The notes beneath the pieces are model-generated. The model saw nothing but the letters and a program-made list of their open reading frames with translations, was not told the DNA's origin and ran no database searches. Positions 1 through 64,000 of a DNA stretch of 64,000 nucleotides are shown here, one piece after another (the first letter of the stretch is position 1; each line of letters opens with the position of its first letter). Origin of the DNA: Actinokineospora bangkokensis (GTDB lineage: Bacteria > Actinomycetota > Actinomycetes > Mycobacteriales > Pseudonocardiaceae). Both the position numbers and the translations under genes were made by a program. The stretch lies in NCBI RefSeq assembly GCF_001940455.1, contig NZ_MKQR01000021.1, forward strand, positions 124,001 to 188,000, read 5' to 3'.

Positions 1-1608
1 CCCTACATCTCCGGGCTGTCGCTGAACCTGGCCGTGACCGTGCGCGACCCCGAGGGCGGCACGGAGCGCTTCGCCAGGGTCAAGGTGCCCGACAACGTGC
101 CCAGGCTGGTGCCGATCGACCGCAGCGCCGACGAGCGGGTGGCGATCTTCCTGCCGCTGGAGGAGCTGATCGCCGCCCACCTCGGCGCGCTGTTCACCGG
201 CATGGACGTCACCGAGGTGCACGCCTTCCGGGTCACCCGCAACGCCGACCTGGAGGTCGAGGAGGACCGCGACGAGGACCTGCTGCAGGCCCTGGAGCGC
301 GAGCTGGCCCAGCGCCGGTTCGGCCCGTCGGTGCGCCTGGAGGTCTCCGACGACATGAGCGAGCACATGCTGGAGCTGCTGCTGCGCGAGCTGGAGGTGC
401 ACCCCAACGACGTCGTGGTGGTGCAGGGGCTGCTCGACCTCACCTTCCTCTGGCAGGTCTACGGCGTGGACCGCAAGGAGCTCAAGGACCCGCCGTTCGT
501 GCCCGCCACCCACCCGGCGTTCGGCGAGCGGGAGACGCCCAAGAGCGTGTTCGCGACCCTGCGCGAGGGCGACGTGCTCGTCCACCACCCCTACGACTCG
601 TTCTCCACCAGCGTGCAGCGGTTCGTGGAGCAGGCCGCGAGCGACCCGCACGTGCTGGCCATCAAGCAGACCCTCTACCGCACCTCCGGCGACTCCCCGA
701 TCGTCGACGCGCTGATCGACGCGGCCGAGGCGGGCAAGCAGGTGGTGGCGCTGGTCGAGCTCAAGGCGCGGTTCGACGAGCAGGCCAACATCAAGTGGGC
801 GCGGGCGCTGGAGAAGGCGGGGGTGCACGTCGTCTACGGGCTGGTGGGGCTCAAGACGCACTGCAAGACCGCGCTGGTGGTGCGCCAGGAGGGCTCGACG
901 ATCCGCCGGTACTGCCACATCGGGACCGGCAACTACAACCCCAAGACCGCCCGGCTCTACGAGGACGTCGGCCTGCTCACCGCCGACCCGGGCATCTGCG
1001 CCGACCTGACCGACCTGTTCAACGTGCTCACCGGCTACGCCCGCCAGGACGAGTACCGCAGCCTGCTGGTGGCCCCCTACGGGGTGCGGCGCGGGATCGT
1101 CGAGCGGATCGAGGCCGAGGTCGAGCACCAGCGCGCCGGGCGCGCCGCGGGCGTGCGCATCAAGGTGAACTCCCTGGTGGACGAGCAGGTGATCGACGCG
1201 CTGTACCGGGCGTCGCAGGCCGGGGTGCCGGTGGACGTGGTGGTGCGCGGCATCTGCGCGCTCAAGCCGGGGGTGGCGGGGCTGTCGGACAACATCCGGG
1301 TGCGCTCGATCCTGGGCCGGTTCCTGGAGCACTCGCGCATCTTCACCTTCGCCGGGTCCGGGGAGCACTGGATCGGCAGCGCGGACATGATGCACCGCAA
1401 CCTCGACCGCCGGGTGGAGGTGCAGGTGCGGGTCACCGACAAGCGGCTGACCCGGCAGCTGGACGAGATCTTCGAGTCGGCGCTGGACCCGGCGACCCGC
1501 TGCTGGGTGCTGTCGGCCACCGGGGACTGGGAGCCCTCGCCCGCCGGGGAGTCGACGGTGCGCGACCACCAGACCCAGACGCTGCTCAAGCACAAGGCCC
1601 TCGGCTGA
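1..1608 (+). CDS. ppk1: Polyphosphate kinase 1 (5' end cut by window)
   Basis: Partial gene: the reading frame is open from base 1, so the N-terminus lies outside the window and 535 C-terminal residues are visible. Ppk1 reversibly transfers the terminal phosphate of ATP to inorganic polyphosphate. The phospholipase-D-like catalytic half is present. LKTHCK carries the histidine equivalent to the autophosphorylated His of E. coli Ppk, and [10 protein letters not shown] carries the second essential His. HHPYDSF and [12 protein letters not shown] are further family signatures. The stop codon lies 3 bp before the Nudix gene, so the two are probably co-transcribed, as ppk-mutT1 are in mycobacteria. 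Identity is secure; only the start is missing. Confidence 0.97.
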
Positions 1609-1611
1609 CCG

Positions 1612-2475
1612 ATGGCCGCGCACATCCGCGCCGCCGGGGCGGTGCTGTGGCGCCGGGCCCGCGGTGGACCCGAGGTGGCGGTGGTGCACCGCCCGCGCTA
1701 CGACGACTGGAGCCTGCCCAAGGGCAAGCTCGACAAGGGTGAGACGACCATCGCCGCCGCGGCCAGGGAGGTGGCCGAGGAAACCGGCAGCGGGTGCGCC
1801 CTGGCGGGCCACCTGGGCCGGGTCGAGTACGCGGTGGCGGGCGTGGACAAGGTGGTGGACTACTTCTCCGCCCGCGCCACCACCGGCTCGTTCGAGGTCA
1901 ACGACGAGGTCGACGAGCTGCGCTGGTTGCCCCCGGCGGCGGCGGCCGGGCTGCTGACCTACCCGCACGACCGCGGCGTGCTCGACCGGTTCACCGCGCT
2001 GGGGCAGGACGTGGTGACGCTGCTGCTGGTGCGGCACGCGCACGCGGGCAAGAAGGAGCTGTGGGACGGCCCGGACGCGCAGCGCCCGCTGTCGGAGACG
2101 GGGAAGCGGCAGACGCGGGCCCTCACGCGCCTGCTGCCGCTGTTCCACCCGTCGGCGGTGCACGCGGTCCCCAAGGTGCGCTGCGAGGCGACCGTGGCGC
2201 CGCTGGCGGGGTTGCTGGGGCTGCCCGTGGCGGCCGAGCCCGCGCTCGCCGAGGGCGCCCCGCTGCGGCGCGCGGTGGCGCGGGTGCGGGAGCTGGCGCG
2301 GGCGGGCAGTGCGCCGGTGGTGTGCGGCCAGGGCGGGGTGATCCCGGACCTGCTGGCGGAGCTGGCGGACGGGACGGGCGTCGCGGTGGACCGCCGGTGC
2401 CGCAAGGGCAGCGTGTGGGTGCTGTCGTTCACCCGCTCCGCGCGGTTGGTGGGCGCGCATTACGCGGCGCCCTGA
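1612..2475 (+). CDS. mutT1: Nudix hydrolase / histidine phosphatase fusion (MutT1 type)
   Basis: A 287-residue two-domain protein. Residues ~1-125 form a Nudix domain with the box GKLDKGET...REVAEETG (about 38-59). Residues ~134-287 form a histidine-phosphatase domain starting LLLVRHAHAG (RHA motif near 141-143). This is the MutT1 architecture of actinobacteria, known to hydrolyse 8-oxo-dGTP and diadenosine polyphosphates. The phosphatase domain is shorter and more degenerate than phosphoglycerate-mutase types. The ATG lies 3 bp after the ppk stop, so translational coupling is likely. Substrate is assigned by family and synteny only. Confidence 0.9.
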   Translation: MAAHIRAAGAVLWRRARGGPEVAVVHRPRYDDWSLPKGKLDKGETTIAAAAREVAEETGSGCALAGHLGRVEYAVAGVDKVVDYFSARATTGSFEVNDEVDELRWLPPAAAAGLLTYPHDRGVLDRFTALGQDVVTLLLVRHAHAGKKELWDGPDAQRPLSETGKRQTRALTRLLPLFHPSAVHAVPKVRCEATVAPLAGLLGLPVAAEPALAEGAPLRRAVARVRELARAGSAPVVCGQGGVIPDLLAELADGTGVAVDRRCRKGSVWVLSFTRSARLVGAHYAAP

Positions 2476-2805
2476 TCCGCGGTCGCGGTGGCGGTTTTTC
2501 GCCGCGGCGCGGTGGTGCGGCGGGATTCGACGGGAGCGGTTGTGCGCCCCCGGTGCGGGAAGCGGTCGCGCGGTTCCGCACCGGGGTGAGCGCTTTTCCG
2601 GAGCAGATTCTCCGGATTGGTTGGGGTGCGGGCATTTCCCCGAACCCCGGAACGGGTCCCCTTCCGCGGCACGCGGAAAGGCGTTCACCACGTCCGCGCG
2701 GTGGCGGCAACCGGGTCACCACGACCGCTGACCCCAGCGGGACCCGCCTCCGGATCCCCTGCGCGGCCCCGTGATCACCCCCCAGCGAGCCCTGGAGCGC
2801 CCGCA

Positions 2806-2826
2806 CTCCCACCCCTGGGGTGGGAG
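2806..2826. terminator. Short GC hairpin after mutT1
   Basis: CTCCCACCCC / GGGGTGGGAG inverted repeat with 10 bp arms and almost no loop, in the convergent gap between mutT1 and hupB. No U-tract. It probably contributes to termination or RNA 3'-end stability. The rest of 2476-2805 shows no supported gene or RNA. Confidence 0.45.
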
Positions 2827-2839
2827 CACCCCGGACGCG

Positions 2840-2876
2840 CGAGAGCCCCGCACGGGGGAAGCGTGCGGGGCTCTCG
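2840..2876. terminator. Bidirectional terminator between mutT1 and hupB
   Basis: Perfect 14 bp stem (CGAGAGCCCCGCAC with GTGCGGGGCTCTCG) and a 9 nt loop, between two convergent genes and 33 bp beyond the hupB stop. Strong hairpin without a clear U-run, common for high-GC actinobacteria. Confidence 0.75.
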
Positions 2877-2908
2877 CGGGGTTCCTCGTCCTCGGGACCG
2901 GCCGCCAA

Positions 2909-3631
2909 CTACTTCTTGGGGGTGGTCTTGCGGGCCGCGGAGGTGGTCTTGCGGGCGGTCGTGGTCTTGCGGGCCGCCGAGGTGGTCTTCGCCGCCGCGG
3001 CCTTGGGGGCCGCCTTGGTGGTGGTGCGCTTGGCCGCGGTGGTCTTCGCCGCCGCGGGCTTGGCCGCGGTGGTCTTGGCCGCCGTCGTCTTGGCCGCGGT
3101 GGTCTTCGGCGCCGCGGCGGTCTTGGCCGTGGTGCTGCGGGTCCGCGTCGTGGTGGCCTTCGCCGTGGTGGCGGGCTTGGCCGCCGCCGCGCGGGTGCGC
3201 GTGGTGGTCGCGCGCGTGGTCGCCGCAGGCTTCGCCGCGGTGGCGCGGGTCCGCGTGGTGGTGGTGCCCGCCGCCGCGCGGGTCGAGGTGGCGCGGGTCG
3301 TGGTGCCCGCCGCCGCGCGCGCGGTGGTCTTGGCGGCCGTGACCTTGGGCAGCTTCTTGGTGCCGCTCACGACCTCCTTGAAGTGCGTCCCGGCGCGGAA
3401 GGCGGGGACGTTGGTCTTCTTCACCTTCACCGTCTCGCCGGTGCGCGGGTTGCGCGCGGTGCGGGCGGCGCGGGCGCGCTTCTCGAACACGCCGAACCCG
3501 GTGATGTTGACCTTCTCGCCCTTGTTGACCGTGCGGACGATGACGTCGACGAGACCGTCGACCGCGGCACCGGCCGCCTTCTTGTCGCCCAGGCGCTCGG
3601 TCAGCGCCTCGATGAGTTGGGCCTTGTTCAC
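2909..3631 (-). CDS. hupB: HU-family nucleoid protein with long basic tail (HupB)
   Basis: A 240-residue protein. Residues 1-~92 form a canonical HU fold ([10 protein letters not shown]..., [29 protein letters not shown] beta-arm). Residues ~95-240 are a low-complexity Lys/Arg/Ala/Thr tail of [11 protein letters not shown] and AAKPA-like repeats ending ARKTTPKK. Actinobacterial HupB uses such a histone-H1-like tail for DNA compaction and as a target of acetylation and methylation. The GTG start is preceded by GGAGG about 8 nt upstream. It sits between convergent mutT1 and the leu genes, as in mycobacteria. The tail's repeat composition makes length variation between strains likely. Confidence 0.97.
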
Positions 3632-3851
3632 CCTTCAGTCCTCCGTGAGAGAGCCATGTTGCCGTTTACGACCCAATCGAGCCGACTTCTCGCCAAGATA
3701 GGCCTAAATGCGCGCGATTTCCACGCGACGCGCCCTGAATTTTCCTTGGCTGCCCCGATCCGCCGCCACCGGGGGGCGGTTCGGGGGCCGTTCAGGGGGT
3801 CGCGCGGTGGCGTCCCGGAGGGGCGTTGGGGCCCTTGCGAAGGGTTCCCGG

Positions 3852-3893
3852 GGGTGTCCGGATCCCCCGTCCAGCAGGGGGATCCGGACACCC
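3852..3893. terminator. Terminator of leuCD
   Basis: Perfect 17 bp inverted repeat GGGTGTCCGGATCCCCC / GGGGGATCCGGACACCC with loop GTCCAGCA, starting 3 bp beyond the leuD stop. It isolates leuCD from hupB. The remaining 3632-3851 holds the hupB Shine-Dalgarno and presumably its promoter; no convincing -35/-10 pair could be fixed there. Confidence 0.85.
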
Positions 3894-3895
3894 GC

Positions 3896-4498
3896 TCAGG
3901 CGGTGGGCAGGGGGGTGGTCACCGGCTTCCACACTGGCCTGGCCTGCTCAAACGCGTCGATCAGGTCCTCGTGGCGCAGGGTCAGGGAGATGTCGTCGAG
4001 GCCCTCAAGCAGCCGCCAGCGGGTGTAGTCGTCCACGAAGAACCGGCAGGTGAAGTCCTTGGCGCTGATGGCCTTCTCCCGGAGGTCGACCGTGACCTGC
4101 GTCCCAGGCTCGGATTCGAGCAGCTTCCACAGCTGCTCGACGTCGGACTGCTCGCACTGGGCGGCCACCAGGCCCTGCTTGCCCGCGTTGCCCCGGAAGA
4201 TGTCGGCGAACCGGCTGGAGACGACCACCCGGAAGCCGTAGTCCGACAGCGCCCAGACGGCGTGCTCGCGGGAGGAGCCGGTGCCGAAGTCGGGGCCCGC
4301 GACGAGCACGCTGCCCGCCCGGTAGGGCTCCTGGTTGAGCACGAAGTGCTCGTCGGAGCGCCAGGCGGCGAACAGCCCGTCCTCGAACCCGGTCCGCGAG
4401 ACCCGCTTGAGGTAGACCGCCGGGATGATCTGGTCCGTGTCCACGTTGGAGCGGCGCAGGGGCACCCCGACGCCGGTGTGGGTGGTGAACGGCTTCAT
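3896..4498 (-). CDS. leuD: 3-isopropylmalate dehydratase small subunit
   Basis: A 200-residue swivel-domain subunit of isopropylmalate isomerase, which converts 2- to 3-isopropylmalate in leucine synthesis. Typical features are the N-terminal [19 protein letters not shown] and the [13 protein letters not shown] substrate-binding loop. Length is normal (about 195-205). It lies 14 bp downstream of leuC on the same strand, so the two subunits are co-expressed from the leuC promoter, and it is followed by a strong terminator. Confidence 0.98.
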
Positions 4499-4512
4499 GT
4501 CGGCAGCGCTCC

Positions 4513-5946
<1,434 letters not shown>

Positions 5947-5961
5947 CGCCCATCACTCAGC

Positions 5962-5994
5962 TTCCCACAGACTGGACTTCCCACATAACGGGAA
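5962..5994. promoter_or_regulatory. Operator repeats in the leuC / iclR divergent promoter
   Basis: Two direct copies of TTCCCACA (5962-5969 and 5978-5985) are spaced 16 bp, about 1.5 helical turns. The second is also the left arm of a perfect palindrome TTCCC-ACATAAC-GGGAA (5978-5994), which lies between the proposed -35 and -10 of the iclR promoter. Location suits autorepression plus control of leuCD by the IclR-type regulator. Factor identity is inferred from context. Confidence 0.6.
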
Positions 5995-6002
5995 AGTAGT
6001 AT
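5973..6002 (+). promoter_or_regulatory. Promoter of the iclR regulator (leaderless)
   Basis: -35 TGGACT (5973-5978), 18 bp spacer, -10 TAGTAT (5997-6002). The GTG start codon is at 6009, so transcription should begin at or next to the start codon, and no Shine-Dalgarno is present. Confidence 0.55.
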
Positions 6003-6008
6003 CGAGAC

Positions 6009-6710
6009 GTGGGACAGCATAGCGGCATCGGAGTTCTGGACAAGGCAATGGCCGTCTTGCAGGCCGTGGCCAAGGAGCCCTGCGGGCTGGCGGAGTTGTG
6101 CACCAAGACCGGGTTGCCCCGGGCGACGGCGCACCGGCTGGCCGTGGGGCTGGAGGTGCACCGCCTGCTGCGGCGCGGCACCGACGGCCGCTGGCGGCCG
6201 GGCGCGGCGCTGGCGGAGCTGGCGGGCGGGGCCACCGACCCGCTGCTGGACGCGGCGACGGCGGTGCTGCCGCGGCTGCGCGACCGCACGGGCGAGAGCG
6301 TGCAGCTCTACCGCCGCGACGGCCTGCACCGGGTCTGCGTGTGCTCGGCGGAGCCGCCGAGCGGGCTGCGCGACACCGTGCCGGTGGGCGCCCGGCTGCC
6401 GATGACGGCGGGGTCGGGCGCGAAGGTGCTGGCCGCCTGGTCCGACCCGGCCACCCAGCGCAGCCTGCTGGCCGACGCGGTCTTCGGCGAGCGCGCCCTG
6501 CTGGAGGTCCGCCGCCGCGGCTGGGCGCAGAGCGTCGCCGAGCGCGAGCCCGGCGTCGCCAGCGTCAGCGCCCCCGTCCGCGACGCCCAGGGCCAGGTCG
6601 TCGCCGCCGTCAGCGTCTCCGGTCCCATCGACCGCATGGGCCGCCGCCCCGGCGCCCGCTGGGCCGCCGACCTCCTGGCCGCCGCCGACGCCCTCCAAAA
6701 CCGCCTCTAG
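6009..6710 (+). CDS. IclR-family regulator of leucine genes (LtbR/NdgR type)
   Basis: A 233-residue IclR-family protein. The N-terminal winged helix (about 5-65) reads GVLDKAMAVLQAV...LPRATAHRLAVGL; residues ~75-230 are the IclR effector domain with GARLPMTAGSGAKVLAAW. It is divergent to leuC, the position of LtbR (Corynebacterium), NdgR (Streptomyces) and Rv2989 (M. tuberculosis), which repress or tune leuCD and other amino-acid genes. Start GTG follows a -10 TAGTAT by 6 nt, with no Shine-Dalgarno, so the mRNA is probably leaderless. Effector and full regulon cannot be read from sequence. Confidence 0.9.
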   Translation: MGQHSGIGVLDKAMAVLQAVAKEPCGLAELCTKTGLPRATAHRLAVGLEVHRLLRRGTDGRWRPGAALAELAGGATDPLLDAATAVLPRLRDRTGESVQLYRRDGLHRVCVCSAEPPSGLRDTVPVGARLPMTAGSGAKVLAAWSDPATQRSLLADAVFGERALLEVRRRGWAQSVAEREPGVASVSAPVRDAQGQVVAAVSVSGPIDRMGRRPGARWAADLLAAADALQNRL

Positions 6711-6757
6711 CCCCCTCCCCACCCCTCCGACCCCACCACTCCGCCACTCCGCACCGA

Positions 6758-6849
6758 CCCGGGTGCGAGCGGCCTCCGGCCGCAAAGCACCGCCCCTGGC
6801 CGAGCCGGACCGACCCCGGGTGCGAGCGGCCTCCGGCCGCAAAGCACCG
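6758..6849. repeat. Tandem 35 bp repeat with internal hairpin after iclR
   Basis: Two identical 35 bp copies (6758-6792 and 6815-6849), start-to-start 57 bp, each reading CCCGGGTGCGAGCGGCC and on through TCCGGCCGC to AAAGCACCG. Each contains a 6 bp hairpin GCGGCC-TCC-GGCCGC. Possibly a duplicated terminator of the iclR gene. Confidence 0.7.
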
Positions 6850-6865
6850 GGAATTGCGTCGCGGG

Positions 6866-7011
6866 CCCGGCTGGGTGGTTGTGCTTGGTCGGGGCCCCTA
6901 CGGCGATCATGTGCTGTCGGGCGGGAAAAGGCGGGCTGAAAAGACGCCCGCCCGTCCCGTTTGGGTAGCACATGATCGCCTCCCCCAACCAAGCACAACC
7001 ACCCACCCGGG
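6866..7011. repeat. Dispersed 146 bp palindromic element, copy A
   Basis: Long imperfect inverted repeat: left arm runs from CCCGG through GTTGTGCTTGGT to GGCGATCATGTGCT, right arm starts AGCACATGATCGCC and returns to the complement. The centre holds a second hairpin GGCGGGC...GCCCGCC around TGAAAAGA. Near-identical copies lie at 36290-36434 and, inverted, at 52171-52316. Copy A has GTTGTGCTTGG where the others have GATCCGCTTGG, on both arms, a compensatory change that preserves pairing. The stretch 7012-7280 is C-rich and shows no supported gene. Confidence 0.85.
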
Positions 7012-7280
7012 CACCCCCACACCCGGGCCGCCGGTCACCCCCCATCACCTTCCACACCCCACCGATCAATTGAGCACAAGCTCACCCAAACCAAGAGCAA
7101 GCGCCCCACAAGCCACCGCCCCCCAGCCAAGCCCAATCAGACACCCAGACATCTCACAGCCAGCCCACTGACCGCCATTTCCCTTCCCCCAGCCCCCAAC
7201 CCACCCAACAGGCCCCGGCCCCCACAACCCAGCCACCGCACCGTGGGGGTCCGGGGGGTCGCCCCCCGGAAATAACGCAA

Positions 7281-7319
7281 GGCGCCCCATGTCTGCGCTT
7301 TTCGCAGACATGGGGCGCC
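7281..7319 (-). terminator. Terminator of the tRNA-Gln/tRNA-Glu operon
   Basis: Perfect 17 bp stem GGCGCCCCATGTCTGCG / CGCAGACATGGGGCGCC with loop CTTTT, 9 bp downstream of tRNA-Glu on the minus strand and followed by a weak T-rich stretch in that direction. Confidence 0.8.
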
Positions 7320-7328
7320 CAGGCGACG

Positions 7329-7401
7329 TAGCCCCGACGGGATTTGAACCCGCGCTACCGCCTTGAGAGGGCGGCGTCCTAGGCCGCTAGACGACGGGGC
7401 C
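7329..7401 (-). tRNA. tRNA-Glu (CUC anticodon)
   Basis: A 73 nt cloverleaf on the minus strand. Acceptor GGCCCCG pairs with CGGGGCT (terminal G-U pair) and discriminator A. The anticodon stem CCGCC/GGCGG closes the loop CTCTCAA, giving anticodon CUC for GAG. The T-loop is TTCAAAT. CCA is not encoded. It is the second tRNA of a two-tRNA operon, 84 bp after tRNA-Gln. Confidence 0.96.
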
Positions 7402-7485
7402 TTGGAACTTTCTTGGTCTTGCTGTTGTTCACTTGCTCTGTCCTGCTGGGAGAGACTCTAGCACACCGGCTTGGGTGCTCTTCCG

Positions 7486-7557
7486 CTGGGGTACCAGGAC
7501 TCGAACCTAGACTAACTGAACCAGAATCAGTCGTGCTGCCAATTACACCATACCCCA
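7486..7557 (-). tRNA. tRNA-Gln (CUG anticodon)
   Basis: A 72 nt cloverleaf on the minus strand. Acceptor TGGGGTA pairs with TACCCCA, discriminator G. Anticodon stem ACTGA/TCAGT with loop TTCTGGT gives anticodon CUG for CAG. The weak U1-A72 first pair is the known identity element that lets GatCAB recognise mischarged Glu-tRNA-Gln. CCA is not encoded. Confidence 0.96.
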
Positions 7558-7617
7558 CTGCTCGCTTTCCGGGCCCTTCGGATCTCTCCGCGCGGCCCGT
7601 CCGGCTTGCTGGGAAAG

Positions 7618-7647
7618 ATGTTAGACCACACCCCCTGCCGGGGTGAA
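7618..7647 (-). promoter_or_regulatory. Promoter of the tRNA operon
   Basis: On the minus strand, -35 TTCACC (7642-7647), 18 bp spacer, -10 TAACAT (7618-7623), about 60 bp upstream of tRNA-Gln. The fit to a housekeeping sigma promoter is moderate. Confidence 0.5.
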
Positions 7648-7655
7648 ATCGGGGG

Positions 7656-8483
7656 TCAGCGGCGGGGGGTGGGGAGGCCGAAGCCGCTGGTCACGGTGGG
7701 GGTGCGGTACTCGGTGACGAGCAGGGCGGGCAGGGCGGCGAGGGAGTCGACGACGGGGAGGTCGGGCGGGGGGCCCGCGGCGGTGCGGTCGAGCCAGACG
7801 CCGTGCAGGCCCGCGGCGCGGGCGGCTTCGGCGTCGAGGTCGAGGCGGTCGCCGACGTGCAGGGTCTGGGCGGGTGGGGCGCCGAGCTGGTCGCAGGCGG
7901 CGTGGAAGATGCGGGGGTCTGGCTTGGCGGTGCCGGTGCTGGCGGGGCTCAGGACGGCGTCGAAGAAGCGGGCGAGGCCGAGGTCGGCGAGGCGGGCGCG
8001 CTGGTGCGGGCCGGAGGCGTTGGTCACCGCGGCGATGCGCAGGCCCGCGGCGCGCAGCCAGTCCAGGCAGGGGACGGTGTCGGGGAACAGCCGCCAGCCG
8101 CCGCGCATGTGGGCGAGCCTGCGGTCCTCCAGGACGGCGACGGCGTCCTCGTCCACCCAGGCGCCGAGGTCGGCGAGGAAGGCGCGGGTGCGGGTGCGGC
8201 GCATGGTGTCGTGGTCGAACTCACCGGCGACGGCGCGGGCGTGGTGCTCGTCGGTGACGGCCTGCCAGGCGGGCCACAGGTCGTCGCGGCCGACGAGGCG
8301 GTGCACCGCGGCGCGAGCGCCCGCGGTGAAGTCGATGAGGGTGTCGTCGATGTCCAGGCACACCGCGGTGATCAGCGGCGGGGTGCCGGGCAGGCGGGTG
8401 TCCGCGCGGGGCGCTCGCGCCTCCCGGTCGGGGACGGCGGTGCCGGTCCTGGGCGACGCGGGGGGCGCGAGCGGCGATCTCAT
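7656..8483 (-). CDS. HAD-superfamily hydrolase
   Basis: A 275-residue haloacid-dehalogenase-type phosphatase. Motif I is VCLDIDDTLIDF near residue 40-52 (nucleophile and acid Asp), motif II VTNASG, and motif III/IV KPDPRIFH followed by VGDRLDLDAEAARAAG. It resembles the pyrimidine-nucleotidase or phosphoglycolate-phosphatase branch; the exact substrate is unknown. The ATG is preceded by -10-like TAGCCT at 8490-8495 with a 6 nt gap and no Shine-Dalgarno, so a leaderless transcript is likely. The first ~35 residues are poorly conserved in character, and a later start cannot be excluded. Confidence 0.85.
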   Translation of the reverse strand: MRSPLAPPASPRTGTAVPDREARAPRADTRLPGTPPLITAVCLDIDDTLIDFTAGARAAVHRLVGRDDLWPAWQAVTDEHHARAVAGEFDHDTMRRTRTRAFLADLGAWVDEDAVAVLEDRRLAHMRGGWRLFPDTVPCLDWLRAAGLRIAAVTNASGPHQRARLADLGLARFFDAVLSPASTGTAKPDPRIFHAACDQLGAPPAQTLHVGDRLDLDAEAARAAGLHGVWLDRTAAGPPPDLPVVDSLAALPALLVTEYRTPTVTSGFGLPTPRR

Positions 8484-8563
8484 CAGGCGAGGCTAGGCGC
8501 GGCGGGCGGCCCGCCGATTCGTCTGCCCGGGTGGTGTTCCGGCTTCTGACACGGTCAAGCGGA

Positions 8564-8603
8564 CGGCCCCCGCGAGGACCGACGAGGTCTATCGCGGGGG
8601 CCG
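8564..8603 (-). terminator. gltX terminator
   Basis: 12 bp stem CGGCCCCCGCGA / TCGCGGGGGCCG with a nested GGACC/GGTCT stem in the loop, about 80 bp beyond the gltX stop. Confidence 0.7.
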
Positions 8604-8685
8604 CTGCGGTTGTTACGGGAAGTGGGCTTCTTCGCCGTTATCCCAACGGTTGCACCGGTGTCGCACCGGGGAAACCGCGGTCTGC

Positions 8686-10170
8686 TCAGGCGATCGCCTT
8701 GCGCAGCCTGGCCATCGAGCGCTCCCGCCCGAGCAGTTCCATCGACTCGTACAGCGGCGGTGACACGGTGCGACCGGTGATGGCCACCCGGACGGGCCCG
8801 AACGCCTTGCGGGGCTTGAGGCCCAGACCGTCCACCAGCGCCCCCTTGAGCGCGGTCTCGATCCCGGGGGTCGTCCACTCCGCGAGGGCGTCCAGGGCGG
8901 CGATCGCCGCCTCCAGCACCGGCACCGCGTCCTGGCCGAGGTTCTTGGCGGCCGCGTCCGGTTCCGGGGCGAAGGAGTCGTCGTCGGCGAACAGGAAGCC
9001 GACCATCCCGGCGGCGTCGGAGAGCACCACCAGCCGCTCCTGCACCAGCGGGGCGATGGCGTCCACAGTGGCCACCTGGGCGGGGGTGGGCTCGGCGGGC
9101 AGCACGCCCGCGGCCGACAGGTAGGGCAGCACCCGGCGCAGGAAGTCCTGCGGCTCGAGCCTGCGCAGGTGGTCGGCGTTGATGGCCTCGGCCTTCTTCA
9201 GGTCGAAGCGGGCCGGGTTCTGGCTGACCTTGCCGATCTCGAACGCCTCGACCATCTCGGCCATGGTGAACACGTCGCGGTCCTCGGCGATGGACCAGCC
9301 CAGCAGCGCCAGGTAGTTGAGCATGCCCTCGGGCACGAAGCCGCGGTCGCGGTAGTGGAACAGGTTCGACTGCGGGTCGCGCTTCGACAGCTTCTTGTTG
9401 CCCTCGCCGCGCACCAGCGGCATGTGCCCGAAGTGCGGGGTGAACTCCGCGACGCCGATGCGCTGGAGGGCCTCGTAGAGCGCGATCTGGCGTGGGGTGG
9501 AGGGCAGCAGGTCCTCGCCGCGCAGGACGTGGGTGATGCGCATGAGCGCGTCGTCCACGGGGTTGGTGAGGGTGTAGAGCGGCTGGCCGTTGGCGCGCAC
9601 GAGCACCGGGTCCGGGACGCTGCCCGCGGGGAAGGAGATGTCGCCGCGGATGAGGTCGGTGAAGCCGATGGCGCGGTCGGGCACGCGCAGCCGCAGCACG
9701 GGCTCGCGGCCCTCGGCGCGGAAGGCGGCCTTCTGCTCGTCGGTGAGGTCGCGGTCGGCGTTGTCGTAGCCGAGCTTGGGGTCCTGCCCCTTCTCCTTGC
9801 GCCGCGCCTCCACCTCCTCGTTGGTGGAGTAGGACTCGTACAGCTCCCCAGCGGCGAGCAGCTTCGCGGCGACGTCGCGGTAGACCTCGGCGCGCTGCGA
9901 CTGCCGGTAGGGGCCGTGGTCGCCACCGACCTCGGGACCCTCGTCCCAGTCGAGGCCCAGCCAGCGCAGGCCCTCGATGATCGCGGCGTAGCTCTCCTCG
10001 GAGTCGCGCGCGGCGTCGGTGTCCTCGATGCGGAAGACGAGCTTGCCGCCGCTGTGCCGGGCGAAGGCCCAGTTGAACAGGGCGGTGCGGATGAGCCCGA
10101 CGTGCGGGGTGCCGGTCGGGGACGGGCAGAAGCGGGCTCGGACTGGGGTGGTGGCGTCTGGAGTGCTCAT
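8686..10170 (-). CDS. gltX: Glutamyl-tRNA synthetase
   Basis: A 494-residue class I synthetase charging tRNA-Glu and, in organisms with GatCAB, also tRNA-Gln. The HIGH-equivalent [10 protein letters not shown] is at residues ~15-24 and the KMSKS-equivalent is KLSKRDP. The chosen ATG ([14 protein letters not shown]) precedes the Rossmann fold directly; the frame stays open about 500 bp upstream, but that extension is not protein-like and runs into the divergent monooxygenase. Its tRNA substrates are encoded nearby, and gatCAB lies 23 kb away, so a non-discriminating enzyme is expected. Confidence 0.97.
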
Positions 10171-10201
10171 GGCGGGTCCAGCGTATCCCCGGCCGGTCGG
10201 C

Positions 10202-10253
10202 TTGACCCCGGCGGTGGCCGGGTGCATGCTCGTCTTATTCAACTGGTGTTGAA
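10202..10253 (+). promoter_or_regulatory. Promoter with operator palindrome for the FAD monooxygenase
   Basis: -35 TTGACC (10202-10207), 17 bp spacer, -10 CATGCT (10225-10230). A perfect palindrome TTCAAC-TGGT-GTTGAA occupies 10238-10253, exactly where transcription should start. Such TTCAA-type palindromes are typical binding sites of TetR or MarR repressors. No such regulator gene is adjacent, so the factor would act in trans. Confidence 0.55.
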
Positions 10254-10267
10254 AAACGGGAGGGGAC

Positions 10268-11494
10268 ATGTCCGACGCGGACGTGCTGGTCGCCGGGGGC
10301 GGGCCCGCCGGGGTGGTGGCCGGGCTGCTGCTCGCCAGGGCGGGGCTGCGGGTGGTGGTGCTGGAGAAGCACGCGGACTTCCTGCGCGACTTCCGGGGCG
10401 ACACCGTGCACCCGCCGACGCTGGACCTGCTCGACGACCTGGGCCTGGGCCCGGCGTTCCGCAAGATCCCGCAGAGCCGGATCACCGATGTGCAGGTCCC
10501 GACGCCATCGGGCCCGGTGCGCATCGCCGACCTGGGCACCCTGCCGGGGCCGAACAACTTCATCGCGATGGTGCCGCAGTGGGACCTGCTCGACCTGCTG
10601 GCCGCGGCGGGCCGCGAGGAACCCACCTTCGACCTGCGGATGAACACCCGGGCCACCGGGCTGCTGCGGGAGGGGGCGCGCGTCACCGGCGTGCGCTACG
10701 AGACCGCCGACGGCACCACCGGGGAGCTGCGCGCCCGGCTGACGCTGGCCTGCGACGGGCGCGACTCGGCGCTGCGCCGCGACGCCGACCTGCCCCGGCG
10801 CAGCTACCCCACGCCCATGGACGTGTGGTGGTTCCGGGTGCCCCGCCGCGACACCGACCCCAGCGGCATCGTGCCGGTGATCAGCGCGCGGCGGGCGGTG
10901 GTGCTCATCGACCGCCGCGACTACTGGCAGGCGGCCACGCTCATCCCCAAGGGCGCCGACGCCGAGGCCCGCCGCGGCGACGTCGGGGAGGTGCTGGCGG
11001 CCACCGCCGAGGGCGCCCCCTGGCTGGCCGACCGGGTGGGCGCGCTGACCTCGTGGGACGAGGTGAAGACGCTCGACGTGCAGCTCGACCGGCTCACCCG
11101 CTGGCACCTCGACGGCTTCCTGTGCCTGGGCGACGCGGCGCACGCGATGTCACCGCTGGGCGGGGTGGGCATCAACCTGGCGGTGCAGGACGCCATCGCC
11201 GCCGCGAGGATGCTCGCCGGGCCGCTGGCGCGCGGCGCGCTCACCGAGCGCGACCTGGCCAGGGTGCGGCTGCGCAGGCTGCTGCCGACCGTGGCCATCC
11301 AGGGTTTGCAGCGGTTCCTGCACAAGCGCGCCATCCAGCCGACCCTCGCGGGCGAGGTGGACATCGCGGGCCGGGGCGAGCTGCCGCTGCCGATGCGCCT
11401 GGCGCAGCGCTTCCCGGTGCTCACCCGGGTGCCCGCGCAGCTGGTGGGGCGCGGGCTGTTCAGCGAACCCGTCCCGGAGTTCGCCAAGCGCTAG
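10268..11494 (+). CDS. FAD-dependent aromatic-type monooxygenase
   Basis: A 408-residue class A flavoprotein monooxygenase. Motifs in order: FAD dinucleotide fold [22 protein letters not shown] (first 25 residues), the DG motif [11 protein letters not shown], and the GD motif [23 protein letters not shown]. Members hydroxylate aromatic or polyketide substrates, including some antibiotics. GGGAGGGG sits 4 nt before the ATG. It is divergent from gltX and carries an operator-like palindrome, so it is likely an inducible catabolic or drug-modifying enzyme. The substrate cannot be told. Confidence 0.88.
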
Positions 11495-11563
11495 CCGTTC
11501 TCCTCCCGCCACCCGGCGCAGTCCCGACCTGGCACCACGGCCGCCGAACGAGACGGGCGAACG

Positions 11564-11604
11564 CGCCGCGCCCGGCCGGGGGTGACCCGACCGGGCGCGC
11601 GGCG
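11564..11604. terminator. Terminator between convergent monooxygenase and FAH genes
   Basis: GC-rich hairpin CGCCGCGCCCGG paired with CCGGGCGCGCGGCG (2 nt bulge), loop about 15 nt, ending 3 bp before the FAH-family stop codon. Confidence 0.6.
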
Positions 11605-11606
11605 GT

Positions 11607-12380
11607 CTAGCGGGCGACGACGGGGTTCGTCAGGGTGCCGATGCCCGACACCGACACCGACACCGACTGACCGGCCTGCATCGGGCCGACCCCGGCGGGG
11701 GTGCCGGTGAGGATGACGTCCCCGGGCAGCAGGGTCATCACCTTGGAGATCCACTCGATCAGCTCGGGGATGCCGTGCAGCAGGAACGCCGTCGACGAGT
11801 CCTGCTTGGTCTCGCCGTCGAGGGTCGTGGTGATGTCGAGGTCCGCGGGGTCCAGCTCGGTCTCGATCCACGGGCCCAGCGGGCAGAAGGTGTCGTGGCT
11901 CTTGGCCCGCGTCCACTGCCCGTCGTGCTGCTGCTGGTCGCGGGCGGTGACGTCGTTGGCGATGGTGTAGCCCAGGATCGCGCGGGAGGCGTTCTTGGCG
12001 GTGACGCCGCGCGGGGTCGGGTTCATCACCACCGCCAGCTCACCCTCGAAGTCCACCCTCGTCGACTCCGGGGGCAGCCGGATCGGGTCGTTGTGGCCGA
12101 TCACCGTGGTGGAGGGCTTGATGAAGATCACCGGGTCGACGGGGGCCTCGCCGCCCATCTCCTTGGCGTGGTCGGCGTAGTTCTTGCCGACGCACACCAC
12201 CTTGCTCGGCAGCGTCGGGGCCAGCAGCCTGCACTCCGCCAGGCTCCAGGTGCGACCGGTGAACACCGGGGTCCCGAACGGGTGCTCGGCGATCTCGCGG
12301 GCGATCTCGTCGGCGCCGGAGCCTTCGAGGGAGGCGAAGGCGAGACCGTCCTTGGGGTGGGCAATCCTTGCGATACGCAC
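11607..12380 (-). CDS. Fumarylacetoacetate hydrolase family protein
   Basis: A 257-residue FAH-fold enzyme. The metal-binding region is FEGELAVVM (the E-x-E motif), with KPSTTVIGHNDPIRLP and the C-terminal GDVILTGTPAGVGPMQAG typical of 5-carboxymethyl-2-hydroxymuconate isomerase / 2-hydroxyhepta-2,4-diene-1,7-dioate isomerase or oxaloacetate/acylpyruvate hydrolase relatives. It corresponds by position to Rv2993c next to gltX. The GTG start follows -10-like TACGCT (12388-12393) by 7 nt, suggesting a leaderless mRNA. Actual substrate unknown. Confidence 0.9.
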   Translation of the reverse strand: MRIARIAHPKDGLAFASLEGSGADEIAREIAEHPFGTPVFTGRTWSLAECRLLAPTLPSKVVCVGKNYADHAKEMGGEAPVDPVIFIKPSTTVIGHNDPIRLPPESTRVDFEGELAVVMNPTPRGVTAKNASRAILGYTIANDVTARDQQQHDGQWTRAKSHDTFCPLGPWIETELDPADLDITTTLDGETKQDSSTAFLLHGIPELIEWISKVMTLLPGDVILTGTPAGVGPMQAGQSVSVSVSGIGTLTNPVVAR

Positions 12381-12518
12381 GGGGGTCAGCGTAGGACTTC
12401 GGCGGGTGCTGAGCTGCGACGGGGCTGCGCGGTGGCGGAAGCCGCTGCGCGGCTTTGGAGAACGCGGATTGCTTTGTGGGCTCGATGGGGTGGGGGCTCT
12501 AGGGGAGGTTGCTTGGGG

Positions 12519-13121
12519 CTAGCGCTCGGTGGGGGTGAGGGATTGCTTGGCCAGGAGGTAGGCGGGGAGGGCTTGCTGGTAGGCCTCGGGGGTGGGGGCG
12601 TTGAGGGAGACCACGAGGGTGCGCAGGGGGGTGGCCACCGCGAAGGCGCGGGAGCGGGCGCCGGGGGTGTCGGGGTGGGCGAAGGTGAGTTCGACCCCGG
12701 TGGACCTGCCGACGGGGGATTCGCGGTACTCGGGGTCGGTGATCTTGCCCTCGCCCTGGATGAAGCGCTCCAGGGCGCCGCGGGGGGTGGAGCCGGGGTC
12801 GCTGCCGACCCAGGCGCGCAGGGTGGTCGGGGGGCCGGTGACGGTGCAGGTGGCCGAGAGGCCGTCGCGGGATTCGGCGTCGCCGGGGGTGGGGGTCCAG
12901 CCCGCGGGGGTGTCGAAGGTGAAGGGCATGGGGCAGGGGGAGGCGGGGGTGCCGACCTGGGCCTGGGGCTCGGCCGGTGCGGCCTGGTCCTGCCAGGTGT
13001 CCGCCGCGGTGGCGGGGGCGGTCGGGGTGGGCGGGGCTGCCGCGCCCCGGGGTTGGGCGGTCGCGCACGCGGTGGTGGCGAACACCAGGGACACCCCTGC
13101 TGCGATGACTCGGACCTGCAC
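12519..13121 (-). CDS. Putative secreted lipoprotein, function unknown
   Basis: A 200-residue protein starting at a GTG with a good AGGAGG Shine-Dalgarno 8 nt upstream. The first ~19 residues (VQVRVIAAGVSLVFATTAC) form a signal peptide ending at a cysteine; the lipobox T-T-A-C is weaker than the L-x-x-C ideal. A Pro/Ala/Thr-rich linker follows, then a compact domain with MPFTFDTPAGWTPTPGD, recalling small surface lipoproteins of the LpqN type. It sits 29 bp downstream of cimA on the same strand, so it may be co-transcribed although functionally unrelated. Confidence 0.72.
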   Translation of the reverse strand: MQVRVIAAGVSLVFATTACATAQPRGAAAPPTPTAPATAADTWQDQAAPAEPQAQVGTPASPCPMPFTFDTPAGWTPTPGDAESRDGLSATCTVTGPPTTLRAWVGSDPGSTPRGALERFIQGEGKITDPEYRESPVGRSTGVELTFAHPDTPGARSRAFAVATPLRTLVVSLNAPTPEAYQQALPAYLLAKQSLTPTER

Positions 13122-13150
13122 CCCGACCGCCTCCTGTCTCCGGTGGCGGC

Positions 13151-14818
13151 CTACCCGCGCAGGCCGCCCGCGCCGACCCCCGACCGCACGCGCATGGCCT
13201 TGTGCACCAGCGCGTCGCAGAGGGCCAGCCAGCTGGCCTCCACGATGTTGCCGTGGACGCCCACGGTGGTCCACTCCAGCTCGCGGTCGGAGGACTGCAC
13301 CAACACCCTGGTGACGGCATCGGTGCCGCCGACGGTTGCACGGGCTCCCCCGGTCAGGATGCGGACCTTGTAGTCCACCAGCTCCACGCCCTCCACCCAC
13401 GGCAGGTGCGGGACCAGGGCCTCGCGCAGGGCGGCGTCGAGGGCGTGCACGGGGCCGGTGCCCTCGGCGGTGGCGATGACGCGCCGCCCGGCCACCCGGA
13501 CCTTCACGGTGGCCTCGGAGACGACCCCGCCGTCGGCGTGGTGGTCGAGGATCACCCGGTAGGACTCCAGCTCGAACGGCAGCCCGGCGACCGGGGCGTC
13601 CGGGTCGGTGCGGGCGATCTCCCCGCGCAGCAGCAGCTCCAGGGACGCGTCGGCGGCCTCGAACGACCAGCCGCGCGCCTCCAGGTCCTTGACCTTGCGC
13701 AGCGCGCTGTCCACCGCCTCCGGGCGGTCGGCCAGGTCGATGCCCAGCTCGTGGCCCTTGAGCTCCAGGCTCGCCCGGCCCGCCATCTCGGTGACCAGCA
13801 CGCGCATGTCGTTGCCGACCCGCTCGGGGTCGATGTGGTTGTAGAGCAGCGGGTCGACCTTGATGGCGCTGGCGTGCAGGCCCGCCTTGTGCGCGAACGC
13901 CGAGGACCCCACGTACGCCTGGTGGGTGTCCGGGGCGATGTTGGCCAGCTCCGCCAGCGCGTGCGACACCCTGGTCAGCTCCGCCAGCCCGCCCTCGGGG
14001 AGCACGTCCATGCCCAGCTTCACGGCCAGGTTGCCCAGCACCGGGAACAGGTCGGCGTTGCCCGCGCGCTCGCCGTAGCCGTTGGCCGTGCACTGCACGT
14101 GCGTGGCCCCGGCCTGCACCGCGGCGACGCTGTTGGCCACCGCGCACCCGGTGTCGTCCTGGCAGTGGATGCCCACCCGGAACCCGGTGCGGGCGATGAC
14201 CTCGCCCACGGTGTCGGCCAGGCCCAGCGGCAGCTGCCCGCCGTTGGTGTCGCACAGCACCACCACGTCCGCCCCGGCCTCCACCCCCGCGGTGAGCACC
14301 CGCAGCGAGGTGTCCGGGTCGAAGGCGTACCCGTCGAAGAAGTGCTCGGCGTCGAGGAACACCCGCCGCCCCTCCCGCACCAGGAACGCCACCGTGTCGC
14401 GCACCATCTCCGCCGCCTCGGCCACGTCGGTGCGCAGCGCCCGCTCGATGTGCCTGCGGTCGGACTTGGCGACCAGCGTCACCGCCGGGGCCTGCGAGTC
14501 CAGCAGCGCCCGCACCTGCGGGTCCCGCTCCGCGGTCGTCCCGGCCCGGCGGGTGGACCCGAACGCCACCAGCACCGCGTGCCGCAGCGCCAGCTCCCCC
14601 GCCGCCGCCCTGGCGAAGAACTCGGTGTCCTTCGGCATCGCCCCCGGCCACCCGCCCTCGACGAAGCCCACCCCCAGCCCGTCCAGCAACCGGGCCACGG
14701 CCAGCTTGTCCGCCACCGAGTACGAGATCCCCTCCCGCTGGGCCCCGTCGCGCAGGGTGGTGTCGTAGACGTGGAACGAGTCGCCGAGCGGCGTTCCGGC
14801 CGGGGTCGTGCGGGTCAC
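13151..14818 (-). CDS. cimA: (R)-citramalate synthase
   Basis: A 555-residue LeuA-family enzyme condensing acetyl-CoA with pyruvate to citramalate, the first step of the threonine-independent route to 2-oxobutyrate and isoleucine. The catalytic barrel begins YDTTLRDGAQREGISYS; FVEGGWPGAMPKD is characteristic of CimA rather than LeuA. The metal-binding GIHCQDDTG (HxH equivalent) and NGYGERAGNADL are present, followed by the C-terminal regulatory domain. AGGAG lies 7 nt before the GTG start. A peptide-coding attenuator with an Ile-Ile-Ile run lies upstream, matching the pathway. Confidence 0.93.
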   Translation of the reverse strand: MTRTTPAGTPLGDSFHVYDTTLRDGAQREGISYSVADKLAVARLLDGLGVGFVEGGWPGAMPKDTEFFARAAAGELALRHAVLVAFGSTRRAGTTAERDPQVRALLDSQAPAVTLVAKSDRRHIERALRTDVAEAAEMVRDTVAFLVREGRRVFLDAEHFFDGYAFDPDTSLRVLTAGVEAGADVVVLCDTNGGQLPLGLADTVGEVIARTGFRVGIHCQDDTGCAVANSVAAVQAGATHVQCTANGYGERAGNADLFPVLGNLAVKLGMDVLPEGGLAELTRVSHALAELANIAPDTHQAYVGSSAFAHKAGLHASAIKVDPLLYNHIDPERVGNDMRVLVTEMAGRASLELKGHELGIDLADRPEAVDSALRKVKDLEARGWSFEAADASLELLLRGEIARTDPDAPVAGLPFELESYRVILDHHADGGVVSEATVKVRVAGRRVIATAEGTGPVHALDAALREALVPHLPWVEGVELVDYKVRILTGGARATVGGTDAVTRVLVQSSDRELEWTTVGVHGNIVEASWLALCDALVHKAMRVRSGVGAGGLRG

Positions 14819-14856
14819 GGCAAAGCTCCTGGGATCAGTGGTTCGTGCTGGTGGGC

Positions 14857-14891
14857 AAACAAAAAGACCCCCCGCGGGATGCGAGAGGTCT
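14857..14891 (-). terminator. cimA attenuator terminator
   Basis: Minus-strand RNA folds into a continuous 11 bp stem AGACCUCUCGC / GCGGGGGGUCU (two G-U pairs), loop AUCCC, followed by UUUUU-G-UUU. It lies between the leader peptide stop and cimA, with an abutting helix (14892-14900 with 14922-14930) formed with the end of the leader reading frame. Classic intrinsic terminator in a leader position. Confidence 0.85.
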
Positions 14892-14917
14892 GCGCGCCGG
14901 TGCTCCGTCGTGGGGAG

Positions 14918-14962
14918 CTAGCCGACGCGCTCGTCGATAATGATCAGGGCGGAGTGAGCCAC
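14918..14962 (-). CDS. cimA leader peptide (14 aa, Ile-rich)
   Basis: A GTG-started frame encoding MAHSALIIIDERVG and then TAG. It carries Leu-Ile-Ile-Ile in 14 residues, just upstream of a terminator and of cimA, an isoleucine-pathway gene. A possible promoter lies upstream on the minus strand (-35-like TTGGTA, 18 bp, -10-like CAGCAT), with the -10 ending 6 nt before the GTG, so the transcript would be leaderless. The coding claim rests on position, codon content and parallel design with the ilvB leader; no Shine-Dalgarno is visible. Confidence 0.75.
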   Translation of the reverse strand: MAHSALIIIDERVG

Positions 14963-15084
14963 GCTCCGATGCTGCCACACCCCCCGCCCGCGTACCAACT
15001 CCTGAGCCCGCCGTCCCGGCATCCGGACGGTCGCCGCCACCCGGCGACCGGGCGGGGCGTGGCCGCGAGCAGCCCGCAACGGCG

Positions 15085-15119
15085 AGGAGCCCGCCCCCGG
15101 GTCGCGGGGACGGGCTCCT
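15085..15119 (-). terminator. leuB terminator
   Basis: Hairpin AGGAGCCCG-CCCC / GGGG-A-CGGGCTCCT, loop ~8 nt, ending 14 bp after the leuB stop on the minus strand. Confidence 0.65.
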
Positions 15120-15132
15120 GGCGGCGACGGGC

Positions 15133-16170
15133 TCAGCCGGTGCGCACGTTCGACGACACCAGCGCGGCCAGCCGGTCCCCGATGGCGAAGGTGCCGCCGG
15201 GGGAGGAGTGGTCGCGGGTGGCGAGGTCGAAGGCGACGGAGGCCTCGATGCGGCGGGCGGACTCGTGCTCGCCGAGGTGGTCGAGCAGCAGGGCGACCGA
15301 CAGGACCGCGGCGGTCGGGTCGGCGATGCCCTGGCCCGCGATGTCGGGGGCGCTGCCGTGCACCGGCTCGAACATCGAGGGGTTGCGGCGGGTGATGTCG
15401 AGGTTGCCGCTCGCGGCCAGGCCGATGCCACCGGTGACGGCGGCGGCGAGGTCGGTGAGGATGTCGCCGAAGAGGTTGTCGGTGACGATCACGTCGAAGC
15501 GGGCCGGGTCGGTGACCATGTGGATGGTCGTGGCGTCGACGTGCTGGTAGGCCACGGTGACGTCCGGGTGCTGGAGGGAGACCTCCTCCACCACGCGCGA
15601 CCACAGCGAGCCCGCGTGGGTGAGGACGTTGGTCTTGTGCACCAGCGTCAGGTGCTTGCGCGGGCGCGCCGCGGCCCTGGCGAAGGCGTCGCGGACCACG
15701 CGCTCGACGCCGAAGGAGGTGTTGACGCTGACCTCGGTGGCGATCTCGTGCGGGGTGTCCTTGCGCAGCAGGCCGCCGTTGCCCGCGTACAGGCCCTCGG
15801 TGCCCTCGCGCACCACCACCATGTCGACCTCGCCCGGCTCGGCCAGCGGGCTCTTGACCCCCGGGTAGAGCCGCGCGGGGCGCAGGTTCACGTGGTGGTC
15901 GAGCTCGAAGCGCAGCCGCAGCAGCAGGCCGCGCTCGAGGATGCCGCTGGGCACCGACGGGTCGCCCACCGCGCCGAGCAGGATGGCGTCGTGGTCGCGC
16001 AGCTCGCCGAGCACCGACTCCGGCAGCAGCTCACCGGTCGCGTGCCACCGCGCCGCGCCCAGGTCGTAGCGGGTGATCTCGGCGGTCGGTATGACCTCGC
16101 CCAGCACCTTCAGCGCTTCGGCGATCACTTCCGGCCCGATCCCGTCACCTGGGATCACCGCGAGCCGCAT
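15133..16170 (-). CDS. leuB: 3-isopropylmalate dehydrogenase
   Basis: A 345-residue NAD-dependent beta-decarboxylating dehydrogenase, third step of leucine synthesis. It starts [19 protein letters not shown]; the substrate-binding Arg-rich segment [23 protein letters not shown] and the NAD-site [14 protein letters not shown] are intact. The ATG at 16168-16170 is preferred over an in-frame GTG two codons upstream because GGAGG sits 7 nt before the ATG. The short actinobacterial form (about 340 residues) is typical. It follows serA on the same strand but is separated from it by a strong terminator. Confidence 0.97.
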
Positions 16171-16310
16171 GCACACACCTCCCGGGGTATCGGCCCGAAC
16201 TCTCAGGGCCTGGTAGTCAGGGGAAGGCTACCGGCAGGCCGCCCGGATGCCGCACCTCGCCACCTGTTCGGGTGGTTTCGCGGGGCGTCCCGCGTCGCTC
16301 TGAGACACGG

Positions 16311-16353
16311 GCGGTGCCCGGATCGGTTGTCGACCAACCGATCCGGGCACCGC
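16311..16353 (-). terminator. serA terminator
   Basis: Perfect 19 bp stem GCGGTGCCCGGATCGGTTG / CAACCGATCCGGGCACCGC with loop TCGAC, between serA (stop 57 bp away) and leuB. It makes serA its own transcription unit. Confidence 0.85.
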
Positions 16354-16409
16354 GCGGGCTCAGGACGGCGTCCCACGGAGTGGACCGTGGGGCCTGCCGG
16401 GTGACCCGC

Positions 16410-18002
16410 TCAGCGCAGGTCGACCGAGCGCACGACGGTGGCGCCGACGGCGTGGCCGATCGACTCCAGCACCGACGGGTCCACCGCGCGGTCCACGCGC
16501 AGCAGCATCACCGCGTCCTCGTCGGTGGTCTGGCTGATCTGCGCGGCGTCGATGTTCACGCCCGCCTCGCCGAGCAGGGTGCCGACGGTGCCCATGACGC
16601 CGGGGCGCTCCGGGTACTCCAGCAGCAGCACGGTGCCGGTGGCGCGCAGGTCGAAGGCGCGGCCGTGCACCTCGATCAGCTTCTCCACCTGGTCGAGGCC
16701 GGACAGGGTGCCACTGACGGTGATCGTCGAGCCGTCGGCGTAGGCGCCGCGCAGGGTCACCACGCTGCGGTGGTTGAGGCTCTCGGACTCGGTGGTGACC
16801 TCCACGGCCACCTGGCGGGCCTCGGCGATCGACAGCGCGTTGACGAAGGTCACCTGCTCGTCGACGATGCCGGTGAACACCCCGCGCAGCGCCGCCAGCG
16901 GCAGCACCGAGACGTCCTCGCTGGACAGCTCGCCGCGCACCAGGACGGTGATCGACGCCGGGGCCTTGGCGCCCAGCGCGGTCAGCACGGTGCCCAGCTT
17001 CTGCACCAGCGACAGGTACGGGCGGACCTCCTCGCCCACCGCGCCACCGGCCACGTTCACCGCGTCCGGCACGAAGTCGCCGCGCAGCGCCAGCAGCACC
17101 GAGCGCGCCACGTCGGTGCCCGCGCGGTCCTGGGCCTCGGCGGTGGAGGCGCCCAGGTGCGGGGTGACGGTGACGCCGGGGACGCCGAACAGCGGCGACT
17201 CGGTGGTCGGCTCCTTGCTGTAGACGTCCACGCCCGCGCCGCCGACCTGGCCGGAGCGCACGGCCTCGGCCAGCGCCTCCTCGTCGATGAGGCCGCCGCG
17301 CGCGGCGTTGACGATGATGACGCCCTTCTTGGTCTTGGCCAGCTTCTCGGCGCTGATCAGGCCCTTGGTCTCCGGGGTCTTGGGCAGGTGCACGGAGATG
17401 AAGTCGGCGCGGGCGAGCAGGTCGTCCAGCTCCACCAGCTCGATGCCCAGCTGCGCGGCGCGCGCGGGCGAGGCGTAGGGGTCGTAGGCGATCAGCGTGG
17501 TGCCGAAGGCGGCGAGGCGCTGGGCGAACAGCTGCCCGATCTTGCCGAGGCCGACCACGCCGACGACCTTGCCCGAGACCTCCACGCCGGAGAACGAGCT
17601 GCGCTTCCACTGCCCCTCCTGCAGGGACTGGTGCGCGGCCGGGATCTGCCGGGCGGTGGCCAGCAGCAGCGCCACGGCGTGCTCGGCGGCGGAGACGATG
17701 TTGGAGGTGGGGGCGTTGACCACCAGGACGCCGCGGTCGGTGGCGGCCTGCACGTCGACGTTGTCCAGGCCGACCCCGGCGCGGGCCACCACCTTGAGGG
17801 TGTCGGTGGCCTTGAGCACCTCGGCGTCGACCTGGGTGGCCGAGCGCACCAGCAGCGCGTCGGCGGCCGCGACGGCCTCCAGCAGGGCGGGCCGGTCGGT
17901 CCCGTCGACGTGGCGGACCTCGAACTCGTCGCCGAAGACGTCCAGCACGGACGGCGCGAGCTTCTCGGCGATGAGGACGACAGGACGGCTCGAACTAGTC
18001 AC
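16410..18002 (-). CDS. serA: D-3-phosphoglycerate dehydrogenase
   Basis: A 530-residue long-form PGDH, first step of serine synthesis. The NAD-binding motif is VVGVVGLGKIGQ; catalytic Arg is in NAARGG, Glu in SKEPTTE and His in TPHLGAST. After ~residue 315 an allosteric substrate-binding domain is followed by a C-terminal ACT domain (EYPERPGVMGTVGTLLGEAGVNI), the arrangement that gives serine feedback inhibition in M. tuberculosis SerA. Start GTG (MTSSSRPVVLIAEKLA). It is flanked by amino-acid genes. Confidence 0.98.
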   Translation of the reverse strand: MTSSSRPVVLIAEKLAPSVLDVFGDEFEVRHVDGTDRPALLEAVAAADALLVRSATQVDAEVLKATDTLKVVARAGVGLDNVDVQAATDRGVLVVNAPTSNIVSAAEHAVALLLATARQIPAAHQSLQEGQWKRSSFSGVEVSGKVVGVVGLGKIGQLFAQRLAAFGTTLIAYDPYASPARAAQLGIELVELDDLLARADFISVHLPKTPETKGLISAEKLAKTKKGVIIVNAARGGLIDEEALAEAVRSGQVGGAGVDVYSKEPTTESPLFGVPGVTVTPHLGASTAEAQDRAGTDVARSVLLALRGDFVPDAVNVAGGAVGEEVRPYLSLVQKLGTVLTALGAKAPASITVLVRGELSSEDVSVLPLAALRGVFTGIVDEQVTFVNALSIAEARQVAVEVTTESESLNHRSVVTLRGAYADGSTITVSGTLSGLDQVEKLIEVHGRAFDLRATGTVLLLEYPERPGVMGTVGTLLGEAGVNIDAAQISQTTDEDAVMLLRVDRAVDPSVLESIGHAVGATVVRSVDLR

Positions 18003-18036
18003 GCGGGGCTCCTGGGCTGAGAGCAGTCAAGGTCTT

Positions 18037-18088
18037 GGTTACCACTCTGTAACCGCGACGAGTCTAGGCCGGTCTCTGAACCGTTCAA
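18037..18088 (-). promoter_or_regulatory. serA promoter and 5' UTR inverted repeat
   Basis: Minus strand -35 TTGAAC (18083-18088), 16 bp spacer, -10 TAGACT (18061-18066). Just downstream lies the inverted repeat GGTTAC-CACTCT-GTAACC (18037-18054), which could be an operator at the transcription start or an RNA hairpin. Confidence 0.5.
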
Positions 18089-18113
18089 CGGCAGGGTGAG
18101 ACACGCGACACGC

Positions 18114-19901
18114 TCACTCCCCGATCACCGGCGGCGCGGTCAGGTCGTGGTTGCCGAACACCTCGTCGTCCTCGCCCTCCACCAGGAACGTCGGCCGCGA
18201 CTTCTTGCGCTCCACCGCCAGGCCAGGGTCGTCCGCGGGCTCCTGCCGCACCGGCACCGGGGTCGTCCCGGTGTGCGACACCCCGGACCCCACCGGCCCG
18301 AACCCCGCTCCCCCCACCCCGGCGGGCGGGGGCGGCGGCAACGTCGACGCCACCGCGGGCGGGGGGACCACCCGAGGCGGCGGCGCGATCCGCGGGGCCC
18401 GCGGGCGGTGGGGTTGCGGCTGGTTGGGTTGCGGTTGGTTCGGTGGCAGTTGGTTCGGTTGTGGACGGTTCGGTGGCGGACCGGTGGGCGGGTCCTGCCT
18501 CGGTGCCCGGTTCTGGGGTGTCTGCCGTGGACCGGGCGGGGCGGGTGGGGTGGTCGGGCCCCTGCCCTGCGGCACGTCCCGCGGGCCGGAACCCTGCGGC
18601 GGCGGGGAAAGTGCGCCCGGCCGCGGGGGCGGGGTGGGCGCGGGGCCCTGCTGGTTCCGTCGATCGGGGGAAGGGCCTTGCGCGCGGGGGGTGTGCTGCG
18701 CGGGGGGCCGCCGCTCACCGGGTGCCGGCATGGGTTGGGGGGCTGGGCCCTGCGGCGGTTGAGGGGCGTTGGGACGTCGCGGATCACCGGCGGTTGGCTG
18801 CTGACCGGTCGCTGGGCCTCGGGGGGTGTTGTGCGCGGGGCCTTGCGCGGGAGGCCTTTGCGGGCCCGCGCCGGTGGGGATTCGTTGGGCGGGGCCGGGT
18901 GGGCGTTGCGGGGCGGGGGGTCGCGGGGTCCGCTGATCGGGGGCGGGGGGTGGCGGGGTGCGTTGGCCTGCGGGCGGATTCGGGTGCGGGCCGGTCGGTT
19001 GCGGGGGGCGGGGGCCTGTCAGCGCGGGGGTGTTGGGCGCGTGCGGGCGCTGTGGGCCGGACGGGTGGGGTTGCGGACGCGGAGCGCTGCCGGTGGGGGC
19101 GGGCGGGATGGGCAGTTGCCCGCTTTGCGCGGGGTGTTCCTGGGGGTTGGTCGGGGAGGGCGGGACCGGGGGGTGTGCGGGTGCGTCGCCTGGCCAGGTC
19201 CCGGGGGCTTGCTCTGCTGAGGGGTCTCCTGGCCACTGCGGGGTGGGCGGGAGGTCTCCTGGCCATGCGGGGGGTGGGCCGGCGGGCGGCGGGGAGTTGT
19301 CAGGGTTTGCGGGGCTTGCGGCTGCGGGGGTCTGGGGCTCGGGGTTGTACGGCTGTGGGGTGTCCGAGGCGCTGGGGAGAGCTGGTTCCCGGGGTGTGCC
19401 GTCGGCGGTGCGCGCGAACTCTTCAGCGGGGTCGACGGCTCGGGCTTCCACCTGGAGCAGAGGGGTGGGGGACAGCGTGAGGGTGCCGGTGAAGGCGGGG
19501 GCGTGCCGGGCCGGGGCCGCAGGCGTCTCGCGCGCAGGCGCAACGGGCGAGACCTCCGCGGGCACAGGCGCGACCGCGGGCGCCTCGGCGGGCGCGGGGC
19601 GGGCGGGGATGGCGGAGGGCGCCGCCTCCGCGGGCGAGGACACGGGTGCCGGGCCCGCGGGCTCAGGGGGCGCAGCCGCAGGGGGCGGGGTTGAGGGCCC
19701 CGGGACGAGGGGTGGGGACGGGCGGGATGGGGTCGGGAGGTCTTCGGGGAGGGTCCAGACCGGTGGGGGGTGGGGGGTGCCCGCGGGGGGTTCGGTGGTG
19801 GGGTCGGGCTGGCGGACCACCGGGAGGGGTGGTCGTTGCCCAGCCAGTTGTCGCCCAGCCAGTTGTTCCGGTGTGCGCCAGACCGGTTCGTCGGTCGTCA
19901 C
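18114..19901 (-). CDS. Proline-rich protein with conserved C-terminal tail, unknown function
   Basis: A 595-residue protein, mostly disordered Pro/Gly/Ala/Gln-rich sequence with dozens of PPxP-type stretches (about residues 20-555). The N-terminus (VTTDEPVWRTPEQLAGRQLAGQ) and the C-terminal ~35 residues (KKSRPTFLVEGEDDEVFG then APPVIGE) look structured and conserved, suggesting a scaffold with short binding motifs at each end. GTG chosen because AGGGGG precedes it by 6 nt; a longer in-frame opening exists upstream but overlaps the DUF397 gene. No signal peptide or membrane segment. It lies 65 bp downstream of the DUF397 gene, probably the same operon. Confidence 0.75.
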   Translation of the reverse strand: MTTDEPVWRTPEQLAGRQLAGQRPPLPVVRQPDPTTEPPAGTPHPPPVWTLPEDLPTPSRPSPPLVPGPSTPPPAAAPPEPAGPAPVSSPAEAAPSAIPARPAPAEAPAVAPVPAEVSPVAPARETPAAPARHAPAFTGTLTLSPTPLLQVEARAVDPAEEFARTADGTPREPALPSASDTPQPYNPEPQTPAAASPANPDNSPPPAGPPPAWPGDLPPTPQWPGDPSAEQAPGTWPGDAPAHPPVPPSPTNPQEHPAQSGQLPIPPAPTGSAPRPQPHPSGPQRPHAPNTPALTGPRPPQPTGPHPNPPAGQRTPPPPAPDQRTPRPPAPQRPPGPAQRIPTGAGPQRPPAQGPAHNTPRGPATGQQPTAGDPRRPNAPQPPQGPAPQPMPAPGERRPPAQHTPRAQGPSPDRRNQQGPAPTPPPRPGALSPPPQGSGPRDVPQGRGPTTPPAPPGPRQTPQNRAPRQDPPTGPPPNRPQPNQLPPNQPQPNQPQPHRPRAPRIAPPPRVVPPPAVASTLPPPPPAGVGGAGFGPVGSGVSHTGTTPVPVRQEPADDPGLAVERKKSRPTFLVEGEDDEVFGNHDLTAPPVIGE

Positions 19902-19966
19902 GTGCTGCCCCCTGCGCTGTGCTGGTCCCCCCGAACCCGTGCCCCGCCCCCGACCCCCCGGTCGGG

Positions 19967-20242
19967 TCACCAGGGTTCGTCGAACTCGCCCGCCTTGGCG
20001 CCCGCGACGAAGGCGTCCCACTCGGATTCGGTGAAGACGAGGACGGTGTCGTCGGGGGCGGTGTGCTTGGAGTTGCGCATCGCGATGTAGGTGTTGCCGT
20101 CGGTGTGGGGGACGAAGGCGATCTCGACGTACTCGCCGTCGGGGTCGGCGTCGGGCTCGGCGGCGCGCTGCCAGTCGGCGCTGGTCAGGTCCAGCCTGCC
20201 GCGGACCTCGGCCTTGTCGTCGTAGATCGGGGCGCTGTCCAT
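19967..20242 (-). CDS. DUF397 domain protein
   Basis: A 91-residue protein dominated by a DUF397 domain: YVEIAFVPHTDGNTYIAMRNSKHTA then VLVFTESEWDAFVAGAKAGEFD. In actinobacteria DUF397 proteins usually sit next to an XRE-family helix-turn-helix gene and behave as small partner proteins of such regulators (for example near BldB/WhiJ-like pairs). Here no XRE gene is adjacent; the downstream partner is the proline-rich protein. The ATG is preceded by GGAGGAG. The role is not known from sequence. Confidence 0.85.
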   Translation of the reverse strand: MDSAPIYDDKAEVRGRLDLTSADWQRAAEPDADPDGEYVEIAFVPHTDGNTYIAMRNSKHTAPDDTVLVFTESEWDAFVAGAKAGEFDEPW

Positions 20243-20382
20243 CGCATCTCCTCCGCGCGTTCCCCACCGGGCGGTCCGGTCGGGGTGCCGACCGCTGTGT
20301 ACACCACCCGTGCCCGCCGCTCACCCCTGCGGGCACGTGTCGCTGCCGGGACCACCCGGTCGCGCTCAGTAGCGTACGCCGG

Positions 20383-21087
20383 GTGACCTCCTACTACGGC
20401 CGGTACCTGCGCGGTGAGCACGAGGCGGTGTGGGCGGAGCTGCGCGCGCTCGGCCCGCTGCCGGACGAGCTGTGGGAGGACGCGGCCGCCGTGGCCGAGG
20501 AGACGATGGTGCGGGTGGGCCAGCACGTCGCCCGGATCGCCGCGGCCCTGCCCGAGCTCGGGTGGGTGTCCTCCGACCGGCTGGTCGAACCGCACCAGCC
20601 GCCCACCGGGGCCGACAACGCGCTGGTCGACAGCCTGGTCACCCGGGTGGGGCTGCCGCTGTCGCTGGAGGCCTGCCTGCGCCACGTGGGCGAGGTGTGG
20701 TTCGCCGGGGACTGCGAGCTGCTGTTCCTCACCTACCACCAGGAGCCGACCCCCACGACCCTGCCGCCCGGCCCGGACTACCCGGACCCGCTGTGCCTGG
20801 GCAACGCCTACCACCTGGCCTACGAGCTCGACGAGGGCCCGGCGGACCGGTTCGCGCTCGCCCCCGACGAGCTGCACAAGGCCAACCTCAGCGGCGGCAC
20901 GCACGACGTGCCGCTGGGGGAGGTCACCGCGGACGCGGACCTGCTCGGCGTCGCCGGCCGCGACCGGGTGGGCCTGGTCGAGTACCTGCGCACGTCGATC
21001 GCCTGGGGCGGGTTCCCGGGGTGGTCGTTCCGGCCCGAGCTGGCCCCGGAGGCGCTGATCACCCTGCGCTGCGACCCGGACTTCTGA
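20383..21087 (+). CDS. Hypothetical protein, conserved appearance
   Basis: A 234-residue acidic protein of unrecognised family. It is a soluble, ordered-looking globular protein without signal peptide or membrane segments; the centre reads GEVWFAGDCELLFLTYHQEPTP and the C-terminus GFPGWSFRPELAPEALITLRCDPDF. The GTG start lies 7 nt after a TAGCGT -10 box (20370-20375), with no Shine-Dalgarno, so the message is probably leaderless. It is divergent from DUF397 and convergent with ilvC, separated from the latter by a strong terminator. Codon bias is normal for the genome, supporting a real gene. Confidence 0.75.
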   Translation: MTSYYGRYLRGEHEAVWAELRALGPLPDELWEDAAAVAEETMVRVGQHVARIAAALPELGWVSSDRLVEPHQPPTGADNALVDSLVTRVGLPLSLEACLRHVGEVWFAGDCELLFLTYHQEPTPTTLPPGPDYPDPLCLGNAYHLAYELDEGPADRFALAPDELHKANLSGGTHDVPLGEVTADADLLGVAGRDRVGLVEYLRTSIAWGGFPGWSFRPELAPEALITLRCDPDF

Positions 21088-21090
21088 CGC

Positions 21091-21126
21091 GGACGGGGCC
21101 CGCGGCTGCTGCCGCGGGCCCCGTCC
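21091..21126. terminator. Bidirectional terminator between the orphan gene and ilvC
   Basis: Perfect 16 bp stem GGACGGGGCCCGCGGC / GCCGCGGGCCCCGTCC with loop TGCT, located between two convergent stop codons. Confidence 0.85.
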
Positions 21127-21143
21127 TGGTGCGCTGCGCCCGG

Positions 21144-22710
<1,567 letters not shown>

Positions 22711-22768
22711 GGTGCTTCTCTCAGGGTCTCCGGCCGCGGGGGGTGGGCCGTCGGGGCGGGGGTCCGGC

Positions 22769-24586
22769 TCACTCTTCGTCGAACAGCGGGCGGATGCCGC
22801 GGGCGGCCATGATCTCGCTGTTGCCCGTGCCCGCGGCGACCATCGGCCACACCTGGGCGTCCTTGCCGACCACGAAGTCGATGACGACGGGCCGGTCGTT
22901 GATCTCCATGGCGCGCTGGATGACCCGGTCGACGTCCTCGCGGGACTCGCAGCGCAGGCCCACGCAGCCCAGCGCCTCGGCGAGCAGGGTGAAGTCGGGG
23001 ATGCGGTGCTTGTGGGTGCCCAGGTCGGTCTGGGAGTAGCGCTCGCTGTAGAACAGGTTCTGCCACTGCCGGACCATGCCCAGGTTGCCGTTGTTGATGA
23101 CCGCGACCTTGATCGGGGCACCCTCGATGGCGCAGGTCGCCAGCTCCTGGTTGGTCATCTGGAAGCAGCCGTCGCCGTCGATGGCCCACACCACCGCCTC
23201 CGGGCGGCCGAACTTGGCGCCCATCGCGGCGGGCACGCAGTAGCCCATGGTCCCGGCGCCGCCGGAGTTGAGCCAGGTGCGCGGGTTCTCGTACTTGATG
23301 TGCTGGGCGGCCCACATCTGGTGCTGGCCGACGCCCGCGGCGTAGACGGCCTCGGGCCCGGCGATCGCGCCGATGCGCTCGATGACGTACTGCGGGGACA
23401 GCGTGCCGTCCTCGGGCCACTCGTAGCCCAGCGGGAAGGTCTCCCGCCAGCCGTTGAGGGTGGCCCACCAGGGGGCGAGGTCGGTGGCCGGGGTGGCCTC
23501 GGCCTGCACCGCGGCGATCAGCTCGACGATGATCTCCTTGCAGTCGCCGACGATGGGCACGTCGGCGCGGCGGTTCTTGGAGATCTCGGCCGGGTCGATG
23601 TCGGCGTGCACGACCTGGGCGTCGGGGGCGAAGCTGCTCAGCGTGCCGGTGACCCGGTCGTCGAAGCGGGCGCCGAGGGCGACCAGCAGGTCGGACTTCT
23701 GCATGGCGCCGACGGCGGGGACGGTGCCGTGCATGCCCGGCATGCCCAGGTTCTGCTGGTGCGAGTCGGGGAACGCCCCGCGCGCCATCAGGGTGGTCAC
23801 GACCGGGATGCCGGTCAGCTCGGCCAGCTCCAGCAGCTCGGCGGAGGCGTCGGCCTTGACCACGCCGCCGCCGACGTAGAGCACCGGGCGCTTGGCCGAC
23901 TTGATCAGCTTGGCGGCCTCGCGGACCTGCTTGCCGTGCGGGCGGGTGGTGGGCCGGTAGCCGGGCAGGCGCAGCTCCGGCGGCCAGCTGAAGGAGGTGG
24001 TCTCCTGCAGCACGTCCTTGGGGATGTCGACCAGGACGGGGCCGGGGCGGCCGGTCTTGGCCAGGTGGAACGCCTCGGCGATGGTGCGCGGGATGTCGAC
24101 CGGGTCGGTGACCAGGAAGTTGTGCTTGGTGATCGGCATGGTGATGCCGCAGATGTCGGCTTCCTGGAACGCGTCGGTGCCGATGAGGTTGCGCGACTGC
24201 TGCCCGGTGATGGCCACGACCGGCACCGAGTCCATGTTGGCGTCGGCCAGCGGGGTGACCAGGTTGGTGGCGCCGGGGCCCGAGGTGGCCATGCACACCC
24301 CGACCTTGCCGGTGGCCTGGGCGTAGCCGGTGGCGGCGTGGCCCGCGCCCTGCTCGTGGCGCACCAGCACGTGCCGGACCTTGGTGGAGTCGAGCAGCGG
24401 GTCGTAGGCCGGGAGGATGGTGCCGCCCGGGATGCCGAAGACGATCTCCGCCCCGACCGCCTCCAGCGAGCGCACGAGCGACTGGGCGCCGGTCACGCGG
24501 ACCGGGGTGCCGGTCGGCGGGGCGGGCTTGGGGCGGGGCGCGGTGGGGGTCGCCGCGGCCGGGGGCCGGGGTGCTGCGCTGGTCAT
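22769..24586 (-). CDS. ilvB: Acetolactate synthase large subunit
   Basis: A 605-residue thiamine-diphosphate enzyme. The N-terminal Pyr domain holds the catalytic Glu in [17 protein letters not shown] (after a Pro/Ala-rich ~45-residue extension), a central FAD domain follows, and the PP domain carries the ThDP motif [21 protein letters not shown]...NNGNLG. It forms acetolactate or 2-aceto-2-hydroxybutyrate. First structural gene of ilvBNC, transcribed from a promoter 210 bp upstream through a leader-peptide attenuator. ATG ([13 protein letters not shown]) chosen; the low-complexity N-terminus leaves a slightly later start possible. Confidence 0.97.
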
Positions 24587-24673
24587 CGGTCTGCCTCGCG
24601 GGTGCTCGGGTGGGTCGGCCCGGGGGTGGCGGGCCTGCTGGGTGCTGGGCTGCTCTGGGCTCGTCTGGGCAAC

Positions 24674-24710
24674 AAAAAACCCCCGCCGACCACTGGGGTC
24701 GCACGAGGGT
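24674..24710 (-). terminator. ilvB attenuator terminator
   Basis: Minus-strand RNA: ACCCUCGU pairs with GCGGGGGU (8 bp, two G-U), then a small internal loop, then GACC/GGUC around CCAGU, followed by six U. It is preceded immediately by CGAACGCGCG (24711-24720), which is perfectly complementary to CGCGCGUUCG in the leader reading frame (24748-24757). Confidence 0.85.
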
Positions 24711-24740
24711 CGCGCGTTCGTCGCGTGGGTGTGGCTTCCG

Positions 24741-24788
24741 TCAGCGGCGAACGCGCGGCGGAAGTACGAGGATGGACTGGACGGTCAC
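24741..24788 (-). CDS. ilvB leader peptide (15 aa, Ile/Leu/Val-rich)
   Basis: A GTG-started frame encoding [15 protein letters not shown] and TGA, with the Ile-Leu-Val-Leu run expected of a branched-chain amino acid attenuator. The -10 box ends 8 nt before the GTG, so the peptide is probably translated from a leaderless mRNA. It resembles the known C. glutamicum ilvBNC leader in size and in its branched-chain-rich middle and Arg-rich end. Confidence 0.82.
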
Positions 24789-24796
24789 GTCGCAGG

Positions 24797-24825
24797 ACGT
24801 TAGCCCGCCCGCAGTAGGGCGTCAA
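24797..24825 (-). promoter_or_regulatory. ilvBNC promoter
   Basis: Minus strand -35 TTGACG (24820-24825), 17 bp spacer, -10 TAACGT (24797-24802). Close to the housekeeping sigma consensus. The start site should fall on or next to the GTG of the leader peptide. Confidence 0.7.
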
Positions 24826-24922
24826 CTCTGCGGGACGGCCATCCCGTGATGTGGACCCGTCCGTGGGACACCGGGGCACCCCCGGGCGTGTGCGCGCGGC
24901 GCGCCGGGTGCACCATCAGGGG

Positions 24923-25462
24923 GTGGCAGAGCAGCAGGTCCCGACCCGTCTCGTGTTCCGCGTGCCCGGCATCGCCGTGCTGGCCCCGGCGCTGCTGGCG
25001 ATCTGCGCCACACCGTTCGCCTTCGGCGCGCCGCTGTTCTGGCTCGTCTACCTCGTGCCCATCGCGATCACCGCGTGGGTGGTGCGCGTGCGCACCGTGG
25101 TCACCGAGGTCGACGTCGTCGCGCGCACGGCCACCCGCACCACCCGCTTCGGCTGGGAGCGGCTGGGCGGGTTGAAGCTGTCGGAGAAGCAGGGCGTGAC
25201 CGCCGTGCTCGACGACGGCGCCGAGGTGGCGCTGCCGCAGGTGCGGGTGCGCCACCTGCCCGCGCTGTCGCTGATGAGCGGCGGGCGCGTGCCGGACCCG
25301 ACCCCGCACGCCGAGGACCCCGGGCCCGCCCCCGACCAGGTCCCCGCCGGGGCGGACCAGGCCAGCCCCGCCGAGCCCGACCAGTCCGCCGAGGACGGCC
25401 GCGGCGGCGCGCGGGTGCCCGGCGCGGGCGAGCGGGGCGTGGGCCCCGCGGGCGCGGAGTAG
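24923..25462 (+). CDS. PH-domain membrane protein (CFP6 / Rv3004-like)
   Basis: A 179-residue protein with one or two membrane segments near the N-terminus (residues ~16-52, GIAVLAPALLAICAT...WLVYLVPIAITAWVV). A bacterial PH-like domain follows (VVTEVDVVARTATRTTRFGWERLGGLKL...), then a Pro/Glu/Ala-rich, acidic tail after ~residue 120. Position divergent to ilvB matches M. tuberculosis cfp6 (Rv3004). Start GTG at MAEQQVPTRLVFRVPG; no strong Shine-Dalgarno, and a CACCAT -10-like box 6 nt upstream suggests a leaderless transcript. Function is unknown for the family. Confidence 0.82.
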   Translation: MAEQQVPTRLVFRVPGIAVLAPALLAICATPFAFGAPLFWLVYLVPIAITAWVVRVRTVVTEVDVVARTATRTTRFGWERLGGLKLSEKQGVTAVLDDGAEVALPQVRVRHLPALSLMSGGRVPDPTPHAEDPGPAPDQVPAGADQASPAEPDQSAEDGRGGARVPGAGERGVGPAGAE

Positions 25463-25557
25463 CCTGAGCCCTACCGCTCCCCGCCCGACGACCGCCGACC
25501 GCGGCCCCGTCGCACCAGGACCTTGTCACCGAGCTACGAAAAGATCATGGAGGAGCC

Positions 25558-27402
25558 GTGCCGACGCTGCGCTCCCGCACCACCACTCACGGCCGCAACG
25601 CCGCAGGGGCCCGCTCCCTGTGGCGCGCCACGGGCATGACCGACAGCGACTTCGGCAAGCCGATCGTGGCCATCGCCAACTCCTACACCCAGTTCGTGCC
25701 GGGCCACGTGCACCTGCGCGACCTCGGCGACATCGTGGCCGAGGGCGTCCGCGCGGCGGGCGGGGTGCCGCGGGAGTTCCACACCATCGCCGTGGACGAC
25801 GGCATCGCCATGGGGCACAGCGGCATGCTCTACTCGCTGCCCTCCCGCGAGGTGATCTCCGACGCGGTGGAGTACATGGTCAACGCCCACCAGGCCGACG
25901 CGCTGGTGTGCATCTCCAACTGCGACAAGATCACCCCGGGCATGCTCAACGCGGCCATGCGGCTCAACATCCCGGTCGTGTTCGTCTCCGGCGGGCCGAT
26001 GGAGGCGGGCAAGGCCGCCGTGGTCGGGGACGTCGTGTACCCCTCCTCCGACCTCATCACCGCGATCTCCGCCTCGGCGAACTCCGCGGTGGACGACGAA
26101 GGCCTGTCCGCGGTGGAGCGCTCGGCGTGCCCCACCTGCGGGTCGTGCTCGGGCATGTTCACCGCCAACTCGATGAACTGCCTCACCGAGGCGCTGGGCC
26201 TGGCGCTGCCGGGCAACGGCTCCACGCTGGCGACGCACGCCGCGCGCCGGGCGCTGTTCGAGCAGGCGGGCACGACGATCGTGGAGCTGTGCAAGCGCTG
26301 GTACGAGCAGGACGACGAGTCCGCGCTCCCGCGCAGCATCGCCAACCGCAAGGCGTTCGAGAACGCGATGGCGCTGGACATGGCCATGGGCGGGTCGACC
26401 AACACCGTGCTGCACATCCTCGCCGCCGCCCAGGAGGGCGAGGTCGAGTTCACCCTCGACGACATCGACGCGATCTCGCGCCGGGTGCCGTGCCTGTCGA
26501 AGGTCTCGCCGAACTCCGACTACCACATGGAGGACGTGCACCGGGCCGGTGGCATCCCCGCCATCCTGGGCGAGCTGTGGCGCGGCGGGCTGCTCAACAC
26601 CGACGTGCACGCGGTGCACTCGCCGTCGCTGGAGCAGTGGCTGACCGAGTGGGACGTGCGCGGGCCGAACCCGTCGGAGCGGGCGGTGGAGCTGTTCCAC
26701 GCCGCCCCCGGCGGGGTGCGCACCACCGAGGCGTTCTCCACCTCGAACCGCTGGTCGTCGCTGGACACCGACGCCGAGGCGGGCTGCATCCACGACGTCG
26801 CGCACGCCTTCACCGCCGACGGCGGGCTGGCGGTGCTGCGCGGCAACCTGGCCGAGCGCGGCGCGGTGATCAAGTCCGCGGGCATCGACGAGGAGCTGTT
26901 CACCTTCCAGGGCCCGGCCAGGGTGGTCGACAGCCAGGAGGAGGCCGTGCAGGTCATCCTCAGCAAGACCATCCAGGCCGGGGAGGTGCTGGTGGTGCGC
27001 TACGAGGGCCCCTCCGGCGGCCCCGGCATGCAGGAGATGCTGCACCCCACCTCGTTCCTCAAGGGCACGGGCATGGGCAAGAAGTGCGCGCTCATCACCG
27101 ACGGCCGGTTCTCCGGCGGCTCCTCGGGCCTGTCGGTCGGCCACATCTCGCCGGAGGCGGCGGGCGGCGGCCTGATCGGGCTGGTGGAGGACGGCGACCA
27201 GATCCGCATCGACGTGCACACCCGGGCGCTGGAGCTGCTGGTCGACGAGGACGTGCTGGCCGAGCGGCGGGCCAAGATGGAGGCCAGCGAGCGGCCCTGG
27301 CAGCCCAAGGAGCGCGACCGCCCGGTGACCAAGGCGCTGCGCGCCTACGCCCGGATGGCCACCGACGCCTCCACCGGCGCCGTGCGCGACCCGTCCAAGT
27401 AG
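25558..27402 (+). CDS. ilvD: Dihydroxy-acid dehydratase
   Basis: A 614-residue iron-sulfur dehydratase making the 2-oxo acids of valine and isoleucine. Cluster ligands lie in [12 protein letters not shown] and [19 protein letters not shown]. The catalytic C-terminal region contains [23 protein letters not shown]. Start GTG with GGAGGAG 3 nt upstream. It completes the valine pathway with the ilvBNC operon on the other side of the PH-domain gene. No attenuator-like peptide was found in the 95 bp upstream. Confidence 0.98.
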
Positions 27403-27417
27403 GCCTCGACGAGCGAC

Positions 27418-27451
27418 CAGGGCCGCTCCCCGGCTTCGGGGGGCGGCCCTG
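27418..27451 (+). terminator. ilvD terminator
   Basis: CAGGGCCGC / GCGGCCCTG outer stem with an inner CCCC/GGGG, starting 16 bp after the ilvD stop. Confidence 0.8.
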
Positions 27452-27508
27452 TTCGGCGTCAGGACAGGCGCGTCGGTTCGGGCGCAGGACGAGGGGGGCG
27501 GGAGGGGT

Positions 27509-28135
27509 TCAGCGCAGCACGACGAGGGTGACGACGGTGAGCCCGGCGGCCAGGAGCAGGAAGATGAAGCCCCACGCGGGCGCGCGGCGGAACCACGGGC
27601 TGTTGCGGTCCAGCGAGATCTTGCCCGCGCCCGCGAACAGCAGCGCGAAGCCCGCCGCCGCGTACACCGCCTCCAGCTCCACCCCGCCCGCGAAGGCGCC
27701 CACGTCGATGCGCAGGTAGATGGCGTTGGCCATCACGCCGAGCACGCCCGCGGCGGCGGCCGGGGTGAACAGGCCGAGGACGAGCAGCGCGCCCGCGCCC
27801 AGCTCGGTGCCGCCGAGCACCCAGGCCAGCAGGTTCGCCCGCTGGAAGCCCAGCCCGGTGAGCAGGTCGGTGGTGCCGCCGATGCCCGGACCGCCCAGCA
27901 GGCCGAACACCTTCTGCAGGCCGTGGCCGACGAACAGCGCGCCGACGGTCACCCGGAGCACGAACAGCGCCAGGTCCGCGCCGAAGTGCCACTCGTGCGG
28001 GGGCCGGGTGCGCGCGGGGGCGTGGTCGGTGTCCGGCGCGGCGAAGGTCGTCGTGGGCCCGGTGTCGTAGCCGACCCTGTCGTACCCGGGGCCGGTGGTG
28101 GCCTCGGAGGTCCGGTAGAACTCGTCGCTGCTCAC
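27509..28135 (-). CDS. DoxX-family membrane protein
   Basis: A 208-residue integral membrane protein. The N-terminal ~50 residues are soluble and Thr/Pro-rich. Four hydrophobic helices follow: DLALFVLRVTVGALFVGHGLQKV, LLAWVLGGTELGAGALLVLG, AAAAGVLGVMANAIYL, and the C-terminal pair including GFIFLLLAAGLTVVTLVVL. The GHGLQK and GGTELGAGALL signatures are DoxX. In mycobacteria the syntenic Rv3005c (MRE family) associates with SodA and SseA in oxidative-stress defence. GTG start. Confidence 0.88.
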   Translation of the reverse strand: MSSDEFYRTSEATTGPGYDRVGYDTGPTTTFAAPDTDHAPARTRPPHEWHFGADLALFVLRVTVGALFVGHGLQKVFGLLGGPGIGGTTDLLTGLGFQRANLLAWVLGGTELGAGALLVLGLFTPAAAAGVLGVMANAIYLRIDVGAFAGGVELEAVYAAAGFALLFAGAGKISLDRNSPWFRRAPAWGFIFLLLAAGLTVVTLVVLR

Positions 28136-28153
28136 GGGCCGGACCCTAACGGC

Positions 28154-29065
28154 TCAGTACGCCCCTTGCACGAGGTTGTCCAGCTTCTCCCCGGCGAGGA
28201 ACTTCGCCACCTGGCGGGCCACGACCTCGTAGGCGCGCGCCCGGTGCCCGCCGCTGCTGCCCGCCACGTGCGGGGTGATGAGCACCCCCGGCGCGCGCCA
28301 CAGCGGGTGGTCGGCGGGCAGCGGTTCGGGGTCGGTGACGTCGAGCGCGGCGCGCAGCCTGCCCGCGGTCAGCTCGGCGAGCAGGGCCCCGGTGTCGACC
28401 ACCGGGCCGCGGGCGACGTTGACCAGCACCGCGCCGTCGGGCATGCGGGCCAGGAAGGCGGCGTCGGCCAGGTGCCGGGTCTGCGGGGTGTTGGGGACGA
28501 CCAGCACCACGACGTCGGCGGTGGGCAGCAGGTCGGGCAGCTCGGCCAGGGCCCGCACACCCGGGCGGGCGGTGGTGGCGACGAGGGTGCAGGCGGCGTC
28601 GAAGGCGAGCACCCGGCGCTCCACCTGCCTGCCGAGGTCGCCCGCCCCCACCACGACGACGTGCTTGCCCTGGAGGGTGTCGGTGATGTGCGGGTCCCAC
28701 CGGCCCCCGGCCTGGGCGTCGCGGAAGAAGGGCAGGTCGCGGTAGGCCGACAGCAGCGCGGCGAGCACCCACTCCGCCGAGCTGCCGCCGTGCGCGCCCC
28801 GGCAGGTGGAGATCAGGACGTGCTCGGGCACCTTGCCGACCCAGGCGTCGGCGCCGGAGGTGAGCAGCTGCACCAGCCGCAGGTCGGGCAGCGCGCCGAC
28901 GTGCGCCGCCTGGTCCCCGGCGAGGAAGTCGGGCACGAGCACCTGCGCGCCGCGCGCCCCGTCAGGCAGGTCGGTCAAGGTCTCGTAGCGGACAGCGCGC
29001 ACGCCGTCGACGCCGGAGAGCACGGCGAGGCCGTGGTCGTCCGGCACCAGAACCGTGGTCGTCAC
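28154..29065 (-). CDS. D-isomer-specific 2-hydroxyacid dehydrogenase
   Basis: A 303-residue NAD(P)-dependent reductase. The cofactor motif is VVVVGAGDLGRQVERRV near residue 140; the catalytic triad is Arg in VNVARGPVV, Glu in VTDPEPLP and His in ITPHVAGSSGG. It is shorter than SerA, without ASB or ACT domains, so a glyoxylate/hydroxypyruvate-type or unknown oxo-acid reductase is likely. Start GTG (VTTTVLVPDDHG) follows TAGTGT by 7 nt, again looking leaderless. The longer in-frame opening upstream overlaps the divergent hydrolase and is not coding. Confidence 0.88.
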   Translation of the reverse strand: MTTTVLVPDDHGLAVLSGVDGVRAVRYETLTDLPDGARGAQVLVPDFLAGDQAAHVGALPDLRLVQLLTSGADAWVGKVPEHVLISTCRGAHGGSSAEWVLAALLSAYRDLPFFRDAQAGGRWDPHITDTLQGKHVVVVGAGDLGRQVERRVLAFDAACTLVATTARPGVRALAELPDLLPTADVVVLVVPNTPQTRHLADAAFLARMPDGAVLVNVARGPVVDTGALLAELTAGRLRAALDVTDPEPLPADHPLWRAPGVLITPHVAGSSGGHRARAYEVVARQVAKFLAGEKLDNLVQGAY

Positions 29066-29147
29066 GCTGACAACACTAGTTTCCCCCTGGCCGGTCCCGC
29101 GCCACCGCGACCGCCGCGGGCCGCCGGTGCGGCACACTGGGGGCACC

Positions 29148-30068
29148 ATGCGCGAACACCACGTCCGGTCCGCGGACGGCACCCGGGTCCTCGCCTGGCA
29201 GTCCGGTTCGGACGGCCCGGTCGTCCTGCTCTGCCCGGGGTTGGGCACGATCCCCGAGGCCTGGCCCGCCCTGCTGCTGCCGGACTCCGGCGTGCGCGTG
29301 CTGAGCTGGTACCACCGGGGCACGCTGGGCACCGACCGGCCCGCGGACGAGAGCAGGATCACCCTCGACGACCACGTGGCCGACGCGCTGGCCGTGCTGG
29401 CCGACGCCGGGGTCGACCGGTGCGTGGTGATGGGCTGGTCGATGGGGGTGATGGTGGCCACCGAGCTGGCCACCCGCCACCCGGAGAAGGTGTCCGGGCT
29501 GCTGCTGGCCGCGGGGGTGCCCGGCGACCTGTTCGGCGCGATGCTCGGCGTGCTGGGGGTGCCGCGGCCGGTGGGCCGGGCGCTGGGGCTGGGGTTCGCC
29601 AAGCTCATGGGCGGGATCAGCCCGCTGGTGGACCTCGTGCTGCACAACGTGCCCGTCAACCGGGTGACCGCGACGCTGCTCCAGCACTCGGGGTTCATGC
29701 TGCCCGGGGCCTCGGACCCGGACGAGGTGGCCAAGGCGGTGCGCCGGTTCGTCGGCCAGGACGCCGACTGGTACGTGCGCCTGGCGCTGGCGGTGGCCGA
29801 CGTGCCGCAGCGCGACCTGACCGGGGTCGGGGTGCCGGTGACGGTGCTCGCGGGCCGCTACGACGTGCTCGCCGACCCGGAGCAGGCGGTGGCCGCGGTC
29901 GCCTGCCTGCCGCACGCGCGGACCCGGGTGGTGCCCACGAGCCACTTCATCCCGCTGGAGGCGCCCGGGGTGGTCGTCGAGGAGCTGGCGGAGCTGGTGC
30001 GCCGGGTGGCGGCGGTGGAGCGGGCCCGCTCCGACACGCTCACCAGGGGTTCACGGCCGCGCGCCTAG
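29148..30068 (+). CDS. Alpha/beta hydrolase
   Basis: A 306-residue alpha/beta-hydrolase fold protein. The oxyanion region is LLCPGLGTIPEAW, the nucleophile elbow GWSMGVM (Ser ~102), the acid Asp in LAGRYDVLADPE and the His in VPTSHFIPLEAP. No signal peptide. ATG start. It is divergent from the 2-hydroxyacid dehydrogenase and 11 bp before the LppZ-like gene. Substrate unknown; esterase or lactonase activity is possible. Confidence 0.87.
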   Translation: MREHHVRSADGTRVLAWQSGSDGPVVLLCPGLGTIPEAWPALLLPDSGVRVLSWYHRGTLGTDRPADESRITLDDHVADALAVLADAGVDRCVVMGWSMGVMVATELATRHPEKVSGLLLAAGVPGDLFGAMLGVLGVPRPVGRALGLGFAKLMGGISPLVDLVLHNVPVNRVTATLLQHSGFMLPGASDPDEVAKAVRRFVGQDADWYVRLALAVADVPQRDLTGVGVPVTVLAGRYDVLADPEQAVAAVACLPHARTRVVPTSHFIPLEAPGVVVEELAELVRRVAAVERARSDTLTRGSRPRA

Positions 30069-30079
30069 TGTGGGTGACC

Positions 30080-31276
30080 ATGTCCGGTATGCCGCGCAGG
30101 TCCCGCGTGCTCGCGGCCTCGTCCGCGGCGGCGGCTGCCCTGCTGCTGTCCTCCTGCGCCACCTTCACCGACCAGCCCGCCCCGTCGAGCTGGTCGGCGG
30201 CCCCGCAGCTGAGCCCGCAGGCCGCCCCGGACCCCCAGGAGGGCGGCGGCAGCGGTGGTGGCGGCGGCATCGGCGGCACGGCGGTGCCCCCCACCTCGGT
30301 CCCGCCCCCGGACGGCTGCAAGGACTTCCACCCCGCGGTGCTGGGAACCTGCCTGGACACCGTCTCCGCGGTGGCGGCCCTCCCCGGCGACGGCACCAAC
30401 CCGTCCGCCCTGGTGGGCGAGCGCGCGACCGGCAACATCTACCTGGTGAAGAAGGGCGCGGACAAGGCCCTGTTCGCCACCGTCCCGGTGGACCCCACCG
30501 GCGACGGCGGCCTGACCGGCCTGGCCCTGTCCCCCACCTACGTCGAGGACCAACTGGTCTTCGCCTACATCACCACCCCCACCGACAACCGTGTGGTCCG
30601 CATCGCCCCCGGCGACTCCCCCAAACCGGTCCTCACCGGCATCCCCCGGGGCACCACCGGCAACCGCGGCTCCCTGGCCAACGACCACCGCGGCGCCCTG
30701 CTGCTCGCCACCGGCACCGCGGGCAACGCCGCCGCCGCGGCCAACCCCACCTCCCTGGCGGGCAAGGTCCTGCGCCTCACCGCCGACGGCAAACCCGCCA
30801 CCGACAACCCCACCCCCGGCAGCCTCGTCGCCTGGACCGGCCTGTCCTCCCCCGCGGGCGTCTGCGCCTCCCTCGACGGCTCCCAGGCCTGGGTCACCGA
30901 CCGCACCCCCGAAGCCGACGTCCTCTACAAGCTCGACCCCGGCAAACCCCTCGGCGCCCCGGCCTGGCGCTGGACCGAACGCCCCGGCGTCGCAGGCTGC
31001 GCCTCCACCACCCAACTCCTCTGGGTCGCCATGTCCACCGCCGCCCACATGGAAAGCCTCCCCCTGGCCCCCGACGGCTCCTTCACCGGCAAACCCGTCG
31101 TCACCCTCGAACCCCCCGACGGCTTCGGCAGCCTCGACGGCCTGGACCTGATGACCGAGCAGATCGCCATCGGCGGCACCACCAACAAGAAGTCCGGCAC
31201 CCCCACCACCAGCGACGACCGAGCCGTCATCATCGTCGTCCAGCCCCAACCCGGCAACGGCGGCGGCCAGGACTAG
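30080..31276 (+). CDS. LppZ-like lipoprotein, glucose/sorbosone dehydrogenase fold
   Basis: A 398-residue exported protein. The signal peptide ends in the lipobox LLLSSC (Cys ~27). A Pro/Gly-rich linker (to ~75) precedes a beta-propeller typical of the PQQ-dependent glucose/sorbosone dehydrogenase family (GLTGLALSPTYVEDQLVFAYIT..., GNRGSLANDHRGALLLATG, SLAGKVLRL). It matches M. tuberculosis LppZ (Rv3006) by position and architecture. The ATG is preceded 8 nt upstream by TAGTGT; an alternative GTG lies two codons earlier. Catalytic activity has not been established for this subfamily. Confidence 0.85.
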   Translation: MSGMPRRSRVLAASSAAAAALLLSSCATFTDQPAPSSWSAAPQLSPQAAPDPQEGGGSGGGGGIGGTAVPPTSVPPPDGCKDFHPAVLGTCLDTVSAVAALPGDGTNPSALVGERATGNIYLVKKGADKALFATVPVDPTGDGGLTGLALSPTYVEDQLVFAYITTPTDNRVVRIAPGDSPKPVLTGIPRGTTGNRGSLANDHRGALLLATGTAGNAAAAANPTSLAGKVLRLTADGKPATDNPTPGSLVAWTGLSSPAGVCASLDGSQAWVTDRTPEADVLYKLDPGKPLGAPAWRWTERPGVAGCASTTQLLWVAMSTAAHMESLPLAPDGSFTGKPVVTLEPPDGFGSLDGLDLMTEQIAIGGTTNKKSGTPTTSDDRAVIIVVQPQPGNGGGQD

Positions 31277-31507
31277 TCCCCCCTTCCCGTCCCCACCCTC
31301 AGACCCCTCCCCTTCCCTTCCCCTCCCGAAGCCGAAGGCGAGCCCACTGGTCGGTAGAGCCGTCGTTCGGCCAACGCCACCCCCACCCCGCAACCCCACG
31401 CGCCCAGCCCCCCACAACAGGCCGGCACCCCCAACACCGCTCAGCTGAGCAAGAAGTCATGGGCTTTGCTCAGACCCCCGGCCTGACCCAGTCCTGGCCG
31501 CTCGTAG

Positions 31508-31590
31508 CTCGGTGGAGGCGGTGTCAAGGGTGGGCGAAGCCCATCGCGAAGCGACGCCCGCAGGGCGCCCTTGACTCCGCCTCCACCGAG
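31508..31590. repeat. 83 bp inverted repeat downstream of lppZ
   Basis: Arms of 23 bp, CTCGGTGGAGGCGGTGTCAAGGG against CCCTTGACTCCGCCTCCACCGAG, one mismatch, separated by a 37 bp spacer that itself contains short GC hairpins. It lies in the 422 bp gap between the convergent lppZ and gatB genes. The gap has no supported gene. Confidence 0.7.
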
Positions 31591-31611
31591 TTACACACTC
31601 GCGGCCCCCGA

Positions 31612-31680
31612 GGACAGGCCCCCACTGAGCCCACAGGGACAGGCCCCACTGAGCCACGGGGACAGGCCCACCTGAGCCCG
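31612..31680. repeat. Three tandem ~24 bp repeats before gatB
   Basis: The unit GGACAGGCCCCACTGAGCC recurs at 31612, 31637 and 31660 with small changes (spacings 25 and 23 bp), just beyond the gatB stop. Possible strain-variable minisatellite. Confidence 0.6.
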
Positions 31681-31698
31681 TCCCCGCAGGCACCCCGC

Positions 31699-33204
31699 TC
31701 ACACCTGGCAGCGCTCCAGCACCAGCTCCCGCACCCGCTTCGCGTCAGCCTGCCCCTTCGTCGCCTTCATGACCGCACCCACGATCGCCCCAGCGGCGGC
31801 GACCTTCCCGTCGCGGATCTTGGCCGCCACGTCCGGGTTCCCGGCCAGCGCCTCGTCCACCGCGGCGTAGAGCGCGGAGTCGTCGGACACGACCTTCAAC
31901 CCGCGCGCCTCGACGACCTGCTCCGGCTCACCCTCGCCGTCGAGCACGCCGTCGACGACCGCGCGCGCGAGCTTGTTGGTCAGCGACCCGTCGGCCACCA
32001 GCGCGATCACCTTGGCCACCTGCGCGGGGGTGATCGGCAGGTCGCCCAGCTCCACGCCCCGGTTGTTGGCCTGCTGCGCCAGGTAGGACACCCACCAGGA
32101 CCGGGCCTCGCCCGAGGGCGCGCCCGCCTGCACGGTGGCCGCCACCAGGTCGATCGCCCCGGCGTTGACCAGGTCGCGCAGCTCCAGGTCGGACAGGCCC
32201 CACTCGCCCTGCACGCGCTTGCGGCGCTCCTCGGGCGGCTCGGGCAGGGTGGCCCGCAGCTGCTCGACCCACTCGCGGGAGGGGGCGACGGGCACCAGGT
32301 CGGGCTCGGGGAAGTACCGGTAGTCCTCGGAGGTCTCCTTGGGCCGCCCGGCGCGGGTGGTGCCGGAGGCCTCCTCGAAGTGCCGGGTCTCCTGGCGGAT
32401 GGTGCCGCCGGAGCCCAGCACCGCGGCCTGGCGGCACATCTCGTGCCGCACCGCCCGCTCGACGCTGCGCAGCGAGTTGACGTTCTTGGTCTCGGTGCGC
32501 GTGCCGAACTCCGCGGCGCCCTTGGCCATCAGCGAGACGTTGGCGTCGCAGCGCAGCGAGCCCTGGTCCATCCGCACGTCGGAGACGTCGAGGGCCTTGA
32601 GCAGGTCGCGCAGGGTGCGCACGTAGGCGCGGGCCACCTCGGGGGCGCGGGCGCCGGTGCCCTCGATGGTCTTGGTGACGATCTCGACCAGCGGCACGCC
32701 CGCCCGGTTGTAGTCCAGCAGCGAGTGGTCGGCGCCGTGGATGCGGCCGGTGGCGCCGCCGACGTGCAGCGACTTGCCGGTGTCCTCCTCCATGTGCGCG
32801 CGCTCGATGAGCACCCGCACGACCTCGCCGTCGTCGAGGGTGACGTCGAGCCAGCCGTTGTAGGCGATCGGCTCGTCGTACTGCGAGGTCTGGAAGTTCT
32901 TCGGCATGTCCGGGTAGAAGTAGTTCTTCCTGGCGAACCGGCACCACTCGGCGATCTCGCAGTTGAGCGCGAGGCCGATGCGGATGGCCGACTCCACCGC
33001 GGCGCCGTTGACCGCGGGCAGCGCGCCGGGCAGCGCCAGGCACACCGGGCACACCTGGGTGTTGGGCTCGCCGCCGAAGGTGGTGGGGCACCCGCAGAAC
33101 ATCTTGGTGGCCGTGGACAGCTCGACGTGCACCTCCAGCCCGAGCACCGGGTCGTAGGTGGCGACGACCTCGTCGTAGTCGACCAGCTCGACCGCAGCGG
33201 TCAC
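31699..33204 (-). CDS. gatB: Asp-tRNA(Asn)/Glu-tRNA(Gln) amidotransferase subunit B
   Basis: A 501-residue kinase-like subunit of GatCAB that activates Glu-tRNA-Gln for transamidation. It shows [17 protein letters not shown] and the zinc site Cys pair region [16 protein letters not shown], plus the signature [14 protein letters not shown]. The C-terminal GatB/YqeY tRNA-binding domain ends the protein. Its GTG start overlaps the stop of the upstream small gene as GTGA, so translation is coupled. Last gene of gatC-gatA-x-gatB. Confidence 0.98.
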
Positions 33205-33403
33205 CGCTTGCCCCGCAGCGCGCGCGCGGCCAGCAGCAGCCCGGTCACCGCCACGACGGCGCTGCCCAGGGCGTTGACCAGGGCCAGCTTGTCGCCGTCG
33301 GCGCGGGCGGAGCGCAGCCCGTTGGCGGCGCTGGTGGCCGCGGCCACCGAGCTGATGACGCCGAACAGGCCCTTGGTCTTGGTGGTGGACTTCGTCGCGG
33401 CCA

Positions 33404-33404
<1 letters not shown>
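33201..33404 (-). CDS. Small membrane protein coupled between gatA and gatB
   Basis: A 67-residue protein: a basic N-terminus ([16 protein letters not shown]), an Ala-rich helix ([21 protein letters not shown]) and a C-terminal transmembrane segment ([20 protein letters not shown]) ending RALRGKR. Its ATG overlaps the gatA stop (TGATG) and its own TGA overlaps the gatB GTG (GTGA), so it is embedded in the operon by two overlaps, strong evidence that it is translated. It is not a known Gat subunit. In mycobacteria pfkA occupies this gap instead. Function unknown. Confidence 0.78.
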
Positions 33405-34911
<1,507 letters not shown>

Positions 34912-34915
<4 letters not shown>

Positions 34916-35211
34916 GCTTCCTCCCCCAGGATGCGCGGCACGCGGAAGCGGCCGTCCTCGGCGGCGGGCGCGGCCGCCAGCGCCTGCTGCTGCACCAGCC
35001 CGGGGCGGACCAGGTCGTCGCGGAAGACGTTGGTCAGCGGCACCGCGTGCGAGGTGGGCGGGATGTCCTGGTCGGCGACCTCGCCGACCCTGGCGACCGC
35101 CTGCACGATCTTCTCGAGCTGGCCCGCGAACAGGTCGAGCTCTTCTTCGGTGACGGCCAGCCTGGCCAGTCTGGCGAGGTGGGCCACCTCGGCGCGGGAG
35201 ATGCTGGGCAC
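34912..35211 (-). CDS. gatC: Asp-tRNA(Asn)/Glu-tRNA(Gln) amidotransferase subunit C
   Basis: A 99-residue wrapping subunit holding GatA and GatB together: [22 protein letters not shown] and [10 protein letters not shown] are typical, with a C-terminal [12 protein letters not shown]. The GTG (MPSISRAEV) is the family start. First gene of the operon, with a ~70 nt leader. Confidence 0.96.
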
Positions 35212-35281
35212 TCGACGAACCCCCGGGGTTGTCTGCTTCGGTCCTCGTCGCGGCCGGGCGGTGTCCCGGCGCGACCAGGGG

Positions 35282-35287
35282 AGTCTA
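35282..35287 (-). promoter_or_regulatory. Probable gatCAB -10 box
   Basis: TAGACT on the minus strand, 71 bp upstream of gatC, the only good -10 in the gap. A matching -35 (GGACAA, 19 bp spacer) is weak. The rest of 35212-35581 is GC-rich and shows only the GGGAGG Shine-Dalgarno of the ACT gene. Confidence 0.4.
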
Positions 35288-35581
35288 TTTGCCGAGCGCC
35301 CGCGCCTTGTCCCCGGGCGCGCGGGGGTGCTACACCGTGGTGCGGAAGTGGTCGGCCGCGGGCACCGCAGCCGGGCGCGGGGCCGTGCGGCCAGGTCGGG
35401 GCGGTGGGCGGGGCGGGCGCGGGGCACCGGTGGCGGGGTCCGCGCGACCCCGGCCGGAACCGGTGACCTGGCCCGCGGGCGGCGTCCCACCGAGCGCGGG
35501 CGGGCTCATCTGCGAGAATGTGCGGTCGGCGCAGGGCGCGGGCGGCAGGGTTCCGCGCACCGAGTTCGGGAGGCGTTCGCC

Positions 35582-36235
35582 TTGTCGTTCCTGATCCGGG
35601 TCCAGCTCCCGGACAGCCCAGGCACCCTGGGCGCGGTGGCCACCGCGCTGGGCGCGATCGGCGCCGACATCCTCAGCGTCGACGTGGTCGAGCGCGTGGG
35701 CGGCACCGCCATCGACGACCTGGTGGTCGAGCTGCCCGGCGGCCGCCTGCCCGACGTCCTCATCACCGCCGCCGAGTCCATCGAGGGCGTCGAGGTCGAC
35801 GCCGTGCGCCCGTACGCGGGCGTCCTGGACACCCACCGCGAGCTGGAGCTGGTCGAGGAGGTGGCCGCCGACCCCAAGTCCGGGCTGGCCATCTTCACCG
35901 AGGGCGTGCCCAAGATCGTCCGGGCGGGCTGGGCCCTCGTCGTCGCGGCCACCCCCGGCGGCGGCAACCGCATCGCCGCCTCCACCGCCGCCCCCGACGT
36001 GCAGACCCTCCCCCTGCCCTGGCTGCCCCTCCCCCGGGCCACCGTCCTCGACGGCGAGGAGAGCTGGGTGCCCGCCACCTGGCGCGAGCTGGGCACGGAA
36101 CTGGCCGCGACACCGCTGGGCAAGCCGGACCGGGTGCTGCTGGTCGGGCGGCCCGGGGGGCCGATGTTCCGGGCGGCCGAGGTGGCGCGGTTGGCGCACC
36201 TGGCGGGGATCGTCGCTGTCGTGCTGCCTGACTGA
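35582..36235 (+). CDS. ACT-domain amino-acid-binding protein
   Basis: A 217-residue protein beginning with an ACT domain (FLIRVQLPDSPGTLGAVATALGAIGADILSVDVVE). A second region (residues ~95-217) has no recognised catalytic motif. It corresponds by position to Rv3013. Such proteins sense amino acids and may modulate a partner enzyme. TTG is taken as start because GGGAGG lies 8 nt upstream and the ACT fold begins at once; no ATG or GTG fits better. Divergent from gatC. Confidence 0.83.
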   Translation: MSFLIRVQLPDSPGTLGAVATALGAIGADILSVDVVERVGGTAIDDLVVELPGGRLPDVLITAAESIEGVEVDAVRPYAGVLDTHRELELVEEVAADPKSGLAIFTEGVPKIVRAGWALVVAATPGGGNRIAASTAAPDVQTLPLPWLPLPRATVLDGEESWVPATWRELGTELAATPLGKPDRVLLVGRPGGPMFRAAEVARLAHLAGIVAVVLPD

Positions 36236-36289
36236 GGCTGCTTGCCGGCCTGCTTGGTGCGGGCTTGGTTCGGGGAGTTGGGCGGGTGG

Positions 36290-36434
36290 CCCGGTTGGGT
36301 GGATCCGCTTGGTCGGGGCCCCTACGGCGATCATGTGCTGCGGGCGGGGAAAAGGCGGGCTGAAAAGACGCCCGCCCGTCCCGTTGGGTAGCACATGATC
36401 GCCTCCCCCGACCAAGCGGATCCACCCAACCGGG
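36290..36434. repeat. Dispersed palindromic element, copy B
   Basis: Arms of ~45-50 bp (from CCCGGTTGGGTGGATCCGC to GATCATGTGCT and its complement) are nearly perfectly self-complementary and flank a ~50 bp core with an inner GGCGGGC/GCCCGCC hairpin. It lies in the 297 bp gap between the convergent ACT and GNAT genes. Same orientation as copy A. Confidence 0.88.
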
Positions 36435-36532
36435 CAGAGCCCGCTGTCCGGGCTCGGCTTGTGGGCGCTCGCCTCTACTTCGCGTTGGCTGCTGGGGGCG
36501 GGAAGTGGTGTGCGTGGAGGTGCGGTGGGGGC

Positions 36533-37045
36533 TCAGGAGGTGGGGACCGGGGCGGCGTAGGCGAGCAGTTCGACTTCGGGGCCGGGGCGCCAATCGCGGT
36601 CGGGGAGGCGGCGGAAGCCGAGGCGTTCGTAGAGGCGGTGGGCGGTGGACATGGTGCGGGAGCTGCACAGGACGATGGTGGGCAGGGCCAGTTCCCGGGC
36701 TCGGGTGAAGACGGCGCGGACGAGGGTTTCGCCGACGCCGCGGTTGCGGGCCCGGGTGCTGACGGCGAGCATGCGGAACTCCAGTTCGCCCTCGCGGCTG
36801 ATCTCGGCGTAGGGGGTGCCGGGGAGGGCGATGGTGACGGTGCCCAGGAGGGTGCCGGTGGTGTCGACGGCGACCAGGAGCTCGGCGGAGCGCATGCGGG
36901 AGTCGGCGTCGGAGAGGGTGGCGGCGTAGCCGGTGGGGTCTCCCGACTCGGGGAGGTAGCCGTCGGCGCGGTAGGCGGCGATGGTGAGGGCGCCGATGGC
37001 GGGCAGTTCGTCCACTCGGGCGGGTCTGACCGAGATGTCGGACAC
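36533..37045 (-). CDS. GNAT-family N-acetyltransferase
   Basis: A 170-residue GCN5-related acetyltransferase: ISVRPARVDELPAIGALTIAAYRADGY at the N-terminus, acetyl-CoA-binding motif A FRMLAVSTRARNRGVGETLVRAVF, and C-terminal motif MSTAHRLYERLGFRRLPDRDW. Start GTG with GGGAG 7 nt upstream. It lies 19 bp downstream of ligA on the same strand, so probably co-transcribed. Substrate unknown. Confidence 0.88.
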   Translation of the reverse strand: MSDISVRPARVDELPAIGALTIAAYRADGYLPESGDPTGYAATLSDADSRMRSAELLVAVDTTGTLLGTVTIALPGTPYAEISREGELEFRMLAVSTRARNRGVGETLVRAVFTRARELALPTIVLCSSRTMSTAHRLYERLGFRRLPDRDWRPGPEVELLAYAAPVPTS

Positions 37046-37064
37046 GGGGGGCTCCCTGTGCTCG

Positions 37065-39368
<2,304 letters not shown>

Positions 39369-39397
39369 CTATCGCCGGGGGACGACAAAACCCGCCC

Positions 39398-40051
39398 TCA
39401 GCCGGTCATCGCCCGCACGAGTCTGCGCAGCTCAAGCAGGTCGACGCAGTCAACGGGCTCGGTCGCGGCGGTCTCCACCCTGCGCAGCCGCCGCCCGGCC
39501 AGCCGCTCGCCCAGGGCGGCGTCGAGCGGCAGGAAGGTGAGCGCGGCGCGGGCGGGCTCGTCCAGCTCCGCGAGCACCGGGTGGTGCACGGCCACGTCGA
39601 CCACGCCCGCCGCCTCGTCCACCTGCACGTGCACCCGCACGTCCGCAAGCGCGACCCGGTGCGGGCCCAGGTTCACCACCACCCCGGTGGGGTCGGGCAC
39701 CGGCGGGACGGAGTCGTGGTACTCCCAGAGGGTGCCGTCCGGCGGCGCAGCGGCCTTCCAGGCGTCGGTGACCGGGCGCAGCGCCGGGTCCTCCTGCCCG
39801 GAGACCACCAGCGAGTAGATCGCCACCTGCCCCCGGTCGAGGGAGAAGTGCAGGTCCGGGTGCAGCGCGGCGACCAGCTCGCACAGGGCGTTCTCCACCC
39901 GGTGCGGCTCGCCCTCCCCCAGCGCGGCGGCGACCTCCGGCAGCAGCTCGTGCCAGCCGTCCCAGAACCGCGCGGCCGCCTCGGCCGGGTCGGGGCGCTC
40001 GGGCGCGGGAGCGGGCTTGGCGGAGCGCTGGGGCAGGCGGAACCACGTCAT
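39398..40051 (-). CDS. Conserved hypothetical protein
   Basis: A 217-residue soluble protein of unrecognised family. Central features are a helical N-terminal region (AAARFWDGWHELLPEVAAALG), a beta-rich middle (HFSLDRGQVAIYSLVVSGQEDPALRP, WEYHDSVPPVPDPTGVVVNLG) and C-terminal helices. It may be an immunity- or inhibitor-like small fold, but this is only an impression. ATG follows CACAAT (40058-40063) by 6 nt, with no Shine-Dalgarno. It lies between sdhB and ligA on the same strand. Confidence 0.75.
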   Translation of the reverse strand: MTWFRLPQRSAKPAPAPERPDPAEAAARFWDGWHELLPEVAAALGEGEPHRVENALCELVAALHPDLHFSLDRGQVAIYSLVVSGQEDPALRPVTDAWKAAAPPDGTLWEYHDSVPPVPDPTGVVVNLGPHRVALADVRVHVQVDEAAGVVDVAVHHPVLAELDEPARAALTFLPLDAALGERLAGRRLRRVETAATEPVDCVDLLELRRLVRAMTG

Positions 40052-40116
40052 GCCCCGATTGTGCCCGCGGGCCCGGCCCGGTGGTGCCGTTCCGCGATTC
40101 CCCCGCCGGGTGGCGC

Positions 40117-40856
40117 TCAGTCGCGGAACGCGGCGGTGAGCACGTCCCGGTTGAGGGTGGCGATGGTGGTCAGCGGGATGCCCTTGGGGCACACGGCGGT
40201 GCACTCACCGGTCTGGGTGCACCCGCCGAAGCCCAGGTCGTCCTGGGCGTCGAGCATGTCCCTGGCGCGGGACCAGCGCTCGGGCTGCCCCTGCGGCACC
40301 TTGCCCAGGTGGGTGAGCTTGGCCGCGGTGAACAGCATCGACGACCCGTTGGGGCAGGCCGCCACGCAGGCGCCGCAGCCGATGCAGGCCGCCGCCTCGA
40401 ACGCGGCGTCCGCGTCCGGCTTGGGCACCGCGACGGCGTGCGCCTCCGGCGCCGAGCCGGTGGGCGCGGAGATGTAGCCGCCCGCCTCGACGATCCGGTC
40501 GAGCGCGGACCGGTCGACCACGAGGTCGCGCACCACCGGGAACGGCGCGGCCCGCCACGGCTCGACGACGATCGGGTGCGCGGGGTCGAAGTGGCGCATG
40601 TGCAGCTGGCAGGTGGTGGTGGCGCGCTCGGGGCCGTGCGCCACGCCGTCGATCATCAATCCGCACATCCCGCAGATGCCCTCGCGGCAGTCGTGGTCGA
40701 AGGCCACGGGGTCCTCGCCCGCGAGGACGAGCCGTTCGTTGAGGACGTCCAGCACCTCCAGGAACGACATGTCGGGGCTGACGTCGTCCACCTCGTACTC
40801 CACCAACCCGCCCGCGTCCTGCGGGCCGGACTGGCGCCACACCTTCAGCGTGTACT

Positions 40857-40860
<4 letters not shown>
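40117..40860 (-). CDS. sdhB: Succinate dehydrogenase iron-sulfur subunit
   Basis: A 247-residue subunit with all three cluster motifs: [2Fe-2S] [15 protein letters not shown], [4Fe-4S] [12 protein letters not shown] and the third-cluster motif [17 protein letters not shown]. It passes electrons from SdhA to the membrane cytochrome. Its GTG overlaps the sdhA stop by 4 bp (GTGA). Last gene of sdhCAB. Confidence 0.97.
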
Positions 40861-42797
<1,937 letters not shown>

Positions 42798-42806
42798 GGC
42801 GGGCTC

Positions 42807-43532
42807 CTAGGCGATGATTCCGAAGAGGACGGCGAACGGCACGGACAGGAACCCGGCCGTGACCACCACGGCCACGCCCAGGGCGGTGGCGCGCACGGCG
42901 GCGGCCCGCTTCGCGCTGGCGACGCCCAGGCTGCGCAGCGCGCTGAACACCCCGTGCCGCAGGTGGAAGCCGAGCGCGACGACGGCGAGGGTGTAGGCGA
43001 GCACCACGTACCAGTGCTGGAAGTCCGCGACGACGTTGGCGTGGATCTGGCCCGGCACGCCGTTGGGGTTGAGCACGCCCGCGGTGAGGTCGAGCAGGTG
43101 GTAGACCACGAACAGGGCGATGATCACCCCGCCCCAGCGCATCGTGCGGGCGGCGTAGCTGCCCTGGACCTTGGCGCGCTTGGCGTAGCCGACCGGGCGG
43201 GCGCGGCGGGCCCGGCGGGCGAGCTGCACCGCGGCGGTCATGTGCAGCACCACGGCGAGCAGCAGCACCACGCGCACCACCCACAGCAGCCCGCCGTGCC
43301 CGAGGACGGGTGCGCCGAACTCGCGCAGGAAGCGCCCGTAGGAGTCGAGCGCGCCCGGTCCCGCGAACGCCTTGAGGTTGCCCGCCATGTGCGCGACGAC
43401 GTAGAGGAGCAGGACCGCGCCGGACACCGCCATGACGGCCTTCTTGCCGACCGTGGACGACCACAGGCGCAGCAGCGCCGACTGCCGCTTCCGGTGCCGT
43501 TGCTGGGATCCCGCGACCTGGGTGGTGGTCAT
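42807..43532 (-). CDS. sdhC: Succinate dehydrogenase cytochrome b558 subunit
   Basis: A 241-residue membrane subunit with five hydrophobic segments (for example VMAVSGAVLLLYVVAHMAGNLKAF and the C-terminal VAVVVTAGFLSVPFAVLFGII). Histidines suited to ligate two hemes lie in AHMAGN, LHMTAA, YHLLDL and HLRHG. It anchors SdhAB and links to menaquinone. First gene of sdhCAB. ATG sits 6 nt after a TAGCGT box (43539-43544), so a leaderless mRNA is plausible. Confidence 0.93.
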   Translation of the reverse strand: MTTTQVAGSQQRHRKRQSALLRLWSSTVGKKAVMAVSGAVLLLYVVAHMAGNLKAFAGPGALDSYGRFLREFGAPVLGHGGLLWVVRVVLLLAVVLHMTAAVQLARRARRARPVGYAKRAKVQGSYAARTMRWGGVIIALFVVYHLLDLTAGVLNPNGVPGQIHANVVADFQHWYVVLAYTLAVVALGFHLRHGVFSALRSLGVASAKRAAAVRATALGVAVVVTAGFLSVPFAVLFGIIA

Positions 43533-43603
43533 GCCGCCACGCTAGGAGCGCCCGCGACAAGTCGTCCAATACATGATCGGGCTCGACACGATAGCCTGGG
43601 GCT

Positions 43604-44533
43604 ATGACGCTCCAGCAGCTCGCGTACTTCCTGGCAGTGGCCGAGACGCGGCACTTCACGCGGGCGGCGCAGCGGGCGCGTGTGGCGCAGCCCTCACTGA
43701 GCAAGCAGGTGCAGGCGCTGGAGTCGGAGCTGGGCGCGCCGCTGTTCTCCCGCGCCCGGGGCAACATCACCCTGACCCCGGCTGGCGAGGCGCTGCTGCC
43801 GGTGGCCAAGCGCATCCTGTCCGACGTGGACACCGCGCACCAGGAGGTCGCGGAGCTGGTGGGGCTGCGCCGGGGCCGCATCCGGCTGGGCGCCACCCCC
43901 AGCGTCTGCGTGGGCGTGCTCGCCGACGCGCTGCGCACCTTCCACGACCAGTACCCGGGCATCCGGCTGCTGGTGGAGGAGGGCGGCTCCCGCGACCTGA
44001 CCGCGGCCCTGCTCGGCGGCGAGCTCGACCTGGCCATGGTGATCGTCCCGCCGCAGGGCGTGGACCCGGCGCTGACCAGCACCCCCGTGCTGCGCGAGCA
44101 CCTGGTGGTGGCCTCGGCGGCCGACGACCTGCCCGACCAGGTGCCGCTGGAGTACCTGCGGGACAGGCCGCTGTGCATGTTCCGCACCGGCTACGACCTG
44201 CGCGAGACGACGTTGCAGGCGTGCCGGGCGGCCGGGTTCGAGCCGGTGCTGGCGGTGGAGGGCGGGGAGATGGACGCGGTGCTGCGGTTCGTCGAGGCGG
44301 GCCTGGGCCTGGCGCTGGTGCCGAGCCTGGTGCTGCCCGGGCGGCCGCGGCTGCGCGCCACCCCGCTGTCCGGACCGGGCATCCGGCGCACCATCGCCTT
44401 GGCGCACCGCACGGACGTGCCCCCGACGGCGGCCGCGCGGGCGTTCCGGTCGGTGCTGCTGGGGCACCTGGACGCGCTGGTGGCCGCCGACGCGCTGCCG
44501 GTCGGCGTCGAGGTGCCCGCCGCGGACCGCTGA
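43604..44533 (+). CDS. LysR-family regulator divergent to sdhCAB
   Basis: A 309-residue LysR regulator. The N-terminal helix-turn-helix is MTLQQLAYFLAVAETRHFTRAAQRARVAQPSLSKQVQALE; the rest is a periplasmic-binding-like effector domain. It is divergent from sdhCAB over 71 bp, so it is likely to control those genes and itself. ATG follows TAGCCT by 6 nt. The inducer is unknown. Confidence 0.92.
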   Translation: MTLQQLAYFLAVAETRHFTRAAQRARVAQPSLSKQVQALESELGAPLFSRARGNITLTPAGEALLPVAKRILSDVDTAHQEVAELVGLRRGRIRLGATPSVCVGVLADALRTFHDQYPGIRLLVEEGGSRDLTAALLGGELDLAMVIVPPQGVDPALTSTPVLREHLVVASAADDLPDQVPLEYLRDRPLCMFRTGYDLRETTLQACRAAGFEPVLAVEGGEMDAVLRFVEAGLGLALVPSLVLPGRPRLRATPLSGPGIRRTIALAHRTDVPPTAAARAFRSVLLGHLDALVAADALPVGVEVPAADR

Positions 44534-44556
44534 CCGGGCCCGGCAGGCAGGGTCGC

Positions 44557-45498
44557 TCAGCCGGCGAGCCACTGCGAGTTGGCGCCGCACACGATCAGGG
44601 CGGGCAGGTCGCCGGGCACCGCACCGGCCAGGAGGGCGGCCAGCGGGGCCGCCGCGGCGGGCTCCACGGCCAGCCGGAACTCCGACCACAGCAGGTCGCG
44701 GGCGGCCAGGATGTCGGCGTCGTCGACCAGCACCGAAAGCGCTTGCGCGTCGCGGAGCACGGCGAACGGCAGGTCGCCGACCCTGGTCGCGCCCAGGGCC
44801 GAGGCGGCGATCGAGTCCGTGGCGGAGTCGACGGGGCGGCCCGCGTCGAGGGCGTCGCGCAGGGCGCAGCACCCGGTGGGCTCGACCGCCACGGTGCGCA
44901 CGCCGCTGAGGGCCGTGCCCGCCGCCAGGCCACCGCCGCCGACCGCGACGACGATGCTGTCGACCTCCGGGACCTCCGCGACGACCTCCGCCGCGCAGGT
45001 CCCCTGGCCCGCGACCACGAGCGGGTGGTCGTAGGCGGGCAGGTACAGCGCGCCGCCTGCGTCGGCGGCGGCGACCGCGGCCAGGGCGGAGTCGGCGTAG
45101 GTCGCGCCCCCGCGCACGAGCCGGGCGCCCTGGGCCTCGATCAGGCGGGCCTTGACCTCCGGCACGGACTCGGGCACGAAGACGGTGGCGGGGACGCCGA
45201 GCAGGCGGGCGGCGGCGGCCACCGCCGCGCCGTGGTTGCCGCCGGAGGCGGTGACGACGGCGTCGGGCAGGCCGCCCGCGAGCAGGGCGTTGAGCGCGCC
45301 GCGCAGCTTGAAGGACCCGCTGAGCTGGAGGTGCTCCAGCTTCAGCACCACGGGCCTGCCGCCGACCTCGGTGCGCAGGACGGGGGTGCGCCGGGCGTGC
45401 GGGGCGATCCGCCCGGCCGCCGCCCGCACCGCCGCCGCGTCCACGGCCGCCGCGTCCACCGCCGCGCGCCCGGTGGTCCCGTCCACTGCCCTGCTCAC
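44557..45498 (-). CDS. Threonine/serine dehydratase-like PLP enzyme
   Basis: A 313-residue fold-type II PLP enzyme. The PLP lysine lies in LSGSFKLRGALNALL, the phosphate-binding loop is GGGGLAAG, and TASGGNHGAAVAAAARLLG is typical. There is no C-terminal ACT domain, so it is a catabolic-type or broad Thr/Ser dehydratase rather than feedback-regulated IlvA. The start GTG (MSRAVDGTTG) follows GGAGG by 6 nt. The N-terminus has an Ala/Val/Asp repeat. It would yield 2-oxobutyrate, the same intermediate that CimA supplies by another route. Confidence 0.87.
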   Translation of the reverse strand: MSRAVDGTTGRAAVDAAAVDAAAVRAAAGRIAPHARRTPVLRTEVGGRPVVLKLEHLQLSGSFKLRGALNALLAGGLPDAVVTASGGNHGAAVAAAARLLGVPATVFVPESVPEVKARLIEAQGARLVRGGATYADSALAAVAAADAGGALYLPAYDHPLVVAGQGTCAAEVVAEVPEVDSIVVAVGGGGLAAGTALSGVRTVAVEPTGCCALRDALDAGRPVDSATDSIAASALGATRVGDLPFAVLRDAQALSVLVDDADILAARDLLWSEFRLAVEPAAAAPLAALLAGAVPGDLPALIVCGANSQWLAG

Positions 45499-45594
45499 TG
45501 CCTGCCTCCGCACTGCCCGGCGCGGGGTGCCGCCGTGCGCGGCGCCCGGGGGGTCGTCCCCACTGTAGGTCGCGGCATCGGACACACTTCCGGG

Positions 45595-46626
45595 ATGAGC
45601 GCGACACCCTGGCCCGCGGGCGCGGCGACCTCGATCGGGTCCCTCCCCGGCACCGACCCCCGCGAGGCCGCCGCGGTGGTCCTCGGCGAACTGCCCGACT
45701 TCCCGCACCTGACCGAGCTGCCCGGCCGGGGGCTGGGCGCGGACCTGGTCGGGCGCACCGCGGGGCTGCTGGTGGACCTGCCGGTGGAGGTCGTGCCCTC
45801 GGGCTACCGCTGGACCGCGCACCCCGGCGTCGACCACCGGCGCGCCGAGGACCTGATGCGCTGGGACCTCGACGCGCTGGAGGAGGCCGCCGCGACGACC
45901 AAGCCGGGGCTGGTCAAGGTGCAGGTCGTGGGCCCGTGGACGCTCACGGCGAACGTGGAGCTGCCCCGGGGCCACCGGGTGCTCACCGACCCCGGCGCGC
46001 TGCGGGAGTTCACCGAGTCGCTGGGCGAGGGGCTGACCCGGCACGTCGCGGAGGTCAAGCGGCGCACCGGCGCCGAGGTGGTCGTGCAGGTCGACGAGCC
46101 GTCGATCACGGCGGTGCTCGCGGGCGCGCTGCCCACGCCCTCGGGGCTCGGCACGGTGGCTCCGGTGCCGGAGCCGGAGGCGCGCGAGGTGCTGGAGCGG
46201 GTGGTGGACGCGGCGAAGAAGGCCTCCGGTCAGCCGGTCGTCGTGCACTGCTGCGCCAAGCGCCCGCCGGTGGCGCTGTTCCGCGAGGCGGGGGCCACGG
46301 GCATCTCGTTCGACGTGACGCTGCTGGGCGGGGCGTCCGCGGCCTACCTCGACCAGCTGGGCGAGACGTGGGACTCCGGGGCGGTGTTCTTCCTCGGCGT
46401 CGTCCCGAGCACCGACCCGGCGAGCACCCCGACCCTGCGGCAGCTGGGCGCCCCCGCGCTCGCCCTGGCCGACCGGCTGGGGTTCGCCAGGGTGCGGCTG
46501 CCCGAGCTGGCCGTGCCGACCCCCACGTGCGGGCTGGGGGGCGCCTCGCCCGCGTGGGCGCGCAAGGCGCTCGCGCTCACCCGGGACCTGGGGCGGGTGT
46601 TCGCGGAGGACCCCGAGTCCTGGTGA
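45595..46626 (+). CDS. MetE C-terminal-domain-like methionine synthase
   Basis: A 343-residue protein with the cobalamin-independent methionine synthase C-terminal barrel: SIGSLPGTDPREAA near the start, QVVGPWTLTANVELP, VQVDEPSITAV, the zinc ligands in VVHCCAKRPP, and a third Cys in VPTPTCGLGGASP. It lacks the N-terminal half of MetE, like Rv3015c and archaeal MetE-type enzymes that use other methyl donors. The ATG is preceded 6 nt upstream by CACACT. Activity on homocysteine is plausible but unproven. Confidence 0.85.
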   Translation: MSATPWPAGAATSIGSLPGTDPREAAAVVLGELPDFPHLTELPGRGLGADLVGRTAGLLVDLPVEVVPSGYRWTAHPGVDHRRAEDLMRWDLDALEEAAATTKPGLVKVQVVGPWTLTANVELPRGHRVLTDPGALREFTESLGEGLTRHVAEVKRRTGAEVVVQVDEPSITAVLAGALPTPSGLGTVAPVPEPEAREVLERVVDAAKKASGQPVVVHCCAKRPPVALFREAGATGISFDVTLLGGASAAYLDQLGETWDSGAVFFLGVVPSTDPASTPTLRQLGAPALALADRLGFARVRLPELAVPTPTCGLGGASPAWARKALALTRDLGRVFAEDPESW

Positions 46627-46689
46627 ACTGGGGGTCTCATCCTCCGCCACGACCCCCCGACCGGCCGGACACGGCTCCACGCCGCCCGT

Positions 46690-47982
46690 TCAGGCCCGCA
46701 TCACCGCGGCGATGGGGATGCGGGCGGCCCGGATCGCGGGCAGCAGCCCCCCGAGGACGCCCGCGGCGACACCGGCGACGATCCCGGCGACGCCCGCCTG
46801 CCAGGGGAAGCCGAGGTCGCGCAGCATGGCGTGCTGGGACCCGAACAGCCGCTCGGCGGCCTGCAACCCCAGCGCCCCGGCGCCGATCGCCGACCCCGCC
46901 GTGAGCAACCCGGTGATCAGCGTCTCGCTCAGCACGATCCCGGCCAGCAGCACCCTCGGCGTGCCGACCGCCCGGCGCAGCGCGAACTCCTCCACGCGCT
47001 CGCCCACCGTCGCCAGGCCGACGTTGAGGATTCCCGCGACGCCGATGAGCAGCACGAGCACGGCCATCCCCAGGAAGATCCAGCGCATCAGGGCCAACTG
47101 CGAGCCGATGCGCTCCTGGGAGTCGATCGTGCGCTCGTAGATGCCGTCCCGCGAGCCCACCGCCTCGAACCGCGCCCGCAGCGTGTGCACCACCGATTCC
47201 GCCGAGGGCCACAGATACAGCGACATCTGCGCCCCGCGGGCCGGGTCGAGCCAGGTGTGCAGCTCATCGGCGCGCAGGTAGGCCGTTGGCTGGCTGGACC
47301 CGTCGTCCACCACGCCGAGGATGCGCGGCGTCGCGTCGACCGGGGCGCCGTCGACGTGCAACTGCGCGGGCACGGTGTACCGGGAGAGGCCCGCGGCCGC
47401 CTCCTTGTTGAGCACCAGCCCCGGTGACAGGGATGGCGCGCCGTCGAAGGACAACCACTGCCCCGACTGCTGCGGGAACGGCCGGAACTGCCGGATGTCC
47501 CCGATGAGCCCGGTCAGCATGAGCGAGATGGCCTGCCCGTCGGGCTTGGGACGGTCGCCGGGGGCGGCGGGCCTGCACGTCCCTCCGCTGTCGCACACCA
47601 GGTCCGGGCCGCCGTAGCCCATCCCCGCGTACTCGAAGGGCAGGGCGCCCGGGTTCACCGGTTGGGTGTTCGGCTCACCGAGGACTGCCAGGGTGGAGGT
47701 GGTGGCGACGACGTCGGGGTGATCGCGCAGCACCTCGCGCACGACGTCGAGCCCGCGCGGGTGGCCGGGCAGGGTGGCCAGGACGGCGCCGTCGCGGCCC
47801 TGGGAGAGCTCCACGTCCGCGAGCAGCGCGCGGTGGGCGATCTCGGACCCGGCCTGCACGGCGACCACCGCGAGCACGCCGAGGAACAGGCTCACCACGG
47901 ACAGGGCCGTGCGCAGCTTGCGGGCGCGGATGCCCTGGCCGCCGATGACGAGAGCGGAGCGGAACCGGCCGGAGAGCGCCAT
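46690..47982 (-). CDS. FtsX-like ABC transporter permease (MacB type)
   Basis: A 430-residue permease: one N-terminal membrane helix (LRTALSVVSLFLGVLAVVAVQAG), a large extracytoplasmic MacB-type periplasmic core domain (~residues 50-290) and three C-terminal helices (MRWIFLGMAVLVLLIGVAGILNV, LAGIVLSETLITGLLTAGSA, GVAGIVAGVAAGVLGGLLPA). Its ATG overlaps the ATPase stop (TGATG). Third gene of a lipoprotein-ATPase-permease operon. Confidence 0.92.
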   Translation of the reverse strand: MALSGRFRSALVIGGQGIRARKLRTALSVVSLFLGVLAVVAVQAGSEIAHRALLADVELSQGRDGAVLATLPGHPRGLDVVREVLRDHPDVVATTSTLAVLGEPNTQPVNPGALPFEYAGMGYGGPDLVCDSGGTCRPAAPGDRPKPDGQAISLMLTGLIGDIRQFRPFPQQSGQWLSFDGAPSLSPGLVLNKEAAAGLSRYTVPAQLHVDGAPVDATPRILGVVDDGSSQPTAYLRADELHTWLDPARGAQMSLYLWPSAESVVHTLRARFEAVGSRDGIYERTIDSQERIGSQLALMRWIFLGMAVLVLLIGVAGILNVGLATVGERVEEFALRRAVGTPRVLLAGIVLSETLITGLLTAGSAIGAGALGLQAAERLFGSQHAMLRDLGFPWQAGVAGIVAGVAAGVLGGLLPAIRAARIPIAAVMRA

Positions 47983-48680
47983 CAGGCAGGCACCCCCTTC
48001 GGCTCGGGCCGCAGGACCCCGTCGACGAGGCGGACGACGCGCTGCATCCGGTCGGCGTGGGCGTGGTCGTGGGTGACCAGCACCAGCCCGCACCCGCGCG
48101 CGGTGACCGCGTGCAGCGCCTCGATGACCAACGCGCCGGTCTCGGTGTCCAGGGCGCCGGTGGGCTCGTCGGCGAGCAGGACGCGCGGGCCGCGCACCAG
48201 GGCGCGGGCGATGGCCACCCGCTGCTGCTCGCCGCCGGACAGCCGCGGCGGCCGGTGCTCGGCCAGGTGCGCGATGCCGACCGCCTCCAGCGCGGCCGCC
48301 ACCCGCGCGCGGCGTTCCCGCCGCCCCGCCCAGCCCTGCCCGTTGACCAGGGCCATGGCCACGTTCTGCGCGGCGGTGAGGTGCTTGAGCAGGAAGAACC
48401 GCTGGAAGACGAACCCGAAGTGCTCGCTGCGCAGCCGGGCGGCGCGGCGCTCGGGGACGCGGGTGATGTCCTGGCCCGCGAGCAGGTAGCGGCCGTCGTC
48501 GGGCCGGTCGAACAGCCCGACGAGGCTCAGCAGGGTGCTCTTGCCCGAGCCGGAGCGGCCGAGGATGGCCACGCTCTCGCCCGCGGCCAGGCGCAGGTCG
48601 GCGCCCGCCAGGACCGGGCGCGGCGCCCCCTGGCCGGTCAGGGTCTTGGTGATGCCGGTCAACTCCAGGAGCGGGTCCAC
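47982..48680 (-). CDS. ABC transporter ATP-binding protein (LolD/MacB type)
   Basis: A 232-residue ATPase: Walker A GRSGSGKSTLL, signature LSGGEQQRVAIARAL, Walker B VLLADEPTGALD and the H-loop VTHDHAH. Start GTG. It lies 3 bp after the HlyD-like lipoprotein gene and overlaps the permease gene, one transcription unit. Confidence 0.95.
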   Translation of the reverse strand: MDPLLELTGITKTLTGQGAPRPVLAGADLRLAAGESVAILGRSGSGKSTLLSLVGLFDRPDDGRYLLAGQDITRVPERRAARLRSEHFGFVFQRFFLLKHLTAAQNVAMALVNGQGWAGRRERRARVAAALEAVGIAHLAEHRPPRLSGGEQQRVAIARALVRGPRVLLADEPTGALDTETGALVIEALHAVTARGCGLVLVTHDHAHADRMQRVVRLVDGVLRPEPKGVPA

Positions 48681-48683
48681 CCG

Positions 48684-49706
48684 TCAGCCCCCCTGGGTCG
48701 GCCGCGGCGCGGCGGGCAGGTCCGGGCCGGGCACGGCCAGGGATTCCGCGCCGGTGAGCCCGGACTTGACCTCCACGACCCGCCCGTCCGTCATGCCCAG
48801 CACGACGTCGCGGGTGGTGCGGCGGCCCTGGGCGTCGACGACGTCGACCTTGCCCGCGCCCTGGCGCCCAGCGACGGCCTCGACCGGCGCGACCAGCACG
48901 CCGGTGGCCCGCGCGGTGACGACCTCCAGGGTGGCGGTGGCGCCGTTGATCAGCTTCACCCCGGCGGGCGGGGTGCAGACCAGCCGCATCCCGGTGGCCG
49001 CGGACGGTTCACGCGAGCCGGTGGGCTGCTGCGGCGCCTGCTGCGGGGCCTGCGGCGGCGCGGACGGGTCCGGCTGTCCAGTGGGGACGGTGGCGGGCGG
49101 CGGTTCGGGGATGGTGCCCGGCGGCAGCGCGGCGATGGTGCCGAGCACGGCGCAGTCGAAGGGCCCGGGTCCGCTGGTGATCTGGGCGGTGACCGTGGCC
49201 AGGCCGTCGGTGAGGGTGTAGGCCTGCGCGCCGTCGACCTCCGCGACGATGCCGTAGCCGCCGTACTCCGCCGACACCACGGGCATCCCGGCGGTGACGG
49301 TGGCACGGTCGTCGACGAGCCTGCCCGCGAAGGTGGACCCCGCGGGGACGTCGATCGCGGTGGACCGCCCGCCCGCCCACACCGCGCCCGCGCGGGTGGG
49401 CTTGGTGGGCGTTCCCTTGCCTGCTTTGACCTCCGCGTAGCGGATCTGCCCGTCCACGGGGGCGACGAGCCCGAACACCGGGTTGATCGTCACCGTGCCG
49501 TCCAGGCTCACCTTGTTGGTCATGTCCTGCCTGCTCGGCTTCACCGTCGTCAGCGTGGTTCCGCGCTCGGCGAGCGTGGGCACGGGCTCGGCGGGCGAGC
49601 CGCTGGAGCAGCCCGCGACCAGCAGGACGACCCCGAGCACGGCGGCGCAGGGCACCACCGGGACGGGCCTTGGAACACCGGGTCGAACACTCACCAGAAC
49701 CCCCAT
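48684..49706 (-). CDS. HlyD/MacA-like adaptor lipoprotein
   Basis: A 340-residue exported lipoprotein: signal peptide to ~32 with lipobox LVAGC, then an RND-adaptor-like fold (SLDGTVTINPVFGLVAPVDGQIRYAEVKAGKGT), a peptidoglycan-binding-like segment, and a Pro/Gln-rich linker (~residues 203-240) inside the protein. The C-terminal region matches the MacA barrel (VTARATGVLVAPVEAVAG). With the ATPase and permease it forms a MacAB-like exporter, likely for a peptide or drug. ATG chosen; a GTG five codons downstream is possible. Confidence 0.85.
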   Translation of the reverse strand: MGVLVSVRPGVPRPVPVVPCAAVLGVVLLVAGCSSGSPAEPVPTLAERGTTLTTVKPSRQDMTNKVSLDGTVTINPVFGLVAPVDGQIRYAEVKAGKGTPTKPTRAGAVWAGGRSTAIDVPAGSTFAGRLVDDRATVTAGMPVVSAEYGGYGIVAEVDGAQAYTLTDGLATVTAQITSGPGPFDCAVLGTIAALPPGTIPEPPPATVPTGQPDPSAPPQAPQQAPQQPTGSREPSAATGMRLVCTPPAGVKLINGATATLEVVTARATGVLVAPVEAVAGRQGAGKVDVVDAQGRRTTRDVVLGMTDGRVVEVKSGLTGAESLAVPGPDLPAAPRPTQGG

Positions 49707-49738
49707 CGACGCGCGCCGATCGACACTAGACACGCAAT

Positions 49739-49757
49739 GTATACACCATAGGTATAC
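49739..49757. promoter_or_regulatory. Twin GTATAC operator upstream of the MacAB-like operon
   Basis: Two GTATAC hexamers spaced 13 bp (49739-49744 and 49752-49757) flank ACCATAG, giving an AT-rich dyad in otherwise very GC-rich DNA, ~35-50 bp upstream of the lipoprotein start. It likely overlaps the promoter (TATGGT and TACATT are -10-like on the minus strand). No regulator gene lies nearby. Confidence 0.5.
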
Positions 49758-49844
49758 TCGTGGTGTCGCGGGATTGGTGAATCGTCGTCGTGCGATGCCC
49801 CCGCACGGGAGACGCCCCGGCGACCCCGCGGTTGCCCGCACGGC

Positions 49845-49882
49845 GGAGAGCCGCCACCCGCTCGTGCGGGTAGCGGCTCTCC
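49845..49882. terminator. Terminator downstream of the acyl-CoA ligase gene
   Basis: GGAGAGCCGC / GCGGCTCTCC (10 bp) with inner ACCCG/CGGGT pairing, 36 bp beyond the ligase stop. Confidence 0.7.
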
Positions 49883-49918
49883 TGGGGGTGTGAACCTTGG
49901 GGGCGCGAGGTCGGGGTG

Positions 49919-51712
49919 TCAGCCGCCGAGGTTGACGGTCTCGGCGGTGGGCGAGGCGGCGTAGAGGTCGTCGATGTGGTGGGCGTACTTCTCCGCGATG
50001 GGCTTGCGGCGCAGCTTGAGCGTGGGGGTCAGCTCGTCGCCGCCGGGCTCCCAGAACGCGGGGAGGATGCGGAACCGCTTGACCTGCTCGATGCGCGCCA
50101 GCTTGGCGTTGCCCCGGCGCACCGCGTCGGACACCAGCTCGCGCACCGCGGTGTGCTCGGCGACCGCGGCGGGCGACCCGTCGGGCAGCCCGTTCTGCTT
50201 GGCCAGCGCGGCGGCGGCGTCCTGGTCGAGGACGATGAGCGCGGAGATGTAGGGCCGGTCGTCCCCGATCGCCACCACCTGGCCGATGGTGGAGCTGGCC
50301 GCCTTGATCGCGTTCTCGATGTTGGTGGGGGACATGTTCTTGCCGGAGGAGCTGATGATCAGCTCCTTCTTGCGGTCGACGATGGAGATGAACCCCTGCT
50401 CGTCGCGCACCCCGATGTCACCGGTGTGCACCCACCCGTCGGCGTCGACGGTCTCGGCGGTGCGCACCGGGTCGTTGCGGTAGCCGCGCATCACCGACGC
50501 GCCGCGGATGAGCAGCTCGCCGTCCTCGGCCAGCTCCACCTCGGCGCCGTGCACGGGCCGCCCGACGCTGCCCAGCTTCTCGTGCCCGACGCGGGTGGAG
50601 GTGCCCAGCCCGCCGGTCTCGGACATGCCCCAGATCTCGTAGACGGTGATCCCGATGCCCGCGAAGAACTCCAGCGTCTCCACCGGGATCGCCGCGGCCC
50701 CGGACGCGGTCAGCTTCGCCTCGTCCAACCCCAGCCGCTCCCGCAGCTTCGACAGCACGAGCTTGTCCGCCACCCGGTGCTGGAACGCCAGCGCCGCGCC
50801 CACCGACCCGCCCGCCCGCTCCGCCGCGGCCTTGCGCGCCCCCACGCCCAGCGCCCACCCCGCGATCTTCCGCTTGGCACCGCTGGGTTCGGCGGCCAAC
50901 CCGGTCTCGATGGCCAGCTTGAACTTCTGCCACACCCGCGGCACCGCGAAGAAGATCTGCGGCCGGGTGTCGGGCAGCGCGGTGGCGACGTCCTTGATGT
51001 CGGCCACGGTGGTCACGATGGTGCCGAAGACGATCGTGGCGTAGTGCGACACCACCCGGTCGGCGATGTGCGCGGACGGCAGGAACGAGAACCCCCGGTC
51101 CCCCGGCCCGAAGTCGTAGGCGTCGCGCACCGCCTCGGTCACCGCCAGCACGTTCGCGTGCGTCAGCTCCACCCCCTTGGGCGGCCCGGTGGTGCCCGAG
51201 GTGTAGATGATCGTCGCCAGGTCCTCCGGCCGCACGGCCCGCCACGCGCCCTCGAAGTCGAAGTCCTCGGCCCCCGAGCCCTCCAGCTCCGCCAACGAGG
51301 TCGTCCCCTCCACCCCCTCCTCGACGCACACCAGCTCCAGCTGGTCCCCCGACTCCCGCAGCACCGGGACGAACCGCGATTCGGTCACCACCACCCGGTT
51401 CCCGGCGTTGGAGAACACGTACTCCAACTGCTCGGCCGGACTGGTGTTGTAGACCGAGAACGGCGCCGCCCCCAGGTGCAGCACCGCGGCGTCGACCAGG
51501 TGGAACTCCGGCCGGTTGGTCAACATCAACCCCACCGTGTCCCCCCGCCGCACCCCCCGCGCGGCCAACCCCGCCGCGATCCGCCGCACCCGCCGGTCGA
51601 ACTCCCGCCACGTGATCGACACCGCGTCCCCCGGCGTCCGCACGGCGACCCGGTAGGCGTTGCGCTCCGCGGTGGCCTGGAAGGCGGCGCAGAGGGTGTT
51701 CGGAGTGCTCAT
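49919..51712 (-). CDS. Long-chain fatty-acid-CoA ligase (FadD15-like)
   Basis: A 597-residue AMP-forming acyl-CoA synthetase. The P-loop is TIIYTSGTTGPPKGVELTH; further adenylate-forming motifs are YEIWGMSETGG and GWVHTGDIGVRDEQGFISIVDRKKE. LIISSSGKNMSPTNIE is typical of long-chain ligases (FadD15, LACS). ATG (MSTPNTLCAAFQ) with GGAGGT 7 nt upstream. It is monocistronic, with a terminator downstream and a 690 bp gap upstream. Confidence 0.94.
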   Translation of the reverse strand: MSTPNTLCAAFQATAERNAYRVAVRTPGDAVSITWREFDRRVRRIAAGLAARGVRRGDTVGLMLTNRPEFHLVDAAVLHLGAAPFSVYNTSPAEQLEYVFSNAGNRVVVTESRFVPVLRESGDQLELVCVEEGVEGTTSLAELEGSGAEDFDFEGAWRAVRPEDLATIIYTSGTTGPPKGVELTHANVLAVTEAVRDAYDFGPGDRGFSFLPSAHIADRVVSHYATIVFGTIVTTVADIKDVATALPDTRPQIFFAVPRVWQKFKLAIETGLAAEPSGAKRKIAGWALGVGARKAAAERAGGSVGAALAFQHRVADKLVLSKLRERLGLDEAKLTASGAAAIPVETLEFFAGIGITVYEIWGMSETGGLGTSTRVGHEKLGSVGRPVHGAEVELAEDGELLIRGASVMRGYRNDPVRTAETVDADGWVHTGDIGVRDEQGFISIVDRKKELIISSSGKNMSPTNIENAIKAASSTIGQVVAIGDDRPYISALIVLDQDAAAALAKQNGLPDGSPAAVAEHTAVRELVSDAVRRGNAKLARIEQVKRFRILPAFWEPGGDELTPTLKLRRKPIAEKYAHHIDDLYAASPTAETVNLGG

Positions 51713-51898
51713 GCGCGGGACCTCCACGTCCTCGGGCGGGCAGTTGTGTCGCAGGACACAGGGGCTTGATCGTAGGAACACCCGCGCCCGGTGTCCACAG
51801 GCCGTTTTGCCCGGTTCTGAAGCACGGCCGCGACGCGACCCGGAGGGCTCGACGGACTGCGGGATCTCCAGGGCCAACTCGACGTGGTGATCCCGTTC

Positions 51899-51946
51899 GG
51901 GCGGGGCCCTGCGGCGATCATGAGCTGGGCGAGCGGGAAAAGCTGG
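51899..51946. repeat. Degenerate partial copy of the palindromic element
   Basis: GGGCGGGGCCCTGCGGCGATCATG and on to GAGCGGGAAAAGC match the left half of copy B with scattered changes and no right arm. It lies 225 bp from full copy C, in the gap upstream of the acyl-CoA ligase gene. No gene is supported in 51713-52402. Confidence 0.6.
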
Positions 51947-52170
51947 GGCCGCGGCCAAGAAGGAAAACCGGGAGGACACCGGTGTCTGGCGCCATGAGCC
52001 AGCTGGCCGAGTTGTCCACAGCCCTCTCGCGGTGGTCGAGTTTCGTCGCTCCCTGCCGGTAACGTTGAAAACAGGGGTCCCCTTGCCCGGGCTACCCCCG
52101 CGCCAGCATGAGCCACAGTGGCCCGAGAAGGCGACCACCCACCCAAGCCGAACCCGGACAACGAGCACCG

Positions 52171-52316
52171 CCCGGTTGGGTGGATCCGCTTGGCTGGGGA
52201 AGGCGATCATGTGCTACCCCAACGGGACGGGCGGGCGTCTTTTCAGCCCGCCTTTTCCCCGCCCGCAGCACATGATCGCCGTAGGGGCTCCAGCCAAGCG
52301 GATCCACCCAACCGGG
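52171..52316. repeat. Dispersed palindromic element, copy C (inverted)
   Basis: Same arms as copy B (CCCGGTTGGGTGGATCCGCTT...), but the asymmetric core is reverse-complemented relative to copies A and B, so the element is inserted in the opposite orientation. It lies 86 bp beyond the CHAT gene stop. Confidence 0.88.
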
Positions 52317-52402
52317 CCACCGACCCAACCCCCCGCTCTTCAAGAGCCCCGCGCAGCGGAGAACCGGCGCAGCCGGCAAGAGCCAGCGCAGCGGAAGAAA
52401 GG

Positions 52403-55012
52403 CTAGCCAGCGCCCAAGCAGATGAAGGGGCGGCGGTAGGGGTCCTGGGCGATGGTGGCGGCCAAAGCCCGAGCGGGGGTGGCGCCATCGGCCAAGGCCT
52501 GGTGGTACTCGGCCATGGCGTTGGCGGCGGCCGCGTCACCCACGCGGCTGGTGGCGGCCACCACGGTGCGCACCCCGCCCGCCAGCAGGGCGCCCGCGTA
52601 CCCCAGGGCCTCGTCCCCTGGGCGCACGTAGTTCAGCGCCAGCTCGCAGGCGGCGAGCACGACCTGCCTCGGGGGTTGGCGCAGGCGGGTGACCTCGTAG
52701 GCGAAGAGGGGGCCGTCGGCCAGTTCCAGGCGGGAGAACAGGGCGTTGGTGGGTTCGTGCTCACCGTGGGCGGCGAGGTGGGCCAGCGCGGCGCCGTCGA
52801 GGGAGTCGAGGACGGCGCTGACGGTGGCCGAGCGCTCGTCCATCAGCACCGCGCCGGGGTAGACCGCGAGCAACCGCTCGTCCTCCGCGACCTGGCCGGT
52901 CAGGTGCGGGCCCCTGGCCAGCAGGGTGGAGCCGCCTGAAGAGGCCGGGGACTCCTCGGCGGTGAGCCAGGCCGTCGCGGAGGGGGCGACGACGACCGAC
53001 CGTCCGCGCAGGGAGGGCAGGCTGCCCCACGGGACCGCGTAGAGGGGGCCGGTGGGCACGACGACGACCTCGCGGTCACCGATGCTGGGCAGCAGGGGGC
53101 GCAGGAGCTGGTCGTCGAGCTTGGCGGCGGAGCGGGCGGCGGAGGCCTTGACGACGTCGACGACCGGTGGGGGCAGCGTGTCGGGGGCCAGCACGTCGAG
53201 GTCGGCGTGCAGGCGGGCGGCCTGCTCGGCGGCCTCGGCGAAGTCCCCGAGGCGCAGCAGGTCGGTGTGGTCGGTGGTGGCGACGACGGCGAGCAGCTCG
53301 CCGTCGGTGGTGGCGAAGGAGACCAGGGCCCGGCGGCCCAGCGCGCCGGTGACGCGGGCGAGGGTGGCGACCGGGCGGGGGCTGCCGACGGCCACGGCCG
53401 ACCAGCCGCTCTGGTAGACCTCGCGCTCCAGCAGCGCGCTCTGCTTCTCCAGGCGGTCCACCGGCCTGCCCGCGAGCCGGGCCGACTGCACGGCGCGCTT
53501 GGTGTAGCGCAGCTCGGCCGCCTTGGCGGCGACCTGCGGGGGGAGGCTGACCGGCAGCGGTTCGTAGCGGTAGACCTGCGCGCGGGTGCGCTCCAGCCAG
53601 TCGAAGAGCACCCGGGCGTCGGGGCGGCGGCGGTCGAGGACGTGGCGCACGGCCAGCTCCCCGAGCTCCTGGCCGTGCACGGCGGTGCCGCACACCAGCT
53701 CCATGCCGCCCATCCGGTCGCGGACCTCGCCCAGCTCCTGCAGGCCCGCCCTGGCCTCGTCGAGGGCGCGGCGCGGGACCCCGGTCTCGATGGCCAGCTC
53801 CGCCCGGCACAGCCGCAGCAGCATCCGGTGGTCGACGGGGGTGGTCGAGCGGGGCCGGGGCACCTCGCGCAGCAGGGCGCGGGCGGCGTCGACCTCGCCG
53901 CGGCGCAGCAGCATGCGGGTGGCCAGCAGCAGGGCCAGGGCGCGCTCGTCGGACAGGCCCAGCTCGCCCAGCTCGGCGGCCAGCCGCTGCGCCCTGGCGA
54001 CCAGGGTGGCGGGCGGGGTGCGCCGGGTGTCGACCACCGACCAGGCCTGGGCGCGGACCGCGGCCAGTTCCGCGATGGCCGCCCAGCGCCGGTTGCCGCG
54101 CTTGGTGAACCCGTCGCGGGCGGCCCTGGCGCGCTTCTGCGCCGCGTCCGGGTCGCCGCCGAGCAGGGCCGCGGCGGCGCGGGCGACCTGGGCCTCGGCC
54201 AGGTCCTGCCCGCCGCGCTGCTTGCGCAGCACCGGCAGCGCCTCGTCGAGGTTGCGGGCGGCCTCGTCGGCCAGGCCCGCGGCGAGCATCGCGCGGGCCT
54301 GGTCCAGGCGCACCACCGGCAGCAGGCTCGGGGCCAGGTCGGCGCAGATGCGGGCGGACTCCTCGTAGCGGCGCAGCGCGGTGGGCATGTCGCCGGAGAG
54401 GTAAGCCAGGTAGCCCTGGTTGTGCCGGGCCTTCATGGCGATGATCGGGTCGAGGTCGTGCTCGGCGACCAGCCGCGCGCACCGCTCGGCCTCGGCGTCG
54501 GCGGCGGTGGTGGCGCCCAGGCCGATGTGCGCGAGGCTGCGGTTGAGGTGCAGGATCGCCAGCACGCTGGGCTGCCCGACGCCCGCGGCGAGGTCGCGCT
54601 CCAGCTCGTCGGCGATCTCGTCTAGGGTGCCCAGGCCCTCCTCGGTGCGCCCCACCCGGATGAGCTGGAAACCCCGCTGCTCGCGGGAGAGCAGGTGCAA
54701 CTCCTTGCGCAGCACCGGGTCGGCCAGGTCGTCGAGCAGCCGGTCGGCGGCGTCGAGCCGGGCCAGGCCGCGGTCGACCTCGCCCACCTCGGTGTCGGCG
54801 TAGGAGGCGGTGACCAGCACCCGGATGCGCACGGCGAGCAGGTCCTGGTCGGCGGGGGCGCGGGCGATGAGCTCCAGCGCCTGCTCGGCCAGCGACCGGG
54901 CGGTGGCGAACTGGTAGGCGTAGACCGCCTTGCGCTCGCGCTCCCACAGGGCGGTGGCGCGGGACAGGGCGGTCCGCCCGCGCGCCCGCACCGCCCCAGG
55001 TCGACCCGCCAT
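52403..55012 (-). CDS. TPR-CHAT caspase-like protease
   Basis: An 869-residue protein. Residues ~20-480 are helical repeats of TPR type (AVYAYQFATARSLAEQALEL, NQGYLAYLSGDMPTALRRYEES, and others). The C-terminal ~300 residues are a CHAT domain, a clan CD (caspase/separase-like) protease; the catalytic His is in LAAHGEH (~749) and Cys in VLAACELA (~789), both intact. No signal peptide or membrane segment. A TACTGT -10 at 55019-55024 lies 6 nt before the ATG, so it may have its own leaderless transcript. It is immediately downstream of a cytoplasmic S8 protease gene. Known CHAT proteins act in conflict systems by cutting effectors after a trigger; its target here is unknown. Confidence 0.88.
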   Translation of the reverse strand: MAGRPGAVRARGRTALSRATALWERERKAVYAYQFATARSLAEQALELIARAPADQDLLAVRIRVLVTASYADTEVGEVDRGLARLDAADRLLDDLADPVLRKELHLLSREQRGFQLIRVGRTEEGLGTLDEIADELERDLAAGVGQPSVLAILHLNRSLAHIGLGATTAADAEAERCARLVAEHDLDPIIAMKARHNQGYLAYLSGDMPTALRRYEESARICADLAPSLLPVVRLDQARAMLAAGLADEAARNLDEALPVLRKQRGGQDLAEAQVARAAAALLGGDPDAAQKRARAARDGFTKRGNRRWAAIAELAAVRAQAWSVVDTRRTPPATLVARAQRLAAELGELGLSDERALALLLATRMLLRRGEVDAARALLREVPRPRSTTPVDHRMLLRLCRAELAIETGVPRRALDEARAGLQELGEVRDRMGGMELVCGTAVHGQELGELAVRHVLDRRRPDARVLFDWLERTRAQVYRYEPLPVSLPPQVAAKAAELRYTKRAVQSARLAGRPVDRLEKQSALLEREVYQSGWSAVAVGSPRPVATLARVTGALGRRALVSFATTDGELLAVVATTDHTDLLRLGDFAEAAEQAARLHADLDVLAPDTLPPPVVDVVKASAARSAAKLDDQLLRPLLPSIGDREVVVVPTGPLYAVPWGSLPSLRGRSVVVAPSATAWLTAEESPASSGGSTLLARGPHLTGQVAEDERLLAVYPGAVLMDERSATVSAVLDSLDGAALAHLAAHGEHEPTNALFSRLELADGPLFAYEVTRLRQPPRQVVLAACELALNYVRPGDEALGYAGALLAGGVRTVVAATSRVGDAAAANAMAEYHQALADGATPARALAATIAQDPYRRPFICLGAG

Positions 55013-55057
55013 GGGGTGACAGTACCCACCGGCGCACGCGCGTTGTCCCGGGCGTTG

Positions 55058-55107
55058 CGCGCCTCAGCCGTCCGGTCGGGCGCGCTGGACCGGACGGCTG
55101 AGGCGCG
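55058..55107 (-). terminator. Terminator between the S8 and CHAT protease genes
   Basis: A 20 bp perfect stem (from CGCGCCTCAGCCG to its complement) with a 10 nt loop, 7 bp after the S8 stop. No U-tract. It should at least lower read-through into the CHAT gene. Confidence 0.7.
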
Positions 55108-55113
55108 AACCGG

Positions 55114-56814
55114 TCAGTCCGTGATCCAGCCCAGGCCGCGCAGGTCGCCGTCGGTGGCCTCCAGCGCGGTGCGGGCGCGGGCCACCCGGTCGGCGTCGGA
55201 GGTGGCGTCCTCGGACTCGACCAGCCTGCGCGCGAGCATGCCCGCCACCACCGGGGTGGCGAAGGAGGTGCCCGCCCACACCGCGAACCCGGTGGTGAGG
55301 TCGTCCGGGTCGGGCGAGGTGCGCGCCATCCGGGGGTTGCCGTCGCCGGGGGTGGACAGCCCGCAGCCCTCGGGGCCCTGCCACAGCGGCACGGTGGAGA
55401 CCACGGCGTTGCCCGGGGCCCAGCGGGTGACCCAGTCGCCCTCGTTGGAGAAGGCGGCGACGGTGCGGCCGGAGGCGTTGAGCGCGCCGACGGCGACCAG
55501 CAGCGGGTTGGTGGTGTTGGAGCCGTCGGGGTTGAGCGCCAGGGCGGCGGGGACGAACGGGCGGGTGGTGGCGTCGTTGCCCGCGGCGGCGACCACGACC
55601 ACGCCCATGTCGGTCAGCTTGCGCACGGCCTCGGCCAGCAGCAGCCCGGTCTGGTGGTCGGTGTGCTCGGGGTAGAAGCCCAGCGACACCGACACCACGT
55701 CCACCAGGTCCGCGGTGACGCCGTTGTCCAGGGCGTTGCGCACCCGCTGGCGCAGCCACTCCAGGGCCAGCAGCACCGAGGCGTCGGTGGTGATGCCGTC
55801 GGTGTGCAGCACGCGCAGGGACAGCACGCGCGAGTCGGGGCAGTTCTGGAACACCAGGCCGCTGACGAAGGTGCCGTGCCCGGAGTGCGAGTCGGTGACC
55901 CCCAGCAGCGGCTGGAGCACGTCGCGCTGCTCGGTCGGGGACACCAGGGTGGGCATGACCCCGCCGGTGGCGTCGGTCAGCGTGGACTCCAGGTCGGCCA
56001 GCAGCAGCTGGAACTCCGGCGACACCTCGACCACCGGGTCCTCGGCCACCGGGCCGACCCGCAGCCACGGGTGCTCGCCGATGCCGGTGTCGAGCACCGC
56101 CACCACCGGGCGGCGCCCGGAGGGCAGGGTGGTCGGGTCGGCGGTGCGGTGCGGCTCGGGCAGGAACACCCGCACCGGGTTGCGCGCGCCGGTGGCCATG
56201 GCGACCCCGCCGCCGCCGACGCCGGAGCCGAACGGCACGCCCGACCCGAACGGCACACCGGACCCGAACGGCACACCGGAGCCGAAGGGCACGCCCGAGC
56301 CGAACGGGGCGCCCTCCATCTCCACCGCGGCGGCGTGGGTCAGGTGCTCCAGGCCGATGCCGTCCAGCAGCTCGTCGTCGAACTTGCGGCGCAGGCGCAC
56401 CAGCACCCGCCAGGGGTCGGGGGTCGCGTCGGCGAGGGAGTCCTCCAGGCAGCGCAGCAGCACCGGCACCGCGTAGCCGGGGTCGAACGCGGCGACGGCG
56501 GCCTGCCAGCGCTCGGTGGCGGGCAACCGCACGACCAGCTCGGCGCCCAGCGGGGCCAGGGCGGCGTTGAACTCCGCGATCCGCTCGGGGTCGGTGGCCA
56601 GGCGCAGCGGCACCAGCAGGGTGTCGGCCCGGTAGGCGGTGGAGTCGGGCCTGCGGTGGTCGCGGCCCGGCAGTGCGGTGGCGGGGTTGAGGAACCGCGC
56701 GCGGTGGCGCAGGAGCACCGAGGAGGACGGGCCCGCCACCTCGGACACGCCGAGCGCGTCCGCGCCGTCGGCGTCGGTGGTCTGCTGGTCGCCGCTTGGG
56801 CTCATGCTCGCCAT
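55114..56814 (-). CDS. Cytoplasmic subtilisin-like (S8) protease next to CHAT
   Basis: A 566-residue S8 protease with the catalytic triad Asp ~242 (VVAVLDTGIG), His ~313 (SGHGTFVSG) and Ser ~517 (WAGTSFATP); the oxyanion Asn is in AAAGND. Unlike secreted subtilisins it has no signal peptide or propeptide-like region. Residues 1-~165 form an unrecognised N-terminal domain, then five PFGSGV repeats (170-199), then the protease domain, with a ~70-residue Asp-to-His spacer. ATG with GGGGTGG upstream is favoured; an in-frame GTG at 56886 would add 24 residues. The CHAT gene follows 101 bp downstream. Confidence 0.87.
   Translation of the reverse strand: MASMSPSGDQQTTDADGADALGVSEVAGPSSSVLLRHRARFLNPATALPGRDHRRPDSTAYRADTLLVPLRLATDPERIAEFNAALAPLGAELVVRLPATERWQAAVAAFDPGYAVPVLLRCLEDSLADATPDPWRVLVRLRRKFDDELLDGIGLEHLTHAAAVEMEGAPFGSGVPFGSGVPFGSGVPFGSGVPFGSGVGGGGVAMATGARNPVRVFLPEPHRTADPTTLPSGRRPVVAVLDTGIGEHPWLRVGPVAEDPVVEVSPEFQLLLADLESTLTDATGGVMPTLVSPTEQRDVLQPLLGVTDSHSGHGTFVSGLVFQNCPDSRVLSLRVLHTDGITTDASVLLALEWLRQRVRNALDNGVTADLVDVVSVSLGFYPEHTDHQTGLLLAEAVRKLTDMGVVVVAAAGNDATTRPFVPAALALNPDGSNTTNPLLVAVGALNASGRTVAAFSNEGDWVTRWAPGNAVVSTVPLWQGPEGCGLSTPGDGNPRMARTSPDPDDLTTGFAVWAGTSFATPVVAGMLARRLVESEDATSDADRVARARTALEATDGDLRGLGWITD
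56218..56307 (-). repeat. Five 18 bp repeats encoding PFGSGV
   Basis: Perfect-length in-frame tandem array (5 x 18 bp) inside the S8 protease gene, with only silent or third-base changes among units. It forms a flexible Gly/Ser linker just before the catalytic domain. Copy number could vary between strains. Confidence 0.9.
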
Positions 56815-57317
56815 GGATAGCCACCCCGGTGCAGGTTGCAGGTTGTCGGTCACGGCCGGTGCGCGGTCACGCACCCGTCCGCTCACGGGTAGTAGAGCAG
56901 GACGGCCGCCATCAGATACGTCGATGGAGCAACTGCGTGCGTAACGGGTGAACGCCGACCTGTTTCACGACTGGATCCGCCACAAAATGTGATCAGCCCC
57001 GTCACTCACCCACCCGATCAGCCCATGCCGGTGTGACGTGGGCCGATCCGCCGTGGGGACGACCGGCGGTGCGGTAGACGTCGTCACTCAGGTGAGCGAC
57101 GCCGTTCGGGCTGACCCGCGCGGGTGCCGGAGGACTTTTTCCCGGTCGCCGGGGCACGCGCTCGCCGGAACCAGTTCCGGCCCGCCTCGCGCTCCCCTCG
57201 CGGCCCGCTGGTCATCCGGTCGCGGGCACCCGGCGGGCACGCAGGGTGACCGGTGGTGCGGGGCGCGGCCGGGGATAGGGTCGCGTGGTCCCGGCCCAGA
57301 GCAGAGCAGGAGAACCC

Positions 57318-58271
57318 GTGCGCGCCATCCAGATCACCGAGTTCGGCGGCCCCGAGGTGCTGGTGCCCACCGAGCTGCCCGACCCCGTGCCGGGCGAGGG
57401 GGAGGTGCTGCTGGAGGTGTCGCGGGCGGGCATCAACTACGCCGACACGCACAACGCCGAGAACAGCTACCTGGCCCCCGCCTCGCTCCCGCTGGTGCCC
57501 GGCAACGAGGTCGTCGGCACCACCCCGGACGGCAGGCGGCTGGTGTCGATGCTCAACGCGGGCGGGTACGCCGAGCGGGCCGCGGCGCCGCTGGCGATGA
57601 GCTTCGAGGTGCCCGACGGCGTCGACGACCTCACCGCGCTGGGCCTGGTGGTGCAGGGGACGACGGCGTGGCTGCTGCTGCGCACCGCCGCGCACCTCGA
57701 ACCCGGCGAGTCGGTGCTCGTGCACGCGGCCGCGGGCGGGGTCGGCACGCTGGCGGTGCAGCTGGCCAAGGCCATGGGCGCGGGTCGGGTCATCGCCTCG
57801 GCGAGCACCCAGGACAAGCGCGACCTCGCCCTGTCGCTGGGCGCGGACGCGGCCATCGACCCGGCCGAGGAGGACCTGGTCGGGGCCATCCGGGCGGCCA
57901 ACGGCGGCAAGCGGGTCGACGTGGTGCTGGAGATGACCGGCGGGCGGGTCACCGACCAGAGCATCGCCGCGCTGGCCCCGCTGGGGCGCCTGGCGTTCTT
58001 CGGCATGGCCAGCCGGGAGCAGCCCAAGCCGGTGAAGCTGCCGTCGCTGCTGTCGCACTCGACGACGGTCAGCGGGCTGTGGCTGCCGCACGCCTTCGGC
58101 AAGCCGGGACTGATGCAGCGGGCGGTCGACGAGCTGATGGCCGCCGCGCTGGAGGGCAGCCTGAAGGTGGTCGGCGGCGGGGAGTACGCGCTGGCCGACG
58201 CCCGCACCGCGCACGAGGACCTGCGGGCGCGCCGGACCGTGGGCAAGCTGCTGCTGGACCCGACCCGCTGA
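57318..58271 (+). CDS. NADPH:quinone oxidoreductase-like (zinc-less MDR)
   Basis: A 317-residue medium-chain reductase of the quinone-oxidoreductase branch: start MRAIQITEFGGPEVLVPTELPDP, a Rossmann motif VLVHAAAGGVGTLAVQLAKAMGA, and no zinc-binding cysteines. GTG with AGGAGA 5 nt upstream. The 431-503 bp before it (from 56815/56887) shows only the divergent S8 leader region and no supported gene; a TAGGGT box lies ~40 bp upstream of the start. Substrate unknown. Confidence 0.9.
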   Translation: MRAIQITEFGGPEVLVPTELPDPVPGEGEVLLEVSRAGINYADTHNAENSYLAPASLPLVPGNEVVGTTPDGRRLVSMLNAGGYAERAAAPLAMSFEVPDGVDDLTALGLVVQGTTAWLLLRTAAHLEPGESVLVHAAAGGVGTLAVQLAKAMGAGRVIASASTQDKRDLALSLGADAAIDPAEEDLVGAIRAANGGKRVDVVLEMTGGRVTDQSIAALAPLGRLAFFGMASREQPKPVKLPSLLSHSTTVSGLWLPHAFGKPGLMQRAVDELMAAALEGSLKVVGGGEYALADARTAHEDLRARRTVGKLLLDPTR

Positions 58272-58332
58272 CCCGCGGCCCGTGCGCGGGCGCCCGCCCG
58301 GGGCGTCCTCGCGGCGGGCCGGAGAGCACGGC

Positions 58333-59421
58333 CTAGCTGGTCGCGGAGATCATCCCGCTGCCGAGGACGACGTCGCCGCCGGGGTCCGGGCGGTAGAGCA
58401 CCACCGCCTGCCCCGGGGCCACGCCGGTCAGCCGCGCCGACGGGCGCACCACGAGCGCGCCCCCGGCGAACGAGGCGCGCGCGGCGGACGTGCCGCCGTG
58501 CGCGCGCACCTGGGCCACGCACTCCACCTCGCCCGCCAGCGCCTGCCCGGAGGGCCACACCGGCCGGTGGGCGACGATCTCGCGCACGGCCAGCCGCTCG
58601 GCCGGACCCACCCGCACGGTGGCGGTCACCGGCTCCAGCGACAGCACGTAGCGCGGCTTGCCGTCCGGGGCCGGGGCGTCGATGCCCAGGCCGTGCCGCT
58701 GGCCGACGGTGAACCCGTGCACCCCGGCGTGCACGCCGAGCACCGCGCCGGTCGCGTCGTCGACGAGCTGACCGGGGCGGTCACCGAGCTTGCCGCGCAG
58801 GAACCCGCGGGTGTCGCCGTCGGGGATGAAGCAGATGTCGTAGCTGTCCGGCTTCTCCGCGACCGCGAGCCCGCGCGCCTGCGCCTCGGCGCGCACGTCG
58901 GACTTCACCGAGCCGCCGAGCGGGAACAGCGCGTGCGCGAGCTGGTCGGGGGTCAGCGAGGCCAGCACGTAGGACTGGTCCTTGCCCAGGTCGGCGGCGC
59001 GGCGCAGCTCCGGGCGCCCGTCGACCACGGCGAGCCGGGCGTAGTGCCCGGTGCAGACCGCGTCGAAGCCCAGCGCCACCGCCTTGTCCAGCAGCGCCTC
59101 GAACTTGATCCGCTCGTTGCACTTCAGGCACGGGTTGGGGGTGCGGCCCGCGGCGTACTCGGCGACGAAGTCGTCGACGACGTCCTCGGTGAACCGCTCG
59201 GCGAAGTCCCAGACGTAGAACGGGATGCCGAGCAGGTCGGCCACCCGGCGGGCGTCGTGGGCGTCCTCCACCGTGCAGCAGCCCCGGGACCCGGTGCGCA
59301 GCGTGCCGGGCTTGGCCGACAGGGCCAGGTGCACGCCGGTGACGTCGTGGCCCGCCTCGACCGCCCGCGCCGCGGCCACGGCCGAGTCGACCCCACCGCT
59401 CATCGCCGCCAGGACCCGCAC
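58333..59421 (-). CDS. mnmA: tRNA-specific 2-thiouridylase
   Basis: A 362-residue enzyme making s2U34 in tRNA-Glu, -Gln and -Lys. The PP-loop is [18 protein letters not shown]; the catalytic cysteine pair lies in [12 protein letters not shown] and [16 protein letters not shown]. The sulfur comes from the adjacent IscS, whose stop precedes this GTG start by 1 bp. The GTG ([10 protein letters not shown]) is the conserved start. Confidence 0.96.
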
Positions 59422-59422
59422 G

Positions 59423-60640
59423 TCAGACCTCCGCCGCGCGGCGCCTGCGCAGGCCCGCCAGGCCCGCGCTGCGCGCCCGCTCGACCACCGGGCCGATGGC
59501 CTCGGCCAGCGCCCGCACGTCGGCGACGGTGGAGGTGTGGCCGAGGGAGAACCGCAGCGAGCCGCGGGCCAGCGCGGGCTCCACGCCCATGGCCAGCAGC
59601 ACGTGGCTGGGCTGGGCCACGCCCGCGGTGCAGGCCGAGCCGGTGGAGCACTCGATGCCCCGGGCGTCGAGCAGCATGAGCAGGCTGTCGCCCTCGCAGC
59701 CGGGGAAGGTCAGGTGCGCGTTGCCCGGCAGCCGCGACGGGCCGTCGTCCACGGCGGACTCGCCGGGGTCGCCGTTGAGCACCGCGTCGGGCACCCGCGC
59801 GAGCACGCCCGCGACCAGCTCGTCGCGCAGCGCGGCCAGCCGGGCGGCGCGCTCGGCGCGCTGGGCCACCGCGACCTCGACCGCGACGGCCATGGCGGCG
59901 ATCGCCGGGACGTCGAGGGTGCCCGAGCGCACGTCGCGCTCCTGCCCGCCGCCGTGCGCGACCGGTGTGCACGCCACGTCGCGGGCCAGCAGCAGCGCGC
60001 CGACGCCGTAGGGGCCGCCGACCTTGTGCCCGCTGATGGTGAGCGCGGAGGCGCCGCTGGCGGCGAAGTCCACCGGCACGGCGCCCACGGCCTGCACGGC
60101 GTCGGTGTGGAACGGGATGCCGTGCGCGGCGCAGGTGCCCGCCAGCTCGCGCACCGGGTTGACCGTGCCAACCTCGTTGTTCGCCCACATCACGCTGACC
60201 AGGGCCACCTCGTCGGGGGCCTCGGCGATGGCCGCGCGCAGGGTGTCCTCGTGCACGCGGCCGAAGTCGTCGACCTCCAGGAGGGTGACCTCGGCGCCCT
60301 CGTGCTCGGCCAGCCACAGCGCGGCGTCGAGCACGGCGTGGTGCTCCACCGCCGACACCAGCACCCTCGTGCGCCGGGGGTCCTGGGCCCGCCGCGCCCA
60401 GAAGATGCCCTTGACCGCGAGGTTGTCGCTCTCGGTGCCCCCGGAGGTGAACAGCACCTCCGACGGCCGGGCGCCCAGCGCGCCCGCGATGGACTCCCTG
60501 GCCTCCTCGACGGCGCGCCGCGCGCGGCGGCCGGAGGTGTGCAGCGACGAGGCGTTGCCGGGGGTGGTCAACGCCGAGGTCAGGGCGGCCACCGCCTCCG
60601 GGAGGATCGGCGTGGTCGCTGCGTGGTCGAGATAGGTCAT
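59423..60640 (-). CDS. iscS: Cysteine desulfurase (IscS/NifS type)
   Basis: A 405-residue PLP enzyme releasing sulfur from cysteine. [20 protein letters not shown] at the start; PLP Lys in [18 protein letters not shown]; active-site Cys loop [17 protein letters not shown] lies 4 nt before the ATG. It feeds MnmA, 1 bp downstream, for tRNA thiolation. Confidence 0.96.
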
Positions 60641-60689
60641 CGCACTCCCCAGGGTAGACCGCCGCGCGCGGTCGGCGGAACGAGCCACC

Positions 60690-62072
60690 TCACACGGTGC
60701 CCACCGGCGCGGGGTCGCGCACCCCCCGGAACAGCAGCGCCCCGCCCAGGGCGACACAACCCATGGTGAGGCCGAGGACGAGCACCGCGGCGGTGGGGGC
60801 GGCGGCCGAGGCCAGCCCGACCAGCAGCACCCCGCCGAAGGCGATCGCGGTCGCGGAGAACACCGTGTCGGACACCTGCAGCGCCGAGGACGCCGCGCCC
60901 CGCTCGTCCTCGGCGGCCTGCCCGAGCGCCAGCACGTTGATCGACGGGAACGCCATCCCCATGCCCGCCCCGGCCAGCAGCCAGCTCGGCGCGGCCACCC
61001 ACGCCGGGGTGCCCGGCAGCGCCACCAGCGCCATCCCGAGCACGCCGAGGGCCACCACGGCGAACCCGGCGCGGATGAGCGCGGAGCGCTGGATCTCCGG
61101 GTGCTTGCCCTGGTAGTGCGAGGCCGCGGACCAGCCCAGGGCGCTGACGGTGAGCGGCAGGCCCGCCAGCGCGGGCGAGTAGCCGTGCACGGCGGTGAGG
61201 GTGAGCGGGACGAACGCCTCGACGCTGAGGAAGGCCGCGCTGAACAGCCCCCGCGCGAAGACCACCCTGGGCAGGCCGCGCGCGGCACGCAGGGTGCCCT
61301 TGGGCAGCAGCACCCGCAGGGCGACGGCGAGCAGCGCCATGCCCACCAGGCCCAGCGGCCACCACGACAGGTGCTGGGCGGCCCAGCTGAGCATGGGCAC
61401 CCCGGCAGCGGCGGCGGCAGCGGCGGCGGCGAAGCCCTTGCGGGCCGGGGTGGCGCGCTCCGGGCGGGCGGACCCGCGCAGCGCGGGGATCAGCAGCAGC
61501 GCGCCGAGCAGGGCCAGCGGGGCGAGGGCGAGGAACACCCACCGCCACCCCAGGTGCTCGGTGACCAGCCCGGCGCCAGCGGGCCCGACGATCGACGGCA
61601 GCACCCAGGCGCTCGCCATCGCCCCGAACGCCGCGGGCCGCAGCCGCGGCGGGTAGACCCCCGCGATGAGCACGTAGATGGCGGTGACCTCGCCGCCGGT
61701 GCCGATGCCCTGCAGGGCCCGGCCGACCAGCAGCTGCACCATCTCCTGCGCGGTGCCCGCCACCAGCAGCCCGGCGAGGAACACCGCCGGGGCGACGTAG
61801 AGCACCCGCCCGGGGCCCACCCGGTCGGCGATCCGCCCGCCGACCACCGTGGCGACCACCGACGCGGACAGGTAGACGGTGAACGGCCACGAGTACAGCT
61901 CGGTGCCGCCGAGGTCGGTGAGCATCCGGGGGATGGCGGTGCTGACCCCCATCTGCTCGAAGGCGGCGATGGTGATGAGCAGCAGGATCGCGGCCGTGGT
62001 GCGCCGGTAGGGCGCGCTCCACACGGTCGTCGACCGGTCCTCGACGGCGTCGGCGGTGGTCACGCCCCCCAT
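60690..62072 (-). CDS. MFS transporter, EmrB/drug-exporter type
   Basis: A 460-residue, 14-TM-like major facilitator. After a ~25-residue cytoplasmic N-terminus the first helix is [22 protein letters not shown]; motif A is [37 protein letters not shown] and the motif C-like [22 protein letters not shown] are typical drug/H+ antiporters. ATG with GGAGGT 6 nt upstream. Same strand as iscS, 49 bp upstream of it, but functional link is unlikely. Substrate unknown. Confidence 0.9.
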
Positions 62073-62146
62073 CGTGCAACCTCCACCCGGGTGCAGGTCC
62101 ACCCCGTTTTCCCGGACGGATGACATTCGGTTGCCAACAAACGGGA

Positions 62147-62170
62147 ACCGCCCCACCGCGGCGGGGCGGT
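62147..62170 (-). terminator. Terminator of the OlsBA-like pair
   Basis: 8 bp stem ACCGCCCC / GGGGCGGT, loop 8 nt, followed on the minus strand by a T-rich tail (TTCCCGTTTGTT), about 80 bp after the acyltransferase stop. Confidence 0.6.
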
Positions 62171-62247
62171 CGGGGCGGTCGGGTGCGGCGGTCGAGGTGC
62201 CGCCCCGGGACTCCGTTGTCGGCCGGGACGGCGGTCGGGGATGTTGG

Positions 62248-63141
62248 TCAAGCCCCCTGGCGCAGCTGCGGCAGGGACGGTCGCCGGGTGGTGGTGCGGC
62301 GCTGCTGGGCGGGGATCCGCTTGCGGACCGGGGTCGTGGCGCGGCCCAGGGCGGAGTTGATCGCCGCCTCGGTGAGCGCGGCCAGCTCCCGGCGGGTGCC
62401 CGCGCGGCCGGGGGCCAGCTCGTCGAGGACGTGCACCTCCAGCACCAGCCCGCGCAGGCGGGCCACCCGGCGCACCGAGTCCACGATGGTCTCGTCGCCG
62501 ATGAACGCCGGCGCGGTGGTCTCCCGCCCGTCGGCCATCCGGAAGCGCAGCGCGATCGGCCGCACCGGCACACCGCCGTCGATCGCGGCCTGGAACACCG
62601 CGTGCCGGAACCGGCCGCCGCCCTGCCCGCACCAGGTGGTGCCCTCGGGGCAGGCGTAGACGTGGGCGCCCGAGCGCAGCACGTCCGACAGCCGCGCCAT
62701 GGTGGCGGGCAGCGCGCGCAGGCTCTCCCGGTCCAGGAACACCGTGCCCGCCGCGGCCACCACCCGGCCCAGCACCGGCCAGGCCTTGATGTCGAGCTTG
62801 GCCAGCGCCTTCATCGGGCGCACCGCGTTGACCGCGGCGATGTCCAGCCAGGAGATGTGGTTGGTGGCCACCAGCGCGCCGCGGCCGCGGGCCGCCCGCA
62901 GCGCCGCCGCGCCGGTGACCTCCAGGCGCACCCCGAAGGCGCGCAGCAGGGAGCGGAAGACGAACCGGGCGAAGCGGTCCGAGCCCACCAGCGGCAGGAC
63001 CGGCACCGCGAGCACGCACAGCAGCAGCACCGCCACCGCGCCCGCCACGCGCAGCCCGGCGCGCAGGGCGCCCACCGCGGGCTCGTCGCCGGTCAGGCAC
63101 GCGGGCCCGCACGGCGAGGTCGGCATCCAGGCGTGGCTCAC
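62248..63141 (-). CDS. 1-acyl-sn-glycerol-3-phosphate acyltransferase-like (OlsA/PlsC)
   Basis: A 297-residue PlsC-type acyltransferase: an N-terminal membrane segment (RVAGAVAVLLLCVLAVPVLPLV), the catalytic NHISWLD motif, and the PEGTTW motif. The GTG (MSHAWMPTSP) overlaps the stop of the upstream GNAT gene as GTGA. It matches Rv3026c by position. With the GNAT gene it resembles the OlsB-OlsA pair of ornithine-lipid synthesis; which lipid is made here is not shown. Confidence 0.87.
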   Translation of the reverse strand: MSHAWMPTSPCGPACLTGDEPAVGALRAGLRVAGAVAVLLLCVLAVPVLPLVGSDRFARFVFRSLLRAFGVRLEVTGAAALRAARGRGALVATNHISWLDIAAVNAVRPMKALAKLDIKAWPVLGRVVAAAGTVFLDRESLRALPATMARLSDVLRSGAHVYACPEGTTWCGQGGGRFRHAVFQAAIDGGVPVRPIALRFRMADGRETTAPAFIGDETIVDSVRRVARLRGLVLEVHVLDELAPGRAGTRRELAALTEAAINSALGRATTPVRKRIPAQQRRTTTRRPSLPQLRQGA

Positions 63142-63893
63142 CGCGCGTCCCCGAGGAAGAAGCGCAGGTAGCGCTCGTCGACACCGGCCAGGTCGAGCAG
63201 CACGAAGAAGTCCGCGACGCCGAAGTCGACGTCCAGGGCGGGCGGACCGCACACCTTCGCGCCCAGCCGCAGGTACCCGCGCAGCAGCGGCGGCACGACC
63301 GGGCGCCCGGTGGGCTCGGGGGCGGGCCACGGGGTGTGCGGGACGACCCGGTGGGCCTCCTCGGCGTAGTGCTTGGCGCGCACGGTCCGCCACACGCCCG
63401 CGGCCAGGTCGCCGCCGTCGGCCAGCGGCACCGAGGCGCACCCGGCGAGCCAGGAGTGCCCGGACAGCAGCATGTACCGGGCGATGCCCGCCCACACCAG
63501 GCTGACCACGGCGCCGGAGCGGTGGTCCGGGTGCACGCAGGAGCGGCCGGTCTCCACCAGCGCGGGGCGCAGGTCGGCCAGGGCGGACAGGTCGAACTCG
63601 GTGTCGGAGTAGAGGCGGTCGGCGCGCCCGGGCGGCAGCATCCGGTAGGTGCCGACGATCTCGCCCGTGGGGTCGTGGCGGACGACGAGGTGGTCGCAGA
63701 GCTCGTCGAACCCGTCGACGTCGAGGCCGGGGCGGGACGTGTGCAGGGTCGCGCCCATCTCCTCGGCGAACACCCGGTGCCGCAACCGCTGCGCGGCCTC
63801 CACGTCGGCGCCCTCGTGCGCGACGAGCAGCGAGTACTGGGTGGTGTCGGTTCCCGGCGTCGGTGTGCTCAGCAGCACCTGGGTCCGCGTCAT
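63138..63893 (-). CDS. GNAT-like N-acyltransferase (OlsB / Rv3027c type)
   Basis: A 251-residue protein of the OlsB / N-acyl amino acid synthase type rather than an ordinary small GNAT: RLRHRVFAEEMGA, VGTYRMLPPG, and ETGRSCVHPDHRSGAVVSLVWAGIARYML are typical. It would transfer a 3-hydroxyacyl chain to an amino acid, giving a lyso-lipid for the next gene to acylate. ATG (MTRTQVLLSTP) is supported by GGAG 3 nt upstream. The window ends 107 bp upstream. Confidence 0.85.
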   Translation of the reverse strand: MTRTQVLLSTPTPGTDTTQYSLLVAHEGADVEAAQRLRHRVFAEEMGATLHTSRPGLDVDGFDELCDHLVVRHDPTGEIVGTYRMLPPGRADRLYSDTEFDLSALADLRPALVETGRSCVHPDHRSGAVVSLVWAGIARYMLLSGHSWLAGCASVPLADGGDLAAGVWRTVRAKHYAEEAHRVVPHTPWPAPEPTGRPVVPPLLRGYLRLGAKVCGPPALDVDFGVADFFVLLDLAGVDERYLRFFLGDAR

Positions 63894-64000
63894 GGCTCCA
63901 GGGTCTGCCCGGCGAGGCGACCTGCGCGGGAGCGATCTCGTGACCGGTCGGTGGAGGTTGAGTTAACGGTTATCTCACGCGGATCCGGGCATCGGCGCAG

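Follow-up and report, generated by a model that had tools for sequence, protein, structure and literature searches.

TPR-CHAT proteases are common in bacteria, but few of their triggers and targets are known outside type III-E CRISPR. In the window, by which we mean the whole 64,000-nucleotide stretch of Actinokineospora bangkokensis DNA analysed here, such a protease is encoded next to an S8 (subtilisin-like) protease. A sequence-only reading of the window had proposed that they form a two-protease conflict module.

The protease pair

Both genes lie on the minus strand and both families were recognised, with Pfam E values of 1.8e-23 for Peptidase_S8 and 1.1e-24 for CHAT. The catalytic residues listed below are intact in the window and invariant among relatives (50 of 50 aligned S8 proteins and 46 of 46 CHAT proteins). 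The TPR half of the CHAT protein, seen in the sequence-only reading, was matched weakly (TPR_12, E 0.00095, below its cutoff). The S8 start had been placed at 56886, and alignment with relatives moved it downstream to the ATG given in the table.

Features of the S8-CHAT locus (window coordinates)
Feature	Position	Strand	Detail and basis
S8 (subtilisin-like) protease gene	55114..56814	-	566 aa from ATG 56814; Pfam Peptidase_S8
Catalytic Asp242 of S8	56089..56091	-	ATG numbering; alignment
Catalytic His313 of S8	55876..55878	-	ATG numbering; alignment
Catalytic Ser517 of S8	55264..55266	-	ATG numbering; alignment
S8 N-terminal domain, family unrecognised	56344..56721	-	alignment; no significant Pfam or PDB match
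Hinge array of S8	56218..56307	-	five identical PFGSGV hexapeptides; sequence read, array search
TPR-CHAT protease gene	52403..55012	-	869 aa; Pfam CHAT; alignments
Catalytic His749 of CHAT	52766..52768	-	alignment
Catalytic Cys789 of CHAT	52646..52648	-	alignment
TACTGT, candidate -10 box	55019..55024	-	6 nt ahead of CHAT start; sequence read
GC-rich hairpin between S8 and CHAT	55059..55106	-	terminator-like, without a T run
CGTTACG-N17-GA(C/T)GTATCT, candidate S8 promoter	56914..56946	-	pattern from genus S8 upstream regions

Simple hydropathy found no hydrophobic leader in either protein, in agreement with the earlier view that neither has a signal peptide, and the S8 protein looks like a cytoplasmic protease. 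Its N-terminal domain, described before as unrecognised, had no significant match in Pfam or the PDB: the window's own domain gave no Pfam match, 24 relatives gave single weak matches to five families (best E 0.0078), and the best PDB hit had an E value of 0.098. The strand and helix pattern of the alignment suggests a propeptide-like domain. We rejected its identification as a known propeptide on the Pfam and PDB results; Inhibitor_I9, the subtilisin propeptide family, was not among the Pfam matches of the 24 domains at E values up to 5. By sequence, the nearest solved relative of the catalytic domain is 7xr8 (E 6.5e-22), an intracellular subtilisin. The window S8 likewise lacks a visible signal peptide, but it differs from intracellular subtilisins in having the unrecognised N-terminal domain, a tandem peptide array in its hinge and a CHAT partner.

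The CHAT start may be leaderless behind the candidate -10 box. Against mononucleotide shuffles, the intergenic region that precedes it folds with a z-score of -4.6, and 8 of 10 group-A regions tested, the window counted and L055 excluded, scored below -2.

A four-gene module and its split

A search of 150 family genomes at E<=1e-20 gave 22 S8 relatives, each followed on its own strand by a CHAT gene no more than 1.6 kb downstream. In the phylum, CHAT stands in the same cluster at 76 of the 80 best S8 loci, so that the pairing extends well beyond the clade. The one apparent S8 gene without CHAT in Actinokineospora inagensis (L125) was set aside as a decayed duplicate in a genome that has an intact pair. 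The pair had also been thought to interrupt a conserved order of fadD and mnmA/iscS, which on the iscS-mnmA side is not the case: in the window, iscS-mnmA homologues are found just ahead of S8-CHAT, as they are at 11 of the 12 other clade loci examined, the twelfth (L054) being on a contig that starts 2.7 kb upstream of the pair. An ADH-family gene stands between mnmA and S8 in the window and in L056. S8-CHAT is at a fixed chromosomal site in the window's clade.

Across Actinomycetota, S8 and TPR-CHAT belong to a module with an ECF sigma factor and a small protein of about 160 aa, here called Reg. The sequence-only reading had suggested a search for a third linked gene; the sigma factor is that gene, and Reg is a fourth. 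By profile scans of six-frame ORFs, 72 of the same 80 S8 loci carry sigma, 72 carry Reg and 76 carry CHAT (one of the 76, L134, has a CHAT fragment only), in two gene orders; G147 was excluded from the group-B loci. Of 396 evenly drawn Actinomycetota genomes, among them the window's own and one congener, nine have S8 at E<=1e-60, and all nine also had Reg and CHAT, against overall frequencies of 31/396 for Reg and 49/396 for CHAT. All three sigma factors scanned matched TIGR02937 above cutoff. The sigma and Reg genes are close neighbours: an ATGA overlap is possible in 40 of 71 cases, 4 have a one-base overlap, and 18 more are no more than 10 nt apart. Seven of 24 Reg members matched CarboxypepD_reg at E<=0.01, below its cutoff, and beyond this the 24 showed no similarity to a known anti-sigma family.

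The module also occurs in partial form. Some modules lack sigma (L069 and L070), L152 has S8-sigma-Reg with no CHAT nearby, and 19 of the 20 best S8-less CHAT loci have sigma-Reg-CHAT (the scan behind these counts missed the sigma gene of L063, which Pfam shows). Because sigma-Reg-CHAT loci without S8 are common, S8 cannot be essential to a switch built on them. In the window's genome, sigma-Reg is on another contig, sigma does not adjoin the protease pair, and in the genus sigma-Reg lies elsewhere without CHAT while S8-CHAT sits beside iscS-mnmA. All 14 genomes checked for this, each with an S8-CHAT locus, keep sigma-Reg elsewhere, and in 11 of them the stretch read has no CHAT beside it. S8 and CHAT remain adjacent where sigma-Reg has gone (5 of the 80 loci and ten group-A genomes). 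The window pair is a split part and not an intact module.

Upstream of the pair, S8-CHAT in the window's genus keeps an element common to the intact operons. GTATC(A/T) precedes 39/39 sigma-first and 26/40 S8-first loci, and a stricter 7-mer precedes 32/39 and 23/40, respectively, against a background of 14/372 regions upstream of other genes. The bipartite form in the table was drawn from the S8 upstream regions of eight genomes of the genus, so that only its absence elsewhere is informative; the exact element occurs in those genomes nowhere except upstream of S8. A regulon search of the eight genomes with two mismatches allowed found 4 sites versus 5 in the reversed control. GTATC(A/T) was not found upstream of sigma-Reg in the window's genus (in G045 only about 160 bp were readable). 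Three other genomes (G148, G115 and G132) have it upstream of sigma-Reg-CHAT and not upstream of S8-CHAT, and S8-CHAT is thus not always under this element.

The four-gene module matches the outline of group ECF54 of Actinobacteria in the part of the published account available to us, in which an ECF sigma factor stands beside carboxypeptidase-type, subtilase and CHAT proteins and proteolytic regulation is proposed (PMC8999054). The sigma and Reg counts given above agree with that context, the carboxypeptidase part being tentative because Reg matches CarboxypepD_reg only below cutoff. Two differences are that S8-CHAT stands apart from sigma-Reg in the window's genus and that this part of the ECF54 account (PMC8999054) mentions neither hinge arrays nor the upstream element, nor Reg as a candidate anti-sigma factor. 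In type III-E CASP, an ECF sigma factor is inhibited by Csx30, which the TPR-CHAT protease Csx29 cleaves (PMC10028731). Common to the two systems are a TPR-CHAT protease, with its catalytic His and Cys, an ECF sigma factor and a third, linking protein, whereas the present module has an additional S8 protease, and Reg has about 160 aa, against residues up to 545 cited for Csx30 (PMC10028731). The window CHAT scored 21.9 bits against the NCBIfam Csx29 model, far under its 300-bit cutoff, and inspection by eye of the 14 commonest neighbour clusters around the 80 loci showed no Cas7-11-like (gRAMP) gene.

The hinge array

The S8 protein had been credited with a Gly/Ser hinge. This hinge, which lies between the N-terminal and catalytic domains, is a tandem array of five identical hexapeptides, a pattern that a search did not find a second time in the rest of the genome. 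Relatives carry arrays of other identical short peptides, 46 different units in all, that vary between lineages but recur in related species, NPFTRT at 8 loci and PFGNGV at 4. In a set of 102 S8 sequences, four genes of which are present twice, a strict test found no array in 32 of 98 distinct genes, and some lineages are entirely without the motif. Between copies, the 46 units (L125 excluded) have a pN/pS of 0.032 (bootstrap 0.014-0.055) with a pS of 0.51. The protein sequence of the array is protected copy by copy, and there is selection for identical repeats. The codons of the copies have diverged while their peptide sequence has not, so something reads every copy.

Forty-one of the 46 units contain Pro followed by F/Y/W/H/L/M/I/V, and the first such pair falls exactly 7 residues past a conserved His in 33 of 66 array-bearing S8 proteins. 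This core suggests autocleavage sites. As for the partner proteins, array units shared as motifs with sigma, Reg or CHAT were sought and rejected, only chance-like 4-mers being found (of the 214 proteins examined, a total that counts S8, 3 outside S8 had one). A test for coevolution of the array unit with the TPR region was mixed. The partial Mantel r was 0.337 (p 0.001) across 35 loci, chosen for having sigma, Reg, a long CHAT and a unit of six residues, and 0.294 across the 46 chosen for the unit length and long CHAT alone. A rank version gave 0.184 for TPR and 0.151 for the CHAT catalytic part (CHATcat), and variability-matched columns gave 0.247 for TPR and 0.161 for S8. Within a single 17-locus clade, S8 takes over the signal (TPR 0.055, S8 0.315).

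A candidate sigma switch and its rivals

We tentatively favour the reading, to which we give somewhat less than an even chance, that an ECF54-type sigma switch has S8-CHAT as its proteolytic half. The supposed conflict module would then be the protease part of a switch that resembles Csx29/Csx30/CASP-sigma but lacks CRISPR. The co-conservation of the genes, the split with both halves retained, the common upstream element and the selection on repeat identity are established by the data. In the proposed mechanism, Reg would act as a soluble anti-sigma factor that keeps the sigma factor inactive, and TPR-CHAT would be the sensor-initiator, its protease being unlocked, as modelled on Csx29, by a signal at the TPR half. 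S8 would be a cytoplasmic proenzyme in which the identical Pro-hydrophobic sites that follow the N-terminal domain are cut by S8 itself, dock the TPR of CHAT, or both. The activated proteases would then remove Reg, and the freed sigma factor would switch on the operon that carries the observed GTATC element. Counting against this reading are the lack of anti-sigma similarity in Reg, the modules without sigma or without CHAT, the many loci without S8, the uneven placing of GTATC(A/T) between S8-CHAT and sigma-Reg, and the S8 genes that have no array.

Alternatively, S8-CHAT might be a self-contained effector in which CHAT cuts the S8 hinge array, like an initiator caspase acting on an executioner, after which S8 would degrade cellular proteins; contact with sigma-Reg would then be truly lost. 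Activation of one protease by the other in a caspase-like cascade, as had been suggested from the sequence, might occur. In favour of the effector, the pair stays together where sigma-Reg has gone, the array lies where a cut would free the protease, and the GTATC element does not precede the pair in G148, G115 and G132. A clan CD protease is, however, expected to prefer a P1 of the Arg/Lys/Asp/Asn kind, and the units have no such residue in common but only the Pro-hydrophobic core, for which reason cleavage of every unit by CHAT at a fixed P1 residue is not our leading idea. The retention of sigma-Reg in 14/14 genomes also speaks against a self-contained effector, and we consider it unlikely. 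The Pro-hydrophobic core is instead the classic subtilisin P2-P1 preference, and together with its fixed distance from the conserved His it would fit an array that is an autoprocessing spacer only, where S8 cuts its own prodomain junction, the copies are redundant and no partner reads them. Redundant cut sites, though, need no identity at their other residues, yet pN/pS is about 0.03 while roughly half of the synonymous sites differ, and a mere spacer is in our estimate rather unlikely.

A role in phage defence or self/non-self conflict, the core of the sequence-only reading, we regard as very improbable. Such systems do use CHAT proteases, Csx29 being an example in the source cited above, and lineage-specific array units resemble the outcome of an arms race, but related species have units in common, the chromosomal place is fixed in the window's clade, S8 has one weak match each in phage and plasmid records, and by eye the 14 most frequent neighbour clusters of the 80 loci include no defence-like gene. 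Of the PADLOC models, only the generic 'subtilase' (E 3.2e-12) and, weakly and over a stretch, IetS (E 0.002) matched S8, and none matched CHAT. These limited checks of mobile and defence context gave no support to a conflict module, and the published ECF54 context is regulatory. What survives of the original proposal is that the pair is a true, widely conserved unit; the conflict role found no support.

A bolder form of the sigma switch, which we hold to be quite doubtful, would make the array a peptide code. S8 would cut itself at the Pro-hydrophobic sites and release, in many copies, a single private short peptide of usually six residues. The TPR of the paired CHAT would read this peptide, free or in the array, as its activating ligand; CHAT would then cut Reg and free the ECF sigma factor. 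Divergence of peptide and receptor between lineages would insulate parallel systems in one genome. RRNPP receptors are TPR proteins that bind short peptides which are exported and then re-imported. Those peptides are comparable in length to the array units, a likeness by description, whereas here the array lies inside a cytoplasmic protease. If true, the peptide code would amount to a Csx29 sigma switch in a form gated by a peptide and free of CRISPR.

For TPR-CHAT proteases, the recurring set of ECF sigma factor, small partner, TPR-CHAT and second protease, together with its natural split, provides direct candidates for a target (Reg), an output (the GTATC-element operon) and a ligand or docking site (the hinge array, itself an unusual pattern of protein-identical copies with drifted codons).

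S8-CHAT pairs and the four-gene module

In the window, the subtilisin-like (S8) protease gene is followed after 101 bp by the TPR-CHAT protease gene. Pfam assigned the S8 family clearly; of the CHAT protein with a TPR sensor half described in the sequence-only reading, the CHAT domain was clear and the TPR assignment weak. That reading began S8 at 56886, which comparison with relatives suggests is probably 72 bases too early. Its view that the catalytic residues of both proteins are intact was borne out by alignments, in which they are invariant among relatives, and both proteins lack a hydrophobic leader, in agreement with the signal peptides having been judged absent.

Coordinates of the genes and loci discussed
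Feature	Sequence	Coordinates	Strand
S8 protease gene	window	55114-56814	minus
TPR-CHAT gene	window	52403-55012	minus
ADH-family (quinone oxidoreductase-like) gene	window	57285-58271	
Second sigma, CHAT and S8-like set	L119 (window's genome, contig C26)	8619-12852	
Lone CHAT gene	L229	9626-12214	
Lone CHAT gene	L053	1498-4035	
Unlinked S8 duplicate	L125 (A. inagensis)	9998-11674	
Two adjoining modules	L190 (Nitriliruptorales MAG)	9590-21120	

When the window S8 was used to query 150 family genomes (E<=1e-20), it matched 22 loci in 21 genomes, and the proposed pairing recurred at every one, with a co-oriented CHAT query match no more than 1.6 kb downstream. CHAT relatives were broader, occurring in 99 of the 150. 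The S8 loci were of two kinds: group A (10 loci, the window's among them), in which CHAT is the next gene after S8, and group B (12 loci, 11 examined), in which one or two small genes intervene. A third linked gene, which had been suggested as something to look for, was found in group B, where Reg, a small candidate anti-sigma factor, was present in 11 of the 11 loci examined and an ECF sigma factor in 9; sigma was absent from the stretch read in L069 and L070. Among the best 20 CHAT loci without S8, 19 had a sigma-Reg-CHAT operon and one CHAT was solitary.

A scan with one genome per species gave 399 confirmed S8 loci, of which the best 80, a sample thereby tilted to close relatives, were all from Actinomycetota according to their titles; the nearest named relatives of the window S8 came from Actinokineospora species. 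Profile scans around these 80 found the orders sigma-Reg-S8-CHAT (38 loci), S8-sigma-Reg-CHAT (28), S8-CHAT (5) and others (9), with CHAT present at 76 (a fragment in L134) and sigma and Reg at 72 each. The four loci lacking CHAT were two at contig ends (L127 and L144), a decayed duplicate (L125) and L152, which keeps S8-sigma-Reg and has a more diverged CHAT ~1 Mb distant. In an even draw of 396 genomes from the phylum, including the window's own and one congener, S8 (E<=1e-60) occurred in nine, all of which had Reg and CHAT, against overall frequencies of 31 for Reg and 49 for CHAT. These nine belong to only five genera and so do not represent nine independent events; in one of them (G385), ~4 kb separates S8 from CHAT.

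The split module and its upstream element

The window holds the S8-CHAT part of a split module, sigma-Reg lying elsewhere. All 10 group-A genomes have sigma and Reg adjacent and intact elsewhere. No CHAT lies beside sigma-Reg in the stretch read in 7 of the 10 (in G045, a 9.8-kb contig), and the genomes G148, G115 and G132 have a sigma-Reg-CHAT locus in addition to S8-CHAT. S8-CHAT and sigma-Reg also stand at separate places in A. inagensis, A. globicatena, Microlunatus flavus and Leekyejoonella antrihumi, with no CHAT in the stretch read around sigma-Reg. In the CHAT tree, nine group-A CHATs form one clade (100/100), nested in a further 100/100 clade that also takes in two lone CHATs and those encoded in sigma-Reg-CHAT operons, separate from group B. 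Duplication of the four-gene module followed by complementary loss would explain the split.

The lone CHAT genes of L229 and L053 fall in the same clade as the group-A CHATs; S8, sigma and Reg are all absent around them (19.9 and 5.6 kb read, respectively), and the start of the gene before the L229 CHAT resembles clpB by eye. In the window's genome but outside the window, a second, distant set comprises an ECF sigma, a short TPR-CHAT and, convergent to these, an S8-like gene whose catalytic domain is preceded by one GTPVLHG motif.

The pair had been thought to interrupt core synteny between fadD and mnmA/iscS. On the iscS-mnmA side this did not hold: of 12 other clade loci, 11 have homologues of iscS-mnmA directly upstream of S8-CHAT, 78-89% identical to the window's own iscS and mnmA, which Pfam recognises, and in the twelfth the contig starts too near to show them. 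The window also has an ADH-family gene separating S8 from mnmA, which L056 shares; it was not found at the remaining clade loci examined.

GTATC(A/T) precedes the first gene at all 39 sigma-first loci and at 26 of the 40 S8-first loci. The 7-mer (T/C)GTATC(A/T) was found at 32 of the 39 sigma-first and 23 of the 40 S8-first loci, compared with 14 of 372 regions lying before other genes of these loci, although the relatedness of the loci means that the enrichment p-values are overstated. The S8 upstream regions of eight genomes of the window's genus share CGTTACG-N17-GA(C/T)GTATCT, with no second exact site elsewhere in those genomes, and G030 has a similar S8 element. GTATC(A/T) was not seen before sigma-Reg in the eight (in G045 the readable stretch was ~160 bp; G100 has GTATCC). 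The GTATC element is a candidate promoter that may leave S8-CHAT under sigma control in the genus, a reading weakened by G148, G115 and G132, in which the arrangement is reversed, the element lying before sigma-Reg-CHAT and being absent before S8-CHAT. Upstream of L164, L152 and L168, GTATCAG is mirrored on its upstream side as CTGATAC ~20-30 nt away; this inverted pair, seen in a few operons, would also fit a dyad operator. Because the group-A S8-CHAT intergenic region contains a hairpin (z < -2 in 8 of 10 tested, window included) and a TACTGT box lies 6 nt upstream of the window's CHAT start, the two genes are probably transcribed separately there.

Relation to ECF54 and Csx29 systems

According to a review (PMC8999054), control by proteolysis has been proposed for the ECF54 sigma factors, since their conserved gene context includes carboxypeptidase, subtilase and CHAT proteins. 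The module fits that description; its sigma is clearly an ECF sigma, and its likeness to ECF54 is one of gene neighbourhood. In type III-E CRISPR systems, the TPR-CHAT protease Csx29 cleaves Csx30, an inhibitory partner of an ECF sigma (PMC10028731). On paper the same three roles recur here, Reg taking that of Csx30; the actinobacterial module differs in its additional S8. The module was not classed as a member of the Csx29 system, since the window CHAT scored far below the cutoff of the Csx29 model and no CRISPR-related gene was evident by eye in the 14 most frequent neighbour clusters. The open-access literature searched yielded no description of the Csx29 parallel or of the hinge arrays.

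The hinge array

The 102 S8 sequences, four of them duplicates, represent 98 distinct genes, and 66 of these have tandem arrays (at least 2 copies of a 4-10 residue unit) between the N-terminal and catalytic domains. The unit, PFGSGV x5 in the window, varies between lineages and may be common within one; others include NPFTRT x3, NPYGST x6, NPFKA x7, PYYAGV x5 and GWSDGI x6. Several of the genes without a tandem array repeat the motif at intervals (GTPWEASG..GAPWEASG); in some lineages it is missing altogether.

Copies of 46 different units (one array per unit) differed at 0.505 of synonymous and 0.016 of nonsynonymous sites (ratio, 0.032; bootstrap, 0.014-0.055) and were identical as protein in 35. 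Recent duplication or gene conversion would be expected to leave fewer synonymous differences, whereas selection acting on each copy would account for them. In a single case, the unlinked A. inagensis duplicate, which lacks a neighbouring CHAT gene and is altered around its Ser motif, 4 of 8 units are degenerate, compared with five perfect units in the paired S8 of the same genome.

Of the 46 units, 37 have a period of 6; Pro is present in 43 and is followed by F/Y/W/H/L/M/I/V in 41. Such a pair matches the classic subtilisin site, with Pro in P2 and a bulky hydrophobic residue in P1, and by analogy the array resembles a series of self-cleavage sites. The natural candidate for reading it is the TPR half of CHAT, but a test of this gave mixed results: unit distance tracks TPR distance more closely than that of other parts in two settings, a relation that is smaller with ranks and gone inside one clade. 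In the two adjoining modules of L190, the S8 arrays are HPLYDG x4 and PFTSGG x6, unlike one another, as would be expected if each S8-CHAT pair had its own private peptide.
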